The translations under genes and the position numbers were made by a program. Source: a virus. Taken from it: a stretch of DNA of 64,000 nt. This document shows, piece after piece, positions 1 through 64,000 of the stretch. Below the pieces are notes generated by a model, which worked only from the letters and a program-made list of their open reading frames with translations, had not been told where the DNA came from and searched no databases. Position 1 is the first letter of the stretch. Each line of letters opens with the position of its first letter. Location: positions 1 through 64,000 of the IMG/VR virus record IMGVR_UViG_3300021960_000047; one strand, 5' to 3'.

Positions 1-49
1 ACCAAAAGGTTCTTGATCTAGGAAGAGCACATATTATAAGGGGTTTCAT
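1..49 (-). CDS. Sulfotransferase-like protein, N-terminal fragment (runs off window)
   Basis: An ATG at 49-47 opens a frame that is still open at the window edge, 16 residues: MKPLIICALPRSRTFW. The ALPRSRTFW stretch resembles the 5'-phosphosulfate-binding loop (PRSGTTWL type) at the start of sulfotransferases that use PAPS. It begins 16 bases after the stop of the upstream fibre gene, on the same strand. No strong Shine-Dalgarno is visible. Too little is present to be certain; another P-loop enzyme is possible. It would be the second sulfotransferase-type gene in the window (the other is at 55344-56036). Confidence 0.45.
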   Translation of the reverse strand, partial: MKPLIICALPRSRTFW

Positions 50-64
50 AATATAATATGTATA

Positions 65-874
65 TTAATTCAAAAGAGTCCCGTTTCTGTCGTATACATC
101 AATCCTGTAGTATGTACCATTTTGACTATCTAACTGGTCTGCGTTAGAAGCAGTTCCAGTCAGGTTGGCAGTGATCGTCCCAGCAGAGAAATTACCAGAA
201 CCATCTTTGCTCACCAATGTACCAGAGGTTGGGAAAGTTACGTCGGTTGCACCAGATGTGGTCAGAGTCAAACTGTTGCCGCCTACAGTCAGCAAGTTGC
301 CAGTAAGACTAAGTGTTCTATTGGCGTTATTGACGTCAAGAGTAAGGGTTCTATCTGCTGTTAAAACAGGGGAAGCATTTGTCGAAACTACCCTAGTCTC
401 AAAACCAGTGGTTATGGTATCTCTTAGTCCAAAGGTTGTGATGTCTGTTAAAGAACCACCAGAAACTGAAGGTGTGTTTATGGTTGGGGTTGTTAGTGTC
501 TTGTTTGTTAAAGTCTCTGTTCCCGTCAAAGAAGCAACAGATTGTCCACCACTGATAGCAGCGTTCAACTGATTCAGCGTCATTGTCAAAGTGTTACTGG
601 TAAGATTTATTGTTTTATTAGTTAGGGTCTGTGCAGTATTGACAGTCGCGATCTTATCAGAATCAATACCAATGGTCAAAGAGGCAGCATGTGCGGCAAT
701 ACCAGAAATAGAAATTCCACTATCTGCTGATATGTCTTTTACATAGTTTCCACTAGTTCCAGAATCGAGTGGCATGGTTGCCACTGCTGATTCTATAATT
801 CCTATGACACCAGCAGAGTCTAGAGCACTTGGTGTAAAAGAAGTACTGAGGAATGAACTTAATTTTACTGCCAT
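65..874 (-). CDS. Putative tail fibre / fibre-associated protein
   Basis: A 269-residue protein, low in complexity and rich in Thr, Ser and Asn, with repeated TLTNKT motifs (about residues 85-130). The C-terminal part has the phrase TASNADQLDSQNGTYY, of the kind common near the tip of phage tail fibres. The ATG at 874 has a GGAAA Shine-Dalgarno. It lies at the end of the fibre gene block, after the 980-residue structural protein. It shares the TLTNKT style with the protein at 28572-29375, so both are likely trimeric beta-structured fibre parts. The exact attachment position is unknown. Confidence 0.6.
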   Translation of the reverse strand: MAVKLSSFLSTSFTPSALDSAGVIGIIESAVATMPLDSGTSGNYVKDISADSGISISGIAAHAASLTIGIDSDKIATVNTAQTLTNKTINLTSNTLTMTLNQLNAAISGGQSVASLTGTETLTNKTLTTPTINTPSVSGGSLTDITTFGLRDTITTGFETRVVSTNASPVLTADRTLTLDVNNANRTLSLTGNLLTVGGNSLTLTTSGATDVTFPTSGTLVSKDGSGNFSAGTITANLTGTASNADQLDSQNGTYYRIDVYDRNGTLLN

Positions 875-886
875 CTTTGTTTCCTA

Positions 887-3829
887 TTATGCCTGTGCCT
901 CTGACCAACGCAGAAGAACAGACGCTTCAGAAGTTCCTTTAGTCAGGAACACGTTTATAACAAGAACGTCTGACCCGTCTGGATACTTGAAGTCTCCTCC
1001 TAGTGGAGCACCAGTCAATTCTTTTAACTTACTCAAATCTAGAGAAGAAGTAACACCGTCTGCCTTACTGGTATCAGCGGTAAAAGCGAATACCTGTTCG
1101 CCTGGAATTGCATAAGCAGCTGCGCCAGTCCAAGTAATATTTGGACCGTCCACCACCTGAGCAAACGATGGTTGTCCTCCTTGAGATTCAAGGTTGAGTC
1201 CTTGCCAAGTAGCATCCACAAAATTCTTGGGGTTCAAAATACCTTGTACAATACACTCACCCTGAAGAGCACCAGAAGAAACTGTAATTTGAACCTGTTC
1301 CAAAAGTAGTTGTGATCGATTTAAGAGTTCTTTTGCACCTAGACGACCCGTCAAAGAGTTTGCCACACTTGGTGCGAGACGAATAGCAAATGCAGCAACT
1401 GGAGTTGTCCCAAGGTTAAAGTTTTGTCTTGCATAGTTAAACAAATAACCACGATCTAAGTCAAACCCACCGTCCATCACAAGAGCACTACCCCAGTGAG
1501 AGAGTGTTGGCGAACACGTGTTTGAAATCTCAATGATTCCAACGTTGTTGTCATGGGAAGCAGCAGGGCCAGCAGTTAAGTTATTGGTGGAACCCTGTTG
1601 ATACTGCACCAATGTCGCAGATCTTGTACAACCTGTAAAGTTACCCGCACCTTGAGTGACACTCTTACCTGTATAGGTAATGATTTCGTTGTCAATAAGG
1701 AGAGTTCCCGTGTCAGAGAATTCTAATAGTTCTGCTACAGGAATCGTTGTGTCACTATCAGTAATTGCAGCGGTCAAGTGTGTTACTGGCGTGTCGTTTT
1801 CAATACTATAACGAACAGGCAAGTTACCAGAACGCATATATGCTTCGTTGTTAATATTGTTATTCTTCATTCGATGGACATATACCCACTTACCATCACT
1901 ACCACGAATCATGAAGTGAATAAATCCAGCACCATACCAAGAGTATTCAATACCAATCATCTGCATCTTGCCAGCGTCAAGGGTTGATCCAGAAGGACCA
2001 TTACCGTCCATTGTGTCAAGATTCCAACGTGATTGTGGAACACGTTTTTCTGTGATCTTAGTCATCCTAACACCACTCGCTGTAATACCACGATAATCTG
2101 GCGTTACATACATCGAGGTGTCGTTTACAACTTGTGTGACAAAATGCGTCATACCACGAATAATAACCCTATCACCTGCTCTTAACTGTTCGGTGAACCG
2201 AGTAGAACTACCAGTAACCGCAGTGCTATTATTGGTGACGGCAATAGTTCCTGTAATTTGTCGAGCAGAAGATCTTTGAACACAATAAACGTCTTGTCCA
2301 TTAAACTCAAAGAAGATTCCATTCTGATCGTCAAACATACCAGCACGAACAGCAGAACCAGTCCAAGACTCAACATACACCTTTGTTACTTCATCCAGTG
2401 CTGCTGTAGTATCGCCAAGGACAGATTTAGAATTAACTCTAAAGGTATAGTCGTCAACAATGCTCTGCACTGTATAGGTGTCTTCGTAACCTGAAGTTGC
2501 AATGCCCTCAAGTTTTACTTCTGCTTCTGGTTGAAGACCATGATCGATGTCATCTGTTTTGACAGTAATAGTCGAACCAATACCTGTGCTATCAGCGGTT
2601 ATACTCTGTACGTCATAGTTTGGTTTAAACAGTGTACCAGAAGACCACAAGAATCCTTTACCAGATTGATATCGGAAATACTTTTTGGTTTGTCGAACCA
2701 CTGTCGCTGCATAAGTTGGTGTCTTTGTCGAAAGAATAACACCACCATCATTCGGTCGGTGCAAAATAGTTGCGTTAGAAAACGCATACAATGTTGCAGA
2801 AGCAGGGTTTTCTACAGCAGCACCACCACGGGCAGTATACTTTAAAGATGTCAGGGATGGAGTAGACTCAATAAAGAATGGGCCAGTGGCCAAAGTATTA
2901 TTGGTTCCAGAATCCATAATAACATGAATGTTAGTGCCTGGAATAAGACCATGAGGGTTAGTGAAGTTTAACCGTATTGTTGTTGGATCTCCACTATCAC
3001 CGCTTTCTATCTGAGCAGAAGAAACTGGGATAGAAGCACCAGCATAAAGTCCGCCACGTTTTGCTAGAGATTCTTCAGTATACAAAGATTGCCCACTGGA
3101 GGTTCCTACAAGTCCACGAGCAAAATATTGCACTGTTTGAGTGTCAGGAACAGAATCAATTAAGAAATTTCCGTCTGCTCGACTGAATCCGCTAATCCCT
3201 GAATTCAAAGAAGAAACATTGACAACATCGCCTTTAGACAAACTATGATCGGAGTCTACGAAAGAAACGGTAATTAAACTATTGGTCGAACTGGTTGTAG
3301 TGTAGTCTGTTGTAATATCATCAACAGAAAGGTCTACACCCGCTTCTTCATAAGCAGATGGATATCCTTTAACTGTTCCATAACCTGCCCATTTAGTAGG
3401 TTGAAGTCCGTATTCAAAGTCAGCATCGATTTGAGAAAGAGGATTAGACACACGCATACGTTCAATAGCGTCTGTACCGAACTGATAAGGACGAATAATC
3501 GCTCCGTCACCCTTGAAGTCCTCTACATAAATTTGCAACTTATCTGTTGCAGACATAGCACTAGTGTCTGCTTGCAGAGTAAACGTAGTGTATCCATCGT
3601 ATGCTTGATCGATGGTATACCAATCGGGGTCAGTAAGGTATCCGCCTGCTGTAAAGGTAGCAGTTGTACCAGCAAAGGTTGGTCCTGCAAAGTTGTAGAT
3701 AATGGTGTTGTCGGTTACGTTTGTGATTAAAAGCAACTTATCAAGCGTAAAACATCCAGGAATAATCACTGTGCCTACTCCAGAAGCACCTGGAGTGAAG
3801 ATGTATTTGTATGCTAATCGTTTACTCAT
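887..3829 (-). CDS. Large virion structural protein (tail/fibre region), function unknown
   Basis: A 980-residue protein with no cleavable signal or membrane segment, composed of beta-rich, Thr/Ser/Gly-rich sequence throughout. Several internal segments of about 60-90 residues look alike (phrases such as SLSKGDVVNVSSLNSG and HGLIPGTNIHV, then DHGLQPEAEVKLEG), suggesting repeated small beta domains. It sits between two fibre-like genes on the same strand, with a purine-rich ribosome site (AAGGGAAC) before its ATG. I recognise it only as the kind of large structural protein found next to fibre genes in T4-like marine phages. No catalytic motif was seen. Confidence 0.6.
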   Translation of the reverse strand: MSKRLAYKYIFTPGASGVGTVIIPGCFTLDKLLLITNVTDNTIIYNFAGPTFAGTTATFTAGGYLTDPDWYTIDQAYDGYTTFTLQADTSAMSATDKLQIYVEDFKGDGAIIRPYQFGTDAIERMRVSNPLSQIDADFEYGLQPTKWAGYGTVKGYPSAYEEAGVDLSVDDITTDYTTTSSTNSLITVSFVDSDHSLSKGDVVNVSSLNSGISGFSRADGNFLIDSVPDTQTVQYFARGLVGTSSGQSLYTEESLAKRGGLYAGASIPVSSAQIESGDSGDPTTIRLNFTNPHGLIPGTNIHVIMDSGTNNTLATGPFFIESTPSLTSLKYTARGGAAVENPASATLYAFSNATILHRPNDGGVILSTKTPTYAATVVRQTKKYFRYQSGKGFLWSSGTLFKPNYDVQSITADSTGIGSTITVKTDDIDHGLQPEAEVKLEGIATSGYEDTYTVQSIVDDYTFRVNSKSVLGDTTAALDEVTKVYVESWTGSAVRAGMFDDQNGIFFEFNGQDVYCVQRSSARQITGTIAVTNNSTAVTGSSTRFTEQLRAGDRVIIRGMTHFVTQVVNDTSMYVTPDYRGITASGVRMTKITEKRVPQSRWNLDTMDGNGPSGSTLDAGKMQMIGIEYSWYGAGFIHFMIRGSDGKWVYVHRMKNNNINNEAYMRSGNLPVRYSIENDTPVTHLTAAITDSDTTIPVAELLEFSDTGTLLIDNEIITYTGKSVTQGAGNFTGCTRSATLVQYQQGSTNNLTAGPAASHDNNVGIIEISNTCSPTLSHWGSALVMDGGFDLDRGYLFNYARQNFNLGTTPVAAFAIRLAPSVANSLTGRLGAKELLNRSQLLLEQVQITVSSGALQGECIVQGILNPKNFVDATWQGLNLESQGGQPSFAQVVDGPNITWTGAAAYAIPGEQVFAFTADTSKADGVTSSLDLSKLKELTGAPLGGDFKYPDGSDVLVINVFLTKGTSEASVLLRWSEAQA

Positions 3830-3849
3830 TATTAATAGTTCCCTTTAAT

Positions 3850-6800
3850 TTATCCTAGAGCAACCGCAAACGCAATTGCTTCGTTGGTTGACGCAAAACT
3901 TGCTGAGTCGGCATTGGCACCTGCTGGTCCAGTTTCTCCTCTTTGTCCTATGGAAGAATATACTTGCCACGTGCTATTTATATAAATGAACTCAATGATA
4001 CTTTGTCCGAGATCAAGTTCAAAATCATCAGCATACCCCTCAATCGTGCTTCCGTTTCTTCCTATAATTAGGGAGTTTGTAGAGAAGTTACCAACATCTA
4101 TGATCTTAACATAATCGCCTGTAGATGGCGATGCTGGGAGAGTAACAGTAAAACTTCCACCAGTGGTATCTGCTGCAATTCTTTGAGAAGAAGTTGCTGT
4201 TACGTTACTGGTTACTGCGGTATAGTTAGTAGAGAAAACACGGAAGTCCGAATCAAATCCAAGATAACTACCGCGCAAGGCACCAAAGTTAAACGTACCC
4301 AATTCAAAAGAAGAATCGTCAAAGTTGATTGTTTGATCTGGTACAGAACTATCTAATCCATCTTGAATCAGATTTGTGAAAACATACCACTCACCGTTTG
4401 TCGCGTCTCTTACAAAACCGCTTCGGCGAATAGTAGAACCACCATCTGTCGAATATCTACCGACGACACCCATATCAACAGTATCTTGAGAATTACTGTC
4501 GGCAACTTTGATGATCGCATTTGTAATACGAAGGTCGTTCTGAGACGTAATATTTTGTGTCCCTTGAACAGTAAAGTCTCCGGTAATGACCAAATCGCCG
4601 TTAATAGTGGCAGCACTAAATTCTACTGAATCTGATGTGCCAACACTTTGTCCGATAGAAATAACACCAGTGCCAGAACTATATGATACACCAGTTCCAG
4701 CAGAGAAATGCGCCCTTGTTTCAGATGCACTTGGTCCTTGGTAAGATATGATTCCAGTAGCAGGATTATAGGAGAGACTTCCGTCTCCTCCACCGTCATT
4801 TACATCGATAGCATTCTTAGCATCAGAGTCTGCACGAGCAGTTGTGTAATACAGATTAGAACCTTCGCTAAGGTTTGTTGTGCTAGAAGCACCCAAATCA
4901 CTATCAAAGCGAGAAGTCGTGTAATATAGATTACTTCCTTCTATTAGATCGCCAGTATTGTGATTGCTAATGTCTGAAACAGTACCAGTTACATCACCAA
5001 TGAAGTTGCCATTCGCTTGAACATTACCAGTAGCAAATATATCAGTACCACGAAGGTTTCCACCGATACCAAGACCACCAACAAGAACTAAAGAACCATT
5101 GGTTTTAGCAGTGGAGTTTGTGGAAGAAAATAGTTTTATATCACCATTACTATCCATGGACACAAGTGCTGTGCCCCCAGATAAATCGTATGGAGATTCT
5201 CCAACATTTTTTCTTATTCTTAATCCGAAGTTATTAGAGGGATACCCAATAACCATCTGGTTTGAGTCAGCAGTTCCAGTAACACCAATATAATGCCTGA
5301 ACTGATTTTTTATCCCAAGGGCAATTGCTGTAGAAGTATTCGCGCTATCGTTGGATGCAAATAAAAATGTGGTATTTTGAGAGTCTCCATAAAACGAGTT
5401 CTCGTTATAAGACAAACCACCGTAGTTTTGCTGGTATGCAACGGTTGACCCAAGAGTTATACTAGTGCTAGCAGAAAGAGTACCAGAAGAAATGCTTGTT
5501 GAAGAAAGGGTATTAATCTTAGCAGAATCATAGGTCAAATCCTGCCCAGATAATTTGGTTATATAACCACCTTGTACATCGACACTATCAGCAGTGATTA
5601 GCGCAAATACAACATTGTCAGTAGTTCCGACTGATTGACCAATCGCAACCTCACCATCGATAATTGTTACACCTGTACCACCAGAAAAATGTGCGCGTGC
5701 TTCAGAGGCAGAAGGACCAGTATAAGTAAAGACACCACTGGCGGCATCATAACCAAACGAACCATCGCCGCCTGCATCAGTAGCAGATACCGCATTCTTT
5801 GCATCAGAGTCTGCACGAGCGGTGGTGTAATAGAGGTTTGTTCCTTCTGCTACATTGGTTGTGGTTTTTGTAGCAAGTCTAACATCAAAGTCGCTATCTG
5901 ACCTTGCGGTTGTGTAATAGAGGTTAGTTGAACCTTCTGATAGTTGATCTGTATTATTGTCACCAAAGTCACTATCAAAGCGAGCAGTCGTGTAATATAG
6001 GTTAGTTCCTTCAGAAACATCGGTAGTGGATTTGGTCGCTAATCTAGTATCAAAATCTGTATTAGCGCGAGCAGTGGTGTAATAAAGATTAGAACCTTCC
6101 GTTAAATTTGATGTGGTTTTTGTAGCAAGTCTATCATCAAAAGCACTATCCGCTCTTGCAGTGGTGTAATAGAGGTTTGTTCCTTCGCTAAGATTTGTAG
6201 TTGACTTTGCAGCGAAGTCAGTATTAAAATCAGAACTGGTATAGTGTTCACCTATGGTTACAGAAAACTGTCCTGTCGCTGAGTCATACGAGAGGTCTCC
6301 AGCAGCAGAAAAGAGTCCTTTAATTTGAGTAGCAGAACGATCTGAGTCTGTGTAAGAAATAACGCCAGTGTTAGCATCATACGACAGGTCGCCAGTAGCA
6401 GAAATAAGCAACCTTACAGCAGAGTCTGTTCTTTGACTATATGAAAATTCGCCAGTAGAGGAATTGTAACTCAGATCGCCCGCAGCAGAAAACAGACCCT
6501 TGATTTGTGCAGCGGTTCTATCAGAATCAGTATAACTAAATGTGCCAGTGGAAGAATTGTAACTCAAGTCTCCGCCAGCAGAGAAAAACCCTCTTATATC
6601 TGCTTGGGTTCTCTGTGTGAAACTGAAAACCCCGTTTACGGAATCATAAGTTAGGTCTCCACTCGCATCAAACAGACCCCTAATTTGTGCAACGGTTCTA
6701 TCAGAATCTGTATAAGAGATGACACCAGTTGCAGAATTATAACTTAGATCGCCATTAACAGAGATAGCATTTTTAGCGTCACTATCTGCTCTTGCAGTGG

Positions 6801-7734
6801 TGTAATAGAGGTTAGTGCCTTCTGTTAAGTCTGAAGTAGACTTCGTTCCAAAGTCAGAGTCAAAGTCAGAGGTTGCATAATTTGTTGTTTCTGTAAAAGA
6901 AAAATCACCAGTGTTGGGGTCATAACTCAGATCTCCAGAAGCAGAAAATAAACCCCTAATTTGTGCGGGGGTTCTATCAGAATCAGTATAACTTATAACA
7001 CCAGTGTCGGGGTCATAACCTATATCACCAGAACCTGATAAAGCATGTCTGGCATCACTGTCAACCCTTCCGAGGGTATAATATAGATTAGTTCCTTCAG
7101 TAAGATCTGATGTAGACTTCGTAGCAAAATCAGAATCAAAATCTGCTTTTACATAGGACGTTACGCCAGATAAACCAGAACCGTCTCCAACAAACGAGTT
7201 GGCGGTTACTGTGCCAGAAAAGTTTGCGGAGTCGCCGCTCAACAAACCTTTTACTGTCATACCTGAAAGAGTTATATAAACTCTTGCGTTAGTGGATGCG
7301 CTTTGAGAAGCAGCGTCTGCTGCTCCGCCATCAGGAACGTCTAAGTAAAACCCAATTCTTCGAACACCAGTGCTATCAGCAGAATCAATAGAAGCGAGCC
7401 AGAGTTCGTCGCTTAGATGCCCCATACCAGATTGTATGGTGTTCGAAGTATACTCGGTGACAAACTTTAATTTGACAGTATCTTCTGGCCAGGAGACAAA
7501 CTGAGAACCAGAACCACCGAGAGATAGAGTTTCTAATATGACTACAGAATCAAAAGACGTACTGGTATTAAAATACTTGGATCCAGTTATAGTTTGACCA
7601 GTAGACTTTGTTACATATTCGTTTGAACCAGTTTTTATATCTGTCAAGTCAGAGTCTAGGGCAAGGAAGTTGGAATCCATCTCATCAAATGTAAGAGCAC
7701 TGCCCTTATTATTTCTTAATGTGAGATCTGCCAT
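3850..7734 (-). CDS. Long repetitive tail fibre protein
   Basis: A 1294-residue protein. The first third has no obvious enzyme domain and starts MADLTLRNNKG. Residues about 200-700 are built from two alternating modules: one centred on STSDLTEGTNLYYTTARAD, the other on GDLSYNSATGVISYTDSDR with a following QIRGLF. The LYYT module occurs roughly ten times and returns near residues 950-1010. The C-terminus has a short collagen-like RGETGPAGANAD and ends EAIAFAVALG. These are hallmarks of trimeric fibres in marine T4-like phages. AAGGA precedes the ATG. The repeats make it a candidate for length variation by recombination. Confidence 0.75.
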   Translation of the reverse strand: MADLTLRNNKGSALTFDEMDSNFLALDSDLTDIKTGSNEYVTKSTGQTITGSKYFNTSTSFDSVVILETLSLGGSGSQFVSWPEDTVKLKFVTEYTSNTIQSGMGHLSDELWLASIDSADSTGVRRIGFYLDVPDGGAADAASQSASTNARVYITLSGMTVKGLLSGDSANFSGTVTANSFVGDGSGLSGVTSYVKADFDSDFATKSTSDLTEGTNLYYTLGRVDSDARHALSGSGDIGYDPDTGVISYTDSDRTPAQIRGLFSASGDLSYDPNTGDFSFTETTNYATSDFDSDFGTKSTSDLTEGTNLYYTTARADSDAKNAISVNGDLSYNSATGVISYTDSDRTVAQIRGLFDASGDLTYDSVNGVFSFTQRTQADIRGFFSAGGDLSYNSSTGTFSYTDSDRTAAQIKGLFSAAGDLSYNSSTGEFSYSQRTDSAVRLLISATGDLSYDANTGVISYTDSDRSATQIKGLFSAAGDLSYDSATGQFSVTIGEHYTSSDFNTDFAAKSTTNLSEGTNLYYTTARADSAFDDRLATKTTSNLTEGSNLYYTTARANTDFDTRLATKSTTDVSEGTNLYYTTARFDSDFGDNNTDQLSEGSTNLYYTTARSDSDFDVRLATKTTTNVAEGTNLYYTTARADSDAKNAVSATDAGGDGSFGYDAASGVFTYTGPSASEARAHFSGGTGVTIIDGEVAIGQSVGTTDNVVFALITADSVDVQGGYITKLSGQDLTYDSAKINTLSSTSISSGTLSASTSITLGSTVAYQQNYGGLSYNENSFYGDSQNTTFLFASNDSANTSTAIALGIKNQFRHYIGVTGTADSNQMVIGYPSNNFGLRIRKNVGESPYDLSGGTALVSMDSNGDIKLFSSTNSTAKTNGSLVLVGGLGIGGNLRGTDIFATGNVQANGNFIGDVTGTVSDISNHNTGDLIEGSNLYYTTSRFDSDLGASSTTNLSEGSNLYYTTARADSDAKNAIDVNDGGGDGSLSYNPATGIISYQGPSASETRAHFSAGTGVSYSSGTGVISIGQSVGTSDSVEFSAATINGDLVITGDFTVQGTQNITSQNDLRITNAIIKVADSNSQDTVDMGVVGRYSTDGGSTIRRSGFVRDATNGEWYVFTNLIQDGLDSSVPDQTINFDDSSFELGTFNFGALRGSYLGFDSDFRVFSTNYTAVTSNVTATSSQRIAADTTGGSFTVTLPASPSTGDYVKIIDVGNFSTNSLIIGRNGSTIEGYADDFELDLGQSIIEFIYINSTWQVYSSIGQRGETGPAGANADSASFASTNEAIAFAVALG

Positions 7735-7780
7735 TATTAGTTTTCCTTGCTAAACTCAATATAAAGGTGCAATTAATGAG

Positions 7781-7800
7781 GGGGGCGATGAGTCGCCCCC
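7781..7800 (-). terminator. GC-rich stem-loop between fibre genes, weak terminator candidate
   Basis: A perfect 8-bp inverted repeat GGGGGCGA / TCGCCCCC with a 4-base loop lies between the stop of the 126-residue gene (7832) and the start of the long fibre gene (7734). No run of T follows it on either strand, so it may instead be a processing or stability hairpin. Its position at a gene boundary is the main support. Confidence 0.4.
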
Positions 7801-7831
7801 AACTAAACTAGGTTCAAAACCAAACTTTGAA

Positions 7832-8212
7832 TCAGCTTGGTGCTTCGTAAGTCAAAGAAGAGATGGTGATCGTGTCGCCAGCACCGATAGCAGTAGACGA
7901 CAAGACGATGTCACCACCACCACCAGTAGCAGTAACAGTGCCATTGAAGCAAGAATCGCCCGCACCGTCGAACACAGTAAACTTACTTACAGTTCCTGCA
8001 TTACAGTCACTGTCGCCTTTAATAGCAGCAGCAGTAGCGATACCATTAGATGCGGCACCGAATGCAGTAGCACTGAAAGTTAGAGTAGCGACAGCAGAGT
8101 CGTTCACCGAACCGTCTTGGAACACAATGGTTCCTGGTCCGCTGACGTCAATTTTGTCTACTACGAGATTAGCGATGTCATTGCGAACATCAGTTGGATG
8201 AGTAACAGCCAT
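7832..8212 (-). CDS. Small virion structural protein, unknown function
   Basis: A 126-residue protein, starting MAVTHPTDVRNDIANLVVDKID and ending ITISSLTYEAPS, with a Gly/Ala/Ser/Thr-rich middle and no membrane segment. An AGGAG Shine-Dalgarno precedes the ATG. It is encoded among fibre genes. Its composition (short beta strands, TVTATGGGGDI) suggests a small capsid- or tail-decorating beta protein. I know of similar small proteins next to fibres in marine T4-like phages but cannot name the family. Confidence 0.5.
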   Translation of the reverse strand: MAVTHPTDVRNDIANLVVDKIDVSGPGTIVFQDGSVNDSAVATLTFSATAFGAASNGIATAAAIKGDSDCNAGTVSKFTVFDGAGDSCFNGTVTATGGGGDIVLSSTAIGAGDTITISSLTYEAPS

Positions 8213-8224
8213 TTTTTATTTCTC

Positions 8225-8368
8225 CTAAAACGTTTTATTTTTTTGATCTTTAGATCGGTCTACAGTTTTTTCTAAATTATCACTAGGCGAAGTTTTTTTG
8301 GTTTCTTTTCTAATGATGTCTGCAACACCAGAAAGTTTTCCTGAATCGCCTTTTGCTCGTATACCCAT
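8225..8368 (-). CDS. 47-residue hypothetical protein
   Basis: A short open frame begins MGIRAKGDSGKLSGVADIIR and is lysine-rich and polar to the end (KNKTF). It fills the gap between the 116- and 126-residue genes. It has AAGGG at about 9 bases before its ATG, and stops 12 bases before the next gene, so it fits the operon. It is basic and probably disordered. A late-promoter octamer directly abuts its ATG (8369-8376). No family recognised. Confidence 0.55.
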   Translation of the reverse strand: MGIRAKGDSGKLSGVADIIRKETKKTSPSDNLEKTVDRSKDQKNKTF

Positions 8369-8376
8369 TATTTATA
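8369..8376 (-). promoter_or_regulatory. T4-type late promoter octamer touching a start codon
   Basis: TATAAATA lies immediately upstream of the ATG of the 47-residue gene. If it is used, transcription would start a few bases inside that gene, so the promoter would serve the 126-residue gene at 7832-8212 rather than the 47-residue gene. It may also be chance sequence between a Shine-Dalgarno and an AATG start. Confidence 0.4.
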
Positions 8377-8394
8377 TCCCTTTTGCTTTACAAA

Positions 8395-8745
8395 TCACTT
8401 CGTTACACTTTTAGAAACCATAAGTTTGCCTTCTAAAACCCTTTCGACTAGAGTGTCTCCACCTTGTTCATATTCTATCTCGATATCATAGACATATCTG
8501 CGCCGAGTTAAAGTTTCTGTTTGAGTATTAGTCAAACTAAATTCTATTATACCATCTGATCTGGGTGATAAGAAACTGACAGAAAAACTAACTGCCTCAC
8601 TAGAGTCTGCATCATAACTTCTATTAAGTTTTCCTCTGGCAGTATAATCTGTCAGATCTCTTTTGGTGCCGTCAGATTCAAGTAGTTTCAATTTCCACTT
8701 GGCATCTGCACCCTGATCTACTTCTAAGTCTTCGTATTGCGCCAT
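8395..8745 (-). CDS. Small beta-rich structural protein next to fibre genes
   Basis: A 116-residue protein, MAQYEDLEVDQGADAKWKLK at the start, with alternating charged and hydrophobic residues suggesting a beta sandwich (VYDIEIEYEQ, ERVLEGKLMVSKSV at the end). The layout recalls N-terminal domains of baseplate upper or fibre adaptor proteins that sit in front of fibres. A late promoter octamer lies 29 bases upstream of the start. The region containing its start codon has been duplicated upstream (see the repeat at 8738-8899). No motif for catalysis is present. Confidence 0.5.
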   Translation of the reverse strand: MAQYEDLEVDQGADAKWKLKLLESDGTKRDLTDYTARGKLNRSYDADSSEAVSFSVSFLSPRSDGIIEFSLTNTQTETLTRRRYVYDIEIEYEQGGDTLVERVLEGKLMVSKSVTK

Positions 8746-8773
8746 TATCGATTAACCTGCTTCTAACGATATT

Positions 8774-8781
8774 TATTTATA
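8774..8781 (-). promoter_or_regulatory. T4-type late promoter octamer, copy 1
   Basis: TATAAATA, 29 bases upstream of the ATG at 8745. This suits recognition by a gp55-type sigma factor with the gp33 coactivator and sliding clamp, and it would drive the 116-residue gene and those beyond. Confidence 0.7.
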
Positions 8782-8871
8782 TAAATTAGTTGGAGACAAT
8801 CTTACTCAGAAGAATTATAATTTTTCGAATATTTTTGCGCCACTATCGATTACCCTGCTTCTAACGATATT

Positions 8872-8879
8872 TATTTATA
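8872..8879 (-). promoter_or_regulatory. T4-type late promoter octamer, copy 2
   Basis: An identical octamer exactly 98 bases upstream of copy 1, within the tandem duplication. It overlaps the very end of the giant repeat gene. It would give a second, longer transcript start for the same downstream genes. Confidence 0.55.
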
Positions 8880-8882
8880 TAT

Positions 8883-11800
8883 TTAGTTGGAGACAATCTT
8901 TTTCTTTTTTGACAAAATTGAGGAAACACCATAGGAACTAGTAGAATTAAACTCTATTGTACCAGTATCTTTCCTCGATTTAATTATAGTTGTTCTTGGT
9001 TTCTGTACCGTGAAACTTCCAGCAAGAGGAATAAGCGCAGAATTTCTGGTAATCGTTACAGTAGCAACCGTAGAAACATCCTGTGCTTCTAGTATGCCAA
9101 CAGCATTTATACTCCTTCGGGCAACAGAGGTAACAGAAGATTCTCCTGCCTCTAAAACAACAGAAGAAGAGATAACCCTTTCAGCAGCACAAACTACTTG
9201 AACATCGACGACTGAAAGTGAACCGGAAGCAACGAGAACACGCTCAGAAACACCAGAGACAACTGAAGTTCCAGATATTACAGAATTTCCACCTTGGTCG
9301 TCAATTTCTCTTTCTGCATTACCAGCAACAGATTCTTCACTCTGTATGTTACCAGAGGCGACCAGAACACGCTCGGCGATGCCAGATAAATTTGCTTCTT
9401 GTGACGTTAATGCGCCAGAAGAAACCAGAACACGTTCGGCAACACCAGAAACGGTTACATTTCCAGAGATAACAGAGTTGCCACCGTTATCGTCTATCTC
9501 ACGTTCAGCGTTACCAGCAACAGACTCTTCGCTCTGGATGTTACCAGAAGCAACTAGGACACGTTCAGAAATACCAGAAACAGTTACATCACCAGAAACG
9601 ACAGAGTTGCCTCCTTGGTCGTCAATTTCTCTTTCTGCATTACCTGCTACCGACTCTTCACTCTGAATGTTGCCCGATCCAGTAATAATACGTTCAGATA
9701 CACCTATTATTATCGAGTCAGAAGCAAATATCGAATTACCTTCGTTATCGTCTATCTCGCGTTCTGCATTACCTGCTACCGACTCTTCACTCTGAATGTT
9801 GCCCGATCCAGTAATAATACGTTCAGAAACACCTGTTATGAGAGAATCTGTGCTTACAAGACCGTTACCACCTTGGTCATCAACAACTCTCTCTGCATTA
9901 CCTGCTACTGATTCTTCACTCTGAATGTTTCCAGAAGCAACCAATACACGTTCGGCAATACCGGAAACTAAGGATGAATCAGAAACTAATGTTCCTCTAC
10001 CAACTTTTGTGAGTTCTGCTTCGCCAGATACTACTGCCTCTTGAGACGCTACTGCGCCAGAAGCAACAATGGTGCGTTCAGCAACACCCAATATTGTTGA
10101 GACACCAACTGACAAGGCATTGCCACCTTGGTCATCAATTTCGCGTTCTGCATTACCTGCTACCGACTCTTCGCTTTGTATGTTTCCAGAAGCAACTAGG
10201 ACACGTTCAGAGATACCAGAAACAACTTCTTCTTGAGATGCCAGCGAACCAGAGGCAACCAATATGCGTTCAGCAATACCAGAAACTGTTACGTCGCCCG
10301 AAGAAATAGAATTACCTTCATTATCGTCTATCTCACGTTCTGCATTACCTGCTACTGATTCTTCGCTCTGGATGTTACCAGAAGCAACTAGGACACGTTC
10401 AGAAATACCAGAAACAATAGAAGTTGTTACTGTTAGAGAATTGCCACCTTGGTCATCTATCTCACGTTCTGCAATACCAGAAACCAGAGAAGCAGTAACT
10501 GTAAGGGAATTACCACCTTGGTCATCTATCTCACGTTCGGCATTACCTGCTACCGACTCTTCACTCTGAATGTTGCCCGATCCAGTAATAGTTCTTTCAG
10601 AGACACCTACTATTATCGAGTCAGAAGCAAATATCGAATTACCTTCGTTATCGTCTATCTCGCGTTCTGCATTACCAGCGACAGATTCTTCGCTTTGGAT
10701 GTTTCCAGAGGCGACAAGAACACGCTCGGAAATACCGAAGAAGACTTCTTCTTGGGATATTAATACACCAGAGGCGACCAATACCCGTTCAGCAACGCCA
10801 GAAACAGTTACATCACCAGAAACGACAGAGTTGCCTCCTTGGTCATCGATTTCTCTTTCTGCATTACCAGCAACAGATTCTTCACTCTGAATATTACCCG
10901 AAGCAACTAGGACACGTCCAGAGATACCAGAAACAAGGGAGTCAGTAACACCGAGAGAATTACCACCTTGGTCGTCTATCTCTCGTTCAGCATTACCAGA
11001 AACAAAAGAACTTGTTACTATTAGGGAATTGCCACCTTGGTCATCGATTTCTCTTTCTGCATTACCAGCGACAGATTCTTCACTCTGTATGTTACCAGAG
11101 GCAACGAGAACACGCTCAGAAACACCAGAGACAACTGAAGTTCCAGATACTAAGGAATTTCCACCTTGGTCATCAACAACTCTCTCTGCATTACCAGCAA
11201 CAGATTCTTCGCCCTGTAAAGAACCTGAAGCAACCAACACACGTTCAGAAACACCAGAGACAACTGAAGTTCCAGATACTAAGGAATTGCCACCTTGATC
11301 ATCAATTTCGCGTTCTGCATTACCTGCTACTGATTCTTCACTCTGAAGAACACCTGAAGCAACCAACACACGTTCAGAGACACCAGAAACAACTGCTTCT
11401 TGAGAAGTTAAAGTGCCAGAAGATACCAAAGACCTTTCAGCAATGGCGGAAACAGTGGAAGATCCGGAAACAAGAGAATTACCACCTTGATCGTCCACTT
11501 CACGTTCTGCATTACCTGCTACTGATTCTTCACCTTGTAGAGCACCAGAAGCAACCAACACACGTTCAGAGACGCCAGAGACAACTGAAGTTCCAGATAC
11601 TAAGGAATTTCCACCTTGGTCGTCGATTTCTCTTTCTGCATTACCAGCGACAGATTCTTCACTCTGTATGTTACCAGAAGCAACTAGCACACGCTCAGAG
11701 ACACCAGAAACAACTGCTTCTTGAGAAGTTAAAGTGCCAGAAGATACCAAAGACCTTTCAGCAATGGCGGAAACAGTGGAAGATCCGGAAACAAGAGAAT

Positions 11801-13760
11801 TACCACCTTGATCGTCCACAACTCTCTCAGCAACACCAGATATGACAGAAACACCAGTTACTAGTGCGTTTCCACCTTGGTCATTGATTTCTCTTTCTGA
11901 TGTGCCAGAGACAACCACTTCCTGAGTTGTTAAAGCACCAGAACTTGTGATTACACGTTCAGCGACACCAGATACAGTTTCTTCTTGAGATACTAATGTT
12001 CCGGAAGTAACCAGAACACGCTCTGCTATACCAGATACAGTTTCTTCTTGAGATACTAAAACCCCAGAACTTGTTACTATACGTTCAGAGACGCCAGAGA
12101 TAACAGAAGATTGAGCAGACAAAGTTCCCGAAGGAACCATAATTCTTTCACCAACGCCATCTACAATTACATTGTCGTCAGACTCAACGCCAGAAACAAC
12201 AGAAACAATTGATCGTTCAGCGTCACCTGCGACTACGGCGATACCAACTTCGTCAGCAGTTAGTTCTGCTTCTATTACAATCGTTTTTACAATAGATACA
12301 GATATATCTGAATTATCTGCTTTAGGTGAACCAGAAGAATTTATGGTCCTTTCAGCAACTCCAGATACTATACTGTCTGAGGTTACTAACGAGACCGAAG
12401 AAGCGATAACACGCTCTGCTATACCAGATACGGTTACATCTTGCGATACTAAAACCCCAGAACTTGTTACTATACGTTCAGCGACACCAGATACAGTTTC
12501 TTCTTGAGATACTAATGCACCAGAACTTGTGATTACACGTTCAGCGACACCAGATACAGTTTCTTCTTGAGATACTAATGCACCAGAACTTGTGATTACA
12601 CGTTCAGCGACACCAGATACAGTTTCTTCTTGAGATACTAATGTTCCGGAAGCAACCAGAATACGCTCTGCTATACCAGATACGGTTACATTTTGAGACA
12701 CTAATGTGCTAGTGCTGTTAATTACTCTTTCTGCAACACCAGATGCTATAGAATCTGTAACAACGAGAGAATTACCGCTTTGGTCGTCTATCTCTCGTTC
12801 ACCAACGCCAGCAACGGATTCTTCACTCTGAAGAACACCTGAAGCAACCAACACACGTTCAGAGACACCAGAAACAACTGCTTCTTGAGAAGTTAAAGTG
12901 CCAGAAGATACCGAAGACCTTTCAGCAATGGCGGAAACAGTGGAAGATCCGGAAACAAGAGAATTGCCACCGTTATCGTCTATCTCGCGTTCTGCATTAC
13001 CAGCGACAGATTCTTCACCTTGTAGGGCACCAGAAGCAACCAATACACGTTCAGAAATACCATCTACTGTAGATGGCGAATCAACTAAAGTTCCAGTGCT
13101 ATTAACGATCCGTTCGGCAACAGCAGATACAGTAGAAGAACCAGAGGCAACAGAGTTTCCTCCTTGATCATCAATTTCTCTCTCACCAATTCCAGCAACA
13201 GATTCTTCACTTTGTATGTTACCAGAGGCAACGAGTACACGTTCAGAAACGCCAGATACAGTTGAAGCACCTGTAGAGAGAGCATTACCACCTTGGTCGT
13301 CGATCTCTCGTTCTGCGTTACCAGCAACAGATTCTTCACCTTGAAGAGCACCAGAACCAGTAATAACACGTTCAGAAACGCCAGAAAGGTCGGAAGTTTG
13401 AGATACTAGAATACCAGTACTGACAATTATTCGTTCAGCAACAGCAGATACAGAAGAGGAACCAGAGGCAACGTTGTTGCCGCCTTGGTCGTCGATCTCT
13501 CGTTCTGCATTACCAGCAATAGATTCTTCGCCTTGAAGAGCACCAGAAGCAACTAGGACACGTTCAGAGATACCAGAAACAGAAGAATTTTGAGACTGTA
13601 AAGAGCCAGAAGCAATTGATGCGACCAATAATGTAGCAACACCAGAAACGCTAGAAGATTGCGACTGTAGTTCTACGGTGAGGGTGTTTATGTCACCGAT
13701 ATATCCATCAGCAACATACCCGTCTACTACATATTTGTCTAGGGTGGCAGAGGAGGCCAA
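8883..13760 (-). CDS. Giant repeat protein, probable fibre or adhesin-like virion protein
   Basis: A 1625-residue protein made almost entirely of 18-21 residue repeats of the form VSGVAERVLVASGxL, alternating with EESVAGNAEREIDDQGGNS. The second block occurs about twenty times. No cysteine-rich, membrane or enzyme segment is seen in the repeats. The unique C-terminus (about residues 1575-1625) is basic, ending KKKKIVSN. The start is TTG at 13760 (preceded by AGGG at 7 bases); there is no in-frame ATG near it. The encoded shape is probably a long beta-fibre. Some DNA repeats are exact (12481-12644), so length variants are expected. Function as a receptor-binding or spacing fibre is inferred from context. 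Confidence 0.65.
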   Translation of the reverse strand: MASSATLDKYVVDGYVADGYIGDINTLTVELQSQSSSVSGVATLLVASIASGSLQSQNSSVSGISERVLVASGALQGEESIAGNAEREIDDQGGNNVASGSSSVSAVAERIIVSTGILVSQTSDLSGVSERVITGSGALQGEESVAGNAEREIDDQGGNALSTGASTVSGVSERVLVASGNIQSEESVAGIGEREIDDQGGNSVASGSSTVSAVAERIVNSTGTLVDSPSTVDGISERVLVASGALQGEESVAGNAEREIDDNGGNSLVSGSSTVSAIAERSSVSSGTLTSQEAVVSGVSERVLVASGVLQSEESVAGVGEREIDDQSGNSLVVTDSIASGVAERVINSTSTLVSQNVTVSGIAERILVASGTLVSQEETVSGVAERVITSSGALVSQEETVSGVAERVITSSGALVSQEETVSGVAERIVTSSGVLVSQDVTVSGIAERVIASSVSLVTSDSIVSGVAERTINSSGSPKADNSDISVSIVKTIVIEAELTADEVGIAVVAGDAERSIVSVVSGVESDDNVIVDGVGERIMVPSGTLSAQSSVISGVSERIVTSSGVLVSQEETVSGIAERVLVTSGTLVSQEETVSGVAERVITSSGALTTQEVVVSGTSEREINDQGGNALVTGVSVISGVAERVVDDQGGNSLVSGSSTVSAIAERSLVSSGTLTSQEAVVSGVSERVLVASGNIQSEESVAGNAEREIDDQGGNSLVSGTSVVSGVSERVLVASGALQGEESVAGNAEREVDDQGGNSLVSGSSTVSAIAERSLVSSGTLTSQEAVVSGVSERVLVASGVLQSEESVAGNAEREIDDQGGNSLVSGTSVVSGVSERVLVASGSLQGEESVAGNAERVVDDQGGNSLVSGTSVVSGVSERVLVASGNIQSEESVAGNAEREIDDQGGNSLIVTSSFVSGNAEREIDDQGGNSLGVTDSLVSGISGRVLVASGNIQSEESVAGNAEREIDDQGGNSVVSGDVTVSGVAERVLVASGVLISQEEVFFGISERVLVASGNIQSEESVAGNAEREIDDNEGNSIFASDSIIVGVSERTITGSGNIQSEESVAGNAEREIDDQGGNSLTVTASLVSGIAEREIDDQGGNSLTVTTSIVSGISERVLVASGNIQSEESVAGNAEREIDDNEGNSISSGDVTVSGIAERILVASGSLASQEEVVSGISERVLVASGNIQSEESVAGNAEREIDDQGGNALSVGVSTILGVAERTIVASGAVASQEAVVSGEAELTKVGRGTLVSDSSLVSGIAERVLVASGNIQSEESVAGNAERVVDDQGGNGLVSTDSLITGVSERIITGSGNIQSEESVAGNAEREIDDNEGNSIFASDSIIIGVSERIITGSGNIQSEESVAGNAEREIDDQGGNSVVSGDVTVSGISERVLVASGNIQSEESVAGNAEREIDDNGGNSVISGNVTVSGVAERVLVSSGALTSQEANLSGIAERVLVASGNIQSEESVAGNAEREIDDQGGNSVISGTSVVSGVSERVLVASGSLSVVDVQVVCAAERVISSSVVLEAGESSVTSVARRSINAVGILEAQDVSTVATVTITRNSALIPLAGSFTVQKPRTTIIKSRKDTGTIEFNSTSSYGVSSILSKKKKIVSN
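12481..12644. repeat. Exact 63-bp tandem repeats inside the giant repeat gene
   Basis: The unit starting GCGACACCAGATACAG recurs at 12481, 12544 and 12607, two full copies and a partial third without a mismatch. It encodes a 21-residue unit (VSGVAERVITSSGALVSQEE type). Weaker copies flank it on both sides. Confidence 0.9.
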
Positions 13761-13794
13761 GGCGAATCCCTATTTTTTTATTATTATCCTCTAT

Positions 13795-14466
13795 TTAGGG
13801 GGTTTCAATTTCCTCGATTAGCATTTCTGACATTTTTCTACCAGTTTCATCACAATTAAACATGAATGCCATTGTACATCTCAAAGAATTAGTACGAGCG
13901 GCATGGTACAGTAACTTATCAGGTTCATCATATGTACCATAATATCCATACTTACATTGCCAACCTTGCACGTCTGGTATTATAATGTGTTCTTTTGTCA
14001 ATGGATCTATATGCTCCCATTGCCCGTCGCCAGTTTCGGACCAAGTAAAGATAATATTGTATCCAGGAGCATTAGCATTATTATGCCAACCTATAAACCC
14101 ACCAGGAGGATAAATGGCACTCAAAGCGCGATTTCTTGCTCCAGACCAAGAACAAAGAGCAGAAACAGAATTTTCAATCTCTTCTAATATTCGGATCTTT
14201 TCTGACGCGTCATTGTATTCAAACTTTCCTACTTGAATATCAACTCCTCTTAGCATCTCAGGATACCCATCATGCTCTCTACCTTTCCAAACAATGTGAT
14301 CAAGATAATCTTTGTTCAACCAATCTTCTGCGTTTTCTTCTCTAGGAATGTTCCTAAGTTTATCCAGATCTATAGACTGTACCGTATTTGATATTGAATG
14401 TAAGATACCTTGCAAAGTTTCATTAGCGATATTTACTGGGTTCATTCCAGGTTTTAAAAAACTCAT
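13795..14466 (-). CDS. 2OG-Fe(II) oxygenase-fold protein with altered metal motif
   Basis: A 223-residue protein with the double-stranded beta-helix pattern of aspartyl/asparaginyl or prolyl hydroxylases: GFIGWHNNAN around residue 128, a beta core NIIFTWSETGDGQWEHID, then YHAARTNSLRCTMAF. His188 and Arg196 fit the distal His and the 2-oxoglutarate Arg. The usual HxD motif reads H128-N-N130, with Asn in place of Asp, so it may be an inactive or altered oxygenase. It lies between a glycosyltransferase and the giant repeat gene, which makes virion fibre proteins possible partners. It overlaps nothing and continues the operon. Confidence 0.6.
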   Translation of the reverse strand: MSFLKPGMNPVNIANETLQGILHSISNTVQSIDLDKLRNIPREENAEDWLNKDYLDHIVWKGREHDGYPEMLRGVDIQVGKFEYNDASEKIRILEEIENSVSALCSWSGARNRALSAIYPPGGFIGWHNNANAPGYNIIFTWSETGDGQWEHIDPLTKEHIIIPDVQGWQCKYGYYGTYDEPDKLLYHAARTNSLRCTMAFMFNCDETGRKMSEMLIEEIETP

Positions 14467-14467
14467 A

Positions 14468-15220
14468 TCAAATGATCTCTATGTCAGATATTTTTCTAGA
14501 TGCTTTGGCGGATAAATGTATCAACGAAGTTCCCTCTGGCATTGGGTGGGTGTGTCTGTTAAGGGAAGTCCAATAGTTCCACCTTAAATCTTCCTCAAAA
14601 ATGCCAACCTTTAGTTCTTTGTACTTAGGTTCTTTCTCAACCAACCACCAAAGAGTGAACTGATCCCAGCATGCTAGTTCTCTGGGGTAATTTTCGGTGT
14701 CCCAAGTAACCCCATCTTCTTTGGTCGGCCACCATTTATTAGCATGTTGTTTGACGTATAATTCGTACCAATCTTTCATAAACTCCATGATAATGTCAGT
14801 TTTTTTATACAAACAAACAGCACCGCAAAGAGTGAAAGTTCCTCCAGGAAATTCCGTGTCCATAAATATATGCCATCTATCTCTAGGCAACCCTGTGAAC
14901 ACCATATCATTATCACCAAGTTCTTCAAAAACATTGGCAATATTTTCACTGATACATGTCATATCGGCGTCGATATAAAAAGTGTTGTCATAGGGGGTTT
15001 GTGACATACCCCAGAGTTTTGCCCTGTAGTGGTTATCGCAAATAATTAAATGATCTGCTTCCTCTGCCCTAGAGTCTAAGAACCTCTCTTCGGTAACAAG
15101 ACAAATGTTTGCTTCTGGGTAATAATCTTTTATATCAGAAATAAGATTGGTTGCCCAAGAATAATATATTGGTTCGTTTGACGCAACGATCAGATATCCA
15201 TTATTTTGATTCGGTTTCAT
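14468..15220 (-). CDS. Glycosyltransferase-like protein (GT-A, DxD) within the fibre region
   Basis: A 250-residue protein. It starts with a Rossmann-like stretch (GYLIVASNEPIYYSW) and has a metal/nucleotide-sugar DxD motif D84-A-D86 in FYIDADMTC. Trp-rich segments follow (KWWPTKEDG, WNYWTSLNRHTHP), and LIHLSAKASRK near the C-terminus fits the His near the acceptor site of GT8-like enzymes. It is flanked by the oxygenase-fold protein and a coiled-coil protein among fibre genes, so it might glycosylate fibres; host glycan modification is equally possible. The substrate sugar cannot be told. Confidence 0.6.
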   Translation of the reverse strand: MKPNQNNGYLIVASNEPIYYSWATNLISDIKDYYPEANICLVTEERFLDSRAEEADHLIICDNHYRAKLWGMSQTPYDNTFYIDADMTCISENIANVFEELGDNDMVFTGLPRDRWHIFMDTEFPGGTFTLCGAVCLYKKTDIIMEFMKDWYELYVKQHANKWWPTKEDGVTWDTENYPRELACWDQFTLWWLVEKEPKYKELKVGIFEEDLRWNYWTSLNRHTHPMPEGTSLIHLSAKASRKISDIEII

Positions 15221-15680
15221 TCAAAGCAAATCCAATACCAAGTTCTTCCATCATAATAAGTTGAGCATATATGTTCAACTCTACTATATTTTTAGATCTG
15301 CGCATTTTACTTTTCAGATCTTTATTTTTGGTATTTTTTATTTCGTCAATTTCGAGCATTTTTATTTTAGCATCGAAGAGTTTTTCAAGTTCTCTTGCTT
15401 GATCTTCTGCCTTTCTACGATGATGCTCTTCGTCTTTCTCTTGCGCTTTGCGCTCTCTTCGCTCTTTTGTGTTTTGATCGATCTTTTCTTCGCCGACCTG
15501 ATCAAGAAGTTCTTCGTAATCTGGATTTGGGTCTCCATCTACATCAAACTTCCTCACAGTCAAGACCTGAGAAATTTCTCTACCTTGCGTATCTGTGATC
15601 ACGAGAATTGCTTCAGCTCGATCTTTACTCTCATCGTGCCAAAAAGCATTGTCTAACCATTTTCTACTGCTATATGCCAT
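15201..15680 (-). CDS. Coiled-coil protein of the fibre region
   Basis: A protein of 159 residues from the ATG at 15680, which has GGAG at 6 bases; a TTG 12 bases further upstream is a worse start. A short N-terminal domain (MAYSSRKWLDNAFWHDESKD) is followed by a long charged helix, about residues 60-130, with EERR-type repeats typical of a coiled coil. The C-terminal tail is hydrophobic (IMMEELGIGFALNETE). It overlaps the following glycosyltransferase by 20 bases. It may be a fibre assembly chaperone or connector, but that is inference from position. Confidence 0.5.
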   Translation of the reverse strand: MAYSSRKWLDNAFWHDESKDRAEAILVITDTQGREISQVLTVRKFDVDGDPNPDYEELLDQVGEEKIDQNTKERRERKAQEKDEEHHRRKAEDQARELEKLFDAKIKMLEIDEIKNTKNKDLKSKMRRSKNIVELNIYAQLIMMEELGIGFALNETESK

Positions 15681-15726
15681 AATATTCTCCAAGTGTTGAC
15701 ATAATTTATTTCGATTTTATATATAG

Positions 15727-18162
15727 TTAAGTTTCAGACACCCTACAATATAGAGTGTATGTTTCTATCGTCTCAGTTGCAGCAACAAGGGTCTGTCCTG
15801 CAAACTGAGAAGAATAAGTATCTGAATAGTTTCTAGAACCAGAATATCCGATTGCCGAGATAAAAGTCCTTTGTCCAGTATATTGAGCAGAATAGTTACG
15901 GGAACCATCATATTGCCCAACTACTGATGCATAGTTTCTAGAACCACCGTATTGATCAACCACAGATGCATAGGTTCTAGAACCACTATAGGCACCAGAA
16001 TACGTTCTTGAACCAGAATAAGCAGAAGAATAGTTTCTAGAACCAGCAAAATCTTGTGCAACTACTCTGGTTCCAGCATATTGGGCAGAATAGTTTCTAG
16101 AACCAGCAAAATCTTGTGCAACTACTCTGGTTCCAGCATATTGGGCAGAGTAGTTTCTAGTTCCATCATACTGCCCTGTTACAGAAGCATAGTTTCTAGA
16201 ACCAGAATAAGCAGCAGCATAGTTTCTAGAACCACCATATTGACCAACTACTGATGCATAATTTCTAGAACCGTCAAAGTTCGCTGGGTTATTTCCAGTA
16301 AAGTTTCCTGGAGTCACCACAACCAGAGGACCCAAACGTTCGCCTGCGTAGGTACCAGCATAGTTGCGAGAACCAGCAAAATTATTAGGTCTGACGCCCT
16401 GAAAGGATCTTCCGCCCAAGAAATTTTCTACTCTAACCACCGTTGCGTCGAAAGTGCCTGGTTCTGCGGGTCCCGCTACTGGCACGACTCTCGTACCAGC
16501 GAAGTTCGCAGGACCAGAAAAGTTTGCTGGGCCAACTCCGTCGTATTTTCTTACACCAGAAAAGTTATCTACGCTGACAGATGGGTTCTTGCCACCACTA
16601 TCAAATGTCACTGAAAAGTTTGCGTTATATCCTCTGGTAAAAGATCTAGATCCAAGATAATTTGTAACACCAGCGAAATTTTGCGGAACTACTCTTGTTC
16701 CCGCGAAGTTCCTAACACCCGCATAGCTTCCTGTATAAGAAACGCTGTATTGGACGTTTGGTGATATAAAATTTTGTACAATTGTGCCTGCAAAGTTGGC
16801 AGTATAATTTCTGCTTCCGCCAAAGTTATTTGCATAATAGGTAAGTACGACATTTTCTCTTGTCCCAGCATACACCGCAGGACGGGTACCAGCATATGAA
16901 GCAGCATAGTTACGGGAACCACCGTAAACTCCAGCATAGTTTCTGGAACCACCATATTGTCCAACTACTGATGCATAGTTTCTTGAACCAGAATAAGCAG
17001 CAGGTCCGTAATTACGAGAACCAGCAAAATCTTGTGCAACTGTTCTGTCTCCAGCATATTGAGCAGAATAGTTTCTAGAACCAGCGAAATCTTGTGCAAC
17101 TGTTCTGTCTCCAGCATATTGAGCAGAATAGTTACGAGAACCATCATATTGTCCAACTACTGATGCATAGTTTCTGGAACCGCCATATTGTCCAACTACT
17201 GACGAATAGGTTCTTGAACCAGAATAAGCACCAGAATAGGTTCTGGAACCAGAATAAGCAGAAGAGTAGTTTCTAGAACCAGCAAAATCTTGTTCAACTA
17301 CTCTGCTTCCAGCATATGAAGCAGCATAGTTTCTTGAACCAGCGAAGTCCCCAGTATACTGTTGTTCTGATAAAGTGTTTCTTGTATCAAGTGCTGTACC
17401 GCGAGCGACCCAAGTACCAGTCTCTCCATTACCAGTAGGAGTTTGAGAGGAAGGTAGTAATAAATAATCGCCAACACCAGAATGTTTTCTGGCATACAAA
17501 ACAGATTGCCTTAGAGAAATCTTTTGATCCGAGTCAGTAAACTCTTGAACTGCCATCGGAGAAGTAGATTTAATTTCTATAATATTATATGTTGGTGAAG
17601 AAGGTTCAACCGCTGTTTCCCTTCTCCAAATACTATAGGTATTTGCTGTTCCGTTTGTTAATGTATCAGAAAATACATCAGAGTCCCATTTTTTCCAGTC
17701 TCCACTAGGCGCAGAAGTTGCAACTCTGAAAGAAAGTCCTGGATATTCGTTAGAGTGTAGTTCCTCTGCTACTCTGGTTGACCATCGTAGGAAAGCAACA
17801 TTGCTCATTTGGTGTAAGTTACCAGAACTGTCTGCTGCTATTGGAAGGTCGTTATAAGGAATGGCAGCAGAGTCATCTAACTGATATATTGTAGTTGTGG
17901 TAGAACCAGTAGACAAAGCACTAGCAGGATGAGTCCCTATTGCTTCGTTATAAAATGTATCAGTGAAACTACCAATGCTGGTAGAGGAAGTTGCATTAGC
18001 AGCAACAGAACCATTATATCGACTTGACTTATTGGCGAAAGATTCAACTACCTTTATACCTGCCTGATACCCAAACCATTCTTCAGAAGCAACAGAAATC
18101 CCCTGAAAGTCTCCAGAGTCGTTTTTCAGAGCCAATGGTATGGATTTGAAAAAGGCAGACAT
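15727..18162 (-). CDS. GSRNY-repeat virion protein, paralogue A
   Basis: An 811-residue protein. The N-terminal third (to about 260) is a unique domain beginning MSAFFKSIPLALKNDSG. Residues about 280-790 consist of roughly 10-12 residue units centred on AGSRNYS, SGSRTYS or GGSRNYASVVGQY. The last residues are ETIETYTLYCRVSET. It is a paralogue of the next gene upstream (18165-20408), sharing N-terminal phrases (SIPL, TFYNEAVG- or TFYNEAIG-like, TGSTTTT, TGTWVARG.ALDTRNT) and the terminal TYTLYCRVSET. No Shine-Dalgarno stands out; translation may be coupled to the paralogue, whose stop is 2 bases away. A fibre or whisker role is likely. Confidence 0.65.
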   Translation of the reverse strand: MSAFFKSIPLALKNDSGDFQGISVASEEWFGYQAGIKVVESFANKSSRYNGSVAANATSSTSIGSFTDTFYNEAIGTHPASALSTGSTTTTIYQLDDSAAIPYNDLPIAADSSGNLHQMSNVAFLRWSTRVAEELHSNEYPGLSFRVATSAPSGDWKKWDSDVFSDTLTNGTANTYSIWRRETAVEPSSPTYNIIEIKSTSPMAVQEFTDSDQKISLRQSVLYARKHSGVGDYLLLPSSQTPTGNGETGTWVARGTALDTRNTLSEQQYTGDFAGSRNYAASYAGSRVVEQDFAGSRNYSSAYSGSRTYSGAYSGSRTYSSVVGQYGGSRNYASVVGQYDGSRNYSAQYAGDRTVAQDFAGSRNYSAQYAGDRTVAQDFAGSRNYGPAAYSGSRNYASVVGQYGGSRNYAGVYGGSRNYAASYAGTRPAVYAGTRENVVLTYYANNFGGSRNYTANFAGTIVQNFISPNVQYSVSYTGSYAGVRNFAGTRVVPQNFAGVTNYLGSRSFTRGYNANFSVTFDSGGKNPSVSVDNFSGVRKYDGVGPANFSGPANFAGTRVVPVAGPAEPGTFDATVVRVENFLGGRSFQGVRPNNFAGSRNYAGTYAGERLGPLVVVTPGNFTGNNPANFDGSRNYASVVGQYGGSRNYAAAYSGSRNYASVTGQYDGTRNYSAQYAGTRVVAQDFAGSRNYSAQYAGTRVVAQDFAGSRNYSSAYSGSRTYSGAYSGSRTYASVVDQYGGSRNYASVVGQYDGSRNYSAQYTGQRTFISAIGYSGSRNYSDTYSSQFAGQTLVAATETIETYTLYCRVSET
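16027..16146. repeat. Exact 60-bp tandem DNA repeat in paralogue A
   Basis: Two consecutive 60-bp copies (16027-16086 and 16087-16146) encode 20-residue units of the AGSRNYSAQYAGTRVVAQDF type. A similar pair with period 60 occurs near 17041-17130. These are hotspots for slippage or unequal recombination. Confidence 0.85.
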
Positions 18163-18164
18163 GA

Positions 18165-20408
18165 TTAAGTTTCAGAAACTCGGCAATATAGTGTATATGT
18201 ATGTATAGTTTCTGCGGTAGAGGTTAAAGTTTCGCCCGCAAATTGACTAGAAAAAGAACCTGTATATTGCCCTGTGAATTGAGTGTTATATACTCCAGAA
18301 TATTGTCCTGTAAAGTTTTTTATCCTTACGCCAGCAAAGTTTCCAGGCAGAGGTCCCAAGAATTCTCCTTCATAATTTCTGACCCCAGCATAAGAACCAG
18401 AATAGGTTCTGGAACCAGAATAAGCAGCAGAATAGTTTCTAGAACCAGAGAATTGTTGTACAGCAGGTCTTTGTCCGGAAAAGGTTTGGTCTTTTTGTCT
18501 TGAACCAGCATAATTCGCAGAATAGTTTCTTGCTCCACCGTATTGTCCAACTACTGATGCATAATTTCTAGAACCGCCATATTGCGCAGAATAAGTTCTT
18601 GAACCAGAATAATCAGCAGAAAAGTTTCTAGAACCAGCGAAAGTTCCAGGAATCGTGACCAGTTCCTGTCGAGAACCTGCAAACTGGAATGGCCCGCCAG
18701 TGAACTGTGCAGATCTTGTTCCTGTGTACTGTAATACTCGGACTCCAGCAAACTGTTGGGGGTAGGCAGGGTTTGTTCTTTGTCCTGAAAATACACCAGG
18801 AACTGGTTCTAGATCAAAAACATCAACCGTTCTTTGCCCTGCGTATTGTTTGGGAGCAACACCATCATATTTAACAATGGACGAGCTGTAGTTTACAACT
18901 CTTTCTGGTTCAACTGGTGGTCCAACTACATCAACACCAACAAAGTAATCTGTATATCCTCTGGTAAAAGAATCTTCACCAGTAAAGTTCGTAGGTCCTA
19001 CAGTCCTTGTCCCAGCAAAGGGGAATTGACGACTTCCTGCGAATTGTCCTGTGAACTGTATAGATCTAGTTCCTTCAAACTGAGCAGAAATAAATTGAGT
19101 ATTGGTGACCTCCCTAGTTCCTGTAAACTGTCGATCACCATTAAAGTTTCCTGGATTGGCCACCCAAGTCTGTCTACCACCAGTATATTGGAAGGTGTAA
19201 TTTCTGGAACCGCCATACTGTCCAACTACTGATGCATAGTTTCTGGAACCGCCATATTGCGCAGCATAGTTTCTTGAACCACTGTAAGCACCAGAATAGT
19301 TTCTGGAACCAGAATATCCGATTGCCGAGATAAAAGTCCTTTGTCCAATAAATTGCGCAGGAATTTGCCTAACCCCTTCGTATTGAGAAGCATAGTTCCT
19401 TGATCCATCGTATTGTCCAACTACGGATGCGTAGTTTCTGGAACCGCCAAAAGAACTACTATAACCCCTCACTCCTGTGAAATTTACTGTCCTAACCCCA
19501 GAATAATCCGCAGAGAACGGGGCAACAGAAAATCCTGTATACTGCCCAGTAAAATTACCAGTATACTGCCCTGTGAATTGAGTTGTAAATGTGCCCAAAT
19601 ACTGTAGAATTTGTGTGGTGTTTCTAGTATCCAACGCAACACCACGAGCAACCCAAGTACCAGTGTATCCTTGATCTGCTGGAGTTCCGTCAGAATCAGA
19701 AAGTAAAAGGTAATCGCCAAGACCAGAATTTTGCTCAGCATGACGCATAGCAAAATATGCAGAACGAATAGCATTGGTGTCAGACATTTCCTTAATGTGG
19801 TGTTGGTCAGAATCCTTTAACTGTAATGTATAAAAGGTTGGAGGAGAGAACGGACCAGTAGTAGATCTTTTTCTGTATAGATTATACGCTGTCGAACCGT
19901 TAGTTAAAGTGTCTTCAAACACCGAGGACTTATAAGTTTCATAAGTTCCACCAGGACTACTCCCACTCAACCTAAAGCAACCTCCATCTTCGTTAGACAG
20001 AGCATTACTCAGTAGTCTCTTCCCCCAGCGTAAAAACGAGTCCGAATCCATCTCATAAATGTCGCCGCTAGAGTCAGCAGCAACTGTTCGATGCCATTCA
20101 GCAAAAGCATCTACAGAATCACCTTTATTTTGATAAAGAGTAGTTGTGGTAGAACCTGTAGAGAGAGAACTTCCAGGGTGAGTGCCAACTGCTTCGTTAT
20201 AAAACGTATCAGTATAAGTGCCTATGGAGGAATTAGTTGCATCTGTAGAAAGGGCACCATAATATGCAGAATCTCCAACCGGAAATTCTGTTGGTATTAA
20301 TAGAGAACCTTGTTGCCCATAATAACTTTCTTGCGAAGAAGGGATGGCATTCATGGCACCACCGCCTAATGAAGAAAGTGTTAGCGGTATAGATTTTACT
20401 AACGACAT
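18165..20408 (-). CDS. GSRNY-repeat virion protein, paralogue B
   Basis: A 747-residue protein. The N-terminal domain (about 1-260) is homologous to that of the 811-residue protein just downstream. The rest is repeat units such as SGSRNYSGAYSGSRNYAAQ, mixed with TGQYTGNFTGQY and FAGSRQF forms, ending ETIHTYTLYCRVSET. The shared ends and diverged middle suggest tandem gene duplication followed by repeat expansion. The repeats are rich in Tyr, Arg, Gly and Ser, which may form a rigid beta-fibre or a host-binding surface; this is inference. No enzymatic motif. Confidence 0.65.
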   Translation of the reverse strand: MSLVKSIPLTLSSLGGGAMNAIPSSQESYYGQQGSLLIPTEFPVGDSAYYGALSTDATNSSIGTYTDTFYNEAVGTHPGSSLSTGSTTTTLYQNKGDSVDAFAEWHRTVAADSSGDIYEMDSDSFLRWGKRLLSNALSNEDGGCFRLSGSSPGGTYETYKSSVFEDTLTNGSTAYNLYRKRSTTGPFSPPTFYTLQLKDSDQHHIKEMSDTNAIRSAYFAMRHAEQNSGLGDYLLLSDSDGTPADQGYTGTWVARGVALDTRNTTQILQYLGTFTTQFTGQYTGNFTGQYTGFSVAPFSADYSGVRTVNFTGVRGYSSSFGGSRNYASVVGQYDGSRNYASQYEGVRQIPAQFIGQRTFISAIGYSGSRNYSGAYSGSRNYAAQYGGSRNYASVVGQYGGSRNYTFQYTGGRQTWVANPGNFNGDRQFTGTREVTNTQFISAQFEGTRSIQFTGQFAGSRQFPFAGTRTVGPTNFTGEDSFTRGYTDYFVGVDVVGPPVEPERVVNYSSSIVKYDGVAPKQYAGQRTVDVFDLEPVPGVFSGQRTNPAYPQQFAGVRVLQYTGTRSAQFTGGPFQFAGSRQELVTIPGTFAGSRNFSADYSGSRTYSAQYGGSRNYASVVGQYGGARNYSANYAGSRQKDQTFSGQRPAVQQFSGSRNYSAAYSGSRTYSGSYAGVRNYEGEFLGPLPGNFAGVRIKNFTGQYSGVYNTQFTGQYTGSFSSQFAGETLTSTAETIHTYTLYCRVSET

Positions 20409-20421
20409 TATGAAACCTTAA

Positions 20422-21096
20422 TTATGGGTTTAGCAACACAGAACTTCTATTGTATACGTTTGGTATCCTAGCATTTACCTCGTCAATAGCACCATGAACA
20501 GTATTGGCAGAAATCTCGCTGGCGGTTATGCTTCCTGTGCCACTAGATGGAAGGGTGATGCTACCACCGACTGTCACATTACCACTATCAAATGTCATCG
20601 CAGTAACAATGCCCGATTTAATTAAAACGTTGCCTGAGTTGTTAGTCAGAGAACCCCATTCCACAGCGTTGTCTTTAAGGACAATACTGCCTCCATTAGC
20701 ATCAAGATTTACATTACCTTCAGCATTCAGTATAATTTCATTAGCAATGACCTCAAAGTCATCTGAACCTGCAGTAATATTTTTTGCAGATGCATCGAAT
20801 ACTGCTTCAATCTCGTTGATTGCGCCAACAACCGTCTTTGCTTGTGTGGTTAGATCAGCACCAGAACCACCACCAGATCCGTGTAAGTCTGAATCGAGTT
20901 CGTTTAATGCATCTACCAGAGTTCCAGCAGTAAAATCGTCAAGACCACGAAGAGTTTTATTGCCTCCTGGACCTATTGCTGAATCGAGATAACTTAGATC
21001 TGAATCGACATTATCGCCATAGTAATTCAGGTCTTGAATTAACTGCTGGAAAGTGTCAGTAGTTTGAAAAAGTGGGTGTGCGCTATCAAATGCCAT
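20422..21096 (-). CDS. Fibre-region structural protein
   Basis: A 224-residue protein beginning MAFDSAHPLFQTTDTFQQL with an N-terminal helix region. A repetitive beta-rich part follows (residues 110-190: EIILNAEGNVNLDANGGSIV, NVTVGGSITLPSSGTGSI), like shafts of short tail fibres. AGGAAAG precedes the ATG. It overlaps the end of the 80-residue gene by 11 bases, indicating translational coupling. It is probably a short fibre or fibre connector. Confidence 0.55.
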   Translation of the reverse strand: MAFDSAHPLFQTTDTFQQLIQDLNYYGDNVDSDLSYLDSAIGPGGNKTLRGLDDFTAGTLVDALNELDSDLHGSGGGSGADLTTQAKTVVGAINEIEAVFDASAKNITAGSDDFEVIANEIILNAEGNVNLDANGGSIVLKDNAVEWGSLTNNSGNVLIKSGIVTAMTFDSGNVTVGGSITLPSSGTGSITASEISANTVHGAIDEVNARIPNVYNRSSVLLNP

Positions 21097-21328
21097 TTTG
21101 CTTTCCTACCAATCCTTTTATAAGATCTTTGAGTTCTGAGATCTCGTCTTTAAGAGAAGCGAATTCGCTTTCTAGTTTCAATTTATTTTCTTTTTGTTCG
21201 ATTGAAATCGCCTTGCGCCGTCGCGCAAGACGGATCTCCTCTTCATTGGTATTTATAACAGTTCCAGTAGCAAGGTTCTTGTATAAACTACTAGAACCTT
21301 CTACCTTTTTAAAATGCGCTTCAGACAT
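21086..21328 (-). CDS. Small coiled-coil protein
   Basis: An 80-residue protein. The N-terminus MSEAHFKKVEGSSSLYKN is followed by a helical charged segment EEEIRLARRRKAISIEQKE and a leucine-spaced coil (SEFASLKDEISELKDLIKGL) at residues about 50-75. It starts exactly at the stop of the giant baseplate gene and overlaps the fibre gene downstream. It is possibly a trimerisation or assembly factor for the neighbouring structural proteins; no family recognised with confidence. Confidence 0.55.
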   Translation of the reverse strand: MSEAHFKKVEGSSSLYKNLATGTVINTNEEEIRLARRRKAISIEQKENKLKLESEFASLKDEISELKDLIKGLVGKQNGI

Positions 21329-24300
21329 TATATCAGAGCAATAGCGCGAATGTTACCTAACACTGGTGCTTGACAAGTATTTGTCGATTTAAGCACAACC
21401 TTCAGTTGGAAAGAGGTGAAATCGGGAAGAGTACCTGTTTCCCCTCCGATAAGATATCGATATTCCGTAAAGGTAATATTTTCGTCATTATTCACCCAAG
21501 GTGAAGGCGCAGGATCGTTTTGAGCAGTTGCTAAAATCCAAGAATTCTCGTACATATTCTCGTCCGCTTCAGCACTTGTCCTATAGTATAGATCAAAACT
21601 TGATTGTGGAGGTCTATACATGTCCAAAAGAACTTTAATTCCGTTTGCTGCTTGTCCTAACTGCACGATCTTAGTTATGTGCTTGGAAGGAGTTGTTCCC
21701 AGCGTTGGGTGAGACTCACGGATATAACCTTCAGGACGATTCTCAGCTACTCCTGCTGCGTCTGAATCGATCGGTTGATTGTCAATAACGTTATTCATAA
21801 CGACCATACCGATACTTTGCGTATCAATTATAGGCGAAACGTCAGAAACATACCCAGAACTCACACCTCCTCGGAAAAGGTCTCCACCAAAAGTCGACTT
21901 TTGATTAGTGGTCAACGTTGCGCTAACCACAATAGAAGGTGCTGAAAGAACAGAATCTTCTTGATTTTGATTGGCAACATATTTTGGTGTTTTAAAGAAA
22001 TATGGCAAAGTATTTGGCATAGTTGTATTGGTATTGTCTATATTAAACCGTACATCAACACCTTGTGTTTGCGAGATTTTAGAATGAGAAGTTCCGCTAA
22101 CAAAACTTGCGTTGTACACAATACCAGTGTTTTCAAATTCGTGATCTTGGAAATTCAACAATGCGCGGTCAATGAAAAATCCTCTATTACTTGCAACAGA
22201 ATCGCTTCCAAAAGTTCCCACTGAGGTGAAGGCACTATCGAGAGAAATATAATATCCTGCTATATCTGGATTTATGACTTTGTTCGCGGAATCCATTATA
22301 CTAGAACCAAACACACCGTTATACTTGGCCGCAGAATCCAGTCCTGTTATTGCTGCTAGGTCTCCCCAGCCAAGTCCATGCCCAAGGTGGTCTACTCGCA
22401 ATCTGTTAAGATTATCTGAGTCTACACGCAAACTCGAAGCATAGTTATGGATATGCCTTTCGAGCGGTTCATTATAAAAGTTTGCTCCACCTGTTTCTTT
22501 AAACTTCGCGGTGTAAATCCGATATGGCATGTCTTGATTTTGTTTTGGCGTCCAAGTAGAACCATTCTGAGAAAGGAATAATGAACCTTTCGATGGTTGT
22601 TTTGAAACCCTTTTAGAAGTAGAACCCAACACAAGATCATAGGTTGTCGCAACATATGCTTCGTACTTATCGCACTCTGCTAAAAGAACAAAGGCATATT
22701 CTTCTCCTGAGCGCAAAAATACTGGTTCTTCAAACTCAAAGGTTACTGGATGAGCAAGAACAGAAGCCAAAGTTTCAGTCTGTCCTGATATAGCAGTCCT
22801 AACAGCAGCAGCAGTTTTATACACTCTGTGTTGTTCGCTGATCACGTCTCTATCAGGAACACCACTACTTACTGTCCTTAGTTGCAATTGTAGTGGAACC
22901 TGAGTATCTGATACGCTAGGTGCGCTTCGAATAAACGTGTCAATTTTGGTTACAAAAACTCCAGGAACACCAGCACCACCGTCGACGGTGAATGTTTGTG
23001 CAAGGGGATCCCTTGGTCTCCAATCTTCGCTAACTCCAATAAGTTCTTCACTCTCAGTAACATACTCATCTTGAACAGTAACCACCCGAGTATGCGCAAA
23101 GGTTCTTTCTCTTAATGAAATTCTTCCCCATGCGCTATAAGAAGTTGATGCACGGGACAACGCCCCATCAGGGTTATACGTTGATATGTCTAAAAGTTTA
23201 ACCTGATGCGTTCCACAACGGAACTTCCAACCCATTTCATTCAACGCATTAACAGATTTTACCGAACCATATTGTTTTGCATACTTGCGAGAATTTGCAA
23301 TCCACTGATTCCATTCTTGCTGAGTGTTGAATTGCGTAGAAAGGGGAATAGGAATCACAGAATTATTAGGAATCCAGAGTTCAAAGAACAATTCTCCGTC
23401 GTTATCAGATATCAAAGTTCTTTCAGCATCGCTACCGAATGGGTGACTTTTCAAACTTACGTTTGTTTGCGCAACTCCTCTTCTGTGATCGCCAGCAGAA
23501 ATAGAAGAGTTATACTCAGTTTCTGTTCTACTTCGAACCCACTGATTCATTTGTATTCCATTCATGTAACACCAGTAACGAGTGTTCGGGCGCATTCCTT
23601 GTGCCTTAGCAAAAATTCTTCTCTGCCTCATGAAAGGTACTGAAAGAATAGCAACAGTTCTGTCACCAAGATCGCGAGTGAACGTTTGATCGCTGACAAC
23701 CTTAGTTCTGACGCTCTGCGTGACTCGATATGTCTCTGTTCTAGTTCCACCTTGTAAGTCTACCAAATCAAACCAGTTGTCTTCAGTTTGTTGGTTATCA
23801 CGACCAAGGGCAGTATTGCTAGAACCAAGGAGCGCACCAAAAAGTCCAGCAGGTCCAGTAGGTTCTGTTCTAGGGCGAGGAACCCAGCGAATAATAACAG
23901 AAGTTCTGGAATAAGTAAAAGTTCTTGGTACTAAAGGTTCACCAATTCGACGGATTATAGTACCGCCATTAATATGCTTGTCTGGCAACCTTCGAGTATC
24001 GAACCAAATATCTCTTGATGGGTTCAAACGAAGAATACCTTCTCCCATGAAGACGTTAAATGGGTTTACATTATAATATCCAAATTCTTCATAGTTTCCA
24101 GTAGATTTCCAAGAAATCATCTCATTTTTCATACTCGTGTCTAAAACGTCTATGTAGTCTAACATAAGGTTTTCACCTTTCTTGATTATGTTAGATTTTG
24201 TTACACCACGAGAAGAATATAGATTGGCAGAGTCATAATTAAACCCAATATTCTCTGCTTCTAACTTACAATGCATAGTGAAGTTACCCTCATCTAAAGA

Positions 24301-27018
24301 TGAGGTAGCAAAAGACGCATCGTCTATAAAGCTGTTGTTAATAATTGAGGCAGTGAACGCATAACCTTTAGTGAAATCGTCTACAAAGAAACCAGTCTTG
24401 GAGCGGATATTACCGTCAGCATCAAGTTCTACGAGGTTAGATGCTTCCTGTTCAAGAGCAGTCAAAGAAACAGTTTCTTCAAGACGAGCAACTCTTCTCT
24501 CAATATCGTGTATGTCGTTCATTTTAAACCCACGATATTGTCGACGGTTCCAGGACAGGTCAGAAGAACTCTTAGTGTTTCCTCCAAGAGCAACATCAAA
24601 CAGAACCATTTCTCCCTTTTTCTCTCCTGGAGGTACTGGTTGTAAAGATTCTTCTCCTTGGTTTACTGCAACCACTGGGCGAAAATCGCCGTCATATTTC
24701 AAAACCACATGGTCTAGTCGGTGATTATAAAATTGAACACCGTAGTTTATTTGATCGTCGTTTCTTGGCAACCTAAAACGATCTCCAGAAGTCATTGCAC
24801 TAGAATCAGGATCTAGTTTTGATCGGAAGTCTAGGTAGTTGTGTAATGGATATATTCGACCGCTTTTATTAGAAACATAATTCGGAATATCGCCGTAGTC
24901 AAACCAAGTAGAATCTTCTATGTCATAAGAATTAACAGAGAAAAAGTCTCCGCCCGATCCCCAAGTAAAGTATGCGACCTTGGCTCTTATATCTGTAACG
25001 GCAGCAGCAACCCCGTCTGGGATTAATTTTACAGGTCCGTAATAATTGTCTCTTTGCCCTGGATCAAAAGCGACTTGGTGCAGAACATTTGAACCAGCAC
25101 TATCACTATCGTATGCTGCAATCAAAGAAATACCATCATACAATTCATTAGCAGTAATAGAAAGAGGATCAATAGTAAAGTCACTATCTGGCGAAGTACG
25201 AGAAAAATCGAACCAATTTTCTGAATATGTTTTAGACTTTGGTGATGGGTCATCAACGCTCACATAATAGAAAATTTCATATCGAGAAGTTGTCCCACTT
25301 AGAGTACTAATAGTAGCTGTGTTTCCAACTACTGATATTTTACCGTCAATATTCTCTACGGTATTGTTATCCTTTCTAATCGCGATCCATTGCGCCTCAT
25401 CTGTAAAAGATTCGTCAGCAGCAATTGTGATAGTCACTACACCACCACTTGCCGTTTTACTCGTCTGTTCTTGAACAGTGAAATTATCCACACTGACTTG
25501 TTTGACCCTTCCTCCAGGGACTTCAAAAAGACTGGTATTCGTTTCTGGAGAAGTTACATAAGTCTGATTATCTTCCCTCAATGGTTTTACTGCTTTTGCA
25601 AAATCGGTAGAATCTCCGATAGCAAATACGTCTCTAAAATTATTCGCGCCAGACATTTGTATGTCGAAAAGGTGCATTCTGTATCGAGCACTGTCTATAG
25701 CAGAACCTCTGTCGACAAGAGATTTCACTCTGGTATAACCAATAACAGCCGAATCCGCATCAAATAGAGCAATTTTCTTTTGATTTGTTATTGCGTTCTC
25801 AAAATCACTATCTAAGTTGCCCAGAGAACTATCGCCTGAACTTAGGTTGTCAAAGGCAACGTAGTTTTTGTAAGAAACATTAATGTTTTGATCTGAGTCG
25901 GTAACAAAAGAAGTTGGTTTCGGTACAACTAAACTTTTTCCGACTTTATGCTCTAGGCGGAATCCATCTAAAAATGCTAGTGGACGCACCCCTAACTGTT
26001 CAGCAGGAATGTCATAAATCATTTGAGCACTGTCATCGCCTTCTCTAAATTGTATCTCAAAGTCGTTGACAATAAAGTTTCCATGAGTATCATGGTGGCG
26101 ATGTGCTAGTCGTTTCTCAAATTGATTAAAATTGTCAGTTCCTTCTTTTATTTGTACGATTTTAGAAGCACGAACAGTTGCAAAGGAAACAAAATCTTCT
26201 GCTACTGCAACCGCGTCTCTCGTAGACAAAGTCATCTGGATTCTATATCGATCGGCACCAGGAGCAGACAGATTAGGTCGAGTTCCTTGATTGTCGTACA
26301 AAGCATCGTCATCAGCGGTAGTTACCACATCTTGCGTTACTTCAAACCCTACTTCTGCATCAACATAAGAACTGTATTTTGATATTGCTAGAGTTTGTTT
26401 AGGAACGTATACAAAGTGTCCTTGAACGTAAAATTCTGCTCTTTGTACAGAAAAGAGGACACCCTTTCCAGTAGAGTTTATCGCCGAACCGCTATGTTTT
26501 GTTCGAACAGTAAGACTATTACTACCGTTTACTAACGTTTCTGCATCATCAAACGTTAAAGATTCGGTTTGAACGTCTGTGGAAACACTTTGTTGATTAG
26601 CAGAGACATACCTTCCATACAAGATATGAATCGTACTCTCACCCGCGTTATCGTCTTTCGCTTCTTGAATATAACTTATTTGAAACTTTAGTCCGCTCGT
26701 TCCTGTTTTTGATTCGCCTGTAAACTCTAACCCAATATAGTCGGCGGCATCAAGGGCAAAAGATGCGTCTGTGACGATAACATAATCAACGATGTCAGTT
26801 CCAGCACCAGATGATTTCGGAGATATAGCAGCACCATCCATGAAGATGTTGTTTGCCATTCTGGTGATTTGAGTTTGTAAAATAGTCTGTAACTGATTGA
26901 GTTCCCTCGCTTGGAGAGCACGTCCAGAATTGAATAGAACCTTATGGTATCCAGCACTATCTTTAAAATCGTCCCTATATGTATCAGAGAACGTTGTTGA
27001 TGTAAACTGATTAGGCAT
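21328..27018 (-). CDS. Very large baseplate wedge/peripheral structural protein
   Basis: A 1896-residue protein. The N-terminus MPNQFTSTTFSDTYRDDFKD, then HKVLFNSGRALQARELNQLQ, resembles the DUF4815-type domain found in large baseplate proteins of marine T4-like phages. The middle holds helical segments (HDIERRVARLEETVSLTALE near residue 830) and several beta domains. A putative receptor or fibre-attachment part lies in the C-terminal 500 residues. It follows gp8 in gene order, so it may take the place of T4 gp7 or gp10, but I cannot decide which. No enzymatic motif seen. Confidence 0.65.
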   Translation of the reverse strand: MPNQFTSTTFSDTYRDDFKDSAGYHKVLFNSGRALQARELNQLQTILQTQITRMANNIFMDGAAISPKSSGAGTDIVDYVIVTDASFALDAADYIGLEFTGESKTGTSGLKFQISYIQEAKDDNAGESTIHILYGRYVSANQQSVSTDVQTESLTFDDAETLVNGSNSLTVRTKHSGSAINSTGKGVLFSVQRAEFYVQGHFVYVPKQTLAISKYSSYVDAEVGFEVTQDVVTTADDDALYDNQGTRPNLSAPGADRYRIQMTLSTRDAVAVAEDFVSFATVRASKIVQIKEGTDNFNQFEKRLAHRHHDTHGNFIVNDFEIQFREGDDSAQMIYDIPAEQLGVRPLAFLDGFRLEHKVGKSLVVPKPTSFVTDSDQNINVSYKNYVAFDNLSSGDSSLGNLDSDFENAITNQKKIALFDADSAVIGYTRVKSLVDRGSAIDSARYRMHLFDIQMSGANNFRDVFAIGDSTDFAKAVKPLREDNQTYVTSPETNTSLFEVPGGRVKQVSVDNFTVQEQTSKTASGGVVTITIAADESFTDEAQWIAIRKDNNTVENIDGKISVVGNTATISTLSGTTSRYEIFYYVSVDDPSPKSKTYSENWFDFSRTSPDSDFTIDPLSITANELYDGISLIAAYDSDSAGSNVLHQVAFDPGQRDNYYGPVKLIPDGVAAAVTDIRAKVAYFTWGSGGDFFSVNSYDIEDSTWFDYGDIPNYVSNKSGRIYPLHNYLDFRSKLDPDSSAMTSGDRFRLPRNDDQINYGVQFYNHRLDHVVLKYDGDFRPVVAVNQGEESLQPVPPGEKKGEMVLFDVALGGNTKSSSDLSWNRRQYRGFKMNDIHDIERRVARLEETVSLTALEQEASNLVELDADGNIRSKTGFFVDDFTKGYAFTASIINNSFIDDASFATSSLDEGNFTMHCKLEAENIGFNYDSANLYSSRGVTKSNIIKKGENLMLDYIDVLDTSMKNEMISWKSTGNYEEFGYYNVNPFNVFMGEGILRLNPSRDIWFDTRRLPDKHINGGTIIRRIGEPLVPRTFTYSRTSVIIRWVPRPRTEPTGPAGLFGALLGSSNTALGRDNQQTEDNWFDLVDLQGGTRTETYRVTQSVRTKVVSDQTFTRDLGDRTVAILSVPFMRQRRIFAKAQGMRPNTRYWCYMNGIQMNQWVRSRTETEYNSSISAGDHRRGVAQTNVSLKSHPFGSDAERTLISDNDGELFFELWIPNNSVIPIPLSTQFNTQQEWNQWIANSRKYAKQYGSVKSVNALNEMGWKFRCGTHQVKLLDISTYNPDGALSRASTSYSAWGRISLRERTFAHTRVVTVQDEYVTESEELIGVSEDWRPRDPLAQTFTVDGGAGVPGVFVTKIDTFIRSAPSVSDTQVPLQLQLRTVSSGVPDRDVISEQHRVYKTAAAVRTAISGQTETLASVLAHPVTFEFEEPVFLRSGEEYAFVLLAECDKYEAYVATTYDLVLGSTSKRVSKQPSKGSLFLSQNGSTWTPKQNQDMPYRIYTAKFKETGGANFYNEPLERHIHNYASSLRVDSDNLNRLRVDHLGHGLGWGDLAAITGLDSAAKYNGVFGSSIMDSANKVINPDIAGYYISLDSAFTSVGTFGSDSVASNRGFFIDRALLNFQDHEFENTGIVYNASFVSGTSHSKISQTQGVDVRFNIDNTNTTMPNTLPYFFKTPKYVANQNQEDSVLSAPSIVVSATLTTNQKSTFGGDLFRGGVSSGYVSDVSPIIDTQSIGMVVMNNVIDNQPIDSDAAGVAENRPEGYIRESHPTLGTTPSKHITKIVQLGQAANGIKVLLDMYRPPQSSFDLYYRTSAEADENMYENSWILATAQNDPAPSPWVNNDENITFTEYRYLIGGETGTLPDFTSFQLKVVLKSTNTCQAPVLGNIRAIALI

Positions 27019-27029
27019 TTCTTATTTCC

Positions 27030-28559
27030 TTAAAGGTCTATTACAATCTTAATGTCTTCTGTCTGTTCATTATCTCTGGTAACTGGTGACCTGTTGTCTA
27101 TATAGATCACTTCTCCAGAGAAGTTGTTTACCTCAGCAGGGCGAAGAACGGGTTGCCCTCCAGCTGGGTTGGGGATAACAGAAATACCACTACCTCCAGC
27201 ACCAACAGAAACAGTGTCAGAATCTGTGAAAGGTTTAAATCCCGTTTCTCTTGTTTGATGAACATACAAAATATCGTTCGTCTCGTCAAAATAATCTAGG
27301 ACTGCTCTTGCGTTAGAAACACTACCTATAACAGTTTCATCACCAAGAATATTGGAATAATTCAACCCGCCCGCAACATACAATTTTTTAAGCGCATTAA
27401 GTGTAACATCGCTTGCAGCAGAATCTCCAGAAAACCCAGGATATTGTGCAGAATCTTTTAGTGGGTTTTTAATAATCCCTATTTGACGGAAATCGTTAGT
27501 TACTTGGAAATCGTTATTTTCTGTTCCGTCTAAAGTTGCGTTAAACATTATAGCAGAAGAGTTTAAATCTTTTATGGGGTTTCCTCCCATACCAGAATCA
27601 TTAGCAATAATTGCGCGCAGTTTTGCCCCAGTTCCGCCACCTCCAGATACAGTAATAGAAGCATCAAAATAATTTTTGCCGAAAGTAAACGTGCCTACAC
27701 TGTCCCCGTCAGTAGAGTCTGCCTTCATAATTACTTCATATATTGATCCATTATGAATACGAGCAAATGCTTGCGCTGGAGTAACATCAGAATCTAATTG
27801 AGCAGAATCGAACTTTGTTAACGTATTTCTAGAAATTGGTGTAATGGTTATTGTCGGTTTAGAAGTAAAACCAGAACCACCGCTGTCTACTGCTATTCCG
27901 ATGATTTGTCCTGGAATCGCATTGTTTTGTAATCCAAATTGTTGTCTACGAGAAACTGATAAATTATCGAAAGGAATATTTGTTTGAGAAGAGTCTAACA
28001 CCTTTTCAACAGGCATGTAAGCAGAAGTAATATATTTTCTGGATTCCGCTGCGCCAATATTGTACATGAACTTCCAGATATATCCATCGTCACCAGCAGA
28101 AAAGGGGTTTCCTGAGGTGTCTATTGGTTTATACAGAGATTGTCTAGGAATTGCTTGAGAGGTATACCCTTTTTGAAGGCAAACATAAACATTATCGTCG
28201 TCAGTAAGAACGTAATACGGGTTTTGAATATCGCCAGAAGCAGAAATCGTTGTATTAGAATTATACTCATCGTCCCATGCTTCATAAAAGTTACCAGCAG
28301 TCCAACTGTGCCTTGGTACAACATAGGAAACGTCCGGAACCAATTTCATTGACTGGATAGATGCTTGAAAATCTTTAACGGAGCGATTGCTTGGAGTTGG
28401 TGCAGGTGGTTCTACGTCAGAATCCCATTCCTCTGATCTTCCAATCGCCAAATAAAATCTATCCGAGTCTTGCCCTGAATCTAATCCAACGTTTTGGGTG
28501 CTGTTATAGAGATCAGTTAATATATCTCTTTTTAGACTTTCAGTTATAGTAGCGGCCAT
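27030..28559 (-). CDS. 8: Baseplate wedge protein gp8-like
   Basis: A 509-residue protein starting MAATITESLKRDILTDLYNS. Early on it has the gp8 pattern FYLAIGRSEEWDSD and later QIGIIKNPL, with Pro/Asp turns. T4 gp8 (334 residues) is a dimeric wedge protein that joins gp10, gp7 and gp6. This version is longer, mainly through Ser/Asp-rich loops in the middle. It lies between the gp7-like/fibre-like genes and the giant wedge protein, in the T4-like order 6-7-8. Assignment rests on motif memory and gene order. Confidence 0.7.
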   Translation of the reverse strand: MAATITESLKRDILTDLYNSTQNVGLDSGQDSDRFYLAIGRSEEWDSDVEPPAPTPSNRSVKDFQASIQSMKLVPDVSYVVPRHSWTAGNFYEAWDDEYNSNTTISASGDIQNPYYVLTDDDNVYVCLQKGYTSQAIPRQSLYKPIDTSGNPFSAGDDGYIWKFMYNIGAAESRKYITSAYMPVEKVLDSSQTNIPFDNLSVSRRQQFGLQNNAIPGQIIGIAVDSGGSGFTSKPTITITPISRNTLTKFDSAQLDSDVTPAQAFARIHNGSIYEVIMKADSTDGDSVGTFTFGKNYFDASITVSGGGGTGAKLRAIIANDSGMGGNPIKDLNSSAIMFNATLDGTENNDFQVTNDFRQIGIIKNPLKDSAQYPGFSGDSAASDVTLNALKKLYVAGGLNYSNILGDETVIGSVSNARAVLDYFDETNDILYVHQTRETGFKPFTDSDTVSVGAGGSGISVIPNPAGGQPVLRPAEVNNFSGEVIYIDNRSPVTRDNEQTEDIKIVIDL

Positions 28560-28571
28560 TTCCTTTACCTA

Positions 28572-29375
28572 TTATGCTAATGTGATGCCAGTATCTGTAA
28601 TCAGATGCCAAGCAGAGTCTGACCAGATTAAAGAACAAGCAGCGTGTTGAGCGACTTGTATTGTTGTTCCACCCGCCAAATTTGCTGGGGTGATCGTAGC
28701 AGTACCAGTATTGATATTTACAAACTTTTTCTCATCTCCTATCGTTACACCGTCTGGTAGGGCAACCGCAAAAGGTGTAGATGATTTGTTAAGAAAAGAA
28801 GTTGGAAGTTTGACGCTGGCAGTAGATCCTGTAGTTGTAATTGTTTCAGTAGTAAACACAAGTCTGCTGTCTACATGAACTACGCCGTTGTTAAGTGGAT
28901 GAAGATGAAGATCTACATCGCCTGAATCCCCCGTAACCCCAATGACAACTCCATAAGAAGAATCGCCGTTTTTAACTTCAAAATGATTAACTGCGTTTGG
29001 AGTACCATTAAAAGAAATAATTGGGTTATCGTTGCTATCGTGAATGTCATCGGTAATGACGTCAACCAACGTTTTGTTGGTCAGGATATCTGTCGTGTCC
29101 TTTAATACAACGGTGCCAGTAGCATTAGGGAGAGTGATAGTTTTATTACTACCTGAAGTAGTTGCTGCAACTAATTTTGTATCGTATGTCCCATTTTCAA
29201 AAATAATTGAACCGTCAGAATCAAAACTGATGTTTGTGGTCGAAGAGACAGAATCCCCAAACAGCAGAAATAAAGACCGAAAATTTGTATTGATCTTATC
29301 TGCTGCCTGACGTAAAGTATCGCCAGTACCATCATTGGCAGTAGTACCGTTGTTTAAAATTTCTCTGGTTGCCAT
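28572..29375 (-). CDS. Fibre-like structural protein within the baseplate block
   Basis: A protein of 267 residues from the ATG at 29375 (ATREILNNGTTANDGTGDTL). A TTG six bases upstream is an unlikely start. It has a TLTNKTLV-type fibre motif near residue 105 and a small C-terminal domain (SSTPFAVALPDGVTIGDEKKF, DSAWHLITDTGITLA). It lies between the gp7-like and gp8-like genes. A late promoter octamer lies 30 bases upstream. Possibly a gp9-like connector or short fibre; function not established. Confidence 0.5.
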   Translation of the reverse strand: MATREILNNGTTANDGTGDTLRQAADKINTNFRSLFLLFGDSVSSTTNISFDSDGSIIFENGTYDTKLVAATTSGSNKTITLPNATGTVVLKDTTDILTNKTLVDVITDDIHDSNDNPIISFNGTPNAVNHFEVKNGDSSYGVVIGVTGDSGDVDLHLHPLNNGVVHVDSRLVFTTETITTTGSTASVKLPTSFLNKSSTPFAVALPDGVTIGDEKKFVNINTGTATITPANLAGGTTIQVAQHAACSLIWSDSAWHLITDTGITLA

Positions 29376-29404
29376 TTCCAAAATTTCCGTTTATTTGTAT
29401 TGAC

Positions 29405-29412
29405 TATTTATA
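29405..29412 (-). promoter_or_regulatory. T4-type late promoter octamer
   Basis: TATAAATA 30 bases upstream of the ATG at 29375, in a 57-base intergenic gap after the gp7-like gene. The expected start site is near 29399. Confidence 0.7.
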
Positions 29413-29432
29413 AGGGTTTTATTCAAAATCAA

Positions 29433-30758
29433 CTATATGTCGCCATTATATCCCAAAATAGGAGCAGAGTCGCCGTTACCGAGTCCGTCACTATCAACAG
29501 AATGCAAATAACTGAAATGCCAAACATCTTCGTCTATCAAATTGATTATATTAGATAGGTCAGCATAACTATCATCAAGAGTTCTAGCATTTATATCATC
29601 CGCGTCAGCGAGAGAACCATATTGCGTGTCCCAATTTGCAATTGTTCTTGGGTGGAACATATCGTTTGGTCTGGTTCTAATTCTATATCCATCCGGACCA
29701 GGAGCAATCTCAGTAACAGAAGAGGTTAGAAGTCCCTTTGTTTCTTGTTTTGTTGTTATATTAGTTGTTTGCACAATTAATACTGGTGGAGGCGGTTGGA
29801 TAAGAGCAGGTGGAACCAACCCCAACCCCAAATCAAATACTGAAGTTATGTCTACCTTTCCTGCAAGGTACATACCTGCTGGGTGAATGAAAGACTTATA
29901 TGCTCTTTGCCAAACATTAACGGAAAGTGGTGTAGATATCAGCAATCCATATAACTGGAAAAACCTATTGTCAGTTATTCTTTTATCCGTAACATCAGAA
30001 CCAATTGCTGTGTTAGAAGTTTTTTCAGATTCAATTCTAAGTTTTTTTCCTTGATATAGCAAAGCGTTACTAGCAGCATAATTAAGAGAAACATCAGATG
30101 CATATGAAGTTGGGTTGCCTTCTGCATTAACTGCCCAAGAAGGAGTAGAGGTAGTTTTTAAAGAAACCTTTTTTTCAAAATAATTTAATTCGTAGTCTAC
30201 ACCTTCAACAATTTCTATGAATTCTCCGTCATCTTTTTGCAGAAAGACTGTAACTACTGCGTCCGGAAATGTAAAAGAAAAGTTATTACCTGTTGTAACC
30301 CCACCACCAATATACTCTAGCGTTTCTAATCTGGGGTCGCCCACATTAAATACTCTATCTCTCCCATATTCTACTTCAATATCTACTCCATAAAATATCC
30401 TAAAAAACTGTTTTATAGAATATTCTGTTCCTTTAGATCTATAGAGTATGTTTGAGTATTGTATTGCTGATCTTTTATCGTTGAACGTTTCAAAATAAGG
30501 TTCGCCGAGTAAAAGTTCGCTTGCGATAAATGTCAAAAATTCAGTTTTTGTTTGTACTACATCACGGGATATTAGGAGATCTTGAATATTTGAAACAGGG
30601 TTATCCCCTGCTTCAAGACTTTTATAATACTCTTCCAAGAACTTTACTAAATTTGGGTACTTATCGTCGAAATGAGACGGCAAAGCATTAAAAACTTCAT
30701 ACCGATCAAAGTCTAGGTCGTATCGATAGATATCGGATGTTGTCTTGTCAATTGACAT
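29433..30758 (-). CDS. Baseplate wedge protein, gp7-like by position
   Basis: A 441-residue protein, MSIDKTTSDIYRYDLDFDRY at the start, then YPNLVKFLEEYYKSLE and a helical domain with FFRIFYGVDIEVEYGRDRVF. The C-terminal part is Pro-rich (PALIQPPPPVLI) followed by a mixed domain. It follows gp6 directly (5-base gap). Its place in the order 25-6-X-8 makes gp7 the natural counterpart, although T4 gp7 is 1032 residues, so it may correspond to only part of it. No enzymatic motif. Confidence 0.5.
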   Translation of the reverse strand: MSIDKTTSDIYRYDLDFDRYEVFNALPSHFDDKYPNLVKFLEEYYKSLEAGDNPVSNIQDLLISRDVVQTKTEFLTFIASELLLGEPYFETFNDKRSAIQYSNILYRSKGTEYSIKQFFRIFYGVDIEVEYGRDRVFNVGDPRLETLEYIGGGVTTGNNFSFTFPDAVVTVFLQKDDGEFIEIVEGVDYELNYFEKKVSLKTTSTPSWAVNAEGNPTSYASDVSLNYAASNALLYQGKKLRIESEKTSNTAIGSDVTDKRITDNRFFQLYGLLISTPLSVNVWQRAYKSFIHPAGMYLAGKVDITSVFDLGLGLVPPALIQPPPPVLIVQTTNITTKQETKGLLTSSVTEIAPGPDGYRIRTRPNDMFHPRTIANWDTQYGSLADADDINARTLDDSYADLSNIINLIDEDVWHFSYLHSVDSDGLGNGDSAPILGYNGDI

Positions 30759-30763
30759 GCTTG

Positions 30764-32674
30764 TTACTCGGTGTCAGTGATAACTGCTTTGGAATACGAT
30801 TCTTCTGCATCAAACTTTACAATACTGTTTCGGACTGAAGTCACAACAGATTTATTTGCAGGAATAGCATAAAGTTTTATGTAAGATCTTCCCCCTGGAA
30901 TAGATTGAACATTTAATCCAGTTATAGTAACTGTTCCAGTAGTTCTATCGTAGGAACCTATATTGTCTACTACGACGTCACCAAAAGAATCGACTATTTC
31001 TAAAACGTTAGAAGGTCTAACTTCAAATACTGCGTCTTGTCCTTCGCCAGAAACACGAACTCTTTCGTTCAATTTGTTTCTTATAAACACTGTTTTATTT
31101 TTGTAGGTAAACTCGCTGGTATAGACAGTTTTTGCTTGTTGTACAACAGGGTCTCTTATTGCGACTGGGAATTTTACAACATAATCTTTTATCTGTGTCA
31201 ATTGAGGAAATACCCTTCTATTAAGAACAATTTCCGCGCGAGAAGAGAGCACAGAAGGATCAGTAGCGTCAATATCGGTTAACAGGTTTGACAAACGAAA
31301 TACTTTACCAAAACTTCCAGTATTTTCTGCAAAATATTCTTCTACAGAAGTGTTCACAGCTGCTCGTATGTTGGATTGAGTCAATCCTGTCAAAGCAGGA
31401 TTAAACTGGAAAAACACTTCAGTCGCAATATAAGTTTCTACTGGATCTTGGAACCTTAACTGAAAAGATGTTATAGAATATTGTTCTGCTAACTCTAGAA
31501 TCTTTTGCCTAGTATTAGAAATTGTTTGCGAACTTAGTCCTGCTTTCCAGACTATAGAAACATATACTGCTCCAAAATCTGGGTCAAGTTCGTCTTGTCC
31601 TCCCCAAGATTGTATGTCACTAATAAAAGAAGAATATTTCTTTAGTATGAGTGCGGTGTAATCGTTAGCAGTTACCATTCTGTTTTGTGAAGAAAATTGA
31701 TATGGGGCATTTTTTCTTATAGATTCAATAGACTCAACAGCAGTACCGCCAGAGGAACTTGTCACCGTTTCGAGATTAACTGTATCTAAATTGGGGTCTA
31801 CGAGATAACTTCCAATGTAGATGTCAGAAGCAAGAACAAGACTTTGTATTCCATTTGCTGTTTCTCCGCTATTTCGAAGATAATTAACAGCAACGACGTT
31901 TCCTGCCTTTGGTGAAACACCGAGAGTTGTTCCGTTACCAAAAGACAACTCATAAAATCCATTAGGGGATTCTCTAAGAACATACAACCTAGATTCTTCA
32001 TCAATCGTTGTAGCGTCAACTAGGTTTTGATAAACAGAAAATTCTGAACCTCCGTCTACCTCAGAGGATGCCTGATCTTCAAACACCCTGACAATGGCAG
32101 TGCTTATGTCAACTTCTTTGTCGGGGATAACATAAACAGTATCTAATGAAGACCCAACCAAAAAGTCTTGTTGTCTCTCTTCTCCTTCGTAGACGAAAAT
32201 TGTCCCATCAGGGTCGCCCGCAGGATAAAATTTATACGTCCCATTTTCTAAAAATGCTTCAACAGTTACCCTATTACTAAATGTATAGTCTACCTCGTCT
32301 TTTGTTCCACGAAGGACCAACTCACCAGGAAGTAATTTGACCTGAGTCGCTAAATTGCTAACCGAGTTTGGAGTTATTGAAAAATTAATAGTGCACTCAG
32401 AAGATTTTTTAGAGTCCGGAATATATCCCAAAGATTCCGCTAAAGAGACAACAGAAGGTCTTAATTGTGCTGTGACTAAAAACGACTCGTTTAATGCAAA
32501 ATTGGTCAAAAGTGCATTATAATGAGTGTTATATGCAAGAACGTCTAAAATATTGTTTATACCAGAACCGTCGAAATCATAATCATTAAATTGCCCACCA
32601 TCTTTTAAAAAGTTCTTTAAACTTTCTTTAATGGCATTGAAGTCTAATTCTGTTGATTTTATTGTGGTTGCCAT
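30764..32674 (-). CDS. 6: Baseplate wedge protein gp6
   Basis: A 636-residue protein. The N-terminus (DFNAIKESLKNFLKDGGQFNDYDFDGSGI, here split at residue 20 for length: DFNAIKESLKNFLKDGGQ then FNDYDFDG) and LAYNTHYNALLTNFALNE are characteristic of gp6, the ring-forming wedge protein of the T4 baseplate (660 residues in T4; gpJ-like core). It starts inside the stop of gp25 (TAATG), so the two are translationally coupled. The C-terminal half includes the conserved NAPYQFSSQNRMVTANDY core. Strong match in size, order and motif. Confidence 0.85.
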   Translation of the reverse strand: MATTIKSTELDFNAIKESLKNFLKDGGQFNDYDFDGSGINNILDVLAYNTHYNALLTNFALNESFLVTAQLRPSVVSLAESLGYIPDSKKSSECTINFSITPNSVSNLATQVKLLPGELVLRGTKDEVDYTFSNRVTVEAFLENGTYKFYPAGDPDGTIFVYEGEERQQDFLVGSSLDTVYVIPDKEVDISTAIVRVFEDQASSEVDGGSEFSVYQNLVDATTIDEESRLYVLRESPNGFYELSFGNGTTLGVSPKAGNVVAVNYLRNSGETANGIQSLVLASDIYIGSYLVDPNLDTVNLETVTSSSGGTAVESIESIRKNAPYQFSSQNRMVTANDYTALILKKYSSFISDIQSWGGQDELDPDFGAVYVSIVWKAGLSSQTISNTRQKILELAEQYSITSFQLRFQDPVETYIATEVFFQFNPALTGLTQSNIRAAVNTSVEEYFAENTGSFGKVFRLSNLLTDIDATDPSVLSSRAEIVLNRRVFPQLTQIKDYVVKFPVAIRDPVVQQAKTVYTSEFTYKNKTVFIRNKLNERVRVSGEGQDAVFEVRPSNVLEIVDSFGDVVVDNIGSYDRTTGTVTITGLNVQSIPGGRSYIKLYAIPANKSVVTSVRNSIVKFDAEESYSKAVITDTE

Positions 32675-33198
32675 TATCGTAACCTATTCAAATTTATGGT
32701 TGTTGTGACAGTTTCTTCGAAACTTATGTTTTTGATGTTCAAGTCCAGTTTTATCCTCAAATCATTAGAAGAATACCTAAGAAGATCAGAAGAACCGCTC
32801 TCAATAATTTTTTCTCCTTGAAGATAAGTAATATTTTTTACTTCAACTCTAGGTTCCCAACGCTGTAGGGTTTTGGTTATTATTCTTGTCACAAAAGGTT
32901 CAGAAACTTTGGTACTGCTTTCAAATAAGAGAGATCTCAAATTTCCACCAAAACTGGGTTCAAAAGGTTTTTCTTGGGTATTGGTTAACAATATATTTTC
33001 GACAGACTGTAGTACAGCAGCAACATCAGTTTTTTTATAAATGTCGCCTTTAAAATCTTGCCCAACACCAGAACTGTCGTAACTGGTAGGTGTCCCTGGT
33101 TTGGCTGTAAAAGACAAATCAACGTCTGAGTTGAATTTTGTCTTTCCTGTAAGTAGAGTTTTATTTTTTAACCCTGGAAGTACTCTATTCAGTGCCAT
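32674..33198 (-). CDS. 25: Baseplate wedge protein gp25
   Basis: A protein of 174 residues from the ATG at 33198 (MALNRVLPGLKNKTLL); a frame extension of four residues upstream is not needed. The core KKTDVAAVLQSVENILLTNT, KPFEPSFGGNLRSLLFE and VKNITY match gp25, the lysozyme-like wedge protein (GPW/gp25 family) that joins gp53 and gp6 and docks the first sheath ring. The N-terminal extension is longer than in T4 (132 residues). A late promoter lies 28 bases upstream. Confidence 0.85.
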   Translation of the reverse strand: MALNRVLPGLKNKTLLTGKTKFNSDVDLSFTAKPGTPTSYDSSGVGQDFKGDIYKKTDVAAVLQSVENILLTNTQEKPFEPSFGGNLRSLLFESSTKVSEPFVTRIITKTLQRWEPRVEVKNITYLQGEKIIESGSSDLLRYSSNDLRIKLDLNIKNISFEETVTTTINLNRLR

Positions 33199-33225
33199 CG
33201 GAGGTTCCAATTAATTTACTTCATT

Positions 33226-33233
33226 TATTTATA
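33226..33233 (-). promoter_or_regulatory. T4-type late promoter octamer for gp25-gp6
   Basis: TATAAATA 28 bases upstream of the gp25 start, in the gap after the spike gene. The expected start site is near 33220. Confidence 0.75.
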
Positions 33234-33239
33234 CGCCAA

Positions 33240-35609
33240 TTAATCAGATATCTCTACCAAATCGTCCTCAGAAAGTATTCTTCTATTAAAGTACGTTCCA
33301 ACTTTCATTTGAAAAGAAGTTTTAAAACTTGTGTCTACAGTTGGCATAACCACAATTAACTGCTGAGACAATATTCCGTCTGGGCGAATAAAGTCGTAAT
33401 CTAAACTTAATTGATCGTAGAAGAAAGTATCTCTAATATACAAAGAGAGGTCAAAGGTGGCACTGTAGTCAATCTTGCCCCTTGAGTTGAACAGCGTGTA
33501 TACAACAGCGCGTCCTTCATACTTCAATTGATTGATTGTTGGTCTGCCTGTGATCAAAGAAATTTGCGTCGAACCGCCATCTTCTTTTCTATAGGGTTCT
33601 CTCCAATAACGAGCAGTTGGTTGTTCTTTTGATGCATCATATGCTTCCCTGATACCGCTGGCAGGGTGATAATATCCTTCTGTAACTTGTAGTCTATGTC
33701 GACCAAACTCATTAGAGGAGGCAATACCTTCCATCAACCAAGCATGCAAGTACCACTGCCTTGCTAAGTTTTGTCTTTGATCAAACAGCGGCACAAAATC
33801 TAGTGAAGTTTTAGATCCAGGTGCACCGAGGAATTTAGAAACAGTACAAGACTTAGATAGTTTTGTGTTGCTTGTTATTGGTGTGCTGTTTTTATCTGGA
33901 TTATAAACTGGATCTGCCAAAATAGTTCTGACAGAAGAAACTTTGTTCTTTGGCAAAAACGTTTTAGAAGACCTTTCTACAGGGTTCCCGAGTAGACTGT
34001 ATCCAAACTTTGCTGTAGGTTGTGCCTGTCCTGTCCTCTTAATTTCGTATGGGGCAGGAGGAAGCGGCAACGTATAGTGAGGGTGTATTCTGTTTTCGTC
34101 AAGAAGAGATTGAATACACTTGGCGCCATCGGTCTGTTTCTCTGGCGAAGTTTGTGCATCGTTAGCACCGTCCATCGTACGCAATTTAGAGCGAATCTCT
34201 TGGGTGGTTGGTGTCCAGTTAAAGTAATACGTGTACGAATCAATCTTCGCAATCTTATCTTCGATCGTGTTATCTTCGTCAACAAGTACCTTACGAACAG
34301 CAAACGGAGACGTCTTCAAGTAAACGTCGTTCCAATCTCCTGTTGTTGAATAGTTTGGCGAAACGTTAGCACCCACCCTGCCTTCTATTTGCGGTCCAGC
34401 AGTGTTTGTGTCGTCGACGTTCCATCCCCAGTCAAATTGATAGGTTGGGTCAGATGTTAATGTAGGCGAACCATCGTGTGCTGTTGTGCTTGTCGGATCA
34501 TATCCAACTGCATCAACAGTGCCAGGTACATTACCACCAGGGTCTGCCACTGGTGAACTTACTGCCTGAAATGCATGGAAACAATACTTAGAAGTATCTG
34601 CCTTAGTAGCATAACTCGATCGATGTGCCCAGTGAGACTCGTCTGCGTACAGAGCAAACTTCGCTGTCCACGCCTCCAGAGCGCGTCCTACAAGGTTTCC
34701 TTGGAATACCGTAGCACTACCATTATCGTCGTCTGGACCTGTGTAGAGAGACCCTACGAAGTGCATATTAGACCCACCGATCTTTCCTGTTGGGGCAACA
34801 ACCGTTACATCTTTCGAAGAGAGCACTGCCTGATTTCCTGACGCAACATGCCAACCGTCCTCTGCTGTCGCCCTCACGTTTCTACCAGCATTGACGATAT
34901 GATCTTTTTTCGCGATAACTCTAATGTCTTTTTTACCAACAATCTTTACATCGCTAGAATAAAAATCAAACGTGTCTCCCCAAACTTTTGTGTCCTTGTT
35001 ACCACGAACAATTGTGCTATGGGTATCACCAGTTTCAGTAATTAACGAACCATGAGTTGACTGATTGTAATTTGCGCCGACGTTCACGTTCATAGTCCCG
35101 CCAACTTCAACATTATAGTTTCCATTAACAACAAGGTTTAGGTCTCCGTCATAGGTTAAATTTCCTTGACCAGAAACTACTAATTCGTGATCAGCACCAG
35201 CAACCTGTACTTGGTGCGACCTAGAGACCACAACAACAGAACCGTCCTGTTTAAGTTCTACTCCAGCACCTGTGTGGTGCTTCAACAGTATTCTTTCGTT
35301 CCCTGGAGTATCGTCTATTTCAAACGAATGTCCAGAGGGAGTGGTGTTTGCTTGATTAAATGGGTAGATTGAAGGCGAAGCATAAGGAACGTCAAAGTTT
35401 ACGCCAAGAGTAGATCCACCTAAACGAAGGTCGTTTATTTGAATACCACGTGCTGAAGCACTTACACTAGGAGAGAACCAGTTAGAACGGAGAGGGTATT
35501 CGCCTGTTGGATCTGACATACCGTCTCGAGAGATACCAACGCTGAACTCTCTTTCAACACCGTTTTCTTTTGCCAGACGGTCTTCAATTTTGTTATTTGT
35601 TGTTGTCAA
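33240..35609 (-). CDS. Central spike beta-helix protein (gp5 C-terminal-like)
   Basis: A 789-residue protein. Residues about 95-280 carry the phrases FEIDDTPGNERILLKHHTG and VELKQDGSVVV, then valine-alternating repeats (NYNVEVGGTMNVNVGANYN, DVKIVGKKDIRVIAKKDHI). This is the signature of the triple-stranded beta-helix of T4 gp5 and VgrG spikes that pierce the outer membrane. The C-terminal 450 residues are unrelated and may bind other baseplate parts. The start is TTG (35609), overlapping the amidase gene stop, with GGAG 8 bases before it. The OB part of gp5 is encoded separately at 38015-38929, so the spike is split. Confidence 0.7.
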   Translation of the reverse strand: MTTTNNKIEDRLAKENGVEREFSVGISRDGMSDPTGEYPLRSNWFSPSVSASARGIQINDLRLGGSTLGVNFDVPYASPSIYPFNQANTTPSGHSFEIDDTPGNERILLKHHTGAGVELKQDGSVVVVSRSHQVQVAGADHELVVSGQGNLTYDGDLNLVVNGNYNVEVGGTMNVNVGANYNQSTHGSLITETGDTHSTIVRGNKDTKVWGDTFDFYSSDVKIVGKKDIRVIAKKDHIVNAGRNVRATAEDGWHVASGNQAVLSSKDVTVVAPTGKIGGSNMHFVGSLYTGPDDDNGSATVFQGNLVGRALEAWTAKFALYADESHWAHRSSYATKADTSKYCFHAFQAVSSPVADPGGNVPGTVDAVGYDPTSTTAHDGSPTLTSDPTYQFDWGWNVDDTNTAGPQIEGRVGANVSPNYSTTGDWNDVYLKTSPFAVRKVLVDEDNTIEDKIAKIDSYTYYFNWTPTTQEIRSKLRTMDGANDAQTSPEKQTDGAKCIQSLLDENRIHPHYTLPLPPAPYEIKRTGQAQPTAKFGYSLLGNPVERSSKTFLPKNKVSSVRTILADPVYNPDKNSTPITSNTKLSKSCTVSKFLGAPGSKTSLDFVPLFDQRQNLARQWYLHAWLMEGIASSNEFGRHRLQVTEGYYHPASGIREAYDASKEQPTARYWREPYRKEDGGSTQISLITGRPTINQLKYEGRAVVYTLFNSRGKIDYSATFDLSLYIRDTFFYDQLSLDYDFIRPDGILSQQLIVVMPTVDTSFKTSFQMKVGTYFNRRILSEDDLVEISD

Positions 35610-37102
35610 AACTTCTTCTCCATAACGTCTGGATCTTTTTCAAGTGCATCTATCTCGGAATTAGTTTCTTCAAGTTTTGCTAAAATATCATCTGGTGTAA
35701 ACCCTGCTTGATTAATTGGGTCAGTGTACAAACTTAATTTATTAAAGTTGTTGAAAACGTAAGTCCGAACATCAAACCCTGGATCTTCTTGTGTTGGGTC
35801 TATGTCCATATGCCCGAGTGCCTGTCCTCCTGGGAACTGACTAAAAAATACTCTCATAATTTGATAAAAAGTATTATACTGAGATCTACTAATCGATCTT
35901 GTAGAAGCAACTTCGTAAAGGTTTGATGCTCCAGTAGAAACGTTCAACCCCCCAACGAAACAGATTCCTATTGAGTGTTCGTCATGTCCATTTAGGTCGC
36001 AATGCTTTCCTGCTTTATTCAAAGGGACGCCCCTCTCAACAGAACCGTCTCTACGAATAATAAGATGATAAGCATTATCACCTGCTCCCGTTAGTTCTGT
36101 GAGTTGAGAAGCACTAAGGTTGGCGTTTGTGAAAGTCTCTGACCAATGCACTATGACTTCGCTTATGCCTCTCGTGATGCTAGACATCTCTGCCTCAAGT
36201 TCTTCTATAGAAGAAATAAAAGAACCTTCTGCGTCTATAGTATCTACGTCAATAATATATGGGTTTGGTCCTGGCAAATCGGTCGTGTTGTCAATAGTTC
36301 CCGCGATGGTGCCCCTAGTTGACGACATCAAAGACTGCAAAGAACCAGTACTAGCATTAGTCCCGCTTGCTGCTTTCACATAAGAAGCAGCAAAGGTATC
36401 TCTCTGAGAAGGACTTAGGTCGTCAAGGTCTACATTACCCAAAGGATCTGCCACAGAGGTCACAAGGTCTTTGATTTCTGGATCTGTGAGAAGGGGGGCA
36501 AAAGAAGGAGGAAGATCAGTGAACAGATTTATTTCGCCAGAACCTTTTAAAAAAGTGGCAACAACTCTTGGTGATATATTAGATAATTCTAACGGAGAGA
36601 GCAAGGTGCCCAAAGAAGCATTAATAGACGCTACAACATCTCCTGTAATTTGTTCTGCTATTTGAGCAAGAGATCCACTGATCCCCAAAGAACCCAAAAC
36701 TGCGCCAACCCCTCCTGTGACTTCAAGTAATCTTCTTTCATAGTAATTAATAAAACTGTTTAATGCGTCTGCAATAACCGTATCAAGGTTTAATATTCCT
36801 CCTCCAATTTGCCCAAATACAGAATTGGACTTCAATACATCGATCAAGGTGTTTTTGTTCATAGAAGGGGTGAAGGGAAGCATCAAGTCGGCAACTGTAT
36901 CATAAATTTCTCCAGGAATATTCCCAGGAATATTTGTATCGATACCTCGCAAAGCATCAGAAATAATCTTTACAATTTGTGTTCTGACAATATCGGGCAT
37001 CGACCCACCAGAAAATATACCAAGACTGCTCGACAATCCTGAGGCATTTCTTATACCTTCAGCAATGTACTGGTTGTAAGTTGATTGATTAAGAATTGCC
37101 AT
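35606..37102 (-). CDS. Baseplate-associated protein with amidase (PGRP-like) domain
   Basis: A 498-residue protein. Residues about 1-270 are helical and Gly/Ser-rich. Residues about 310-450 form an N-acetylmuramoyl-L-alanine amidase type 2 domain: His319 in VIVHWSE, Tyr345-His346 in NAYHLIIRRDG, SIGICFVGG, and His431 with DPTQEDPGFD, fitting the zinc ligands of T7 lysozyme-like amidases. It would cleave the peptide-sugar bond of peptidoglycan during tail penetration. The C-terminus has a coiled helix (DDILAKLEETNSEIDALEKD). It overlaps its neighbours by 14 and 4 bases in the baseplate operon. Standalone endolysin function is less likely because of context. Confidence 0.7.
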   Translation of the reverse strand: MAILNQSTYNQYIAEGIRNASGLSSSLGIFSGGSMPDIVRTQIVKIISDALRGIDTNIPGNIPGEIYDTVADLMLPFTPSMNKNTLIDVLKSNSVFGQIGGGILNLDTVIADALNSFINYYERRLLEVTGGVGAVLGSLGISGSLAQIAEQITGDVVASINASLGTLLSPLELSNISPRVVATFLKGSGEINLFTDLPPSFAPLLTDPEIKDLVTSVADPLGNVDLDDLSPSQRDTFAASYVKAASGTNASTGSLQSLMSSTRGTIAGTIDNTTDLPGPNPYIIDVDTIDAEGSFISSIEELEAEMSSITRGISEVIVHWSETFTNANLSASQLTELTGAGDNAYHLIIRRDGSVERGVPLNKAGKHCDLNGHDEHSIGICFVGGLNVSTGASNLYEVASTRSISRSQYNTFYQIMRVFFSQFPGGQALGHMDIDPTQEDPGFDVRTYVFNNFNKLSLYTDPINQAGFTPDDILAKLEETNSEIDALEKDPDVMEKKF

Positions 37103-38015
37103 CAGATGGAGTCTCGTTCAGCGGAGAAATATAGTCAAGAATTGCTCTACGGTTTTCTTGAGAGATAGTTAGTCCGTTATTTGCTTGAGGCGGATATGTG
37201 TTATTCAAAGTAACAGGTCCAGGAAGAGTTCCGTCAAACATTCCGTTGTCTCCGTCAAGGGATTGTAATAAGGTGTTAATACTCTGTGGTTGGCCAGAAT
37301 TAATGATAATAAATGGATAGTTGTTTCTTTCGTTGTCTAATCCGTAGATAGTTGCATCGTTAAACTCAGATGGAGTTGTTGAGGTAGCAGCTGCTTCAGC
37401 GTTTCTTTTAGTAGAAGTTTCTTTATAAGAACTTGTCTTGGTTGGAGAAGAACCTGACCTTATTATCGTATCATACCACCAATGCCCAGATTCGTCGCCA
37501 TCTCCAGTAGGAGTATCGCTAGAAAAGTTCCACTTATATCCTTGGATAACATCACTTCCGTCTTGAGTTTCGTTGAACGTTCCCTTTTGAGAAGTTGTAG
37601 CAACCAAAAAATGTTGTCCTGCGATAGTGCTTGCATCTGCTTCTCTTGATGTTGGCGCAAATTCGTCTCCGACAATAGCATTTCCTGGATTATCTTCGGT
37701 GGAAGGAATTTCCATCTCACCATGAATATAAAGAATACCAGTACCATAAGTTATATGGTCTATGTCTGGAACTTCTTCAGTAACTGCTTGCCAACCATCT
37801 TGTCTTTGGGCAACGTTTGGGTCGCTCGGGTCAGCAGTGTTTAGACTACCAAATCTCTCAAAATCTCGGTTAGAATATCTGCCAATATTTGACATATTGG
37901 CGATGAACCATTCTCGAATTCTAGCAGCATGACCTTCTCTGAGGTCGTCCAATCCGACGCGATCATAGAGGTTGCGAATGTAACTTGAAATTTCAGATAA
38001 GTTTAAGAGTGCCAT
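37089..38015 (-). CDS. Baseplate-region protein, unknown function
   Basis: A 308-residue protein starting MALLNLSEISSYIRNLYDRV and rich in Ser, Thr, Asp and Asn, with no membrane segment. The N-terminal 50 residues are helical; the rest looks like loop-rich beta domains (ATTSQKGTFNETQDGSDV, HWWYDTIIRSGSS). It lies between the gp5 OB/lysozyme protein and the amidase protein, overlapping both genes (TAATG start and a 14-base overlap). It may link the two in the hub. No family recognised. Confidence 0.45.
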   Translation of the reverse strand: MALLNLSEISSYIRNLYDRVGLDDLREGHAARIREWFIANMSNIGRYSNRDFERFGSLNTADPSDPNVAQRQDGWQAVTEEVPDIDHITYGTGILYIHGEMEIPSTEDNPGNAIVGDEFAPTSREADASTIAGQHFLVATTSQKGTFNETQDGSDVIQGYKWNFSSDTPTGDGDESGHWWYDTIIRSGSSPTKTSSYKETSTKRNAEAAATSTTPSEFNDATIYGLDNERNNYPFIIINSGQPQSINTLLQSLDGDNGMFDGTLPGPVTLNNTYPPQANNGLTISQENRRAILDYISPLNETPSDGNS

Positions 38016-38929
38016 TACCTTGCCCCAAGTCCTTTATATATTTCTTCTGCTTTAGTTTCTGCATCTGATTGGCTGCAAGTTGTAAGAGGGTGCACATAAT
38101 ACTTAACTAAAGCAGCAACTTGGCCATTGCCCTTGGTTTCTATTCCGTCTATCTTTTCACCAGTTAGGTTTCCCTTTATCTCTCGTGCGCGCGATATTTT
38201 TGTAAGAGCAGTAGACCTTGTGCTTCTCATTTCGTGCATAACATAAATTAATTGACCTTCAAAATCGTTTATACTTCGAGAGGGAGCAAGTCTGTTTGTG
38301 TATGCAACAAACCTAGAATAACGAGGCGTATTTAGTGGCCAACCAGCAAGTCCAAAACCATTAGAATTTTGCGCGGGGTCCAGTCCGCTTATTTCTTGTA
38401 AGACCCCAGTGATAGAACTTGCCTGCTTTGCGTTTAATCCATTGTCAATAAAAAACCTAGCAACGTCAGAAGCAGGAAGCGGTCCAGTATCATCAGGTTG
38501 TCTTGGATTATAGAAAACTGGGTCTTGTAGTTGTGCATTAGATTGTGTGAAAATGTAAGTAAAAGGATTGGTAGACGGGTCTTGCCTGTTGGCTGCCTGA
38601 ACTGCTGATGGGTACTCTACTCTGGGGAGAGAACCCATAACCAGAGGCAGTTGTGAATGTGCGCCATCTAAAAACATACCAAAAACTAAAGTTCCTGGAA
38701 GTATTTGACAATGAGTCCCTAACCCAGACCCGCCATAAGTATCGCTTGGGGTCATAACTTGCGCCCAAGGCAAATCGTTCTGAGGGATATCGTTTACGTC
38801 TCTTGAATGAATACCGTGCACGCGAATTTTAATTCTTCCCTCATATCCATATGGAGGAGAATTGTCTATCACGGTGGCGACAAACCAACGAAAATCGTCG
38901 CCATAGTATTCTGTGTTTAAAGGTCTCAT
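38015..38929 (-). CDS. gp5-like baseplate hub protein: OB domain plus tail lysozyme-like domain
   Basis: A 304-residue protein. Residues about 10-110 have the gp5/VgrG OB-fold pattern (RWFVATVIDNSPP, GRIKIRVHGIHSRD, DLPWAQVMTPSD, GTLVFGMFLDG, LVMGSLPR). Residues about 155-300 resemble the phage tail lysozyme domain (DVARFFIDNGLNAKQASSIT, VLQEISGLDP, GLAGW). T4 gp5 holds OB, lysozyme and beta-helix in one chain; here the beta-helix is in another gene. The protein probably caps the gp27-like hub and digests peptidoglycan. It starts in the ATGA overlap with the gp27-like gene. Confidence 0.7.
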   Translation of the reverse strand: MRPLNTEYYGDDFRWFVATVIDNSPPYGYEGRIKIRVHGIHSRDVNDIPQNDLPWAQVMTPSDTYGGSGLGTHCQILPGTLVFGMFLDGAHSQLPLVMGSLPRVEYPSAVQAANRQDPSTNPFTYIFTQSNAQLQDPVFYNPRQPDDTGPLPASDVARFFIDNGLNAKQASSITGVLQEISGLDPAQNSNGFGLAGWPLNTPRYSRFVAYTNRLAPSRSINDFEGQLIYVMHEMRSTRSTALTKISRAREIKGNLTGEKIDGIETKGNGQVAALVKYYVHPLTTCSQSDAETKAEEIYKGLGAR

Positions 38930-40308
38930 ACTAGTTTCGGTGGTCTGGTTGCAATCTTAGAAACGGAAGCAACGATTTCGTGAACCGTGCCTCTGAAAAT
39001 ATTTCTACACTTGTGTATTAAAAATAACCCAGAAAGGTCTTCATTGTATACTGTTCCGTCGTCTGTATCTACGTCTGAGTTAAGGAAGTCAATATAAACC
39101 GTATCCCCGACACTGACGCCAGAATTTCCATTACCTAGTTGCGCAAAAAACGATATGCCAGGAATTGTTATGTCAATCATATTCTTGTTAAACATACTTC
39201 TGACAGAGGGTGCTCTAAGTTTATTTAATGCTTCAGAAGCATCTTGAACATCGTGGTAACTATTAAAAGAACCATATGTTCCAAAAGAAGTTATAGTGTT
39301 AAAATATCTTGCGTCCAACTGATCTAGAGTTCTAGTATTGTTACCGTATGTCAATTCTTGTTTTTCGTCAAAAACGTTTTGTTCGGCACCAAAAGGAATA
39401 GAACGCATAGTTGATAACCTTTCTAATTGGTCTGTTATCGCATAATGACGATCAAATTCTTGTCCCGTATAGGTATCTACAGTTTGCAATCTTGCACCAA
39501 CAGCACCTTCGTGAACCATTTTCAATGTGTCTTGTATGTTTTCCACTCTCAACTTTTTCACGGTAACTGCTTGCTCCGCTAAGGGAAGAGCAGCAACTTT
39601 TTGTGCTCGTGCAGCAGAATATATTAAAGGTTTTTCTGGATTAAAAGCAGGAGCATTCAACATGAACTCGAGACTACCAACCCTTAAAGTGTCTCTGCCT
39701 TCTACCTGATCATAGATTGTTTGCCAGATATAGAAAGGCGACCCAATCATAGTAGTTGCTCTTTGCATTAACCATTCAGCAGATTCTAAGGGACTAATAT
39801 AAGGTGTAAGAACTTTTACAGGTTTCTGCATAGAAGTCCAGGCACCCATGTAAGAGATGTCAACATCAACGTCCAAGTGATTTTTTAAGATCCCCATAGC
39901 AATATTTTCAAGTTTTCCTGTGTATGCTCTGGAAATTTTGATATTTGCATCTCTGTAAGCATGGGGAGAAATACAATTCAAATGGTAGATCTCAGACCTA
40001 TCACCAACTTTGTTGGTTTGTATGATAGAGACTATATTCATAATCATAGTGAATCTTAAATCACCAACTGATTGATCTGCTGCTTCAACAGTAAGACGTA
40101 TTTGTTCTGACCCGCGAATCTTAACTTCATCGAATAACCCTATGTCGTCCATACACACAATCTGTGCGGTAACATACGGTCTTTCTATATCTTCAAAAAA
40201 AGAAAGTTCTCCGATATAGTTTGTGATGTTATATTCATCTTGCAACCTTTCGGCGAAGATAGTTGCCTCACTGATCTTAAATTCTTGAGAATTTACATTC
40301 TGCGTCAT
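38926..40308 (-). CDS. 27: Baseplate hub protein gp27-like
   Basis: A 460-residue protein starting MTQNVNSQEFKISEATIFAE, with ITNYIGELSFFEDIERPY, VKIRGSEQIRLTVEAAD, and SPLESAEWLMQRATTMIGSP, consistent with the hub family (T4 gp27 / Mu gp44 type) that forms the trimeric ring under the tube. It ends in the overlap with the gp5-like gene, as expected since gp27 and gp5 form one complex. The size is larger than T4 gp27 (391). Assigned on motif plus gene order. Confidence 0.7.
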   Translation of the reverse strand: MTQNVNSQEFKISEATIFAERLQDEYNITNYIGELSFFEDIERPYVTAQIVCMDDIGLFDEVKIRGSEQIRLTVEAADQSVGDLRFTMIMNIVSIIQTNKVGDRSEIYHLNCISPHAYRDANIKISRAYTGKLENIAMGILKNHLDVDVDISYMGAWTSMQKPVKVLTPYISPLESAEWLMQRATTMIGSPFYIWQTIYDQVEGRDTLRVGSLEFMLNAPAFNPEKPLIYSAARAQKVAALPLAEQAVTVKKLRVENIQDTLKMVHEGAVGARLQTVDTYTGQEFDRHYAITDQLERLSTMRSIPFGAEQNVFDEKQELTYGNNTRTLDQLDARYFNTITSFGTYGSFNSYHDVQDASEALNKLRAPSVRSMFNKNMIDITIPGISFFAQLGNGNSGVSVGDTVYIDFLNSDVDTDDGTVYNEDLSGLFLIHKCRNIFRGTVHEIVASVSKIATRPPKLV

Positions 40309-40310
40309 TT

Positions 40311-41180
40311 TTATCTCAATTTCAACAACTGGTTGAATTCTGTCACAACCTGTAACACGACTGGTTTCTTCAGAACTTTTATGGAACGAAGTTCTTCATT
40401 AAAATCTCTCATTCTTTGAAAATAGGAAATTGATTGATATGACGAAACACTGTTCCATTGAAAACGGTAATCGGGGGGTCCATTATAAGTTGGGTACACC
40501 CAGTTTCCATCTGCGTCTTCATAATGGTGTATAGCATCCCATTGATTATACGCTCTATGAATTTCGGTTCTATCATACCTTTTTAGGTATTCGTCGTTGG
40601 TTAAAGTTGGTGAAAAATTAGTAAACCCAGAAGTATTAACTGCTTTCGCGTCATTTTCAGAAATAGCATACATAAAGGATTCTTCAGCAGGAATGCTTTT
40701 TATATCAAGATACAATGTTGCTAAGTTTTGATCAATTCGAAGTATTTTTGCTGCTACTTTATTGACAGGAAAATAAACCCATTTGCCTGAAGAAAATCCA
40801 AGAGACCTTGACATAGGTTTATTCGTTACTGTTTCTTGATTAAACGAAGTACCAGTTGTTGTTATCGCGACATTAGGGTAATACTGCTTTGCTTTGTTAT
40901 AAACCTGAGAATTGTCTATTGGCCAACCACAACGACGGGTTTTTTCGTTTATGAGAAAGAACGTCCAATAAAAATCTGTGGTGCCATACAACTCAAAAGA
41001 AATTTGATCTGGTCTTTGGTGATCTTTTATTTGATAATTTTGATAGTACGCATCAAATTCGCCCAATTGCTCAAACGCATCAATGTATACGCTTAAATTT
41101 TGATAATTTACAGGAAGTTCTCCGTCACCAAAACTATATGGAACTTTAGGGAACTTTTGAAAAAATTTAGTAACTGCCAT
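40311..41180 (-). CDS. 53: Baseplate wedge protein gp53
   Basis: A 289-residue protein. The core HQRPDQISFELYGTTDFYWTFFLINE, here given in two parts (HQRPDQISFELYG, TTDFYWTFFLINE), matches the LysM-like part of gp53, the wedge protein that binds gp25 and gp6. T4 gp53 is 196 residues; this one has an extended C-terminus with SYQSISYFQRMRDFNEELRS. It starts at TAATG after the gp48-like gene and is followed 3 bases later by the gp27-like gene. A firm assignment within the T4-like tail module. Confidence 0.8.
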   Translation of the reverse strand: MAVTKFFQKFPKVPYSFGDGELPVNYQNLSVYIDAFEQLGEFDAYYQNYQIKDHQRPDQISFELYGTTDFYWTFFLINEKTRRCGWPIDNSQVYNKAKQYYPNVAITTTGTSFNQETVTNKPMSRSLGFSSGKWVYFPVNKVAAKILRIDQNLATLYLDIKSIPAEESFMYAISENDAKAVNTSGFTNFSPTLTNDEYLKRYDRTEIHRAYNQWDAIHHYEDADGNWVYPTYNGPPDYRFQWNSVSSYQSISYFQRMRDFNEELRSIKVLKKPVVLQVVTEFNQLLKLR

Positions 41181-41935
41181 TAGAAACCTGCCTCAATATC
41201 TGCCCTGCTGAGTGCTTTAGATTCAGTAAGGGTGAAGTTTATATCGATTTCTGAGAAATAAGAATTACCGTCTTTAGACTTAAAGAAGGTCTGTGTGCTG
41301 GCGTTATAGTTTGAAGAAAAAGAATCGATGTATGCTGGGGCGATTTTTGGTCCAACCACCTTTCCATCATAAATCATTTCAACCTCAAATCTATCAGGGA
41401 AGTTATATCCTAAACTTAGAGTTGTATCGCCAACCGTCGTTTCAATATCGGTTGGGTACATTTCTTTTCTGAAAAACTGTATTATTTCTTTTATATTCTC
41501 TGCTTCTTCTTCAGAAGTAGGAACAAACTTAAAGGCAAAAGCGAAACTTCTGAGAGAAACCTGCTTAAATAGAGCGCGAGTGTTTGGGTTTGGAGAAATC
41601 CTATTTCTTGCTGCTGCAATTTGTCCTGCTTTAGAACTAAATTTGCTTATGATATCTCCCAAAAGTTTTTTCTGCACATCTTCAGAAAGTAACGATTCAC
41701 TAGCGGCACCTTGATCAGTTTGACCTCCGGCAATTGCTGCGCCAACTGCTCCAAGATCTGCGTTTTCATATTCAACCTTATCTCCTATTTGTAAACCCTG
41801 TGGAAGATAAAGTTGAACTTGTTCGATCGCATTCTGGTTTTCATCTCGCCGAATAGGGTTTTCATCTTTGTCTACTAAAGTAAAACGAAGTTCTCCCAAA
41901 TAGGAAGTCCTGTCTACTGGAAATACGAGTGCCAT
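41180..41935 (-). CDS. Baseplate tail-tube junction protein gp48-like (or gp54-like)
   Basis: A 251-residue protein. The N-terminal sequence MALVFPVDRTSYLGELRFTL leads to VQLYLPQGLQIGDKVEYENA. The C-terminal half ALFKQVSLRSFAFAFKFVPT, EAENIKEIIQFFRKEMYP and YIDSFSSNYN has the tube-protein fold signature shared by gp19, gp48 and gp54. The order next to gp53 favours gp48, the tube cap on the baseplate. It carries its own late promoter 34 bases upstream. Gp54 remains an alternative. Confidence 0.65.
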   Translation of the reverse strand: MALVFPVDRTSYLGELRFTLVDKDENPIRRDENQNAIEQVQLYLPQGLQIGDKVEYENADLGAVGAAIAGGQTDQGAASESLLSEDVQKKLLGDIISKFSSKAGQIAAARNRISPNPNTRALFKQVSLRSFAFAFKFVPTSEEEAENIKEIIQFFRKEMYPTDIETTVGDTTLSLGYNFPDRFEVEMIYDGKVVGPKIAPAYIDSFSSNYNASTQTFFKSKDGNSYFSEIDINFTLTESKALSRADIEAGF

Positions 41936-41944
41936 TTTCTGCCT

Positions 41945-41952
41945 TCTAAATA
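41945..41952 (+). promoter_or_regulatory. Possible plus-strand late promoter for gp4
   Basis: TCTAAATA matches 7 of 8 bases of the T4 late octamer and lies 28 bases upstream of the gp4 ATG. It is the only promoter-like element seen on the plus strand near that gene. Confidence 0.35.
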
Positions 41953-41968
41953 AGGATATCCGTTCAGT

Positions 41969-41976
41969 TATTTATA
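41969..41976 (-). promoter_or_regulatory. T4-type late promoter octamer for the gp48-gp53-hub operon
   Basis: TATAAATA on the minus strand, 34 bases upstream of the gp48-like start. It sits just in front of the divergent gp4 start codon, so late initiation on one strand occurs 3 bases from the other gene. Confidence 0.75.
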
Positions 41977-41979
41977 CCC

Positions 41980-42486
41980 ATGGCAAACAATTATAAAGGA
42001 AAATATAAAGTCAAGAACATTTCCAAATACAAAGGAAATACACAAGAGGTGGTCTATAGGAGTTCTTGGGAACTTGCTGTAATGAAGCATCTAGACAGTA
42101 ACCCAGAAGTCTCTAAATGGAATAGCGAAGACTTTGTGGTGCGGTATTACTATGACGTGGATAAAAAATACCACAACTATCACGTGGATTTTTGGATAAA
42201 ATACAAAAACGGGAAGGTGTTATTGGTTGAAGTAAAACCAAAGAAACAGACTTTGCCACCTGCAACAAAGAATCCAAGGTCTAAAAAATCGTTGAACGAA
42301 GCATTTGCTTGGATAAAGAACTGCAACAAATGGGAAGCAGCAGGAAAAATTGCCAAAGACAATGGATACTCTTTTCAGGTTTGGACTGAAGAAGAACTCA
42401 AAAAGATGGGTATTCTAAAGAAGCAACCAGGAAAACTAAAGAAGTTAAAACCGCTAGCACCTTATAAAAAGAAAAAGAAACCTTAG
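41980..42486 (+). CDS. 4: Head completion protein gp4 (gp50/gp4 family)
   Basis: A 168-residue protein, the only plus-strand gene. VVYRSSWELAVMKHLDSNPE, WNSEDFVVRYYYDVDKKYHN, YHVDFWIKYKNGKVLLVEVK and a Lys/Pro-rich C-terminus match the gp4 head completion family. Its E..D..ExK arrangement is like a small endonuclease fold (TnsA/restriction-like: E18-range, D68-range, EVKPK). In T4 it acts late in head maturation before tail joining. It is divergent from gp48-like and convergent with the gp29-like gene, overlapping its stop codon by 4 bases (42483-42486). No good Shine-Dalgarno is seen within 12 bases of the ATG. Confidence 0.8.
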   Translation: MANNYKGKYKVKNISKYKGNTQEVVYRSSWELAVMKHLDSNPEVSKWNSEDFVVRYYYDVDKKYHNYHVDFWIKYKNGKVLLVEVKPKKQTLPPATKNPRSKKSLNEAFAWIKNCNKWEAAGKIAKDNGYSFQVWTEEELKKMGILKKQPGKLKKLKPLAPYKKKKKP

Positions 42487-44441
42487 ATTGCTCTTCCTCT
42501 AAATGCTGCTCTACGGTCTGTTCTGTCACTTTTATCAGTAGCAGATGGCATTGGTCCAGCGTTAATGGTTTGATTGCTGACGGTTGTGTTAGTGTTCGGT
42601 GCATTAATAGCGACTGGAGCACTTGGTTTAGATTCTTCTGCCTTTGCAGCATCCAGTTTTGACTGTTCAGAAGACATAGTTTCAGAAAGAGAAACACGGT
42701 CTTGTCCAGGTTCTACTACTGGTGCAACTGAAACACTACCCATAGCAGCATTTGCTTCTACGCGCTTCGCCTTAATTGCGTTTGATGCTGCTGCGCCTTC
42801 ATCGGTCATTAAGTAATCAAACGCTTCCATATCATCCATGCCTTCTAGTTTGGCATCTAGATCTGCTTGCATTTTATCTGCTTCTGCTCTCAATGCTTTG
42901 CTTTTTTCGGTATCAACTTTCTTGTCAGCAAAGGTGGTCGTTGAACCACCGCCAGATTCCGATACTTTGGTAGTTACTTTTGTTGTTACATTACCTGCGG
43001 AATCACCTTTCAACTTCATAGGTTTTTCATCATAGAAATCATCGCTTCCTTCTATTGCAGCATCAAACCCAATGTCGTCCTCTAGCGCAGCATCGAATTT
43101 ATCTGGACCTTTACTCTCTCTAAATTTATCCAGTTCAGCGCGTGCTGTTTTCAATTCCGCACGAATTTCTGCTTGTCTTTTATCCAAATCAGCAAACGGA
43201 TAATCAGGGTCTCTTGAATCAGCAGGTACTCTCATACCCTTTGCCAACATTTCCTGTATAATAGTTTCTTTTTGTGCACTTATATCACGTTGTTCTGCTT
43301 GTAACGCACCTACTTTTTCGCTAAGTTCTTGTTCTTTATAGAAATCATCTGCTATTTTTTTGACTTTTACAGGTTTAGGTTCTTCTGTTGTCGTCGGTTT
43401 TACTTTTCCTGACGCAAAATCTTTCTTAAATTGTTCTTGCTGTTGCTTGACGACATCAGCAGAAGACGTTTTAACTGGAGAAGGCACGTCACCAATAGTT
43501 CTTCCACGCTTACCAGTCTCGGGATCAACTTCAGGTACGCCACTTCCTTTAAGGTCGTCAACTGCTGCTTGTCCTCTTTCACTAAGTTTGGCACCTTCTT
43601 TTCCGGAAGGAATCTCCATTCCGCGTTTAGTAGAGGTTTCCTCTTCTTCTTCACTTCCAAGTCCAAAAAACCCCAGAAACCCTTCCTTAACTGCGTTGAT
43701 CTTGTCTGAGATATAATTTTTTACACTAATGAGAAAATCTCTAATACTGTCTGTCAATTCGTCAACAAAATCAGTAACAGAAAAATCTGAAAGTGCGTTT
43801 TCAATAGTCTCTAGACCCAACACTCCAGCAATTTTCTCCACCACCCAGAGCATAGCGTCTATCGGAAGGGTTATGAGTTTAAGAACTCCGTCAATAAAAC
43901 CCATCATACCTGCTATAATTTTATCGAACAGGGAACCTTCCTGTGCTTTGAAATCTTCGACAAAATTCATGACCCCCGAGACAAGAGCTGTAATCGCACC
44001 AGCAACAGCGATCATGGGCAAGGTGATTGCACCAAACAAAGTGGTAATAACTGCTGTGACTTTACCGACGGTCTTTAGAACGTTTCCAATAGAATCCATA
44101 ACGTTCTTTTTCATTTCGCCAACAGGGTCCGATTTGAACCCTTCCATGAAGGCACCTTTTAGTGTAAACGGTTCTCTCTCGCTATCCTGTTGTTGCCCTA
44201 CTTCCTCTTCCCTTTTTTTCTGTTTTGCTTGGGTCTTTTCAAAATCAAGTAATGCGTCAAACCCCTGCATAACAGCAGCAGGAACAGTTTGAACAAAACT
44301 GTTCATAACAGAAACAAGTTCTTGTATACCAGAGTTAAGAGTAGAAATATTATCGTTAATTTCAAAATTTGCTTCAAGGTTGAGATCAACATTCTGGTTG
44401 AGTTCTTGTAACTCTGTTACTACCGCTTCTAACGTTGCCAT
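42483..44441 (-). CDS. Tail tape-measure / hub protein gp29-like
   Basis: A 652-residue protein. Helical N-terminus (VVTELQELNQNVDLNLEANF), then a hydrophobic helical stretch about residues 120-235 (VTAVITTLFGAITLPMIAVA, FIDGVLKLITLPIDAMLWVV), a region containing SEEEEETSTKRG, and a highly charged coiled-coil C-terminal half. This is typical of tape-measure proteins that set tail length. In T4 gp29 (590 residues) follows gp51 and gp27/28 and precedes gp48, and the order here agrees (26-51-29). It begins in the stop of the upstream small gene (TAATG). Confidence 0.7.
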   Translation of the reverse strand: MATLEAVVTELQELNQNVDLNLEANFEINDNISTLNSGIQELVSVMNSFVQTVPAAVMQGFDALLDFEKTQAKQKKREEEVGQQQDSEREPFTLKGAFMEGFKSDPVGEMKKNVMDSIGNVLKTVGKVTAVITTLFGAITLPMIAVAGAITALVSGVMNFVEDFKAQEGSLFDKIIAGMMGFIDGVLKLITLPIDAMLWVVEKIAGVLGLETIENALSDFSVTDFVDELTDSIRDFLISVKNYISDKINAVKEGFLGFFGLGSEEEEETSTKRGMEIPSGKEGAKLSERGQAAVDDLKGSGVPEVDPETGKRGRTIGDVPSPVKTSSADVVKQQQEQFKKDFASGKVKPTTTEEPKPVKVKKIADDFYKEQELSEKVGALQAEQRDISAQKETIIQEMLAKGMRVPADSRDPDYPFADLDKRQAEIRAELKTARAELDKFRESKGPDKFDAALEDDIGFDAAIEGSDDFYDEKPMKLKGDSAGNVTTKVTTKVSESGGGSTTTFADKKVDTEKSKALRAEADKMQADLDAKLEGMDDMEAFDYLMTDEGAAASNAIKAKRVEANAAMGSVSVAPVVEPGQDRVSLSETMSSEQSKLDAAKAEESKPSAPVAINAPNTNTTVSNQTINAGPMPSATDKSDRTDRRAAFRGRAI

Positions 44442-44629
44442 TATCGCCCCATCGCCTTTCTTTGCTCGATTTTTTCGTTCTCTTCCCTAATATGCTCTAT
44501 AAGAAGAGCAACATAAATCGCCCGTTCCCATGGGAGCATGTTTTCTAGTTCTGTTAACGAGTAATTGTGGTGCTGCATCAAGGCAAAATTAGTTTTATAA
44601 TGATTGACCAAATTGTCATGAGACAGCAC
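44441..44629 (-). CDS. Small hub-assembly protein, gp51-like by position
   Basis: A 62-residue protein with a GTG start (44629) just after the gp26 stop; no clear Shine-Dalgarno, so translation may be coupled. An inner ATG gives a 45-residue form starting MQHHNYSLTELENMLPWERA. The central motif SLTELENMLPWERAIYVALL resembles short tail assembly proteins located between gp26 and gp29. In T4 gp51 is a catalyst of hub assembly (249 residues), so at most this is a shortened equivalent. Confidence 0.45.
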   Translation of the reverse strand: MLSHDNLVNHYKTNFALMQHHNYSLTELENMLPWERAIYVALLIEHIREENEKIEQRKAMGR

Positions 44630-44631
44630 TA

Positions 44632-45351
44632 CTAAAAAAAATCGGATAACCCCTTTAGTTGTAATTCGTTTTCAGTACCGCATTTTTTACAATTAAAAAC
44701 CGCATCATGTTTCAACGCAGGCATACCTTCCAAAAAAGAAGTCAATTGCTTCAATTGCGTTGCAGTCATAGACTGTATAAATTCCATCAACTCTTCTTCG
44801 CTTTGATCTCTTGCGTCAATTCTCTCGTTTGGTGTAAGAACTGCTACTATAGATTTACAAATCATTTTTAAAGCAGAACCCATGTCTTTTTCTGCGTTTT
44901 CTACATCCCCGTTGAGTAAAGTAGAATATGTTGGATATCTCATTTCAACAGAAATACCATCAGTAATTTTTATTATATTCTTACTTTTTGGGACTTCTAC
45001 GTTCAACGTATCGAGATCAATATGGTATTCGTTTGCCTCTTTACACTCTTGATTTTTGCAACGAATCATAATAGTTGAGGTTTCCCCAACCGACTTTGCT
45101 CTCAACTGAGTGAACATGTATTCAATGTCAAACGTTGCCAAATCAGAAACATTAATATTAGCACTCGGGTCTAGGCAAGAAGAGATAGTATCGCTCATTG
45201 CCTGTAAACACATTGAAGTGTCTTTTGACTCAAATGCTTGAAGAAGAACCTTTTCTTCTTTTACCAAATATGGTCTATACTTTACTCTTTCTCCAGTTGA
45301 AGGAATAGTCATATTAAAGTTTAGCGTTTCATTGACACGTGGTAATGCCAT
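44632..45351 (-). CDS. 26: Baseplate hub assembly protein gp26
   Basis: A 239-residue protein starting MALPRVNETLNFNMTIPSTG with YRPYLVKEEKVLLQAFESKD, then LRAKSVGETSTIMIRCKNQE and a C-terminal FNCKKCGTENELQLKGLSDF. The motif set fits the gp26 family (T4 gp26, 208 residues), needed for hub assembly. Two pairs of cysteines (CKNQEC and CKKC) suggest zinc binding. GGAGA before the ATG. Neighbours gp51-like and gp29-like support it. Confidence 0.75.
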   Translation of the reverse strand: MALPRVNETLNFNMTIPSTGERVKYRPYLVKEEKVLLQAFESKDTSMCLQAMSDTISSCLDPSANINVSDLATFDIEYMFTQLRAKSVGETSTIMIRCKNQECKEANEYHIDLDTLNVEVPKSKNIIKITDGISVEMRYPTYSTLLNGDVENAEKDMGSALKMICKSIVAVLTPNERIDARDQSEEELMEFIQSMTATQLKQLTSFLEGMPALKHDAVFNCKKCGTENELQLKGLSDFF

Positions 45352-45366
45352 AATAATCTCCGATCA

Positions 45367-45936
45367 TCATTTAATCAAATAATTTGAAAATACAAAAGAA
45401 ACAGTAAGTTCTAGTGCTGCTCCTTGTGCTTGGTTATTTAGTTCGACTTCTGTTATGGTAGTTGGATATGCTTTTACTAGTTCAACTTCATAAACCTTTT
45501 CTCCGTCAGGGACGTTTAAATTCCCTTTGTCTAACTGAATTACAGTTACGCTTTTCGCATAGTCTGCGTGAAATCCAGCAGAATATGGGGGTGAAGGAGA
45601 AACTATACATTCCGACCATTCTTGAAAATATTTTCTGGCACTATAGTCGTTTGTGAGATAAAATGTCAAGGAGACGTCAGAAGAAGAATACCCATTGACA
45701 ACCTTTATCGGTTCCATTCCAATTTGCCTATCAAGGAGAGAGAAATTTTTGCCTGGTATTCTTGCAGCAGTACAAAGAAGGTTCATTTCTCTTGGGGGAA
45801 TGGGGTCGGTGGCGATTCCCCCTCCAGGTTTAGGTGTTCTGGAAAGAGATGGCAATATAACAGAGAACCTATTCTGTGAGGCGATTCCTCTTTGGTCGTT
45901 GATCAACGAGCGGAGAGTGTCGGTTTTAAATGTCAT
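45367..45936 (-). CDS. Tail-tube-family protein (gp19/gp54-like)
   Basis: A 189-residue protein. IASQNRFSVILPSLSRTP, MNLLCTAARIPGKNFSLLDR, DVSLTFYLTNDYSARKYFQE and YEVELVKAYPTTITEVELNN form the tube-protein pattern of T4 gp19 and its baseplate relatives. The place beside gp26 suggests a baseplate tube initiator (gp54-like) rather than the main tube, which in T4-like phages lies with the sheath. It starts at the ATGA overlap with the 199-residue gene. Confidence 0.6.
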   Translation of the reverse strand: MTFKTDTLRSLINDQRGIASQNRFSVILPSLSRTPKPGGGIATDPIPPREMNLLCTAARIPGKNFSLLDRQIGMEPIKVVNGYSSSDVSLTFYLTNDYSARKYFQEWSECIVSPSPPYSAGFHADYAKSVTVIQLDKGNLNVPDGEKVYEVELVKAYPTTITEVELNNQAQGAALELTVSFVFSNYLIK

Positions 45937-46532
45937 ACTGGTTTCCTAGCAAGGATTCTGCTGTCCCTATAAACTCTACTTTGTGGTGCCTTCCTGAACA
46001 ATGCTGTTGGAAGATGTACGGCAACTTCCCACTCATACGCCGGAACTAAGGCAACCTTGCCTAGTATTTGGTCGTATCTGTATCTTTTTACGCAAGGTCT
46101 GTGCGCCCTCAAAAACGTTTTACCCAAAAGATATGTGTAATTAATTTTCAATCTAGTTCTATCAGTAAAAACAGGTTGAGTTGCTCTCGGTAATAAATTG
46201 TAATATAGTTTCTGTCTCAGGTCCACCGGAAGATAATGCAAATTCAACCCCAAAAATCCACCCTTATATTGCTCAAGCATAAACACTAGAGGGAACCTAT
46301 CGTAATACGGAAGTTCTAGTCTGCCTTTGGGTTTATACCAAAACATGTACATTCTTCCGATAAAATAGTTTGCGGCGACTGGTAATCCTCGTTTTAAAGA
46401 GTTTCGTTCTATAGGTTCTTCTGCTATTTCTTTTATCTTATCTAAAAACCAGTCTCGAGAACCTTTCGAGTTGGCATCCAACCCCTCTTCTTCGAGTTGC
46501 TGTTTAAATTTGTTGAATACGGATTCTTCCAT
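45933..46532 (-). CDS. Conserved T4-like phage protein, function unknown
   Basis: A 199-residue basic protein with RMYMFWYKPKGRLELPYYDR, PLVFMLEQYKGGFLGLNLHY and SRVYRDSRILARKPV. I recognise the style as a conserved protein near the hub genes of marine T4-like phages but cannot name a function; DNA-end or tail-completion roles are possible. Its ATG lies just 6 bases after a late promoter octamer, so the late mRNA would be leaderless. Next downstream is the tube-like protein, overlapping by 4 bases. Confidence 0.55.
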   Translation of the reverse strand: MEESVFNKFKQQLEEEGLDANSKGSRDWFLDKIKEIAEEPIERNSLKRGLPVAANYFIGRMYMFWYKPKGRLELPYYDRFPLVFMLEQYKGGFLGLNLHYLPVDLRQKLYYNLLPRATQPVFTDRTRLKINYTYLLGKTFLRAHRPCVKRYRYDQILGKVALVPAYEWEVAVHLPTALFRKAPQSRVYRDSRILARKPV

Positions 46533-46537
46533 GAGTT

Positions 46538-46545
46538 TATTTATA
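46538..46545 (-). promoter_or_regulatory. T4-type late promoter octamer predicting a leaderless mRNA
   Basis: TATAAATA is followed by AACTC and then the ATG at 46532. With the usual spacing of T4 late promoters the transcript would begin at the A of the start codon. It follows a terminator and heads the hub gene block. Confidence 0.7.
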
Positions 46546-46565
46546 CGGATTTTTTAAAAACCATG

Positions 46566-46588
46566 AAAAAGGGCACCGAAGTGCCCTT
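46566..46588 (-). terminator. Rho-independent terminator
   Basis: Stem AAGGGCAC / GTGCCCTT with a TTCG tetraloop followed by T bases, 6 bases after the stop of the secreted mini-protein. Textbook structure; it separates the gp32-hsp20 region from the tail module. Confidence 0.85.
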
Positions 46589-46593
46589 AGTTT

Positions 46594-46788
46594 TTATGCC
46601 TTGTCATTATCTTCTTTTTTCGAAGCAATATAGTACCAATCTCCCGTAATGGGATTTTGTTTGTGAGTCTCAGAAAGTTTCTCCATGACGATCTTTACTT
46701 GCCTCGCCTTTACGACAACTTCTTCGATTTCATCTGCACTAGCAAACGTGGAAAGAAAACACAAGGCAATTACTGCCAAGTTTTTCAT
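46594..46788 (-). CDS. Small exported protein with a TonB-box-like N-terminus
   Basis: A 64-residue protein with a signal peptide: MKNLAVIALCFLSTFASA, positive start, hydrophobic core, and an AxA cleavage site giving a 46-residue mature protein. Directly after the cut comes DEIEEVVVKARQ, which closely resembles the TonB box of TonB-dependent receptors (EEVVVTARR type). A polar region with GDWYYIASKKED follows. The absence of a barrel or plug suggests a decoy or regulator in the periplasm; this is inference. It shares the hsp20 operon (13-base gap) and ends before a strong terminator. Confidence 0.6.
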   Translation of the reverse strand: MKNLAVIALCFLSTFASADEIEEVVVKARQVKIVMEKLSETHKQNPITGDWYYIASKKEDNDKA

Positions 46789-46801
46789 TTTTGGTCCTTT
46801 A

Positions 46802-47221
46802 TTATCCGATTGGAATAACTTTTGGACGCTTCTCTTCTGGGATTTCTACTTTCAGGTCAATGACCAGTAATCCATCCACGAAGTCTGCTCCGTCAACAAC
46901 GACGTGTTCTGAGAGTCTAAAGGTGCGCGTGAATTTCTTTGCAGAAATACCACGATGGAGATACTCACGATCACTTTCTCCTTCCCCAGTTTTACCTCCA
47001 GAGATTACCAAAATGCCGTCCTTGACTTCAACAGTCAGTTCGTCCTTTGAGTAACCTGCAAGAGCAAGTTCTACTGAGAAATTCTTTTCATCTTTTTTCA
47101 CAACGTTGTGCGGAGGATAGAGTTTGTTATCTGCCATTTCTGACAGACGCTCGATCTCCGACCATACGTGGTCAAATCCGATGAAATGTGAACGTGGAAA
47201 AGAAAATGCTTTAGATACCAT
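46802..47221 (-). CDS. hsp20: Small heat shock protein Hsp20 (IbpA-like)
   Basis: A 139-residue protein. The N-terminus MVSKAFSFPRSHFIGFDHVW is followed by an alpha-crystallin domain, about residues 36-130: FSVELALAGYSKDELTVEVK, GILVISGG, YLHRGISAKKFTRTFRL, and the C-terminal I-x-I-like VIPIG. It is an ATP-independent chaperone binding unfolding proteins, common in marine T4-like phages, where it may help virion assembly. It has its own late promoter (47287-47294) and a leader that folds into a ROSE-like thermometer hiding the AAGGAG ribosome site. Confidence 0.9.
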   Translation of the reverse strand: MVSKAFSFPRSHFIGFDHVWSEIERLSEMADNKLYPPHNVVKKDEKNFSVELALAGYSKDELTVEVKDGILVISGGKTGEGESDREYLHRGISAKKFTRTFRLSEHVVVDGADFVDGLLVIDLKVEIPEEKRPKVIPIG

Positions 47222-47227
47222 AACGGT

Positions 47228-47281
47228 TCTCCTTATTAATAAGCAAGATTGTTGTTAATGCGACCGGACTATCCGCATCGC
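47228..47281 (-). promoter_or_regulatory. ROSE-like RNA thermometer in the hsp20 leader
   Basis: The sequence CTTGCTT (47247-47241) pairs with the Shine-Dalgarno AAGGAG (47234-47229) across a 6-base loop, leaving the G of TTGC bulged. That is the signature of ROSE elements of bacterial small heat shock genes (U-U/C-G-C-U facing AGGA). A further U-A pair extends the stem. Upstream is a second stem-loop (47281-47260, arms CGGA/TCCG and GCGA/TCGC) at the expected 5' end of the late transcript. Melting would free the ribosome site. Confidence 0.65.
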
Positions 47282-47286
47282 GAGGG

Positions 47287-47294
47287 TATTTATA
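47287..47294 (-). promoter_or_regulatory. T4-type late promoter octamer for hsp20
   Basis: TATAAATA placed just after the gp32 terminator. Predicted start near 47281, giving a leader of about 60 bases that contains the thermometer. Confidence 0.8.
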
Positions 47295-47295
47295 C

Positions 47296-47320
47296 AAAAA
47301 AAACCCCCCAAAATGGGGGG
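47296..47320 (-). terminator. Rho-independent terminator of gp32
   Basis: Stem of six C-G pairs (CCCCCC / GGGGGG) with a 5-base loop, followed on the minus strand by eight T. It lies 20 bases past the gp32 stop and directly before the hsp20 late promoter. Confidence 0.9.
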
Positions 47321-47340
47321 CATAAGACCCAAATGGGGTA

Positions 47341-48255
47341 TTAGTCTGCGTTTGCTAACTTCTGGAAGTAAGAGAACGCATCATCATCTCCTGCGTCTCC
47401 TGCTTCTTCAGCAGTAGCAGCAGCACTACTAGGCACTTCAGGGGCAGCAGCAACAGGAGCAGGTGCAGGTTCAGCAACTGTGTCCATTGCAACTTCATGC
47501 TTGATAGTGCTCGGGGCGGATTGACCAAGAACTTCGTTCAACTTGCTCTGAAGTTGTTCATAAGTCTTGTAATTCGCTGGATCAACAAACTGGTTGATAT
47601 CATGCAACTGGTTTAAGACTGCTTGGAGTTGAACCTCATCGCCTTCAAAAAGAGGAGAAGGTGCTTTGAACTCTGAGCGGTCATAGTTACGATATCCTTC
47701 TACGTTACGAATCTTCAACTGGAAGTCAGCACCGTTCCACAGATCAAATGGATCGACTGGAGTCTCTCCTGGGAACTGTGGTTGCATAAGATCTTGAATT
47801 TTATCAAAGATCTTTTTACCGAACTGATACATAAAGACTTTGCCTTCATTCTCAGGGGCAGAAGGATCTGATACTACCAGAATGTTTGTAACGTAGTGAA
47901 GTCGACGCTTCTGCTTGCGAACAGTTTCGCGATCTTCTTCGTTACCCGAATTCCACAACTTGCTGTTGAGTTCACCAAGTGGGTCTTGCTGTCCAAGAGA
48001 GGTCAGCGACTTCTCAATGTACCACTTACCAGTTGGACCTTTGAACCCATGGTCCCAATAACGAACCCAAGGGACTTCGTTATCAGAAGGAAGGAATCGG
48101 ATGATTGCGTAACCGTTGCCTGCCTTATCGACAGTAGGTTTCCAGATGTTCTCGTCTTGCTGTCGCTCGGTTTGTTGACCACCACCTGCTTCTTTAGCAG
48201 CATTGACGAGTTTGTTGATGTCGTATCGACGTGATTTAAGTGATTGTATATCCAT
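47341..48255 (-). CDS. 32: Single-stranded DNA-binding protein gp32
   Basis: A protein of 304 residues from the ATG at 48255 (MDIQSLKSRRYDINKLVNAA), which has AAGGAA 7 bases before it; the longer frame upstream is not coding. The OB core includes GNGYAIIRFLPSD, VPWVRYWDHGF, KWYIEKSLTSLGQQDP, LHYVTNILVVSDPSAPENEG, KVFMYQFGKKIFDKIQDLMQ and GETPVDPFDLW as in T4 gp32. The C-terminal tail is acidic (AEEAGDAGDDDAFSYF) for partner binding. There are no cysteines, so the T4 zinc site is absent. It has a late promoter, a leader with a predicted pseudoknot and a strong terminator, so it is a stand-alone unit for dose control. Confidence 0.9.
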   Translation of the reverse strand: MDIQSLKSRRYDINKLVNAAKEAGGGQQTERQQDENIWKPTVDKAGNGYAIIRFLPSDNEVPWVRYWDHGFKGPTGKWYIEKSLTSLGQQDPLGELNSKLWNSGNEEDRETVRKQKRRLHYVTNILVVSDPSAPENEGKVFMYQFGKKIFDKIQDLMQPQFPGETPVDPFDLWNGADFQLKIRNVEGYRNYDRSEFKAPSPLFEGDEVQLQAVLNQLHDINQFVDPANYKTYEQLQSKLNEVLGQSAPSTIKHEVAMDTVAEPAPAPVAAAPEVPSSAAATAEEAGDAGDDDAFSYFQKLANAD

Positions 48256-48282
48256 TTGTATTTCCTTGTATGACTGAAATAT

Positions 48283-48324
48283 AACACAGTATTGATTATT
48301 GTTGAGCAACGTGTTTCGCTCAAC
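48283..48324 (-). promoter_or_regulatory. H-type pseudoknot in the gp32 mRNA leader
   Basis: Stem 1: GTTGAGC (48324-48318) with GCTCAAC (48307-48301), 7 bp. Its 10-base loop holds AACACG (48315-48310), which can pair with TGTGTT (48288-48283), forming stem 2 of 6 bp (one G-U). Loop 1 is 2 bases and loop 3 is a 12-base A-rich stretch, which is correct geometry for an H-type pseudoknot. It ends 28 bases before the gp32 ATG. T4 gp32 represses its own translation through a leader pseudoknot, so this is probably the equivalent. Confidence 0.7.
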
Positions 48325-48326
48325 TC

Positions 48327-48334
48327 TATTTATA
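48327..48334 (-). promoter_or_regulatory. T4-type late promoter octamer for gp32
   Basis: TATAAATA between the oxygenase stop and gp32. The expected start near 48321 falls inside the 5' arm of the pseudoknot, so late transcripts would carry a shortened stem 1. Confidence 0.7.
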
Positions 48335-48347
48335 AGTATAGGCATTC

Positions 48348-48920
48348 TCAACGAGAAGTCAATACTTTTCCTTCCCGCTGTGCCCAACTAATTAGGACAA
48401 CGCGACGACCTTGGAGCAACGGAGTTGCTTCATGGAAGTAATATGCGGGAAAGATGATGGTCTCAAAAGGTTCAAGATCTACAACATAATCTTTCCCCAA
48501 AGGAGTCCATATTTTTAACTTGCCACCGACGAGGTCGTCAGATTTTTCAATCATCGTGACGGAGGTAAACAAACGATTATGTGCGCTGCCAATCTCGTCT
48601 ATGTCGTCTGTGTGACACAAAAATTGTTGCCCAACTCCCTCATAACGTATAAACTCAAATTGCGCGAACCAAAGATCTTCAGGAAAACTAGGAGAAAGAT
48701 CTAGTAAAAGTTCTCTAAGCGCAAGAGAAATGTCGGGGAATTCTTTGTAAGTAAACGGTATGTTTTCACATTTTCTAGTTTCTGAAATAGAAGAAGATTC
48801 TAAATTCCTGTCATAAACTTGTGCGGGAGAAAGTTGCGGTTCAAGTTCTTTGAACTTTGTCAGGAGGGTCTCTTTTTGTTCTTCGTCAAAGATGAACTCT
48901 CTGATAAAATAATTATTCAA
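48348..48920 (-). CDS. 2OG-Fe(II) oxygenase, prolyl-4-hydroxylase-like
   Basis: A 190-residue protein with the double-stranded beta-helix: His103 and Asp105 (CHTDD), distal His163 (YFHEATPL) and Arg172/173 (GRRVVLISW) for 2-oxoglutarate, plus RLFTSVTMIEKSDDLVGG. The start is TTG at 48920 inside the end of the gp33-like gene, which implies coupling; no in-frame ATG is near. It would hydroxylate a protein side chain or a small molecule; the target is unknown. It is one of three oxygenases with complete motifs here (with 61921 and 63413), all beside replication or late-gene control genes. Confidence 0.7.
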   Translation of the reverse strand: MNNYFIREFIFDEEQKETLLTKFKELEPQLSPAQVYDRNLESSSISETRKCENIPFTYKEFPDISLALRELLLDLSPSFPEDLWFAQFEFIRYEGVGQQFLCHTDDIDEIGSAHNRLFTSVTMIEKSDDLVGGKLKIWTPLGKDYVVDLEPFETIIFPAYYFHEATPLLQGRRVVLISWAQREGKVLTSR

Positions 48921-49155
48921 AAGGAAGTTCTGCCTTTCTTTCTATGTAATTTAAACTCATCGCCTCTGCTTCGAGTTTGCTCTTGATGACATTTGATACA
49001 TATTTTTTTGAGTCTTCAAGATCTATTCCGTTTTGCTCGCAGGCATACAAGACAGCATCAATGTATGATAAAGATTTTTCTAAAGAAACCTGTTCGACAA
49101 TTTTGCTAAACTTTGCTTTAGTCATAAACTCTAAAGGAGATTCTTCAGTCGTCAT
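48913..49155 (-). CDS. 33: Late transcription coactivator gp33-like
   Basis: An 80-residue protein: KAKFSKIVEQVSLEKSLSYI, VLYACEQNGIDLEDSKKYVS, NVIKSKLEAEAMSLNYIERK and a hydrophobic-acidic end ELPFE. Gp33 of T4-like phages binds the RNA polymerase flap and, with its C-terminal hydrophobic/acidic peptide, the sliding clamp, for late transcription. Size and ending fit. It overlaps the 55-residue gene by 11 bases and the oxygenase by 8. The presence of many TATAAATA promoters in this window agrees. Assigned from pattern, not alignment. Confidence 0.6.
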   Translation of the reverse strand: MTTEESPLEFMTKAKFSKIVEQVSLEKSLSYIDAVLYACEQNGIDLEDSKKYVSNVIKSKLEAEAMSLNYIERKAELPFE

Positions 49156-49312
49156 CTGATGTCTCCTCTTCTTTTGATTCTACAGATATTATCTGTGCGA
49201 CTTCCTTCAATTCAGCAATCAGGTTGTGAACTTCTTTATATGGTCTAGACATTAAATAGTTGGTCACTGAATTGAAGGTTTCTGAAGGCAACCCAATTAA
49301 AGAGTCGTTCAT
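49145..49312 (-). CDS. 55-residue hypothetical protein upstream of gp33-like
   Basis: A short gene that fills the gap between the 191-residue gene and gp33-like: it begins MNDSLIGLPSETFNSVTNYL and ends in an acidic tail EEETSDDD. The ATG overlaps the upstream stop (ATGA), and its end overlaps the gp33-like start by 11 bases. The N-terminal part looks helical (YLMSRPYKEVHNLIAELKEV). Small proteins of this kind are common before gp33 in marine T4-like phages. No function known to me. Confidence 0.65.
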   Translation of the reverse strand: MNDSLIGLPSETFNSVTNYLMSRPYKEVHNLIAELKEVAQIISVESKEEETSDDD

Positions 49313-49884
49313 TTGTTATATTCCTTTGCTAGTTCTTGCGTCCAAACCTGTCCAAGATCAGAATAATAGACGCCTTGTGTTCTTTTGATCGAACCATCTG
49401 AATGACGTGCTGGAGTCACACAAATATACTCCATTTTGCTTTCGCGTTTTGCACCATATTTATGGTCGAGATAAACACCATCTCGAACCCAAATACCAAG
49501 GTTTTTAACATACGTTTCGGCGACCTGATATTCTTGTCGCTGAGAAGATTCTTTAGAATCTTTTTGATGGCGGATACTTTTAAGTTTGTCTCGCCAAAAC
49601 TTTAGATTCTCTTTAGAGTTATTGTACGATAAAGGATGATCGGGGTCAAGTTCTAGCACACGAGAATGCGCGCTTGGTTCTTTACCTGCGTTTTTCTTTG
49701 CCCTTGCAATAGCGAGTCGCTCTGCTGCTGCTTCGCGTTGTTCTTCGGTCATCTTGCGACGAGTGCGCTTGATCTTGGTGGGTTTAACGGTAATGCCGAT
49801 CTCTTCAAGCATCGCCTGCTTCTTTGCCTCTTTCTTCGCTGCACGTTTCTGCGCTGGCGTGAGTAAGTGGTCCATATCAGACAT
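49309..49884 (-). CDS. Basic conserved phage protein, unknown function
   Basis: A 191-residue protein: a Lys/Ala/Glu-rich N-terminus (MSDMDHLLTPAQKRAAKKEA and KRTRRKMTEEQREAAAERLA), then an NLKFWRDKLKSIRHQKDSKE segment and the C-terminal GVYYSDLGQVWTQELAKEYN. It is probably helical and nucleic-acid binding at the N-terminus. It is in the early small-gene operon and overlaps both neighbours by 4-8 bases. I know this type as a conserved T4-like cyanophage protein without a named role. Confidence 0.6.
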   Translation of the reverse strand: MSDMDHLLTPAQKRAAKKEAKKQAMLEEIGITVKPTKIKRTRRKMTEEQREAAAERLAIARAKKNAGKEPSAHSRVLELDPDHPLSYNNSKENLKFWRDKLKSIRHQKDSKESSQRQEYQVAETYVKNLGIWVRDGVYLDHKYGAKRESKMEYICVTPARHSDGSIKRTQGVYYSDLGQVWTQELAKEYNK

Positions 49885-50155
49885 TACGAATCTTTCCCTT
49901 ATATTCCTTTAAGGTGGAAATGTTAAAAGACCTCCAACCGACTTGATCGACGTCCCAGCAGACCACTAGATCGGGAGAGTTTGTAGGAGGATTAGGACTA
50001 GTTTCTTTATGGAATCTAGAGTCGATTTGACTAGAGACAAGAGTAGCATTCATCTCTCTTATTTCTCCGTCTTTTTTAGTAAAAGAAAAATTGACGATAC
50101 CCGACTTCATATCGCCGATAATTTTTTCCTTTGTCGGTAACTGATTCTTTTTCAT
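49877..50155 (-). CDS. DUF2693-like small protein
   Basis: A 92-residue protein: GIVNFSFTKKDGEIREMNAT, then LVVCWDVDQVGWRSFNISTL near the C-terminus. The WDVxxxGWRSF pattern resembles DUF2693, small beta proteins in T4-like phages with a possible SH3-like fold. It starts ATGA-overlapped with the upstream 52-residue gene and ends overlapping the 191-residue gene by 8 bases. Function unknown. Confidence 0.6.
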   Translation of the reverse strand: MKKNQLPTKEKIIGDMKSGIVNFSFTKKDGEIREMNATLVSSQIDSRFHKETSPNPPTNSPDLVVCWDVDQVGWRSFNISTLKEYKGKIRNV

Positions 50156-50310
50156 GACACTTCCTTTTCAACAATGTACCATTTTCGGTTGGGGTATTGC
50201 CCTTCCATTTCTTCGATCATTTCAAGTGCGGCACTATAGGTGGGAAACCTGAGTTCTTTTTCATAATCGCACCCTTCATAGGTTACGATAAAAACAATCG
50301 CGTCCCTCAT
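50152..50310 (-). CDS. 52-residue hypothetical protein
   Basis: A short frame starts MRDAIVFIVTYEGCDYEKEL and ends YIVEKEVS. Its ATG overlaps the stop of the 51-residue gene (ATGA), and its stop overlaps the next start. The chain of 4-base overlaps on both sides is strong support that it is translated. It is predicted to be a small alpha/beta protein; no family recognised. Confidence 0.65.
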   Translation of the reverse strand: MRDAIVFIVTYEGCDYEKELRFPTYSAALEMIEEMEGQYPNRKWYIVEKEVS

Positions 50311-50462
50311 CGAGTTTTCCTTCCTTCGACCATCTGCGAGTATTCATACTCACGCTTCTCGATCATCTCTGCAATATCACGAAAAACGTCTTTGCTGAAC
50401 AGTCCTTCCTGCTCATACATGTAGTACAGATCTTCTAGGATGATTTCAAGTAATTCATGCAT
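50307..50462 (-). CDS. 51-residue hypothetical protein
   Basis: A charged helical protein MHELLEIILEDLYYMYEQEG followed by FSKDVFRDIAEMIEKREYEY and a basic end. A longer open frame extends upstream in the same frame, but the ATG at 50462 is preferred because it overlaps the end of the 70-residue gene by 8 bases. Its stop overlaps the next start (ATGA). Function unknown. Confidence 0.6.
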   Translation of the reverse strand: MHELLEIILEDLYYMYEQEGLFSKDVFRDIAEMIEKREYEYSQMVEGRKTR

Positions 50463-50667
50463 AGCGAGTTGCCTTCTTGTTGATAGTGTAACCACGGATG
50501 GTGAACATCCCTTTGTTTTCCCAAGAGAGATTATACGCTTTTTTTCGGGCAAGGTCAAACACACCCTTACCAGCAGGCATGGACCAAACTTCTTCATCGT
50601 CGAGATAGATGGTGACGATGTTCGTGGACATATCGTTGACCACGTCGATTTTACGCTGACACTTCAT
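50455..50667 (-). CDS. 70-residue hypothetical protein
   Basis: MKCQRKIDVVNDMSTNIVTI at the start, then YLDDEEVWSMPAGKGVFDLA and a beta-rich C-terminal part (KGMFTIRGYTINKKATRYA). Preceded by AGAGG at 7 bases, it starts in the stop of the 160-residue gene (TAATG). A second ATG at codon 13 lacks a ribosome site. No family recognised. Confidence 0.55.
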   Translation of the reverse strand: MKCQRKIDVVNDMSTNIVTIYLDDEEVWSMPAGKGVFDLARKKAYNLSWENKGMFTIRGYTINKKATRYA

Positions 50668-51149
50668 TACGCTGCCTCTCGCGCCTGATACTCGGCATAT
50701 GTCAACAGACTACCATCGTCTGCCATCTCATACATCAACTTGTAGTCTCCCTTCTGTCCACCTTCGAGTTGAACCCACTGCTCTAACCGAGCAGAAATAT
50801 CTGTTTGGAACAACTCTGCCTTGGTGTAGCGAGTGGCGAGCAGACGACCGCCAGCAAAAGAAAGGTTGATGGGGGAATCCCACTCAGGAAGGTGGTCGGA
50901 CTCCACATAGTCGACATCGTCGACCAGCACATCGGAAATGATGTACTCCTGCCAAGATTCGTTGCGCTCGGTGATATGACGACGCAGAGTGTCCCAGATC
51001 TCGGAACCCATCGCCTGTTCGATGGACACGCCATGGAGCACGTAGGTGTTACCACCCTTGGGTTTCCAGTACTGCGGGCACTCGCCCGTACCGTCCCAGT
51101 CGTGGGCACCGTAGTTTTCTAGGATTTGGGTTTGCATAACAATTTTCAT
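50667..51149 (-). CDS. 160-residue hypothetical protein, first gene of the small-gene operon
   Basis: MKIVMQTQILENYGAHDWDG, CPQYWKPKGGNTYVLHGVSI, and a C-terminal YKLMYEMADDGSLLTYAEYQ. It follows an AGGAG ribosome site 6 bases before the ATG and a sigma70-like promoter (51175-51203). The base composition is more GC-rich than nearby genes, with many cga/gtc-type codons. It resembles conserved unknown proteins of T4-like phages; no active-site motif is visible. It is probably expressed early. Confidence 0.6.
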   Translation of the reverse strand: MKIVMQTQILENYGAHDWDGTGECPQYWKPKGGNTYVLHGVSIEQAMGSEIWDTLRRHITERNESWQEYIISDVLVDDVDYVESDHLPEWDSPINLSFAGGRLLATRYTKAELFQTDISARLEQWVQLEGGQKGDYKLMYEMADDGSLLTYAEYQAREAA

Positions 51150-51174
51150 ATCAATCTCCTCAACCAGAAATACT

Positions 51175-51203
51175 ATTATCGCTCAAAACAGGCACAAAGT
51201 AAA
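51175..51203 (-). promoter_or_regulatory. Sigma70-like early promoter in repeated leader cassette, copy B
   Basis: -35 TTTACT (51203-51198), 17-base spacer, -10 GATAAT (51180-51175), then the shared leader GTATTTCTGGTTGAGGAG and the 160-residue gene. It belongs to an element that begins at the preceding stop codon (51236) and recurs at 51443-51529. Confidence 0.7.
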
Positions 51204-51232
51204 GTTTGAAAAACTTGAATAAAATCAACAAC

Positions 51233-51442
51233 TTACGAAAACACCTGTTCTACGTCTTTATGATCTACGATAACAGTGTCTCCCGCTGCCCTGTAGACGC
51301 AGAGATCCTTTATCTCGTGGTCGAGGCGGACGTGGTGAGAAACCCCACCACCGTATTTCACCCGAGACAGGGTGACTTTTCCGGAAACAGGGATGTCTCC
51401 GAGATAGGTTGCTTTGACTGATTCGCCTTCAAGATTCCACAT
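51233..51442 (-). CDS. 69-residue hypothetical protein
   Basis: The frame is open further upstream, but the ATG at 51442 is chosen because AGGAG lies 7 bases before it; the upstream part is promoter and leader. MWNLEGESVKATYLGDIPVS then GKVTLSRVKYGGGVSHHVRL suggests a small beta-barrel; it ends KDVEQVFS. Its stop lies at the start of the second leader cassette. It is probably monocistronic, or followed by the 160-residue gene by read-through. Function unknown. Confidence 0.55.
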   Translation of the reverse strand: MWNLEGESVKATYLGDIPVSGKVTLSRVKYGGGVSHHVRLDHEIKDLCVYRAAGDTVIVDHKDVEQVFS

Positions 51443-51467
51443 AGTATTCTCCTCAACCAGAAATACT

Positions 51468-51496
51468 ATTATGCTATAATTCTTGCATAAAGGCAA
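51468..51496 (-). promoter_or_regulatory. Sigma70-like early promoter in repeated leader cassette, copy A
   Basis: -35 TTGCCT (51496-51491), 17-base spacer, -10 CATAAT (51473-51468), followed by the same GTATTTCTGGTTGAGGAG leader as copy B. It begins after the 208-residue gene stop. Confidence 0.75.
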
Positions 51497-51525
51497 GTAG
51501 TAAAAACTACTGTAAAATCAATAAC

Positions 51526-52152
51526 TTACATTTTAGTTACAAATTCTACGTTTGGAGGTGTTTGTATTTTTGAGTTCGGATGCTTGTGGTACAGGAAAAA
51601 TTTAATGTGCTTGAACTCGTTAAAGATATTTGCCCAGATAGGACGCCAAATGTCGAGCAGGCGAAGGTTGTTTCTGCCAGTTCGATCACTGCTCAAGACG
51701 GTATCAGTATAAGACCTCATGTTGTGGTCAAAGATAGAGTCAAACCCAAACATATGAATCTCGTCAGGTTTGTGTCTAGTAGAAACGTAATGTGTCGCCA
51801 TGTGCCCGCAATTAAAGTTTGTTGCGCCTTGATTGCCCTTTCCGGCATAACTAGGGACGTGCGTATAGAACTCTCTTATCTGCGCTGACTTCATCATATA
51901 AAAACTAGGACGAGAATCCATCCACGCTTTAGGACGATTACCGCAAACCCAATAGTATGCGTCAAGGTTTATAGAACCTTCGGTCAATGCTGCCATCATT
52001 TTAAAGTCGACAATACAAGTCGCGTACACATTTTGTACTTCAAACGGAGGTTGGTTGCAAATTATAAGTTTGCCTTCTCTCTTGTATCTAACGGACTCTG
52101 GCATCATTTGTGCCATGTCGCCATTGCCTAAAATATAAACTTTCTTAGTCAT
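51526..52152 (-). CDS. Phage protein of the sugar cassette, nucleotide-binding-like, unknown
   Basis: A 208-residue protein. VYILGNGDMAQMMPESVRYK at the start is a Rossmann-like glycine turn; then YYWVCGNRPKAWMDSRPSFY and a GHMATHYVSTRHKPDEIHMF segment with conserved-looking His residues. It may be a sialyltransferase-like or DUF115-like transferase, but I cannot place it. It begins in the overlap with the upstream glycosyltransferase (8 bases) and is the last gene of the cassette before the copy A promoter. Confidence 0.45.
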   Translation of the reverse strand: MTKKVYILGNGDMAQMMPESVRYKREGKLIICNQPPFEVQNVYATCIVDFKMMAALTEGSINLDAYYWVCGNRPKAWMDSRPSFYMMKSAQIREFYTHVPSYAGKGNQGATNFNCGHMATHYVSTRHKPDEIHMFGFDSIFDHNMRSYTDTVLSSDRTGRNNLRLLDIWRPIWANIFNEFKHIKFFLYHKHPNSKIQTPPNVEFVTKM

Positions 52153-52813
52153 GATTCAATTGTCTACGAATTTCTTCTTTACCTTTCTGTCCCGTCCAGT
52201 GTTTTATAATTTGCTTAGACGGAACCCTCTCTTGTAGAATATCCAATCGCAAAACATTAAAGCGATGCGGTGCTTCTGAAATATGTATAACGCGGTTCAT
52301 GGCGTCCTGATTCAACAACCAATACAATGCTTCTTGATCTCCTCTGTGGATGCCTTCTTTTTTCACCTCATTAAACCAGTGTTCTAGGATAATAGGTCTC
52401 CCTTCAAACGCAACCACGCCAGTGTTGTACCACGGACCACAATTTCCCTGTGGTGTCCAAGGAGACCCATTGGCAGTCCAAGGATGATCTATCACAGCAG
52501 TAAGTTTATTATGCTCAACATAGTTAAAGATACCTGAAGGGTCTGCCATGATCTCGCAGTCAGTATCAACCCAACAGTATTTTCCTTGGAACCAATGCTT
52601 CATCTTCCACATCGTTTCTACTTTGGAAAACCAACCGTTTGACTGAACGCCAACCACAAAATTACAATTTTCCTTTGCAAACTTCTTACCTTCTGGCGAA
52701 AGTCCAAAGTCTGCGATAACTAGTTCGTCGTCGCAATGTTTGTGAAAGTTTTTGGTGAACCATGGTAATTGCCATTCTGTGTTTTTATCACAACCAGTTA
52801 CAAAGTAATTCAT
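52145..52813 (-). CDS. Glycosyltransferase, GT8-like
   Basis: A 222-residue protein: VTGCDKNTEWQLPWFTKNFH at the start, KGKYC-type beta strand then DxD motif D83-T-D85 (WVDTDCEIM), GNCGPWYNTGVVAF, HRGDQEALYWLL and a C-terminal RFNVL...IIKHWTGQKG with the His-x-x-Gly typical of GT-A retaining enzymes. It would transfer a sugar from a nucleotide sugar to a glycan, in the cytoplasm. ATGA start overlap with the GT25-like gene. Confidence 0.65.
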   Translation of the reverse strand: MNYFVTGCDKNTEWQLPWFTKNFHKHCDDELVIADFGLSPEGKKFAKENCNFVVGVQSNGWFSKVETMWKMKHWFQGKYCWVDTDCEIMADPSGIFNYVEHNKLTAVIDHPWTANGSPWTPQGNCGPWYNTGVVAFEGRPIILEHWFNEVKKEGIHRGDQEALYWLLNQDAMNRVIHISEAPHRFNVLRLDILQERVPSKQIIKHWTGQKGKEEIRRQLNHD

Positions 52814-53451
52814 ATCAATTCATATGCCTCGCTGTAGTTGTGTTTTGCTTGACAACCCAGTTCTTTTTGTATGGTAGAAAATGAGTCGCGTGCCTCTACC
52901 GGCCAAGGATAGTATTCTTCTATAAAGTCAAAGTTGTTGTTGTTTATGAATATGTCAGTCGGCGCAGCGGCAACCTTCGCCTTTTCAATTAATTTTTCTG
53001 CTGCTTTTGGCGTCACTGCATATGCGTGCGCACCTGGAAGATATTGCTTTGATATGAGTTTATTTTTGCCTAGTGTGCTGGGTGCTATCCATCTACCATA
53101 AGAAGGACGCCCAAAAGACAATACCCCATCAAATTGAACATTAGGAATCTGGTCTACAAAATATGCATCATGTTCTAGAACAAGAAGAGTTTCTTTATCT
53201 TCTACTGATTTTTTCCAAAGTCTATAATGAGAAGTGAAAGCGGCAATACAGTTGTCAAAGCGAGAATACTCTTCAACAAACCCTCTGGTTCCTATTCCTT
53301 CTTTTGAGAGGAATTCTCCAGGGTTATCCTCTGGTGTAGTTGCTTCGAACTTTTCTACCTCAAATCCAACCCTACCAGCAGAACGAATACAACGCTCTGC
53401 TGCCTGTAAGGATTGCTCTATAGAACTAATTGTGATCACATAACCTTTCAT
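52810..53451 (-). CDS. Glycosyltransferase family 25-like protein
   Basis: A protein of 213 residues from the ATG at 53451 (MKGYVITISSIEQSLQAAER); a TTG two codons upstream is less likely. It has the GT25 pattern: N-terminal YVITI, FTSHYRLWKKSVEDKETLLV and LEHDAYFVD with the acidic D motif, then AHAYAVTPKAAEKLIEKAK. GT25 enzymes modify lipopolysaccharide sugars in bacteria, and collagen in animals. Paralogous to the gene upstream (53454-54176). The catalytic Asp pattern is conserved. Confidence 0.65.
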   Translation of the reverse strand: MKGYVITISSIEQSLQAAERCIRSAGRVGFEVEKFEATTPEDNPGEFLSKEGIGTRGFVEEYSRFDNCIAAFTSHYRLWKKSVEDKETLLVLEHDAYFVDQIPNVQFDGVLSFGRPSYGRWIAPSTLGKNKLISKQYLPGAHAYAVTPKAAEKLIEKAKVAAAPTDIFINNNNFDFIEEYYPWPVEARDSFSTIQKELGCQAKHNYSEAYELI

Positions 53452-53453
53452 TA

Positions 53454-54176
53454 TCAAATTCCTGTGGTTGTCGATACTCCTGATTGCACTACGGTGTAGT
53501 ATGGATAGACAACCTTTAGATCAGTTGGAAATAGTTGACGACACATAATAGCGTCGTTTGGCCACATTCCAACTCTCTCCACCTCTTCCAAAAGTTTCTT
53601 GGCAAAATAAGGTTTAATGATGTATGCGCTGTTTCCAGCGATTCCCATCGGTAGAGGTGGGTCAGTCGGTTCATCGATGACGGGTACTCGTTGAATTCCC
53701 TCCCCGTACTTCTCGATTAAACTATGGAACAATCGTCCCTTGCGCGTATTACCTCGCGGGTCATTCAACCCGACTGCGCCCCATTTGTCGGAGAGATCCT
53801 CAACAGAGAATTCCCTCACGAACCTTGCATCGTGCTCAAGAACAAGAATTGGTCCTTCTTGTTCAGCACATAACTTCCATAATCGATAGTGACTTAATGC
53901 GCAAGCAACTACTCGATCTTGTGCTTTTGCTGGATAGTATTTCTTATACAACCCAGTCGTTAAATCTAATCCGTCTTGGTTAGGAGAACTTGGCCATGTC
54001 CAAGGAACCTGTTTGCCAAATACTTCCCCTGTATGATTATATATATTTTTCGGTTGTGTCGCTTCAAAGAACTCAACAGCGATATTCGCGCAATGTTCTT
54101 TCACAGATTCAGCGGCAACCTCTGCTCTACTCACAGAAGAATCATTGTCGCTCATTGTGATGATATATGCTCTCAT
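53454..54176 (-). CDS. Glycosyltransferase family 25-like protein
   Basis: A protein of 240 residues from the ATG at 54176 (MRAYIITMSDNDSSVSRAEV), with TAGGGC before it; ten upstream residues in the open frame are not needed. CALSHYRLWKLCAEQEGPIL and VLEHDARF are the GT25 core, and the C-terminal half has GNSAYIIKPYFAKKLLEEVE. It is followed by a close paralogue. Two such enzymes in a row suggest sequential addition of similar sugars. Confidence 0.65.
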   Translation of the reverse strand: MRAYIITMSDNDSSVSRAEVAAESVKEHCANIAVEFFEATQPKNIYNHTGEVFGKQVPWTWPSSPNQDGLDLTTGLYKKYYPAKAQDRVVACALSHYRLWKLCAEQEGPILVLEHDARFVREFSVEDLSDKWGAVGLNDPRGNTRKGRLFHSLIEKYGEGIQRVPVIDEPTDPPLPMGIAGNSAYIIKPYFAKKLLEEVERVGMWPNDAIMCRQLFPTDLKVVYPYYTVVQSGVSTTTGI

Positions 54177-54736
54177 TTTTGCCCTATGAATACGTGATCT
54201 TTCCAACGAGCAGAGCGTTCAACTCCAGGAGATATCCACTGAGCATCCGGACTTTGTTCCCATTCTTTACCATCATCAATCCAATCAGCAATCACCTTTA
54301 AGTCGCACTCTTTTGCAATTGCTTTAAACGAGTCTCTATAAAATCGCCAACAGTCTGGGTTGTCGTGAGTGGGTCCACTAGAAGGTGCGATAATCACCAT
54401 GTAATGCTCTGGTTTGAGAACTCGAGTCAATTCTGCTGCTGCCCTAAATGGATTGTAGATATGCTCAAATGTTTGCCCCGATACAATAAAGTCTATCGAA
54501 TTGTCTTCAAAAGGTAACTCATACGGTCCAGGCATTTTGTGAGTAACATTACCACCCTCGTTTATATCTGCGATGTAATAGTTTTCGCAAACATCTTCGA
54601 ATATTGGTCGATAAGTGCGGTCTTGTCCAGGTTTTATATTTCTACCGCCAAGGTCTAGTATCGTCAACCCACTACCGAGTCGAGAACCTAAAAGGTCTCT
54701 CGCCCTCTTCATATTTTCTCTAGAAGAAGGGTGCAC
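54173..54736 (-). CDS. SAM-dependent methyltransferase, class I
   Basis: A 187-residue protein with a GTG start at 54736, GAGG 7 bases before. Motif I ILDLGGRN at residues 25-32, an acidic loop YIADINEG, motif IV-like DFIVSGQTFEHIYNP, and AAELTRVLKPEHYMVIIAPS. It resembles Methyltransf_11. The acceptor is unknown; in this cassette a sugar hydroxyl or amino group is plausible. It begins in the overlap of the other methyltransferase (TAGTG). Confidence 0.65.
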   Translation of the reverse strand: MHPSSRENMKRARDLLGSRLGSGLTILDLGGRNIKPGQDRTYRPIFEDVCENYYIADINEGGNVTHKMPGPYELPFEDNSIDFIVSGQTFEHIYNPFRAAAELTRVLKPEHYMVIIAPSSGPTHDNPDCWRFYRDSFKAIAKECDLKVIADWIDDGKEWEQSPDAQWISPGVERSARWKDHVFIGQK

Positions 54737-55341
54737 TATAGAACCTCTATACTGAATTGTGTTGTTGCACCTTCCTGAATTATTTTCAAATTATACTTCT
54801 TCACAAATTCGTCAACAGCAGCAGTTACACCTGCCTTGCCGTGTTTTTGAAATGGCCACTGATAGTCGTCGCCTAGAATCAGTCCGCCTGATTTAACAAC
54901 TCTAAAAGAGTTTTCTAAGTCGCGCAGGCAACCTTCATATGAATGATCTCCGTCAACGTAGATCCAATCTAGAGAGTTTTCTTCTCGTTGGTCGAACCAC
55001 TCGTCTGAAGACATTCGGTGTATATGTACGTTAGATAGTTCTTTAAACCTCTTTACGACTCCTCTATAGACCGAATCGTATTTTTGCTGAAACTGCTCTT
55101 CAGTATTCCCGCCACAAACACTAGAATACCGTTGCAAATAGTTTTCATAAGATCCATGTTCCGTACTTTCTTTGTATGGTTCTATGCTCCAAGAATCTAC
55201 AAGGTGAAGTTCTGCTGGGTTTTTATTTGCAAAGTTTATAGAAGTGTTTCCCATCCACACCCCGATCTCTGCACCAACGGTTCCCTCTTTCACAAGATAG
55301 AGAATATCTTTTGAATCTCTGTTTGTAGTAGATCCCATCAT
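54736..55341 (-). CDS. SAM-dependent methyltransferase, TylF/Methyltransf_24-like
   Basis: A protein of 201 residues from the ATG at 55341, with GGAG 9 bases before it; a TTG 15 bases upstream is not preferred. GAEIGVWMGNTSINFANKNP is the SAM loop; WIYVDGDHSYEGCLRDLENS and SGGLILGDDYQWP are the acidic metal/catalytic motifs of class I O-methyltransferases related to TylF (macrolide sugar methylation). It lies between a sulfotransferase and the second methyltransferase in the same overlapping operon. Confidence 0.65.
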   Translation of the reverse strand: MMGSTTNRDSKDILYLVKEGTVGAEIGVWMGNTSINFANKNPAELHLVDSWSIEPYKESTEHGSYENYLQRYSSVCGGNTEEQFQQKYDSVYRGVVKRFKELSNVHIHRMSSDEWFDQREENSLDWIYVDGDHSYEGCLRDLENSFRVVKSGGLILGDDYQWPFQKHGKAGVTAAVDEFVKKYNLKIIQEGATTQFSIEVL

Positions 55342-55343
55342 AA

Positions 55344-56036
55344 CTATTTTCTCCAATAGTTCTTTTGTGCGCCAGTATCAAAGTCATACCCAAAGAAATC
55401 GATATCTTCTTTGTACCAGTCTGCCACGATCTGAATTGTTTTGTCGGTGTAAATATCTCGGTAGGTGCCTTTATTCAAATCGGTGACGTTACGTGCTCGA
55501 GACATTTCTGGAATATCGAAGTATGCACAAAGATCTTCGTTGAGATTTTCAAATCTCATCATGTCACATTTAAGATTGCCACTAGCATCGCAAACGTGAT
55601 CGACAGCAGGAAACCAACCACGTATGGCGCGGTGCCAATAATAATCCTTTCCGCCCCACTCAAATCGTTCCTCGAGGAAAGACTCGAATGAGTCGATTCG
55701 GTGCTTACCAATTGGTTCTTTCTTTTCAACCTCAATGACTTTCTTTGCAAAGAAGTAACGAGATACAACTCTGTCCCAGGGATTGCGTGCCACGGCGAAT
55801 GCTTGATATAAGTTTCTGACTGCTGGTTTGATATCTCTCCATCTCGCGTGTTCATTACCATGATGATCTCCACTTTTCCTCATCGCTTTATGAAGTTCTT
55901 TTGTGTATTGCTCTGACTTATGATTATTTGGAGTTGCGACAACCAGATAAGGAGCAAGTTGAGGACTCTTGCGTATTGTCATTCCCGCACACTTGGGGAT
56001 ATGAATGAATAATCTTTTCTGATTCTCGAATACCAT
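55344..56036 (-). CDS. Sulfotransferase
   Basis: A 230-residue protein: LFIHIPKCAGMTIRKS (5'-PSB loop, Lys15, Thr20) and AVARNPWDRVVSRYFF (3'-PB region, Arg84, Ser92), then RFENLNEDLCAYFDIP and a C-terminal IVADWYKEDIDFFGYDF. It would transfer sulfate from PAPS to a hydroxyl, probably on a sugar. Shared with many marine phages. It starts right after the GT8-like gene (TAATG). Confidence 0.75.
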   Translation of the reverse strand: MVFENQKRLFIHIPKCAGMTIRKSPQLAPYLVVATPNNHKSEQYTKELHKAMRKSGDHHGNEHARWRDIKPAVRNLYQAFAVARNPWDRVVSRYFFAKKVIEVEKKEPIGKHRIDSFESFLEERFEWGGKDYYWHRAIRGWFPAVDHVCDASGNLKCDMMRFENLNEDLCAYFDIPEMSRARNVTDLNKGTYRDIYTDKTIQIVADWYKEDIDFFGYDFDTGAQKNYWRK

Positions 56037-56824
56037 TACGCAATGTCCTTCATCAATGCTTCGACGTTTTCCCCACTATTTGGCAACTTGTCTTTCAAGA
56101 AGAAATGAACGAAATTTGCCTCAGGGATATATTCGTCCTTTACACCTTTATATAGTGCGTTCCATTTCCAGTCCATATCTTTGATATTCAGACCTTCTTT
56201 TTTCACCCACCAATTTAAAAGTGTTTGGTCGGTAGACCATTTCCAGTTTCCCATACCATCAATAAATTTTTGAAACTCGGGTCGCCCTAAAAATTGTCTC
56301 GCGGTTTGTCCTTTGAAATAAGGAACGATAGACTTATTCATAATCATCATTCCCATATTATAAAATTTGGCACCCCAGTCTTGCCAGTCCCAGTCAACAT
56401 TACCGAGACTAGCATACTGCATATTGGAGTAGTTCTTTATCTTCATGGCGTATGCACCAGAGATTGGCATGTCTCGTTCGACGCATGCACCAAAGTCATG
56501 TTCTGTGCCAAAGTCTTCAAAAATATTCGGTGCTTCCGAACGAACATAGATGTCGGCATCTATGATTGCAATTTGATCATAACCTTTCGCAAAATAATCA
56601 AATGCGTTTTCTTTTTCATATATTGGCAAAAATCCTCCGTGCTTTTCGTACGACTCTACGGAGCGATTAGTTACAAAGATATCTGGTTTGATTCTTAAGA
56701 TTGGAGTTTTCTGTACGACATGATCAATGCCGTACTTTTCGCAATAAGCGGCAACAGATTCTATGCAATGCTTATAGAGTTGAGAAGGTTTCCCAACAGA
56801 TACTTGATAAATTAAACGTTTCAT
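56036..56824 (-). CDS. Glycosyltransferase, GT8-like
   Basis: A 262-residue protein: LIYQVSVGKPSQLYKHCIES, IAIIDADIYVRSE with DxD D89-A-D91, YAMKIKNYSNMQYASLGNVD, FYNMGMMIMNKS, and WSTDQTLLNWWVKKEGLNIK, typical of GT8-like enzymes. The C-terminal NFVHFFLKDK fits the acceptor-side His. It lies just downstream of the carbamoyltransferase. The sugar is not deducible. Confidence 0.65.
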   Translation of the reverse strand: MKRLIYQVSVGKPSQLYKHCIESVAAYCEKYGIDHVVQKTPILRIKPDIFVTNRSVESYEKHGGFLPIYEKENAFDYFAKGYDQIAIIDADIYVRSEAPNIFEDFGTEHDFGACVERDMPISGAYAMKIKNYSNMQYASLGNVDWDWQDWGAKFYNMGMMIMNKSIVPYFKGQTARQFLGRPEFQKFIDGMGNWKWSTDQTLLNWWVKKEGLNIKDMDWKWNALYKGVKDEYIPEANFVHFFLKDKLPNSGENVEALMKDIA

Positions 56825-56839
56825 AATGATACCAAAGGG

Positions 56840-58393
56840 TTATGATGTAAAAACCTTTACCCCATATTTTCGTTCAAACTGAGCAGCGTGTTCAACAGTA
56901 TTAACCATCGGCATGCGTCGAATATTCAAAGAAGTGTTTAACAACATAGGCACACCAGTTCTTTCATAATAGCATTCAATTATTTTCCGAAAAACCGATT
57001 TCGAATCTTTTGGCACTAATTGTACGCGACCAGTACCATCGACATGAGTAACAGAAGAATACTGGTGTTTTGCCTTAGCAGCATATTGCATCCATCGATT
57101 CATTGGTCCTTCGAAATAATCTGCTGCATGTTCTTCTAAAATAGCAGGAGCGAAAGGTCGATATTTCTGCCTACGTTTTACCATGTTAACTGTATCTTTA
57201 ACATCGAATCTAACATCTGCAATAAGTGATCGGTTTCCATATGCACGATAACTAAACTCTGCTGGACCGTTTGCGACTCCGCAATATCGCTCTTTGAGGA
57301 GATGATCAACAACCATTTCTGGGTCTAAGTCTCCTTCGATACAGTGACCAAGATAAGGGTGTTCCCAATTAATTCTATCCTTGCCAGTATCTCTCATATA
57401 AGAAAAAGCAGCTGCACCGAGACTAGCACCTCCATCTCCAGGATTCAAATCTACCCACATATCGTCAAATAGTTTGCTCACCTCATTATTTGTGACAATA
57501 TTCTGTGCAACTCCGCCGGAATAGCAAAGTTTGCTTCCGTACTTTCTTGCCTTTTTCATAAACTCTAAAATAACGAGGGTTGTACATGCTTGAAGAGATG
57601 CAGCTGCATCCTCTACAGATTTACATTCTTTCATAAGCATCTGTACGATTTTTCGCAAGTACATTAACTTTAAGTCATAGAAATGTTTCCAGTTCACGTA
57701 ACTTCCTTCTTCCCTTTTTTGTATTGCTTCTTCAATCAACCATTCGGGAATAGAACTAAACATCTCATAAGTTTTTTCAGTATGAGTAGGTTCGCCATAA
57801 CTCGACAATCCCATGATCACATATTCATCTTCGTTTGCGGTCAAACCGAGTCCGCAACCTTCTGTAAAGGCAGCATAAAGATATCCGATAGATTTAGGGA
57901 ATGTTATCTCTTCAATAATATTAAAATTATGATCAAGAATTGCACCAGAACGATGCTCCCCAATACCATCAATTGTTACAATAACGCAATCTTCTTTATC
58001 GAAAGATTTTGGTCTTGTGGCAAAAGCAGCATATGCGTGCGAAATATGGTGCCCAGTAGGTTTTGCGTTTATTTTTTGAGTATACATCGAAGGATGTATG
58101 TTCTGTATAGGGCAATCCAATTTGAAAATATCAGGAAACTTTTTCCGAGTTAATGCAACTTCACCTCCACGAAGTTCTTCTCTCGCCTCCCAATCGTCAT
58201 TCATTGTAACGATTAGGTTTTCTCCTTTATTCGGGTGATACAATAAGTCCCACAAACCAGAGGGGATTCTAGAATCGTGCTTCACTTGAGTGAATCTTTC
58301 TGTCTGACTCGCAAAGACAATATTGCCTTGGTCATCAATCAACGTCATGCCAGCATCGTGGAGTTGTGCTCCACTAATACCCAAATATTTCAT
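56840..58393 (-). CDS. Carbamoyltransferase (NodU/CmcH family)
   Basis: A 517-residue protein. N-terminal Kae1-like domain: YLGISGAQLHDAGMTLIDDQ, ASQTERFTQVKHDSRIP, GHHISHAYAAF (H115/H116/H119) and VTIDGIGEHRSG. C-terminal YrdC-like domain: RAYGNRSLIADVRFDVKDTV, RQKYRPFAPAILEE and TGVPMLLNTSLNIRRMPM. It uses carbamoyl phosphate and ATP to carbamoylate a hydroxyl, as on Nod-factor sugars or antibiotics. Common in marine T4-like phages, where the substrate is unknown. It heads the sugar cassette after the lysozyme gene, with an 18-base gap. Confidence 0.85.
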   Translation of the reverse strand: MKYLGISGAQLHDAGMTLIDDQGNIVFASQTERFTQVKHDSRIPSGLWDLLYHPNKGENLIVTMNDDWEAREELRGGEVALTRKKFPDIFKLDCPIQNIHPSMYTQKINAKPTGHHISHAYAAFATRPKSFDKEDCVIVTIDGIGEHRSGAILDHNFNIIEEITFPKSIGYLYAAFTEGCGLGLTANEDEYVIMGLSSYGEPTHTEKTYEMFSSIPEWLIEEAIQKREEGSYVNWKHFYDLKLMYLRKIVQMLMKECKSVEDAAASLQACTTLVILEFMKKARKYGSKLCYSGGVAQNIVTNNEVSKLFDDMWVDLNPGDGGASLGAAAFSYMRDTGKDRINWEHPYLGHCIEGDLDPEMVVDHLLKERYCGVANGPAEFSYRAYGNRSLIADVRFDVKDTVNMVKRRQKYRPFAPAILEEHAADYFEGPMNRWMQYAAKAKHQYSSVTHVDGTGRVQLVPKDSKSVFRKIIECYYERTGVPMLLNTSLNIRRMPMVNTVEHAAQFERKYGVKVFTS

Positions 58394-58411
58394 AACGAAC
58401 CTATGAATTAA

Positions 58412-58864
58412 TTAATAAGGTACTTCTTCCATTCTAGACATAAGTCGCTCAGCACGATTAGTCACTTGGCGATACCAAAGAGAATCACGACCTTCGGTTG
58501 CAGCTTTTTTCCAATCATGGTCAAGAATAGCAGCATTGAAGTTTTTAAATTTTGAAAGTCGAGTACGTCCCATATTGAACATCATATTAACCAAAATCTG
58601 CTGGACCTCATCAGGTAAGTTTCCAAATTCCCCTTTGCCGTATAGAGCGTCACACTCTGCGATGGAGAGGTCGAGGTCTGCTTCGAAACACTCTCGGACT
58701 CTTTCTTCGGATACTGGCGTGCCCACATCAAGACCGTTCTCGGCGTCGGTTTCCAATACCAAATGCCCAACTCCGAATGTTGGATATCCAAGGTGGTCTT
58801 TGTAAATTTCATAGACAACACCTTCGTCGATTTTTAGTTGTTCGAATACTGCTTCTCTGTTCAT
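58412..58864 (-). CDS. e: T4-type lysozyme (endolysin)
   Basis: A 150-residue protein with the glycoside hydrolase 24 pattern: QLKIDEGVVYEIYKDHLGYP followed by TFGVGH, so Glu14, Asp23 and Thr29 match Glu11, Asp20 and Thr26 of T4 lysozyme, then PDEVQQILVNMMFNMGRTRL and the C-terminal WYRQVTNRAERLMSRM. It lacks a signal peptide, so it would need a holin. It stands alone, apart from the baseplate. It stops 18 bases before the carbamoyltransferase. Confidence 0.85.
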   Translation of the reverse strand: MNREAVFEQLKIDEGVVYEIYKDHLGYPTFGVGHLVLETDAENGLDVGTPVSEERVRECFEADLDLSIAECDALYGKGEFGNLPDEVQQILVNMMFNMGRTRLSKFKNFNAAILDHDWKKAATEGRDSLWYRQVTNRAERLMSRMEEVPY

Positions 58865-58865
58865 T

Positions 58866-59573
58866 TTAATTTCCCTTTTTGAACATTTCTTTAGTCATTA
58901 TATAGTCGCGAACGAAATCCGAACGAATAATATCTTTCCAACCAAACTCAATTATAGAGAAATTTCTCATAATTTCTATAATACTTATAAACTCTCTCAG
59001 TCCGTTCTTATCGCCCTGCTTCACAAAGTCTGATTGATAGTAGTCCCCAGAAAAAATAATTCTAGAGTCCAGTCCAACACGAGTAATTACTGAGTCTAAT
59101 TCATGAAAGGTCAAGTTCTGCATTTCATCAACGATGATGATTGCGTTGTCGAAAGTTGTTCCTCGAATAAAAGAAGTAGAATGAAACTCTACGCTTCTCT
59201 GTTCTACAAGTTGCTGATATGCGCCACTAGTATCAAACAAGTCATCGCATATAGAAATATAAGGTGTAATAAAGGGAAGCAACTTTTCTTCTGCTGTTCC
59301 TGGTAAAAACCCGACTTCTCTGGTAGGAACAACTGAACGAATTATGTGCACAGTTTCCCATGGGGTATTTTTATCAAGGACATCTTGCAGTGCTAAGTAC
59401 AACGCAGTAAAAGTCTTACCCGTACCCGCACTGCCACTGAGAACTAGATGATCTCCATCTTTCCAAGATTCTCTAGCAACTTTTTGAGTTTCTGTTAAAG
59501 GGTCGAATACACCAAGGTCGTCTATACGCAACTTTCGTTGAGACTCAAACTTCTGACGTTTTGTTTGGGTCAT
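58866..59573 (-). CDS. phoH: PhoH-like ATPase
   Basis: A 235-residue protein: Walker A GSAGTGKT (residues 47-54), HIIRSVVPTREVGFLPG, Walker B IIIVDEMQN (residues 145-153) and SRIIFSGDYYQSD. This P-loop ATPase is frequent in marine phages; its RNA-related role is not settled. It starts in the stop of the FmdB-like gene (TAATG) and sits just before lysozyme. Confidence 0.85.
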   Translation of the reverse strand: MTQTKRQKFESQRKLRIDDLGVFDPLTETQKVARESWKDGDHLVLSGSAGTGKTFTALYLALQDVLDKNTPWETVHIIRSVVPTREVGFLPGTAEEKLLPFITPYISICDDLFDTSGAYQQLVEQRSVEFHSTSFIRGTTFDNAIIIVDEMQNLTFHELDSVITRVGLDSRIIFSGDYYQSDFVKQGDKNGLREFISIIEIMRNFSIIEFGWKDIIRSDFVRDYIMTKEMFKKGN

Positions 59574-59809
59574 TATGTTTTTATAGTATTACCACGACGA
59601 CCAGTGTTCTTCTTCATATTCTTAAGAAGATCTTTCCAACCATCTGAAGTTTTAGATAAAGTGCCGTTAACATGAGTCACTAATGCTGCACTGCTCTTAT
59701 GGACCTGTACCCATTCTCCTGCATCTACTTTCTCTTTCAGAGCAGTATAAGTACACATGACTTCTTTCTCTTCTCCAGTAGAAGTGTCTCTTACGTCGTA
59801 AAAAGGCAT
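59573..59809 (-). CDS. Small FmdB-like phage protein
   Basis: A protein of 78 residues from the ATG at 59809 (MPFYDVRDTSTGEEKEVMCT), with GGAG 9 bases before; the open frame upstream is leader. The MPxYxxRDxxTGE start is typical of FmdB-like small zinc-ribbon proteins, but with only one Cys the zinc site is not complete. GRRGNTIKT at the end. It is the first gene after the promoter at 59860-59887 and is coupled to phoH. Confidence 0.6.
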   Translation of the reverse strand: MPFYDVRDTSTGEEKEVMCTYTALKEKVDAGEWVQVHKSSAALVTHVNGTLSKTSDGWKDLLKNMKKNTGRRGNTIKT

Positions 59810-59859
59810 TAATGGTTCTCCATAAAAGTAGTATATCACTGGGGGCAGCGACAGATTCT

Positions 59860-59887
59860 ATTATACTTATTTCTTTTCAAAAGTAAA
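59860..59887 (-). promoter_or_regulatory. Sigma70-like promoter upstream of the phoH unit
   Basis: -35 TTTACT (59887-59882), 16-base spacer, -10 TATAAT (59865-59860) followed by AG as in the two cassette promoters near 51200-51500. Placed just after a terminator and 51 bases before the FmdB-like start. Confidence 0.65.
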
Positions 59888-59897
59888 GCAAAACGAT

Positions 59898-59917
59898 GCC
59901 CTATTCGAAAATAGGGC
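59898..59917 (-). terminator. Probable rho-independent terminator
   Basis: Stem GCCCTATT / AATAGGGC with a 4-base loop, followed on the minus strand by an imperfect T-rich tract (ATCGTTTTGCTTTAC). It lies 22 bases after the stop of the 58-residue gene. Confidence 0.65.
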
Positions 59918-59938
59918 ACGAGATACTGATCACCTTCC

Positions 59939-60115
59939 TTATTGGTTAACCGCGAGGGAGTTCTGAATTTCTAGAATGTAGTCGTCTAGAAACTGTCTCT
60001 TTTTTTCAACCTTATGTGCTAGTTCGTTTTTTCCTTTTCTATTAAGTTTGTGGACGTAATGCCCTAACTCTGCGCTATCCTTGCGTAACCTTTCTAACTG
60101 ATTTGTCGATACCAT
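59939..60115 (-). CDS. 58-residue coiled-coil-like protein
   Basis: A short frame: MVSTNQLERLRKDSAELGHY, then a charged helix KLNRKGKNELAHKVEKKRQF and LEIQNSLAVNQ. It follows the DUF6433-like gene by 21 bases and precedes a terminator. Probably a helical regulator or structural peptide; no family known. Support comes from its place in the operon and clean start-stop layout. Confidence 0.6.
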   Translation of the reverse strand: MVSTNQLERLRKDSAELGHYVHKLNRKGKNELAHKVEKKRQFLDDYILEIQNSLAVNQ

Positions 60116-60136
60116 AGGCGACTCCTTGGTTAAAAT

Positions 60137-60589
60137 TTAGGAAGTCATAATCAAGTTGGGAACTGCCTCCTTCACTGTTTCAACTGACAACCCTTTTGGC
60201 GGCGTCTTGGACAACATGTCGCAAAGCAGTTCCGCGTCAGCAGGGTGTACAGATTCTAGCACTCCAATAAACATAGTCTCCCTTTTTAGCGGGTGCATAT
60301 GATCCGCTTTGAGACCTTTTACAAAGTATTGGAGTTTGGTGTTTTGCTTGTGCCAACTAGAAGGAAATTTGTCCTCTTCAGCAGGGGTGAATGGCGGACG
60401 TCCTTCTGGCAGAAGAAGTTGGATTCGATCATCAAAGAGGCATCTAAGATAATCGGAAAAAGAAGAATACATTTTTGAGTATTCGCGAATCAATTCTACT
60501 CTCTTACTTTCATCAGACTTTTCGATGAGTTCAACGATTTCGTACAATTCCAACCTGGACTTCTTACCTTGTTGAAGTTCAGTTATCAT
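60137..60589 (-). CDS. Conserved phage protein, DUF6433-like
   Basis: A 150-residue protein: LELYEIVELIEKSDESKRVE, LREYSKMY-like helix, DYLRCLFDDRIQLLLPEGRP, LKRETMFIGVLESVHPADAE and LLCDMLSKTPPKGLSVETVK. It resembles a family of T4-like phage proteins of unknown function (DUF6433, from memory). GAGGAG precedes the ATG at 60589. Helical and probably intracellular. Confidence 0.6.
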   Translation of the reverse strand: MITELQQGKKSRLELYEIVELIEKSDESKRVELIREYSKMYSSFSDYLRCLFDDRIQLLLPEGRPPFTPAEEDKFPSSWHKQNTKLQYFVKGLKADHMHPLKRETMFIGVLESVHPADAELLCDMLSKTPPKGLSVETVKEAVPNLIMTS

Positions 60590-60607
60590 AATCTCCTCGC
60601 TACAATA

Positions 60608-61039
60608 TTATATAGGATTATCAACATTACTACTTAGGTGTTTTCTAGAGATACGACAATTTATAATTCCATTGTAGTATTCGTCATTTAAAAGGACTTC
60701 TCTATCGAACTGCTCTTTTGCTTCGTAGTACGAGCAGTCACCTTTGGTTTTACACAACCTGATTATTTCTCGTTTGAAAGCATCGGCACCTTTCTGTTCT
60801 AATAAAAGTTTTACCGCTTCAGAACTACCGAAATAACCTTTCCAGTCTGATTCTACTCGCATATGTTTCCTACGCTTTCGACTTTTAGTCACTGGCAGTG
60901 TTTTCTTTTTGTGAAAAAATTTTTTGCCGACATACTTCATACCTGTTTCTATTTCAGTTATGACGTACACAAACCCTGTCCATTCTTGGAGCGATTCGTA
61001 TTCTGGGTCAAAAACTTTTCCTTCGTAGTGCCAAGTCAT
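60608..61039 (-). CDS. GIY-YIG endonuclease-like protein (SegE type)
   Basis: A protein of 143 residues from the ATG at 61039, which overlaps the stop of the zinc mini-gene (ATGA); a longer open frame upstream is not used. TGFVYVITEIETGMKYVGKK is the GIY-YIG-like core (YVI and YVG), with a basic stretch KSRKRRKHMR, DWKGYFGSS and YYEAKEQFDREVLLNDEYYN carrying a candidate catalytic Glu. T4 SegE-like enzymes are homing endonucleases, but some are fixed phage nucleases; either is possible. Confidence 0.6.
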   Translation of the reverse strand: MTWHYEGKVFDPEYESLQEWTGFVYVITEIETGMKYVGKKFFHKKKTLPVTKSRKRRKHMRVESDWKGYFGSSEAVKLLLEQKGADAFKREIIRLCKTKGDCSYYEAKEQFDREVLLNDEYYNGIINCRISRKHLSSNVDNPI

Positions 61040-61161
61040 GCTTCTACTGGAGACGCGCACATAGGACAATACGCTGGTTCAGCATCACAATTTTCATCTA
61101 AAATTATTTCACAGTGAGATTCGCAGACGTCGCAAATAACGTCAAACACATACTCTTCCAT
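61036..61161 (-). CDS. 41-residue zinc-binding mini-protein
   Basis: A small frame: MEEYVFDVICDVCESHCEII then DENCDAEPAYCPMCASPVEA. CxxC pairs at residues 10-13 and 32-35 form a zinc ribbon. The gene fits exactly between the thermonuclease-like stop and the GIY-YIG start, with an ATGA overlap at its end. Perhaps a DNA- or polymerase-binding accessory. Similar mini zinc ribbons are known in T4-like phages. Confidence 0.75.
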   Translation of the reverse strand: MEEYVFDVICDVCESHCEIILDENCDAEPAYCPMCASPVEA

Positions 61162-61163
61162 TA

Positions 61164-61595
61164 TTAATCTCTCGCTATCTTTCCTGTTTCGTACAGATAT
61201 TCTCTATTAGTTATATGCTCTTGAGCAATGTCGTCTTTTGATTGCCCGAAATACCTAACCCCGAGTTTGTTTTCAATCATAATTTCGTTCACGGGGCGAT
61301 ATGCGTCTTTTGAAGCATCGTACACGATAAACTCTCCCAAGATTCGACCATACTTTCCCTTTCCGTCTTTCCTAGTTCGAAGAACCGCTTCTTCACCCAA
61401 AGAGTTTACCAGATAATCTTTTGCGAGCAACCCACACTTTTTCTCTTCGAGGTTTCTCGTTCTAGACTCTGGAGTATCGATGCCATAGAGTCTAACCCTT
61501 TGTTTCTTTAACCAAACGCCAAACCCGAGATCGATATCAACATCAACCGTGTCTCCGTCGACAACCTTTATTACTTTGCAATTATATTCGAACAT
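61164..61595 (-). CDS. Thermonuclease-like (SNase) protein
   Basis: A 143-residue protein: VVDGDTVDVDIDLGFGVWLK, VRLYGIDTPESR and KYGRILGEFIV. Arg35, Asp40 and Glu43 coincide with the staphylococcal nuclease catalytic residues, and Arg84 with its Arg87. It probably cuts DNA or RNA using calcium. No signal peptide, so it acts inside the cell, perhaps on host DNA. It starts with TAATG after the 79-residue gene. Confidence 0.8.
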   Translation of the reverse strand: MFEYNCKVIKVVDGDTVDVDIDLGFGVWLKKQRVRLYGIDTPESRTRNLEEKKCGLLAKDYLVNSLGEEAVLRTRKDGKGKYGRILGEFIVYDASKDAYRPVNEIMIENKLGVRYFGQSKDDIAQEHITNREYLYETGKIARD

Positions 61596-61834
61596 TACAG
61601 CACCTTTTTAAGATGATAACCCACAGGTTGTAAAAGTTTGAATGTATTTTTACAACCTTCTGTGTCAATAAACACAAAGTGGGTTTCGGATATTTTTTTA
61701 ATTTTTTTAACCTTAAAGGTTTGTGGGTTTCCCTTGGATACTTTGGTTCCGTCTGGTTGTTCTACTGTTTCTCCTGGGAAAAATATAGTCAACTCCCACT
61801 CGTCATGTAACCATTTTTTTATAGACTGCTTCAT
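61595..61834 (-). CDS. 79-residue hypothetical protein
   Basis: MKQSIKKWLHDEWELTIFFP, then KVSKGNPQTFKVKKIKKISE and FIDTEGCKNTFKLLQPVGYH: basic, beta-rich, with no known motif. It starts 3 bases after the stop of the PqqA-like peptide and stops in the start of the SNase gene, so all three are one unit. A possible small nucleic-acid- or peptide-binding protein. Confidence 0.6.
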   Translation of the reverse strand: MKQSIKKWLHDEWELTIFFPGETVEQPDGTKVSKGNPQTFKVKKIKKISETHFVFIDTEGCKNTFKLLQPVGYHLKKVL

Positions 61835-61837
61835 ATC

Positions 61838-61909
61838 TTACCGTACACTAAAATACATGGTCACTTCGAACCCAGCACGGATAACGATTGCTTCTGGTTT
61901 GTTCCACAT
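61838..61909 (-). CDS. PqqA-like peptide
   Basis: A 23-residue peptide, MWNKPEAIVIRAGFEVTMYF then SVR. It lines up without gaps with known PqqA precursors (MWKKP...R.G.EVTLY..NR in Klebsiella), including the Glu15 and Tyr19 that PqqE cross-links to make pyrroloquinoline quinone, the MW start, Pro5, Arg11, Gly13 and Arg23. AGGGGAAAGG precedes the ATG. No pqqB-E genes occur in the window. It might feed or interfere with host PQQ synthesis, or have evolved a new role. It is flanked by a cupin-like oxygenase gene upstream and a basic protein downstream. Confidence 0.75.
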   Translation of the reverse strand: MWNKPEAIVIRAGFEVTMYFSVR

Positions 61910-61920
61910 ACCTTTCCCCT

Positions 61921-62430
61921 TTATGCGATAATACTTATTGATGTTCTTTCGTCAGAAAGAACATCGACCTTGTGAGAAACTCCTTTTGGCATAAAAAATA
62001 TATGCCCAGGTTCTACTATTTGTTCTCTTATTTCCCCTCGGTGCCCTTCTGCCCCCGAAATCTCAAACCAAGTCCATTTTGTGACACCAAGTATGTTAAA
62101 TGCCCAAACCTCATAATTGTCAACGTGCCAACCAAGACTAGAGTTTGCCCCTTCGTGAAGTCCAATAAACATAGAAATGTTTATACATTTATGGTACTCC
62201 ATCATCTCCTTAAAAACTTTTGGGAACGTCTTTTTATCTTTATCGCACCAACCATAATGCCTATAGACTGTACTGGAGTCTACTCGACTTTTCATTTCTG
62301 AGTGCCATTTACCAGGAGCTTCTGACATGATATAGTCAGTATCGGGAAGAGCATCAAACCATTTTTTGGGCATAGTCTGGTAAGAAGTCCCCCATTGTGC
62401 GTTTGGTTTATCATAATATTTAGGTTCCAA
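61921..62430 (-). CDS. Cupin/JmjC-like oxygenase
   Basis: A 169-residue protein with a TTG start at 62430 and GGGGAG ten bases before it, located inside nrdB. The core LGWHVDNYEVWAFNILGVTK has His102 and Asp104; then GHIFFMPKGVSHKVDVLSDE with His153 and Arg162. This HxD...H set in a cupin barrel is like Fe(II)/2OG hydroxylases of the JmjC/cupin group. Substrate unknown; the PqqA-like peptide encoded 11 bases downstream is a tempting but unproven partner. Confidence 0.6.
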   Translation of the reverse strand: MEPKYYDKPNAQWGTSYQTMPKKWFDALPDTDYIMSEAPGKWHSEMKSRVDSSTVYRHYGWCDKDKKTFPKVFKEMMEYHKCINISMFIGLHEGANSSLGWHVDNYEVWAFNILGVTKWTWFEISGAEGHRGEIREQIVEPGHIFFMPKGVSHKVDVLSDERTSISIIA

Positions 62431-62431
62431 A

Positions 62432-63409
62432 TTATGCCGCTCCCCAAACCTCTTTCCAGTCTCCAGTTAATGCCCCGCGAGCATAATCTGTAGCACGGTT
62501 CTCAAAAAAGTTTGTGTGTGTTGGCGCGTTAATCATTTCTTCGACCCAAAGTAAAGGGTTCTTCTTCACTTTAAAGATACCCTTCATGCCCAAAGAGATA
62601 AGGCGACGATCTGCGATGTACCGAATATATGCCTTAACTTCTTCTTGAGTAAGTCCTTCCATTGGACCCATGGCAAACGCCAGATCGATAAACTTGTCCT
62701 CGAGTTCTACCATCTTTTCTGCAATAGAGTAGATCGTTGATTTCAACTGATCGTTCCAAATCTCGATATTCTCTTCTATGTAGGTTCGGAATAGTTTGAT
62801 CATAGACTCGGCGTGCATAGTCTCGTCGACGATAGACCAAGTTACAATCTGTCCCATGCCCTTCATCTTACCATGACGCGGAAAGTTGAGTAGCATGATG
62901 AAAGAACTGAACAGTTGCATACCTTCGGTGAAGGCAGAGAACGCGGCGATATTAGCAGCAACAGATTCTTTGGTGCCGTTATTTGCGGAAAGGTTTAGAA
63001 AATACTCGTGCTTCTCTCGCATTGCCTCGTACTCGAGGAACTCGTTGTATGTAGACTCAGGCATACCCAAGGTCTCTATCAAATGCGAATAAGCAGCAAC
63101 GTGGAGTGCTTCTCTCGCGGCGAATCCCATAAGCATCATACGAACTTCTGGTTGTGGGAAATAAGGAAGATAGTTCGAAACATATCCACCCGCAACATCG
63201 ATATCACCCTGAGTAAAAAATCGAAAAATATTGGTCAAAAATGCTCGCTCTTCAATAGTGAGTTTTCTTTGCCAATCCTTTACATCTTCTGCCATTGGAA
63301 CTTCCGTGTGTAACCAATGAGACTGCTCGTGTTTCAACCAAGCATCATATGCCCATGGATAGTTGAAAGGTTTGAAGTGATCCCTGTTGTCCGTAATTGA
63401 TAGTTGCAT
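62432..63409 (-). CDS. nrdB: Ribonucleotide reductase beta subunit NrdB
   Basis: A 325-residue protein. Metal ligands D69, E100, H103, E162, E196 and H199 and the radical tyrosine Y107 align with E. coli D84, E115, H118, E204, E238, H241 and Y122 (EALHVAAYSHLIETLG, FTEGMQLFSSF, VDETMHAES). It makes the tyrosyl radical for nucleotide reduction with NrdA, so it provides dNTPs in the infected cell. The upstream genes are a 2OG oxygenase and then nrdA; it is followed closely by the cupin-like gene. Confidence 0.9.
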   Translation of the reverse strand: MQLSITDNRDHFKPFNYPWAYDAWLKHEQSHWLHTEVPMAEDVKDWQRKLTIEERAFLTNIFRFFTQGDIDVAGGYVSNYLPYFPQPEVRMMLMGFAAREALHVAAYSHLIETLGMPESTYNEFLEYEAMREKHEYFLNLSANNGTKESVAANIAAFSAFTEGMQLFSSFIMLLNFPRHGKMKGMGQIVTWSIVDETMHAESMIKLFRTYIEENIEIWNDQLKSTIYSIAEKMVELEDKFIDLAFAMGPMEGLTQEEVKAYIRYIADRRLISLGMKGIFKVKKNPLLWVEEMINAPTHTNFFENRATDYARGALTGDWKEVWGAA

Positions 63410-63412
63410 GCA

Positions 63413-63964
63413 TTATCCTTTGTTTTCTGTTTTGTTGAACCAAGTTACTAGTACGATTCTATGACCATCATAAACTTTGCTCACTCCATGAGTCAAGTTT
63501 GGACCATAAACTAAACTTTCACCATCATCAACTTTCACCACATCCATTATAATTTGCTGACCATAGGGGGGAGCATCTTGTTCGCGAGAATGCCGCGCCA
63601 CCTGATTTCCCATTGGTCTGCTCTTTAATTTATACTCTGCTCTAACTAAAGATTCTCCACCAACCAACTCCTTTGTTTTTAGTAAAGTAACAATTGTCAA
63701 ATCCGAGTTGTTGTCTTCGTGCATTCTTGTAAAAGAATCTTTTTCATACTTTAAAAAATATGCCCCCTTGTCTCCTGGCATCTTTGAATACTTTTTCAAA
63801 GTATTATAGAAACCGTATTGTAGTGGGGTTGGAACATCTCTTCTTTCAACATCAAACAAGTTGTAGTTTTGATGCCAAAAAACAGGAGAGAGACTTTCGT
63901 ATATTTCTAGTGCTTCTTTTATTTCATCACCGGAAAGAATTCTTTCCTTAATATAACCACTCAC
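63413..63964 (-). CDS. 2OG-Fe(II) oxygenase between nrdA and nrdB
   Basis: A protein of 183 residues from the GTG at 63964, which has GAGGG 7 bases before (inside the nrdA end); a TTG three bases upstream is too close to it. HxD motif in FTRMHEDNN (His82, Asp84), distal His159 in NLTHGVSKVY, and Arg169 in HRIVLVTWF. A prolyl-hydroxylase-like double-stranded beta-helix. It lies 3 bases before nrdB. Function unknown; it may use the same iron supply as NrdB. Confidence 0.7.
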   Translation of the reverse strand: MSGYIKERILSGDEIKEALEIYESLSPVFWHQNYNLFDVERRDVPTPLQYGFYNTLKKYSKMPGDKGAYFLKYEKDSFTRMHEDNNSDLTIVTLLKTKELVGGESLVRAEYKLKSRPMGNQVARHSREQDAPPYGQQIIMDVVKVDDGESLVYGPNLTHGVSKVYDGHRIVLVTWFNKTENKG

Positions 63965-63967
63965 CAA

Positions 63968-64000
63968 TTATCCCTCGCAAGCGATACACTCTTCATTATT
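63968..64000 (-). CDS. nrdA: Ribonucleotide reductase alpha subunit, C-terminal tail (partial)
   Basis: The last ten codons read NNEECIACEG and a TAA stop. The C-x-x-C pair near a Glu-rich end is the thiol-relay tail of class I NrdA, which passes electrons from thioredoxin or glutaredoxin. Being just upstream of nrdB on the same strand supports this. The rest is outside the window. Confidence 0.75.
   Translation of the reverse strand, partial: NNEECIACEG

Follow-up and report, generated by a model that had tools for sequence, protein, structure and literature searches.

The window analysed here, a 64,000-nucleotide stretch of viral DNA, carries on its minus strand a 1625-codon gene (8883..13760) made up largely of short repeats. 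We consider it rather probable, though far from certain, that its product forms the shaft of a virion fibre encoded in a host-recognition cluster, and that the gene evolves by intragenic recombination and cassette exchange. The evidence comes from exact DNA repeats within the gene, from its comparison with relatives in IMG/VR and from its genomic surroundings.

Organization of the repeat gene

The gene comprises 1625 codons plus a stop codon and starts with TTG. The coordinates and the length of 1625 residues given in the original prediction were borne out, the open reading frame running from 13760 to 8883 on the minus strand. The frame opens only three codons upstream of the TTG in the window and one to three codons upstream of it in the relatives L002 to L010. 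Moreover, TTG-GCN-TC, followed by the same subsequent residues, occurs at the same position in 14 of the 14 relatives whose contigs include the 5' end of the gene (L002 to L010 and L017 to L021), several of which are near-identical copies of one another. Because the frame opens barely 5' of the TTG and because this codon is conserved in all these relatives, it is very probably the true start of the gene. It had been called unusual, and its conservation shows that it is no oddity of the window gene. Antisense open reading frames within the gene (e.g. 11012-11845 on the plus strand, 277 aa) were dismissed as shadow frames of the repetition.

About 91% of the protein consists of a repeat array (9177..13622, minus strand), in line with the claim that nearly all of it is repeats. 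The array contains about 70 very acidic units, most of which terminate in (A/S)ER, and the units measure 20, 21 or 23 residues rather than the 18-21 given earlier. Among the 66 gaps separating 67 AER-like anchors, 25 are of 23 residues, 20 of 20 residues and 19 of 21 residues, with one of 45 and one of 42. Typical units are VLVASGNIQSEESVAGNAER (20 residues), VITSSGALVSQEETVSGVAER (21 residues) and EIDDQGGNSLVSGTSVVSGVSER (23 residues). A conserved N-terminal block with invariant columns (about residues 1-45; 13626..13760, minus strand) is likely the attachment end, and 22 of the 28 columns that are invariant in an alignment of seven sequences fall within the first 57 residues. The conserved C-terminal block (8883..9176, minus strand), with the motif PL..F...K, is basic, and the window and L002 have a longer version of it than the seven other sequences aligned. 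By a simple count, the net charge of the protein is -152, and its final 80 residues are basic.

Relatives of the repeat protein

A scan of IMG/VR recovered ten loci on ten contigs. A search with an N-terminal profile added L017 and L018 to L021, which are four copies of one phage, and a search with a C-terminal profile added one more contig, L032, whose product is 35% identical. No further contig was obtained with L018 as the query. The relatives thus amount to 16 IMG/VR contigs in total, all of them assembled from metagenomes, where assembly can go wrong in repeats. Complete members span 1050 to 1795 residues, and in L008, L011 and L017 the contig end cuts the array.

Searches of other collections were made with several queries. 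Among 50,697 phage records, which include HTVC008M and Mosig, tblastn found no match to the window protein (E 1e-5) or to its first 164 residues (E 10), with low-complexity masking possibly to blame, and none at E 0.1 to the less repetitive relative L018. The L006 protein matched 363 phage records. The best 30 of these 363 cover 12-20% of the query, between residues 678 and 1356, and were rejected as relatives of the repeats since they sit around two inserted stretches. These inserts of the L006 repeat protein (gene at L006:1644-6245; inserts at about residues 759-860 and 1135-1246) match phrog_677, which is annotated as 'baseplate wedge tail fiber protein connector', or phrog_9158. By the spacing of their His/Cys/His/Met residues they have a plastocyanin-like appearance, which no profile search supported. 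Prokaryote genomes (84,980) were scanned with a sequence pattern, a method that limits the reach of the search; this gave 50 pattern matches and no relative.

The repeats gave no Pfam match above the cut-off, and their PHROG matches were weak and to unnamed families. Likewise, no binding domain of the window protein was recognised with Pfam or PHROG. Three weak Pfam matches of L007, all under the cut-off (best E 0.0092), were disregarded. The repeat family was also absent from the literature found by searching, subscription journals being mostly outside the coverage. Taken together, these searches point to a candidate tail-protein family without a counterpart among the Pfam families, named PHROGs and phage records searched.

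Exact DNA repeats and selection on the units

The exact 63-bp DNA repeats that had been reported are present and are longer than claimed. The gene contains seven exact pairs of at least 63 bp (125, 107, 96, 73, 66, 66 and 64 bp) and 40 pairs of at least 30 bp. The first copy of the 125-bp repeat lies at 11695..11819 and the second, offset by 321 bp, at 11374..11498 (both minus strand). The 107-bp repeat (12474..12643, minus strand) overlaps itself at a period of 63 bp, i.e. in units of 21 residues, and the 96-bp repeat (12817..12912, minus strand) has its partner copy 1485 bp away at 11332-11427. When synonymous codons were shuffled 30 times with the protein fixed, the longest exact repeat had a mean length of 28 bp and a maximum of 41 bp, and there was a mean of 0.3 exact pairs of at least 30 bp. 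Because the observed repeats exceed these lengths, their identity is a DNA-level signal and not merely a reflection of protein repetition.

The most frequent identical unit, of 20 residues, occurs in eight copies, no two of them encoded by the same DNA: the eight versions show 3-15 differences over their 60 positions. Some of the repetition is therefore old and maintained by protein-level selection. Among the window units, mean dN divided by mean dS was 0.07 for the 20-residue, 0.36 for the 21-residue and 0.28 for the 23-residue units, after saturated pairs (36, 12 and 62, respectively) had been dropped from the mean dS. In three pairs of genes, dN/dS was 0.23, 0.28 and 0.34. These ratios show purifying selection on the protein, which would keep the array functional.

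Recombination within the array

The protein of L002 has 1795 residues versus 1625 in the window, the two genes differing in length by exactly 510 bp. In L002, a 77-bp exact repeat occurs twice, at a spacing of exactly 510 bp; it ranks second in length among the 48 exact pairs of at least 30 bp in that gene. In the window, both copies have a single counterpart (12856..12932, minus strand), and the 510 bp that they flank in L002 are absent. Once the 510 bp between the repeat copies are removed from L002, its gene differs from that of the window at 182 positions in 4878 bp, i.e. the genes are 96.3% identical. Because the length difference equals the spacing of the direct repeat at the junction, one 510-bp deletion explains it entirely. 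The change of length by recombination that had been predicted is thus supported by one natural pair, the single phage pair in which a length difference was found to equal the spacing of direct repeats at its junction.

Three of the extra L002 units, of the IITGSGTLVSSDVTVSGVSER type, differ from their best window counterpart at 18-20 of 63 positions, and the remaining extra units show 0-5 differences from existing window units. As these three units have no close match in the window, tandem duplication of window sequence is insufficient to account for the whole insert. Either the window lineage lost 510 bp or L002 gained part of them from another array; loss is simpler, and is the direction that we infer.

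A second kind of change leaves the length intact. Within the window copy at 11374..11498, a 60-bp stretch has 17 mismatches to its L002 counterpart and none to the copy at 11695-11819 in the same gene. The homogenisation that had been put forward as a cause of the exact repeats is supported by this stretch, for which non-allelic overwriting can be regarded as shown at one place. Divergent stretches were assigned to overwriting when they had at most one mismatch to a paralogue and at least four fewer than to the orthologue. This rule singled out 2 of the 12 divergent stretches between the window and L002, one of the two lying at the deletion junction, and none of the five between L003 and L004 or of the eight between L006 and L009. 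Another stretch, at gene position 3921, has 12 differences from L002 and 2 from another place in the window; it falls outside the rule, and overwriting is suggested there. As judged by this rule, overwriting is demonstrated for no lineage other than window/L002. Exact repeats, too, abound in that lineage: pairs of at least 45 bp number 18 and 21 there and 0-1 in each other member examined.

The array was predicted to be fast-evolving, and as regards length this was not what the other relatives showed. The gene is identical in L018, L019, L020 and L021, which derive from four IMG datasets, its length is equal within L004/L005 and within L006/L010, and L008/L009 have no net indel as far as the L008 contig end. 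No length polymorphism was thus seen in these four near-identical sets, all of which lie outside the window/L002 lineage, and the pairs L003/L004 (97.8% identical) and L006/L009 (97.6%) differ in length by one codon. On the time scale sampled by these contigs, length change is not a frequent event in the other clades. Since these clades have 0-1 exact pairs of at least 45 bp and no overwriting signal, only the window/L002 lineage may be unstable in this way.

Genomic context

Among the neighbours of the repeat gene are matches to baseplate wedge, tail-fibre-assembly and virion structural families. C48C1 was the best-scoring named record for the baseplate wedge protein nearby, and cyanophage and pelagibacter phages came next with similar scores. 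Judged from its genes, the source is a T4-like marine phage related to pelagimyophages. A psbA-type protein was absent from G000, the 84-kb (incomplete) record of the window, and from G001, a 151-kb relative, which lowers the likelihood of a cyanophage host.

A gene for a VrlC-like baseplate protein (21328..27018, minus strand) lies upstream of the repeat gene; its product and the protein annotated VrlC in HTVC008M share 27% identity across 645 columns (E 3e-45, a comparison of two sequences). In L003, a gene matching head closure Hc2 (phrog_460) is found downstream of the repeat gene, and L009 has the same order. The repeat gene was thus located between VrlC, seen in the window, and the neck genes, seen in L003 and L009. 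The window record stops 8.9 kb downstream of the repeat gene, ahead of any neck gene, and the right boundary of the cluster therefore rests on these relatives. In pelagimyophages, the interval from VrlC to the neck genes is the host recognition cluster, according to the available part of the report (PMC7029224), so that the VrlC-like gene would form its left boundary here. The present locus resembles that cluster in its location between VrlC and neck, in its variable tail-fibre genes and in the nearby glycosyltransferase-like genes, which were recognised here by eye; it differs in that the present repeat family is undescribed in the part of the report available (PMC7029224).

Upstream of the repeat gene, on the left side of the slot that it occupies, lies a gene for a 223-aa protein without Pfam or PHROG match (13795..14466, minus strand). 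From its motif, we presume this protein to be 2OG-Fe(II)-oxygenase-like. It is followed upstream by a gene of the same operon for a 250-aa protein (14468..15220, minus strand), glycosyltransferase-like by eye and without Pfam match, and by a conserved 163-aa operon gene (15201..15692, minus strand) that is 39.6% identical to its C48C1 counterpart. The glycosyltransferase-like and 2OG-oxygenase-like genes (13795-15220, minus strand; both assigned by eye) adjoin fibre genes in carriers and non-carriers of the repeat gene, and their products might modify fibres or the host surface.

Farther upstream, two more repeat-rich proteins, of 811 and 747 residues, have SRNY-type repeats (15727..20408, minus strand). 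The first of their genes contains exact tandem repeats of 63 and 47 bp, 29 exact 30-mers are common to both, and these two genes may recombine too. C48C1 encodes one protein of about 3300 residues related to both. Elsewhere in the window, genes for a family 25 glycosyltransferase, a sulfotransferase and a carbamoyltransferase are grouped in one cluster (53454-58393, minus strand), perhaps a sugar-modification set.

Cassette exchange and the slot

The similarity to L002 extends beyond the repeat gene. In an alignment of window positions 22000-5501 with L002, of which the first 1200 L002 bases have no window counterpart and were left uninterpreted, the two phages have in common a cassette of 6.6 kb (7221..13800, minus strand) with segments that are 93-99.7% identical. 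Besides the repeat gene, the cassette contains the gene for a 116-aa small tail protein (8395..8745, minus strand), which matches phrog_1084 and phrog_3304 ('L-shaped tail fiber protein assembly'), that for a 126-aa homologue of a virion structural protein (7832..8212, minus strand; phrog_3758), which co-occurs with the repeat gene, and the 5' part, to about 7221, of a gene for a structural or fibre-like protein of 1294 residues (3850..7734, minus strand; phrog_697). The 40 bp directly 5' of the TTG are identical at 39 of 39 aligned bases, and identity falls from about position 7220, inside the 1294-aa gene. Outside the cassette, six upstream genes are 66-81% identical, and the stretch aligned downstream (7099-5501) is 69% identical. 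This pattern is consistent with cassette exchange between phages, which may be taken as shown for this one pair.

The fibre-like 1294-aa gene is itself chimeric, with a 5' part shared with L002 and an aligned remainder of about 69% identity. At the junction of the repeat gene with the next gene, a tandem duplication with an offset of about 98 bp (8737..8900, minus strand) comprises the tail of the repeat gene, the TATAAATA motif, which we take to be late-promoter-like, and the start of the next gene, and leaves a false start of 13 codons. The same duplication is found in L002, and the corresponding segment is single-copy in L003, L009 and L018.

Loci carrying the slot were gathered by means of the oxygenase-like gene, and 80 of 165 were analysed. 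The repeat gene comes next in 13 of them, the slot is empty in eight, and the neighbourhood is different in 56; as for the remainder, L034 ends within the start of the repeat gene, L054 ends, and L094 has neither. In the eight empty loci, four of which (L049-L052) have one common arrangement, and in phage C48C1, the 116-aa gene directly follows the oxygenase-like gene. In all 12 of the 13 carriers with a long enough contig, the repeat gene is followed by the 116-aa, 126-aa and 1294-aa-like genes; these 12 include near-identical copies and represent about five lineages, not independent cases. The variability relative to surrounding genes that is looked for in host-recognition fibre genes was thus found in one exchanged pair and in the empty slots.

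A tree of upstream genes was built from the window, 6 of the 13 carriers, C48C1 and seven rows labelled non-carrier, among them L094, which has no 116-aa gene in view and is not strictly an empty slot; L047 contributed just one of the three upstream genes. In this unrooted tree, the carriers form one group (local support 0.98) inside the non-carriers. The tree of the 116-aa protein has a long branch to the carriers. The simplest reading, given that the tree is unrooted, would be that the repeat gene was acquired once, along with a replacement of the module downstream of it.

Structure models

AlphaFold2 models of the first 250 and the last 320 residues had mean pLDDT values of 59.6 and 61.4, respectively, the blocks that make up residues 1-170 of the C-terminal piece averaging 68-83. 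Both models consist wholly of beta structure that recurs about once per unit, at low confidence. In Foldseek searches of the PDB, neither model had a match at E 0.001 or better, the N-terminal model giving 110 matches at E 10 or better and none at 0.001. A Foldseek search of viral models gave 212 matches at E 10 or better, the best being a ranavirus protein (E 1.4e-3, rmsd 11.9 Å), and was left unused. With VIA-align, the C-terminal model was superposed on 12 chains, P22 tailspike included, at Z 10.3-24.9 (top five 17.5-24.9), and such placements may reflect only the common arrangement of a repeat model. A sequence profile compared with known structures had one match, 3zmf (E 0.33), taken as chance. 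From these models, the array units are probably beta-rich, a parallel beta-helix or beta-solenoid being one candidate fold.

Proposed function and alternative explanations

The host-contact fibre envisaged in the original prediction is plausible, given the genomic position of the gene and the published definition of the host recognition cluster; virion presence, fibre identity and host contact are all inferred from this position and from the companion genes. The fixed N-terminal block would serve for attachment and the fixed C-terminal block as a tip or cap, and these two ends would bracket some 70 short units forming the shaft of a tail or side fibre. Such a gene could vary in three ways. Recombination between direct repeats would remove or add whole in-frame units, as in one contig pair; one unit would overwrite another with the length unchanged, as in one place and possibly a second; and the gene would be swapped as a cassette with the small tail gene, the virion-protein gene and the 5' fibre-like part. 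A bolder version, possible and yet doubtful, holds that the array is a contingency fibre in which the roughly 70 near-equivalent acidic units serve as recombination substrates, so that populations would keep generating new lengths and unit orders, homogenise them by non-allelic conversion and trade arrays and companion genes even with phages that are 19-34% divergent in the DNA of their upstream tail genes. If true, this would make the gene a phage counterpart of variable-number repeat adhesins without reverse transcriptase. A diversity-generating retroelement was also considered; the reverse transcriptase profile PF00078 was unmatched in G000 (84 kb, incomplete) and G001 (151 kb).

It might be argued that the length difference and some of the exact repeats are assembly artefacts, a short-read assembler having collapsed 510 bp or copied units. 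The collapse of a repeat does look like a deletion between direct repeats, the relatives come from metagenome contigs throughout, and three of these contigs begin or end inside the array. However, the window contig separates exact repeats of 125, 107 and 96 bp, all longer than the 77-bp repeat at the junction, and near-identical phages from separate datasets agree in length in four sets, which makes an artefact improbable. A baseplate or neck structural protein in which the array is a length-tolerant repetitive spacer, i.e. weakly constrained filler with no part in host recognition, would fit the acidic low-complexity composition, the wide range of lengths among the relatives and the lack of a recognised binding domain. 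Against this stand the dN/dS values of 0.23-0.34, the location among fibre-like genes, the exchange of the gene as a cassette when the upstream genes are not exchanged, and the match of the inserts in the L006 clade to a baseplate wedge-tail fibre connector family, so that we regard a spacer as unlikely.

The units of 20-23 residues with a QGGN motif resemble the repeats of curli, and a curli-like beta-solenoid fibre secreted from the infected cell, rather than a part of the virion, was also weighed. Among PDB entries, a CsgA curli subunit is the best match to the C-terminal model (Foldseek E 0.14; VIA Z 24.9 over 309 residues, rmsd 9.2 Å), and pelagimyophages encode CsgF and CsgG, as stated in the available part of the report (PMC7029224). 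Nevertheless, CsgA is one of 12 chains on which the model was superposed, every one of them exceeding Z 10. The gene also sits in the tail region of the genome, and its product has no strongly hydrophobic N-terminal stretch (19-residue maximum of 1.45 in the first windows). Furthermore, CsgG and the curlin repeat (PF07012) were unmatched in G000 (84 kb, incomplete) and G001 (151 kb), and HTVC008M matched both; the E. coli control matched the PF07012 profile. A secreted curli-like fibre is thus very hard to sustain, and the shaft of a virion fibre is the reading that we prefer.

Comparison with known systems and significance

In T4, duplications of small domains in the tail-fibre adhesin are said to have changed host range (Tetart et al., 1996, going by the title of that work); the likeness to the present gene, that of domain duplication within a fibre gene, is one of description only. 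In the Enterococcus phage EfV12-phi1, 1.8-kb tandem duplications arose in a putative tail-fibre gene during coevolution with the host, according to the available part of the report (PMC6365445). EfV12-phi1 and the present phage both show in-frame copy-number change within a putative tail-fibre gene; the segment there is 1.8 kb long, whereas here there are about 70 units of 60-69 bp and a natural, deletion-type change known from sequence alone. The Alteromonas phages A5 and V22 share host-recognition modules in otherwise unlike genomes, as the accessible text describes (PMC10579305). Here too a fibre and a companion gene are common to different phages; the fibre-chaperone pair was tested in that system, whereas the present locus has only a phrog_3304-like neighbour, and the two are likened by description. 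Copy-number change in fibre genes and the sharing of host-recognition modules between phages are thus already known, as far as the available parts of these reports go.

What the present locus adds is a natural example, at base-pair resolution, of unit loss, unit overwriting and cassette swap at one locus in uncultured marine phages. If the protein is indeed present in the virion and contacts a receptor, the gene would offer a tractable case of recombination-driven fibre variation in phages in which no reverse transcriptase was found.
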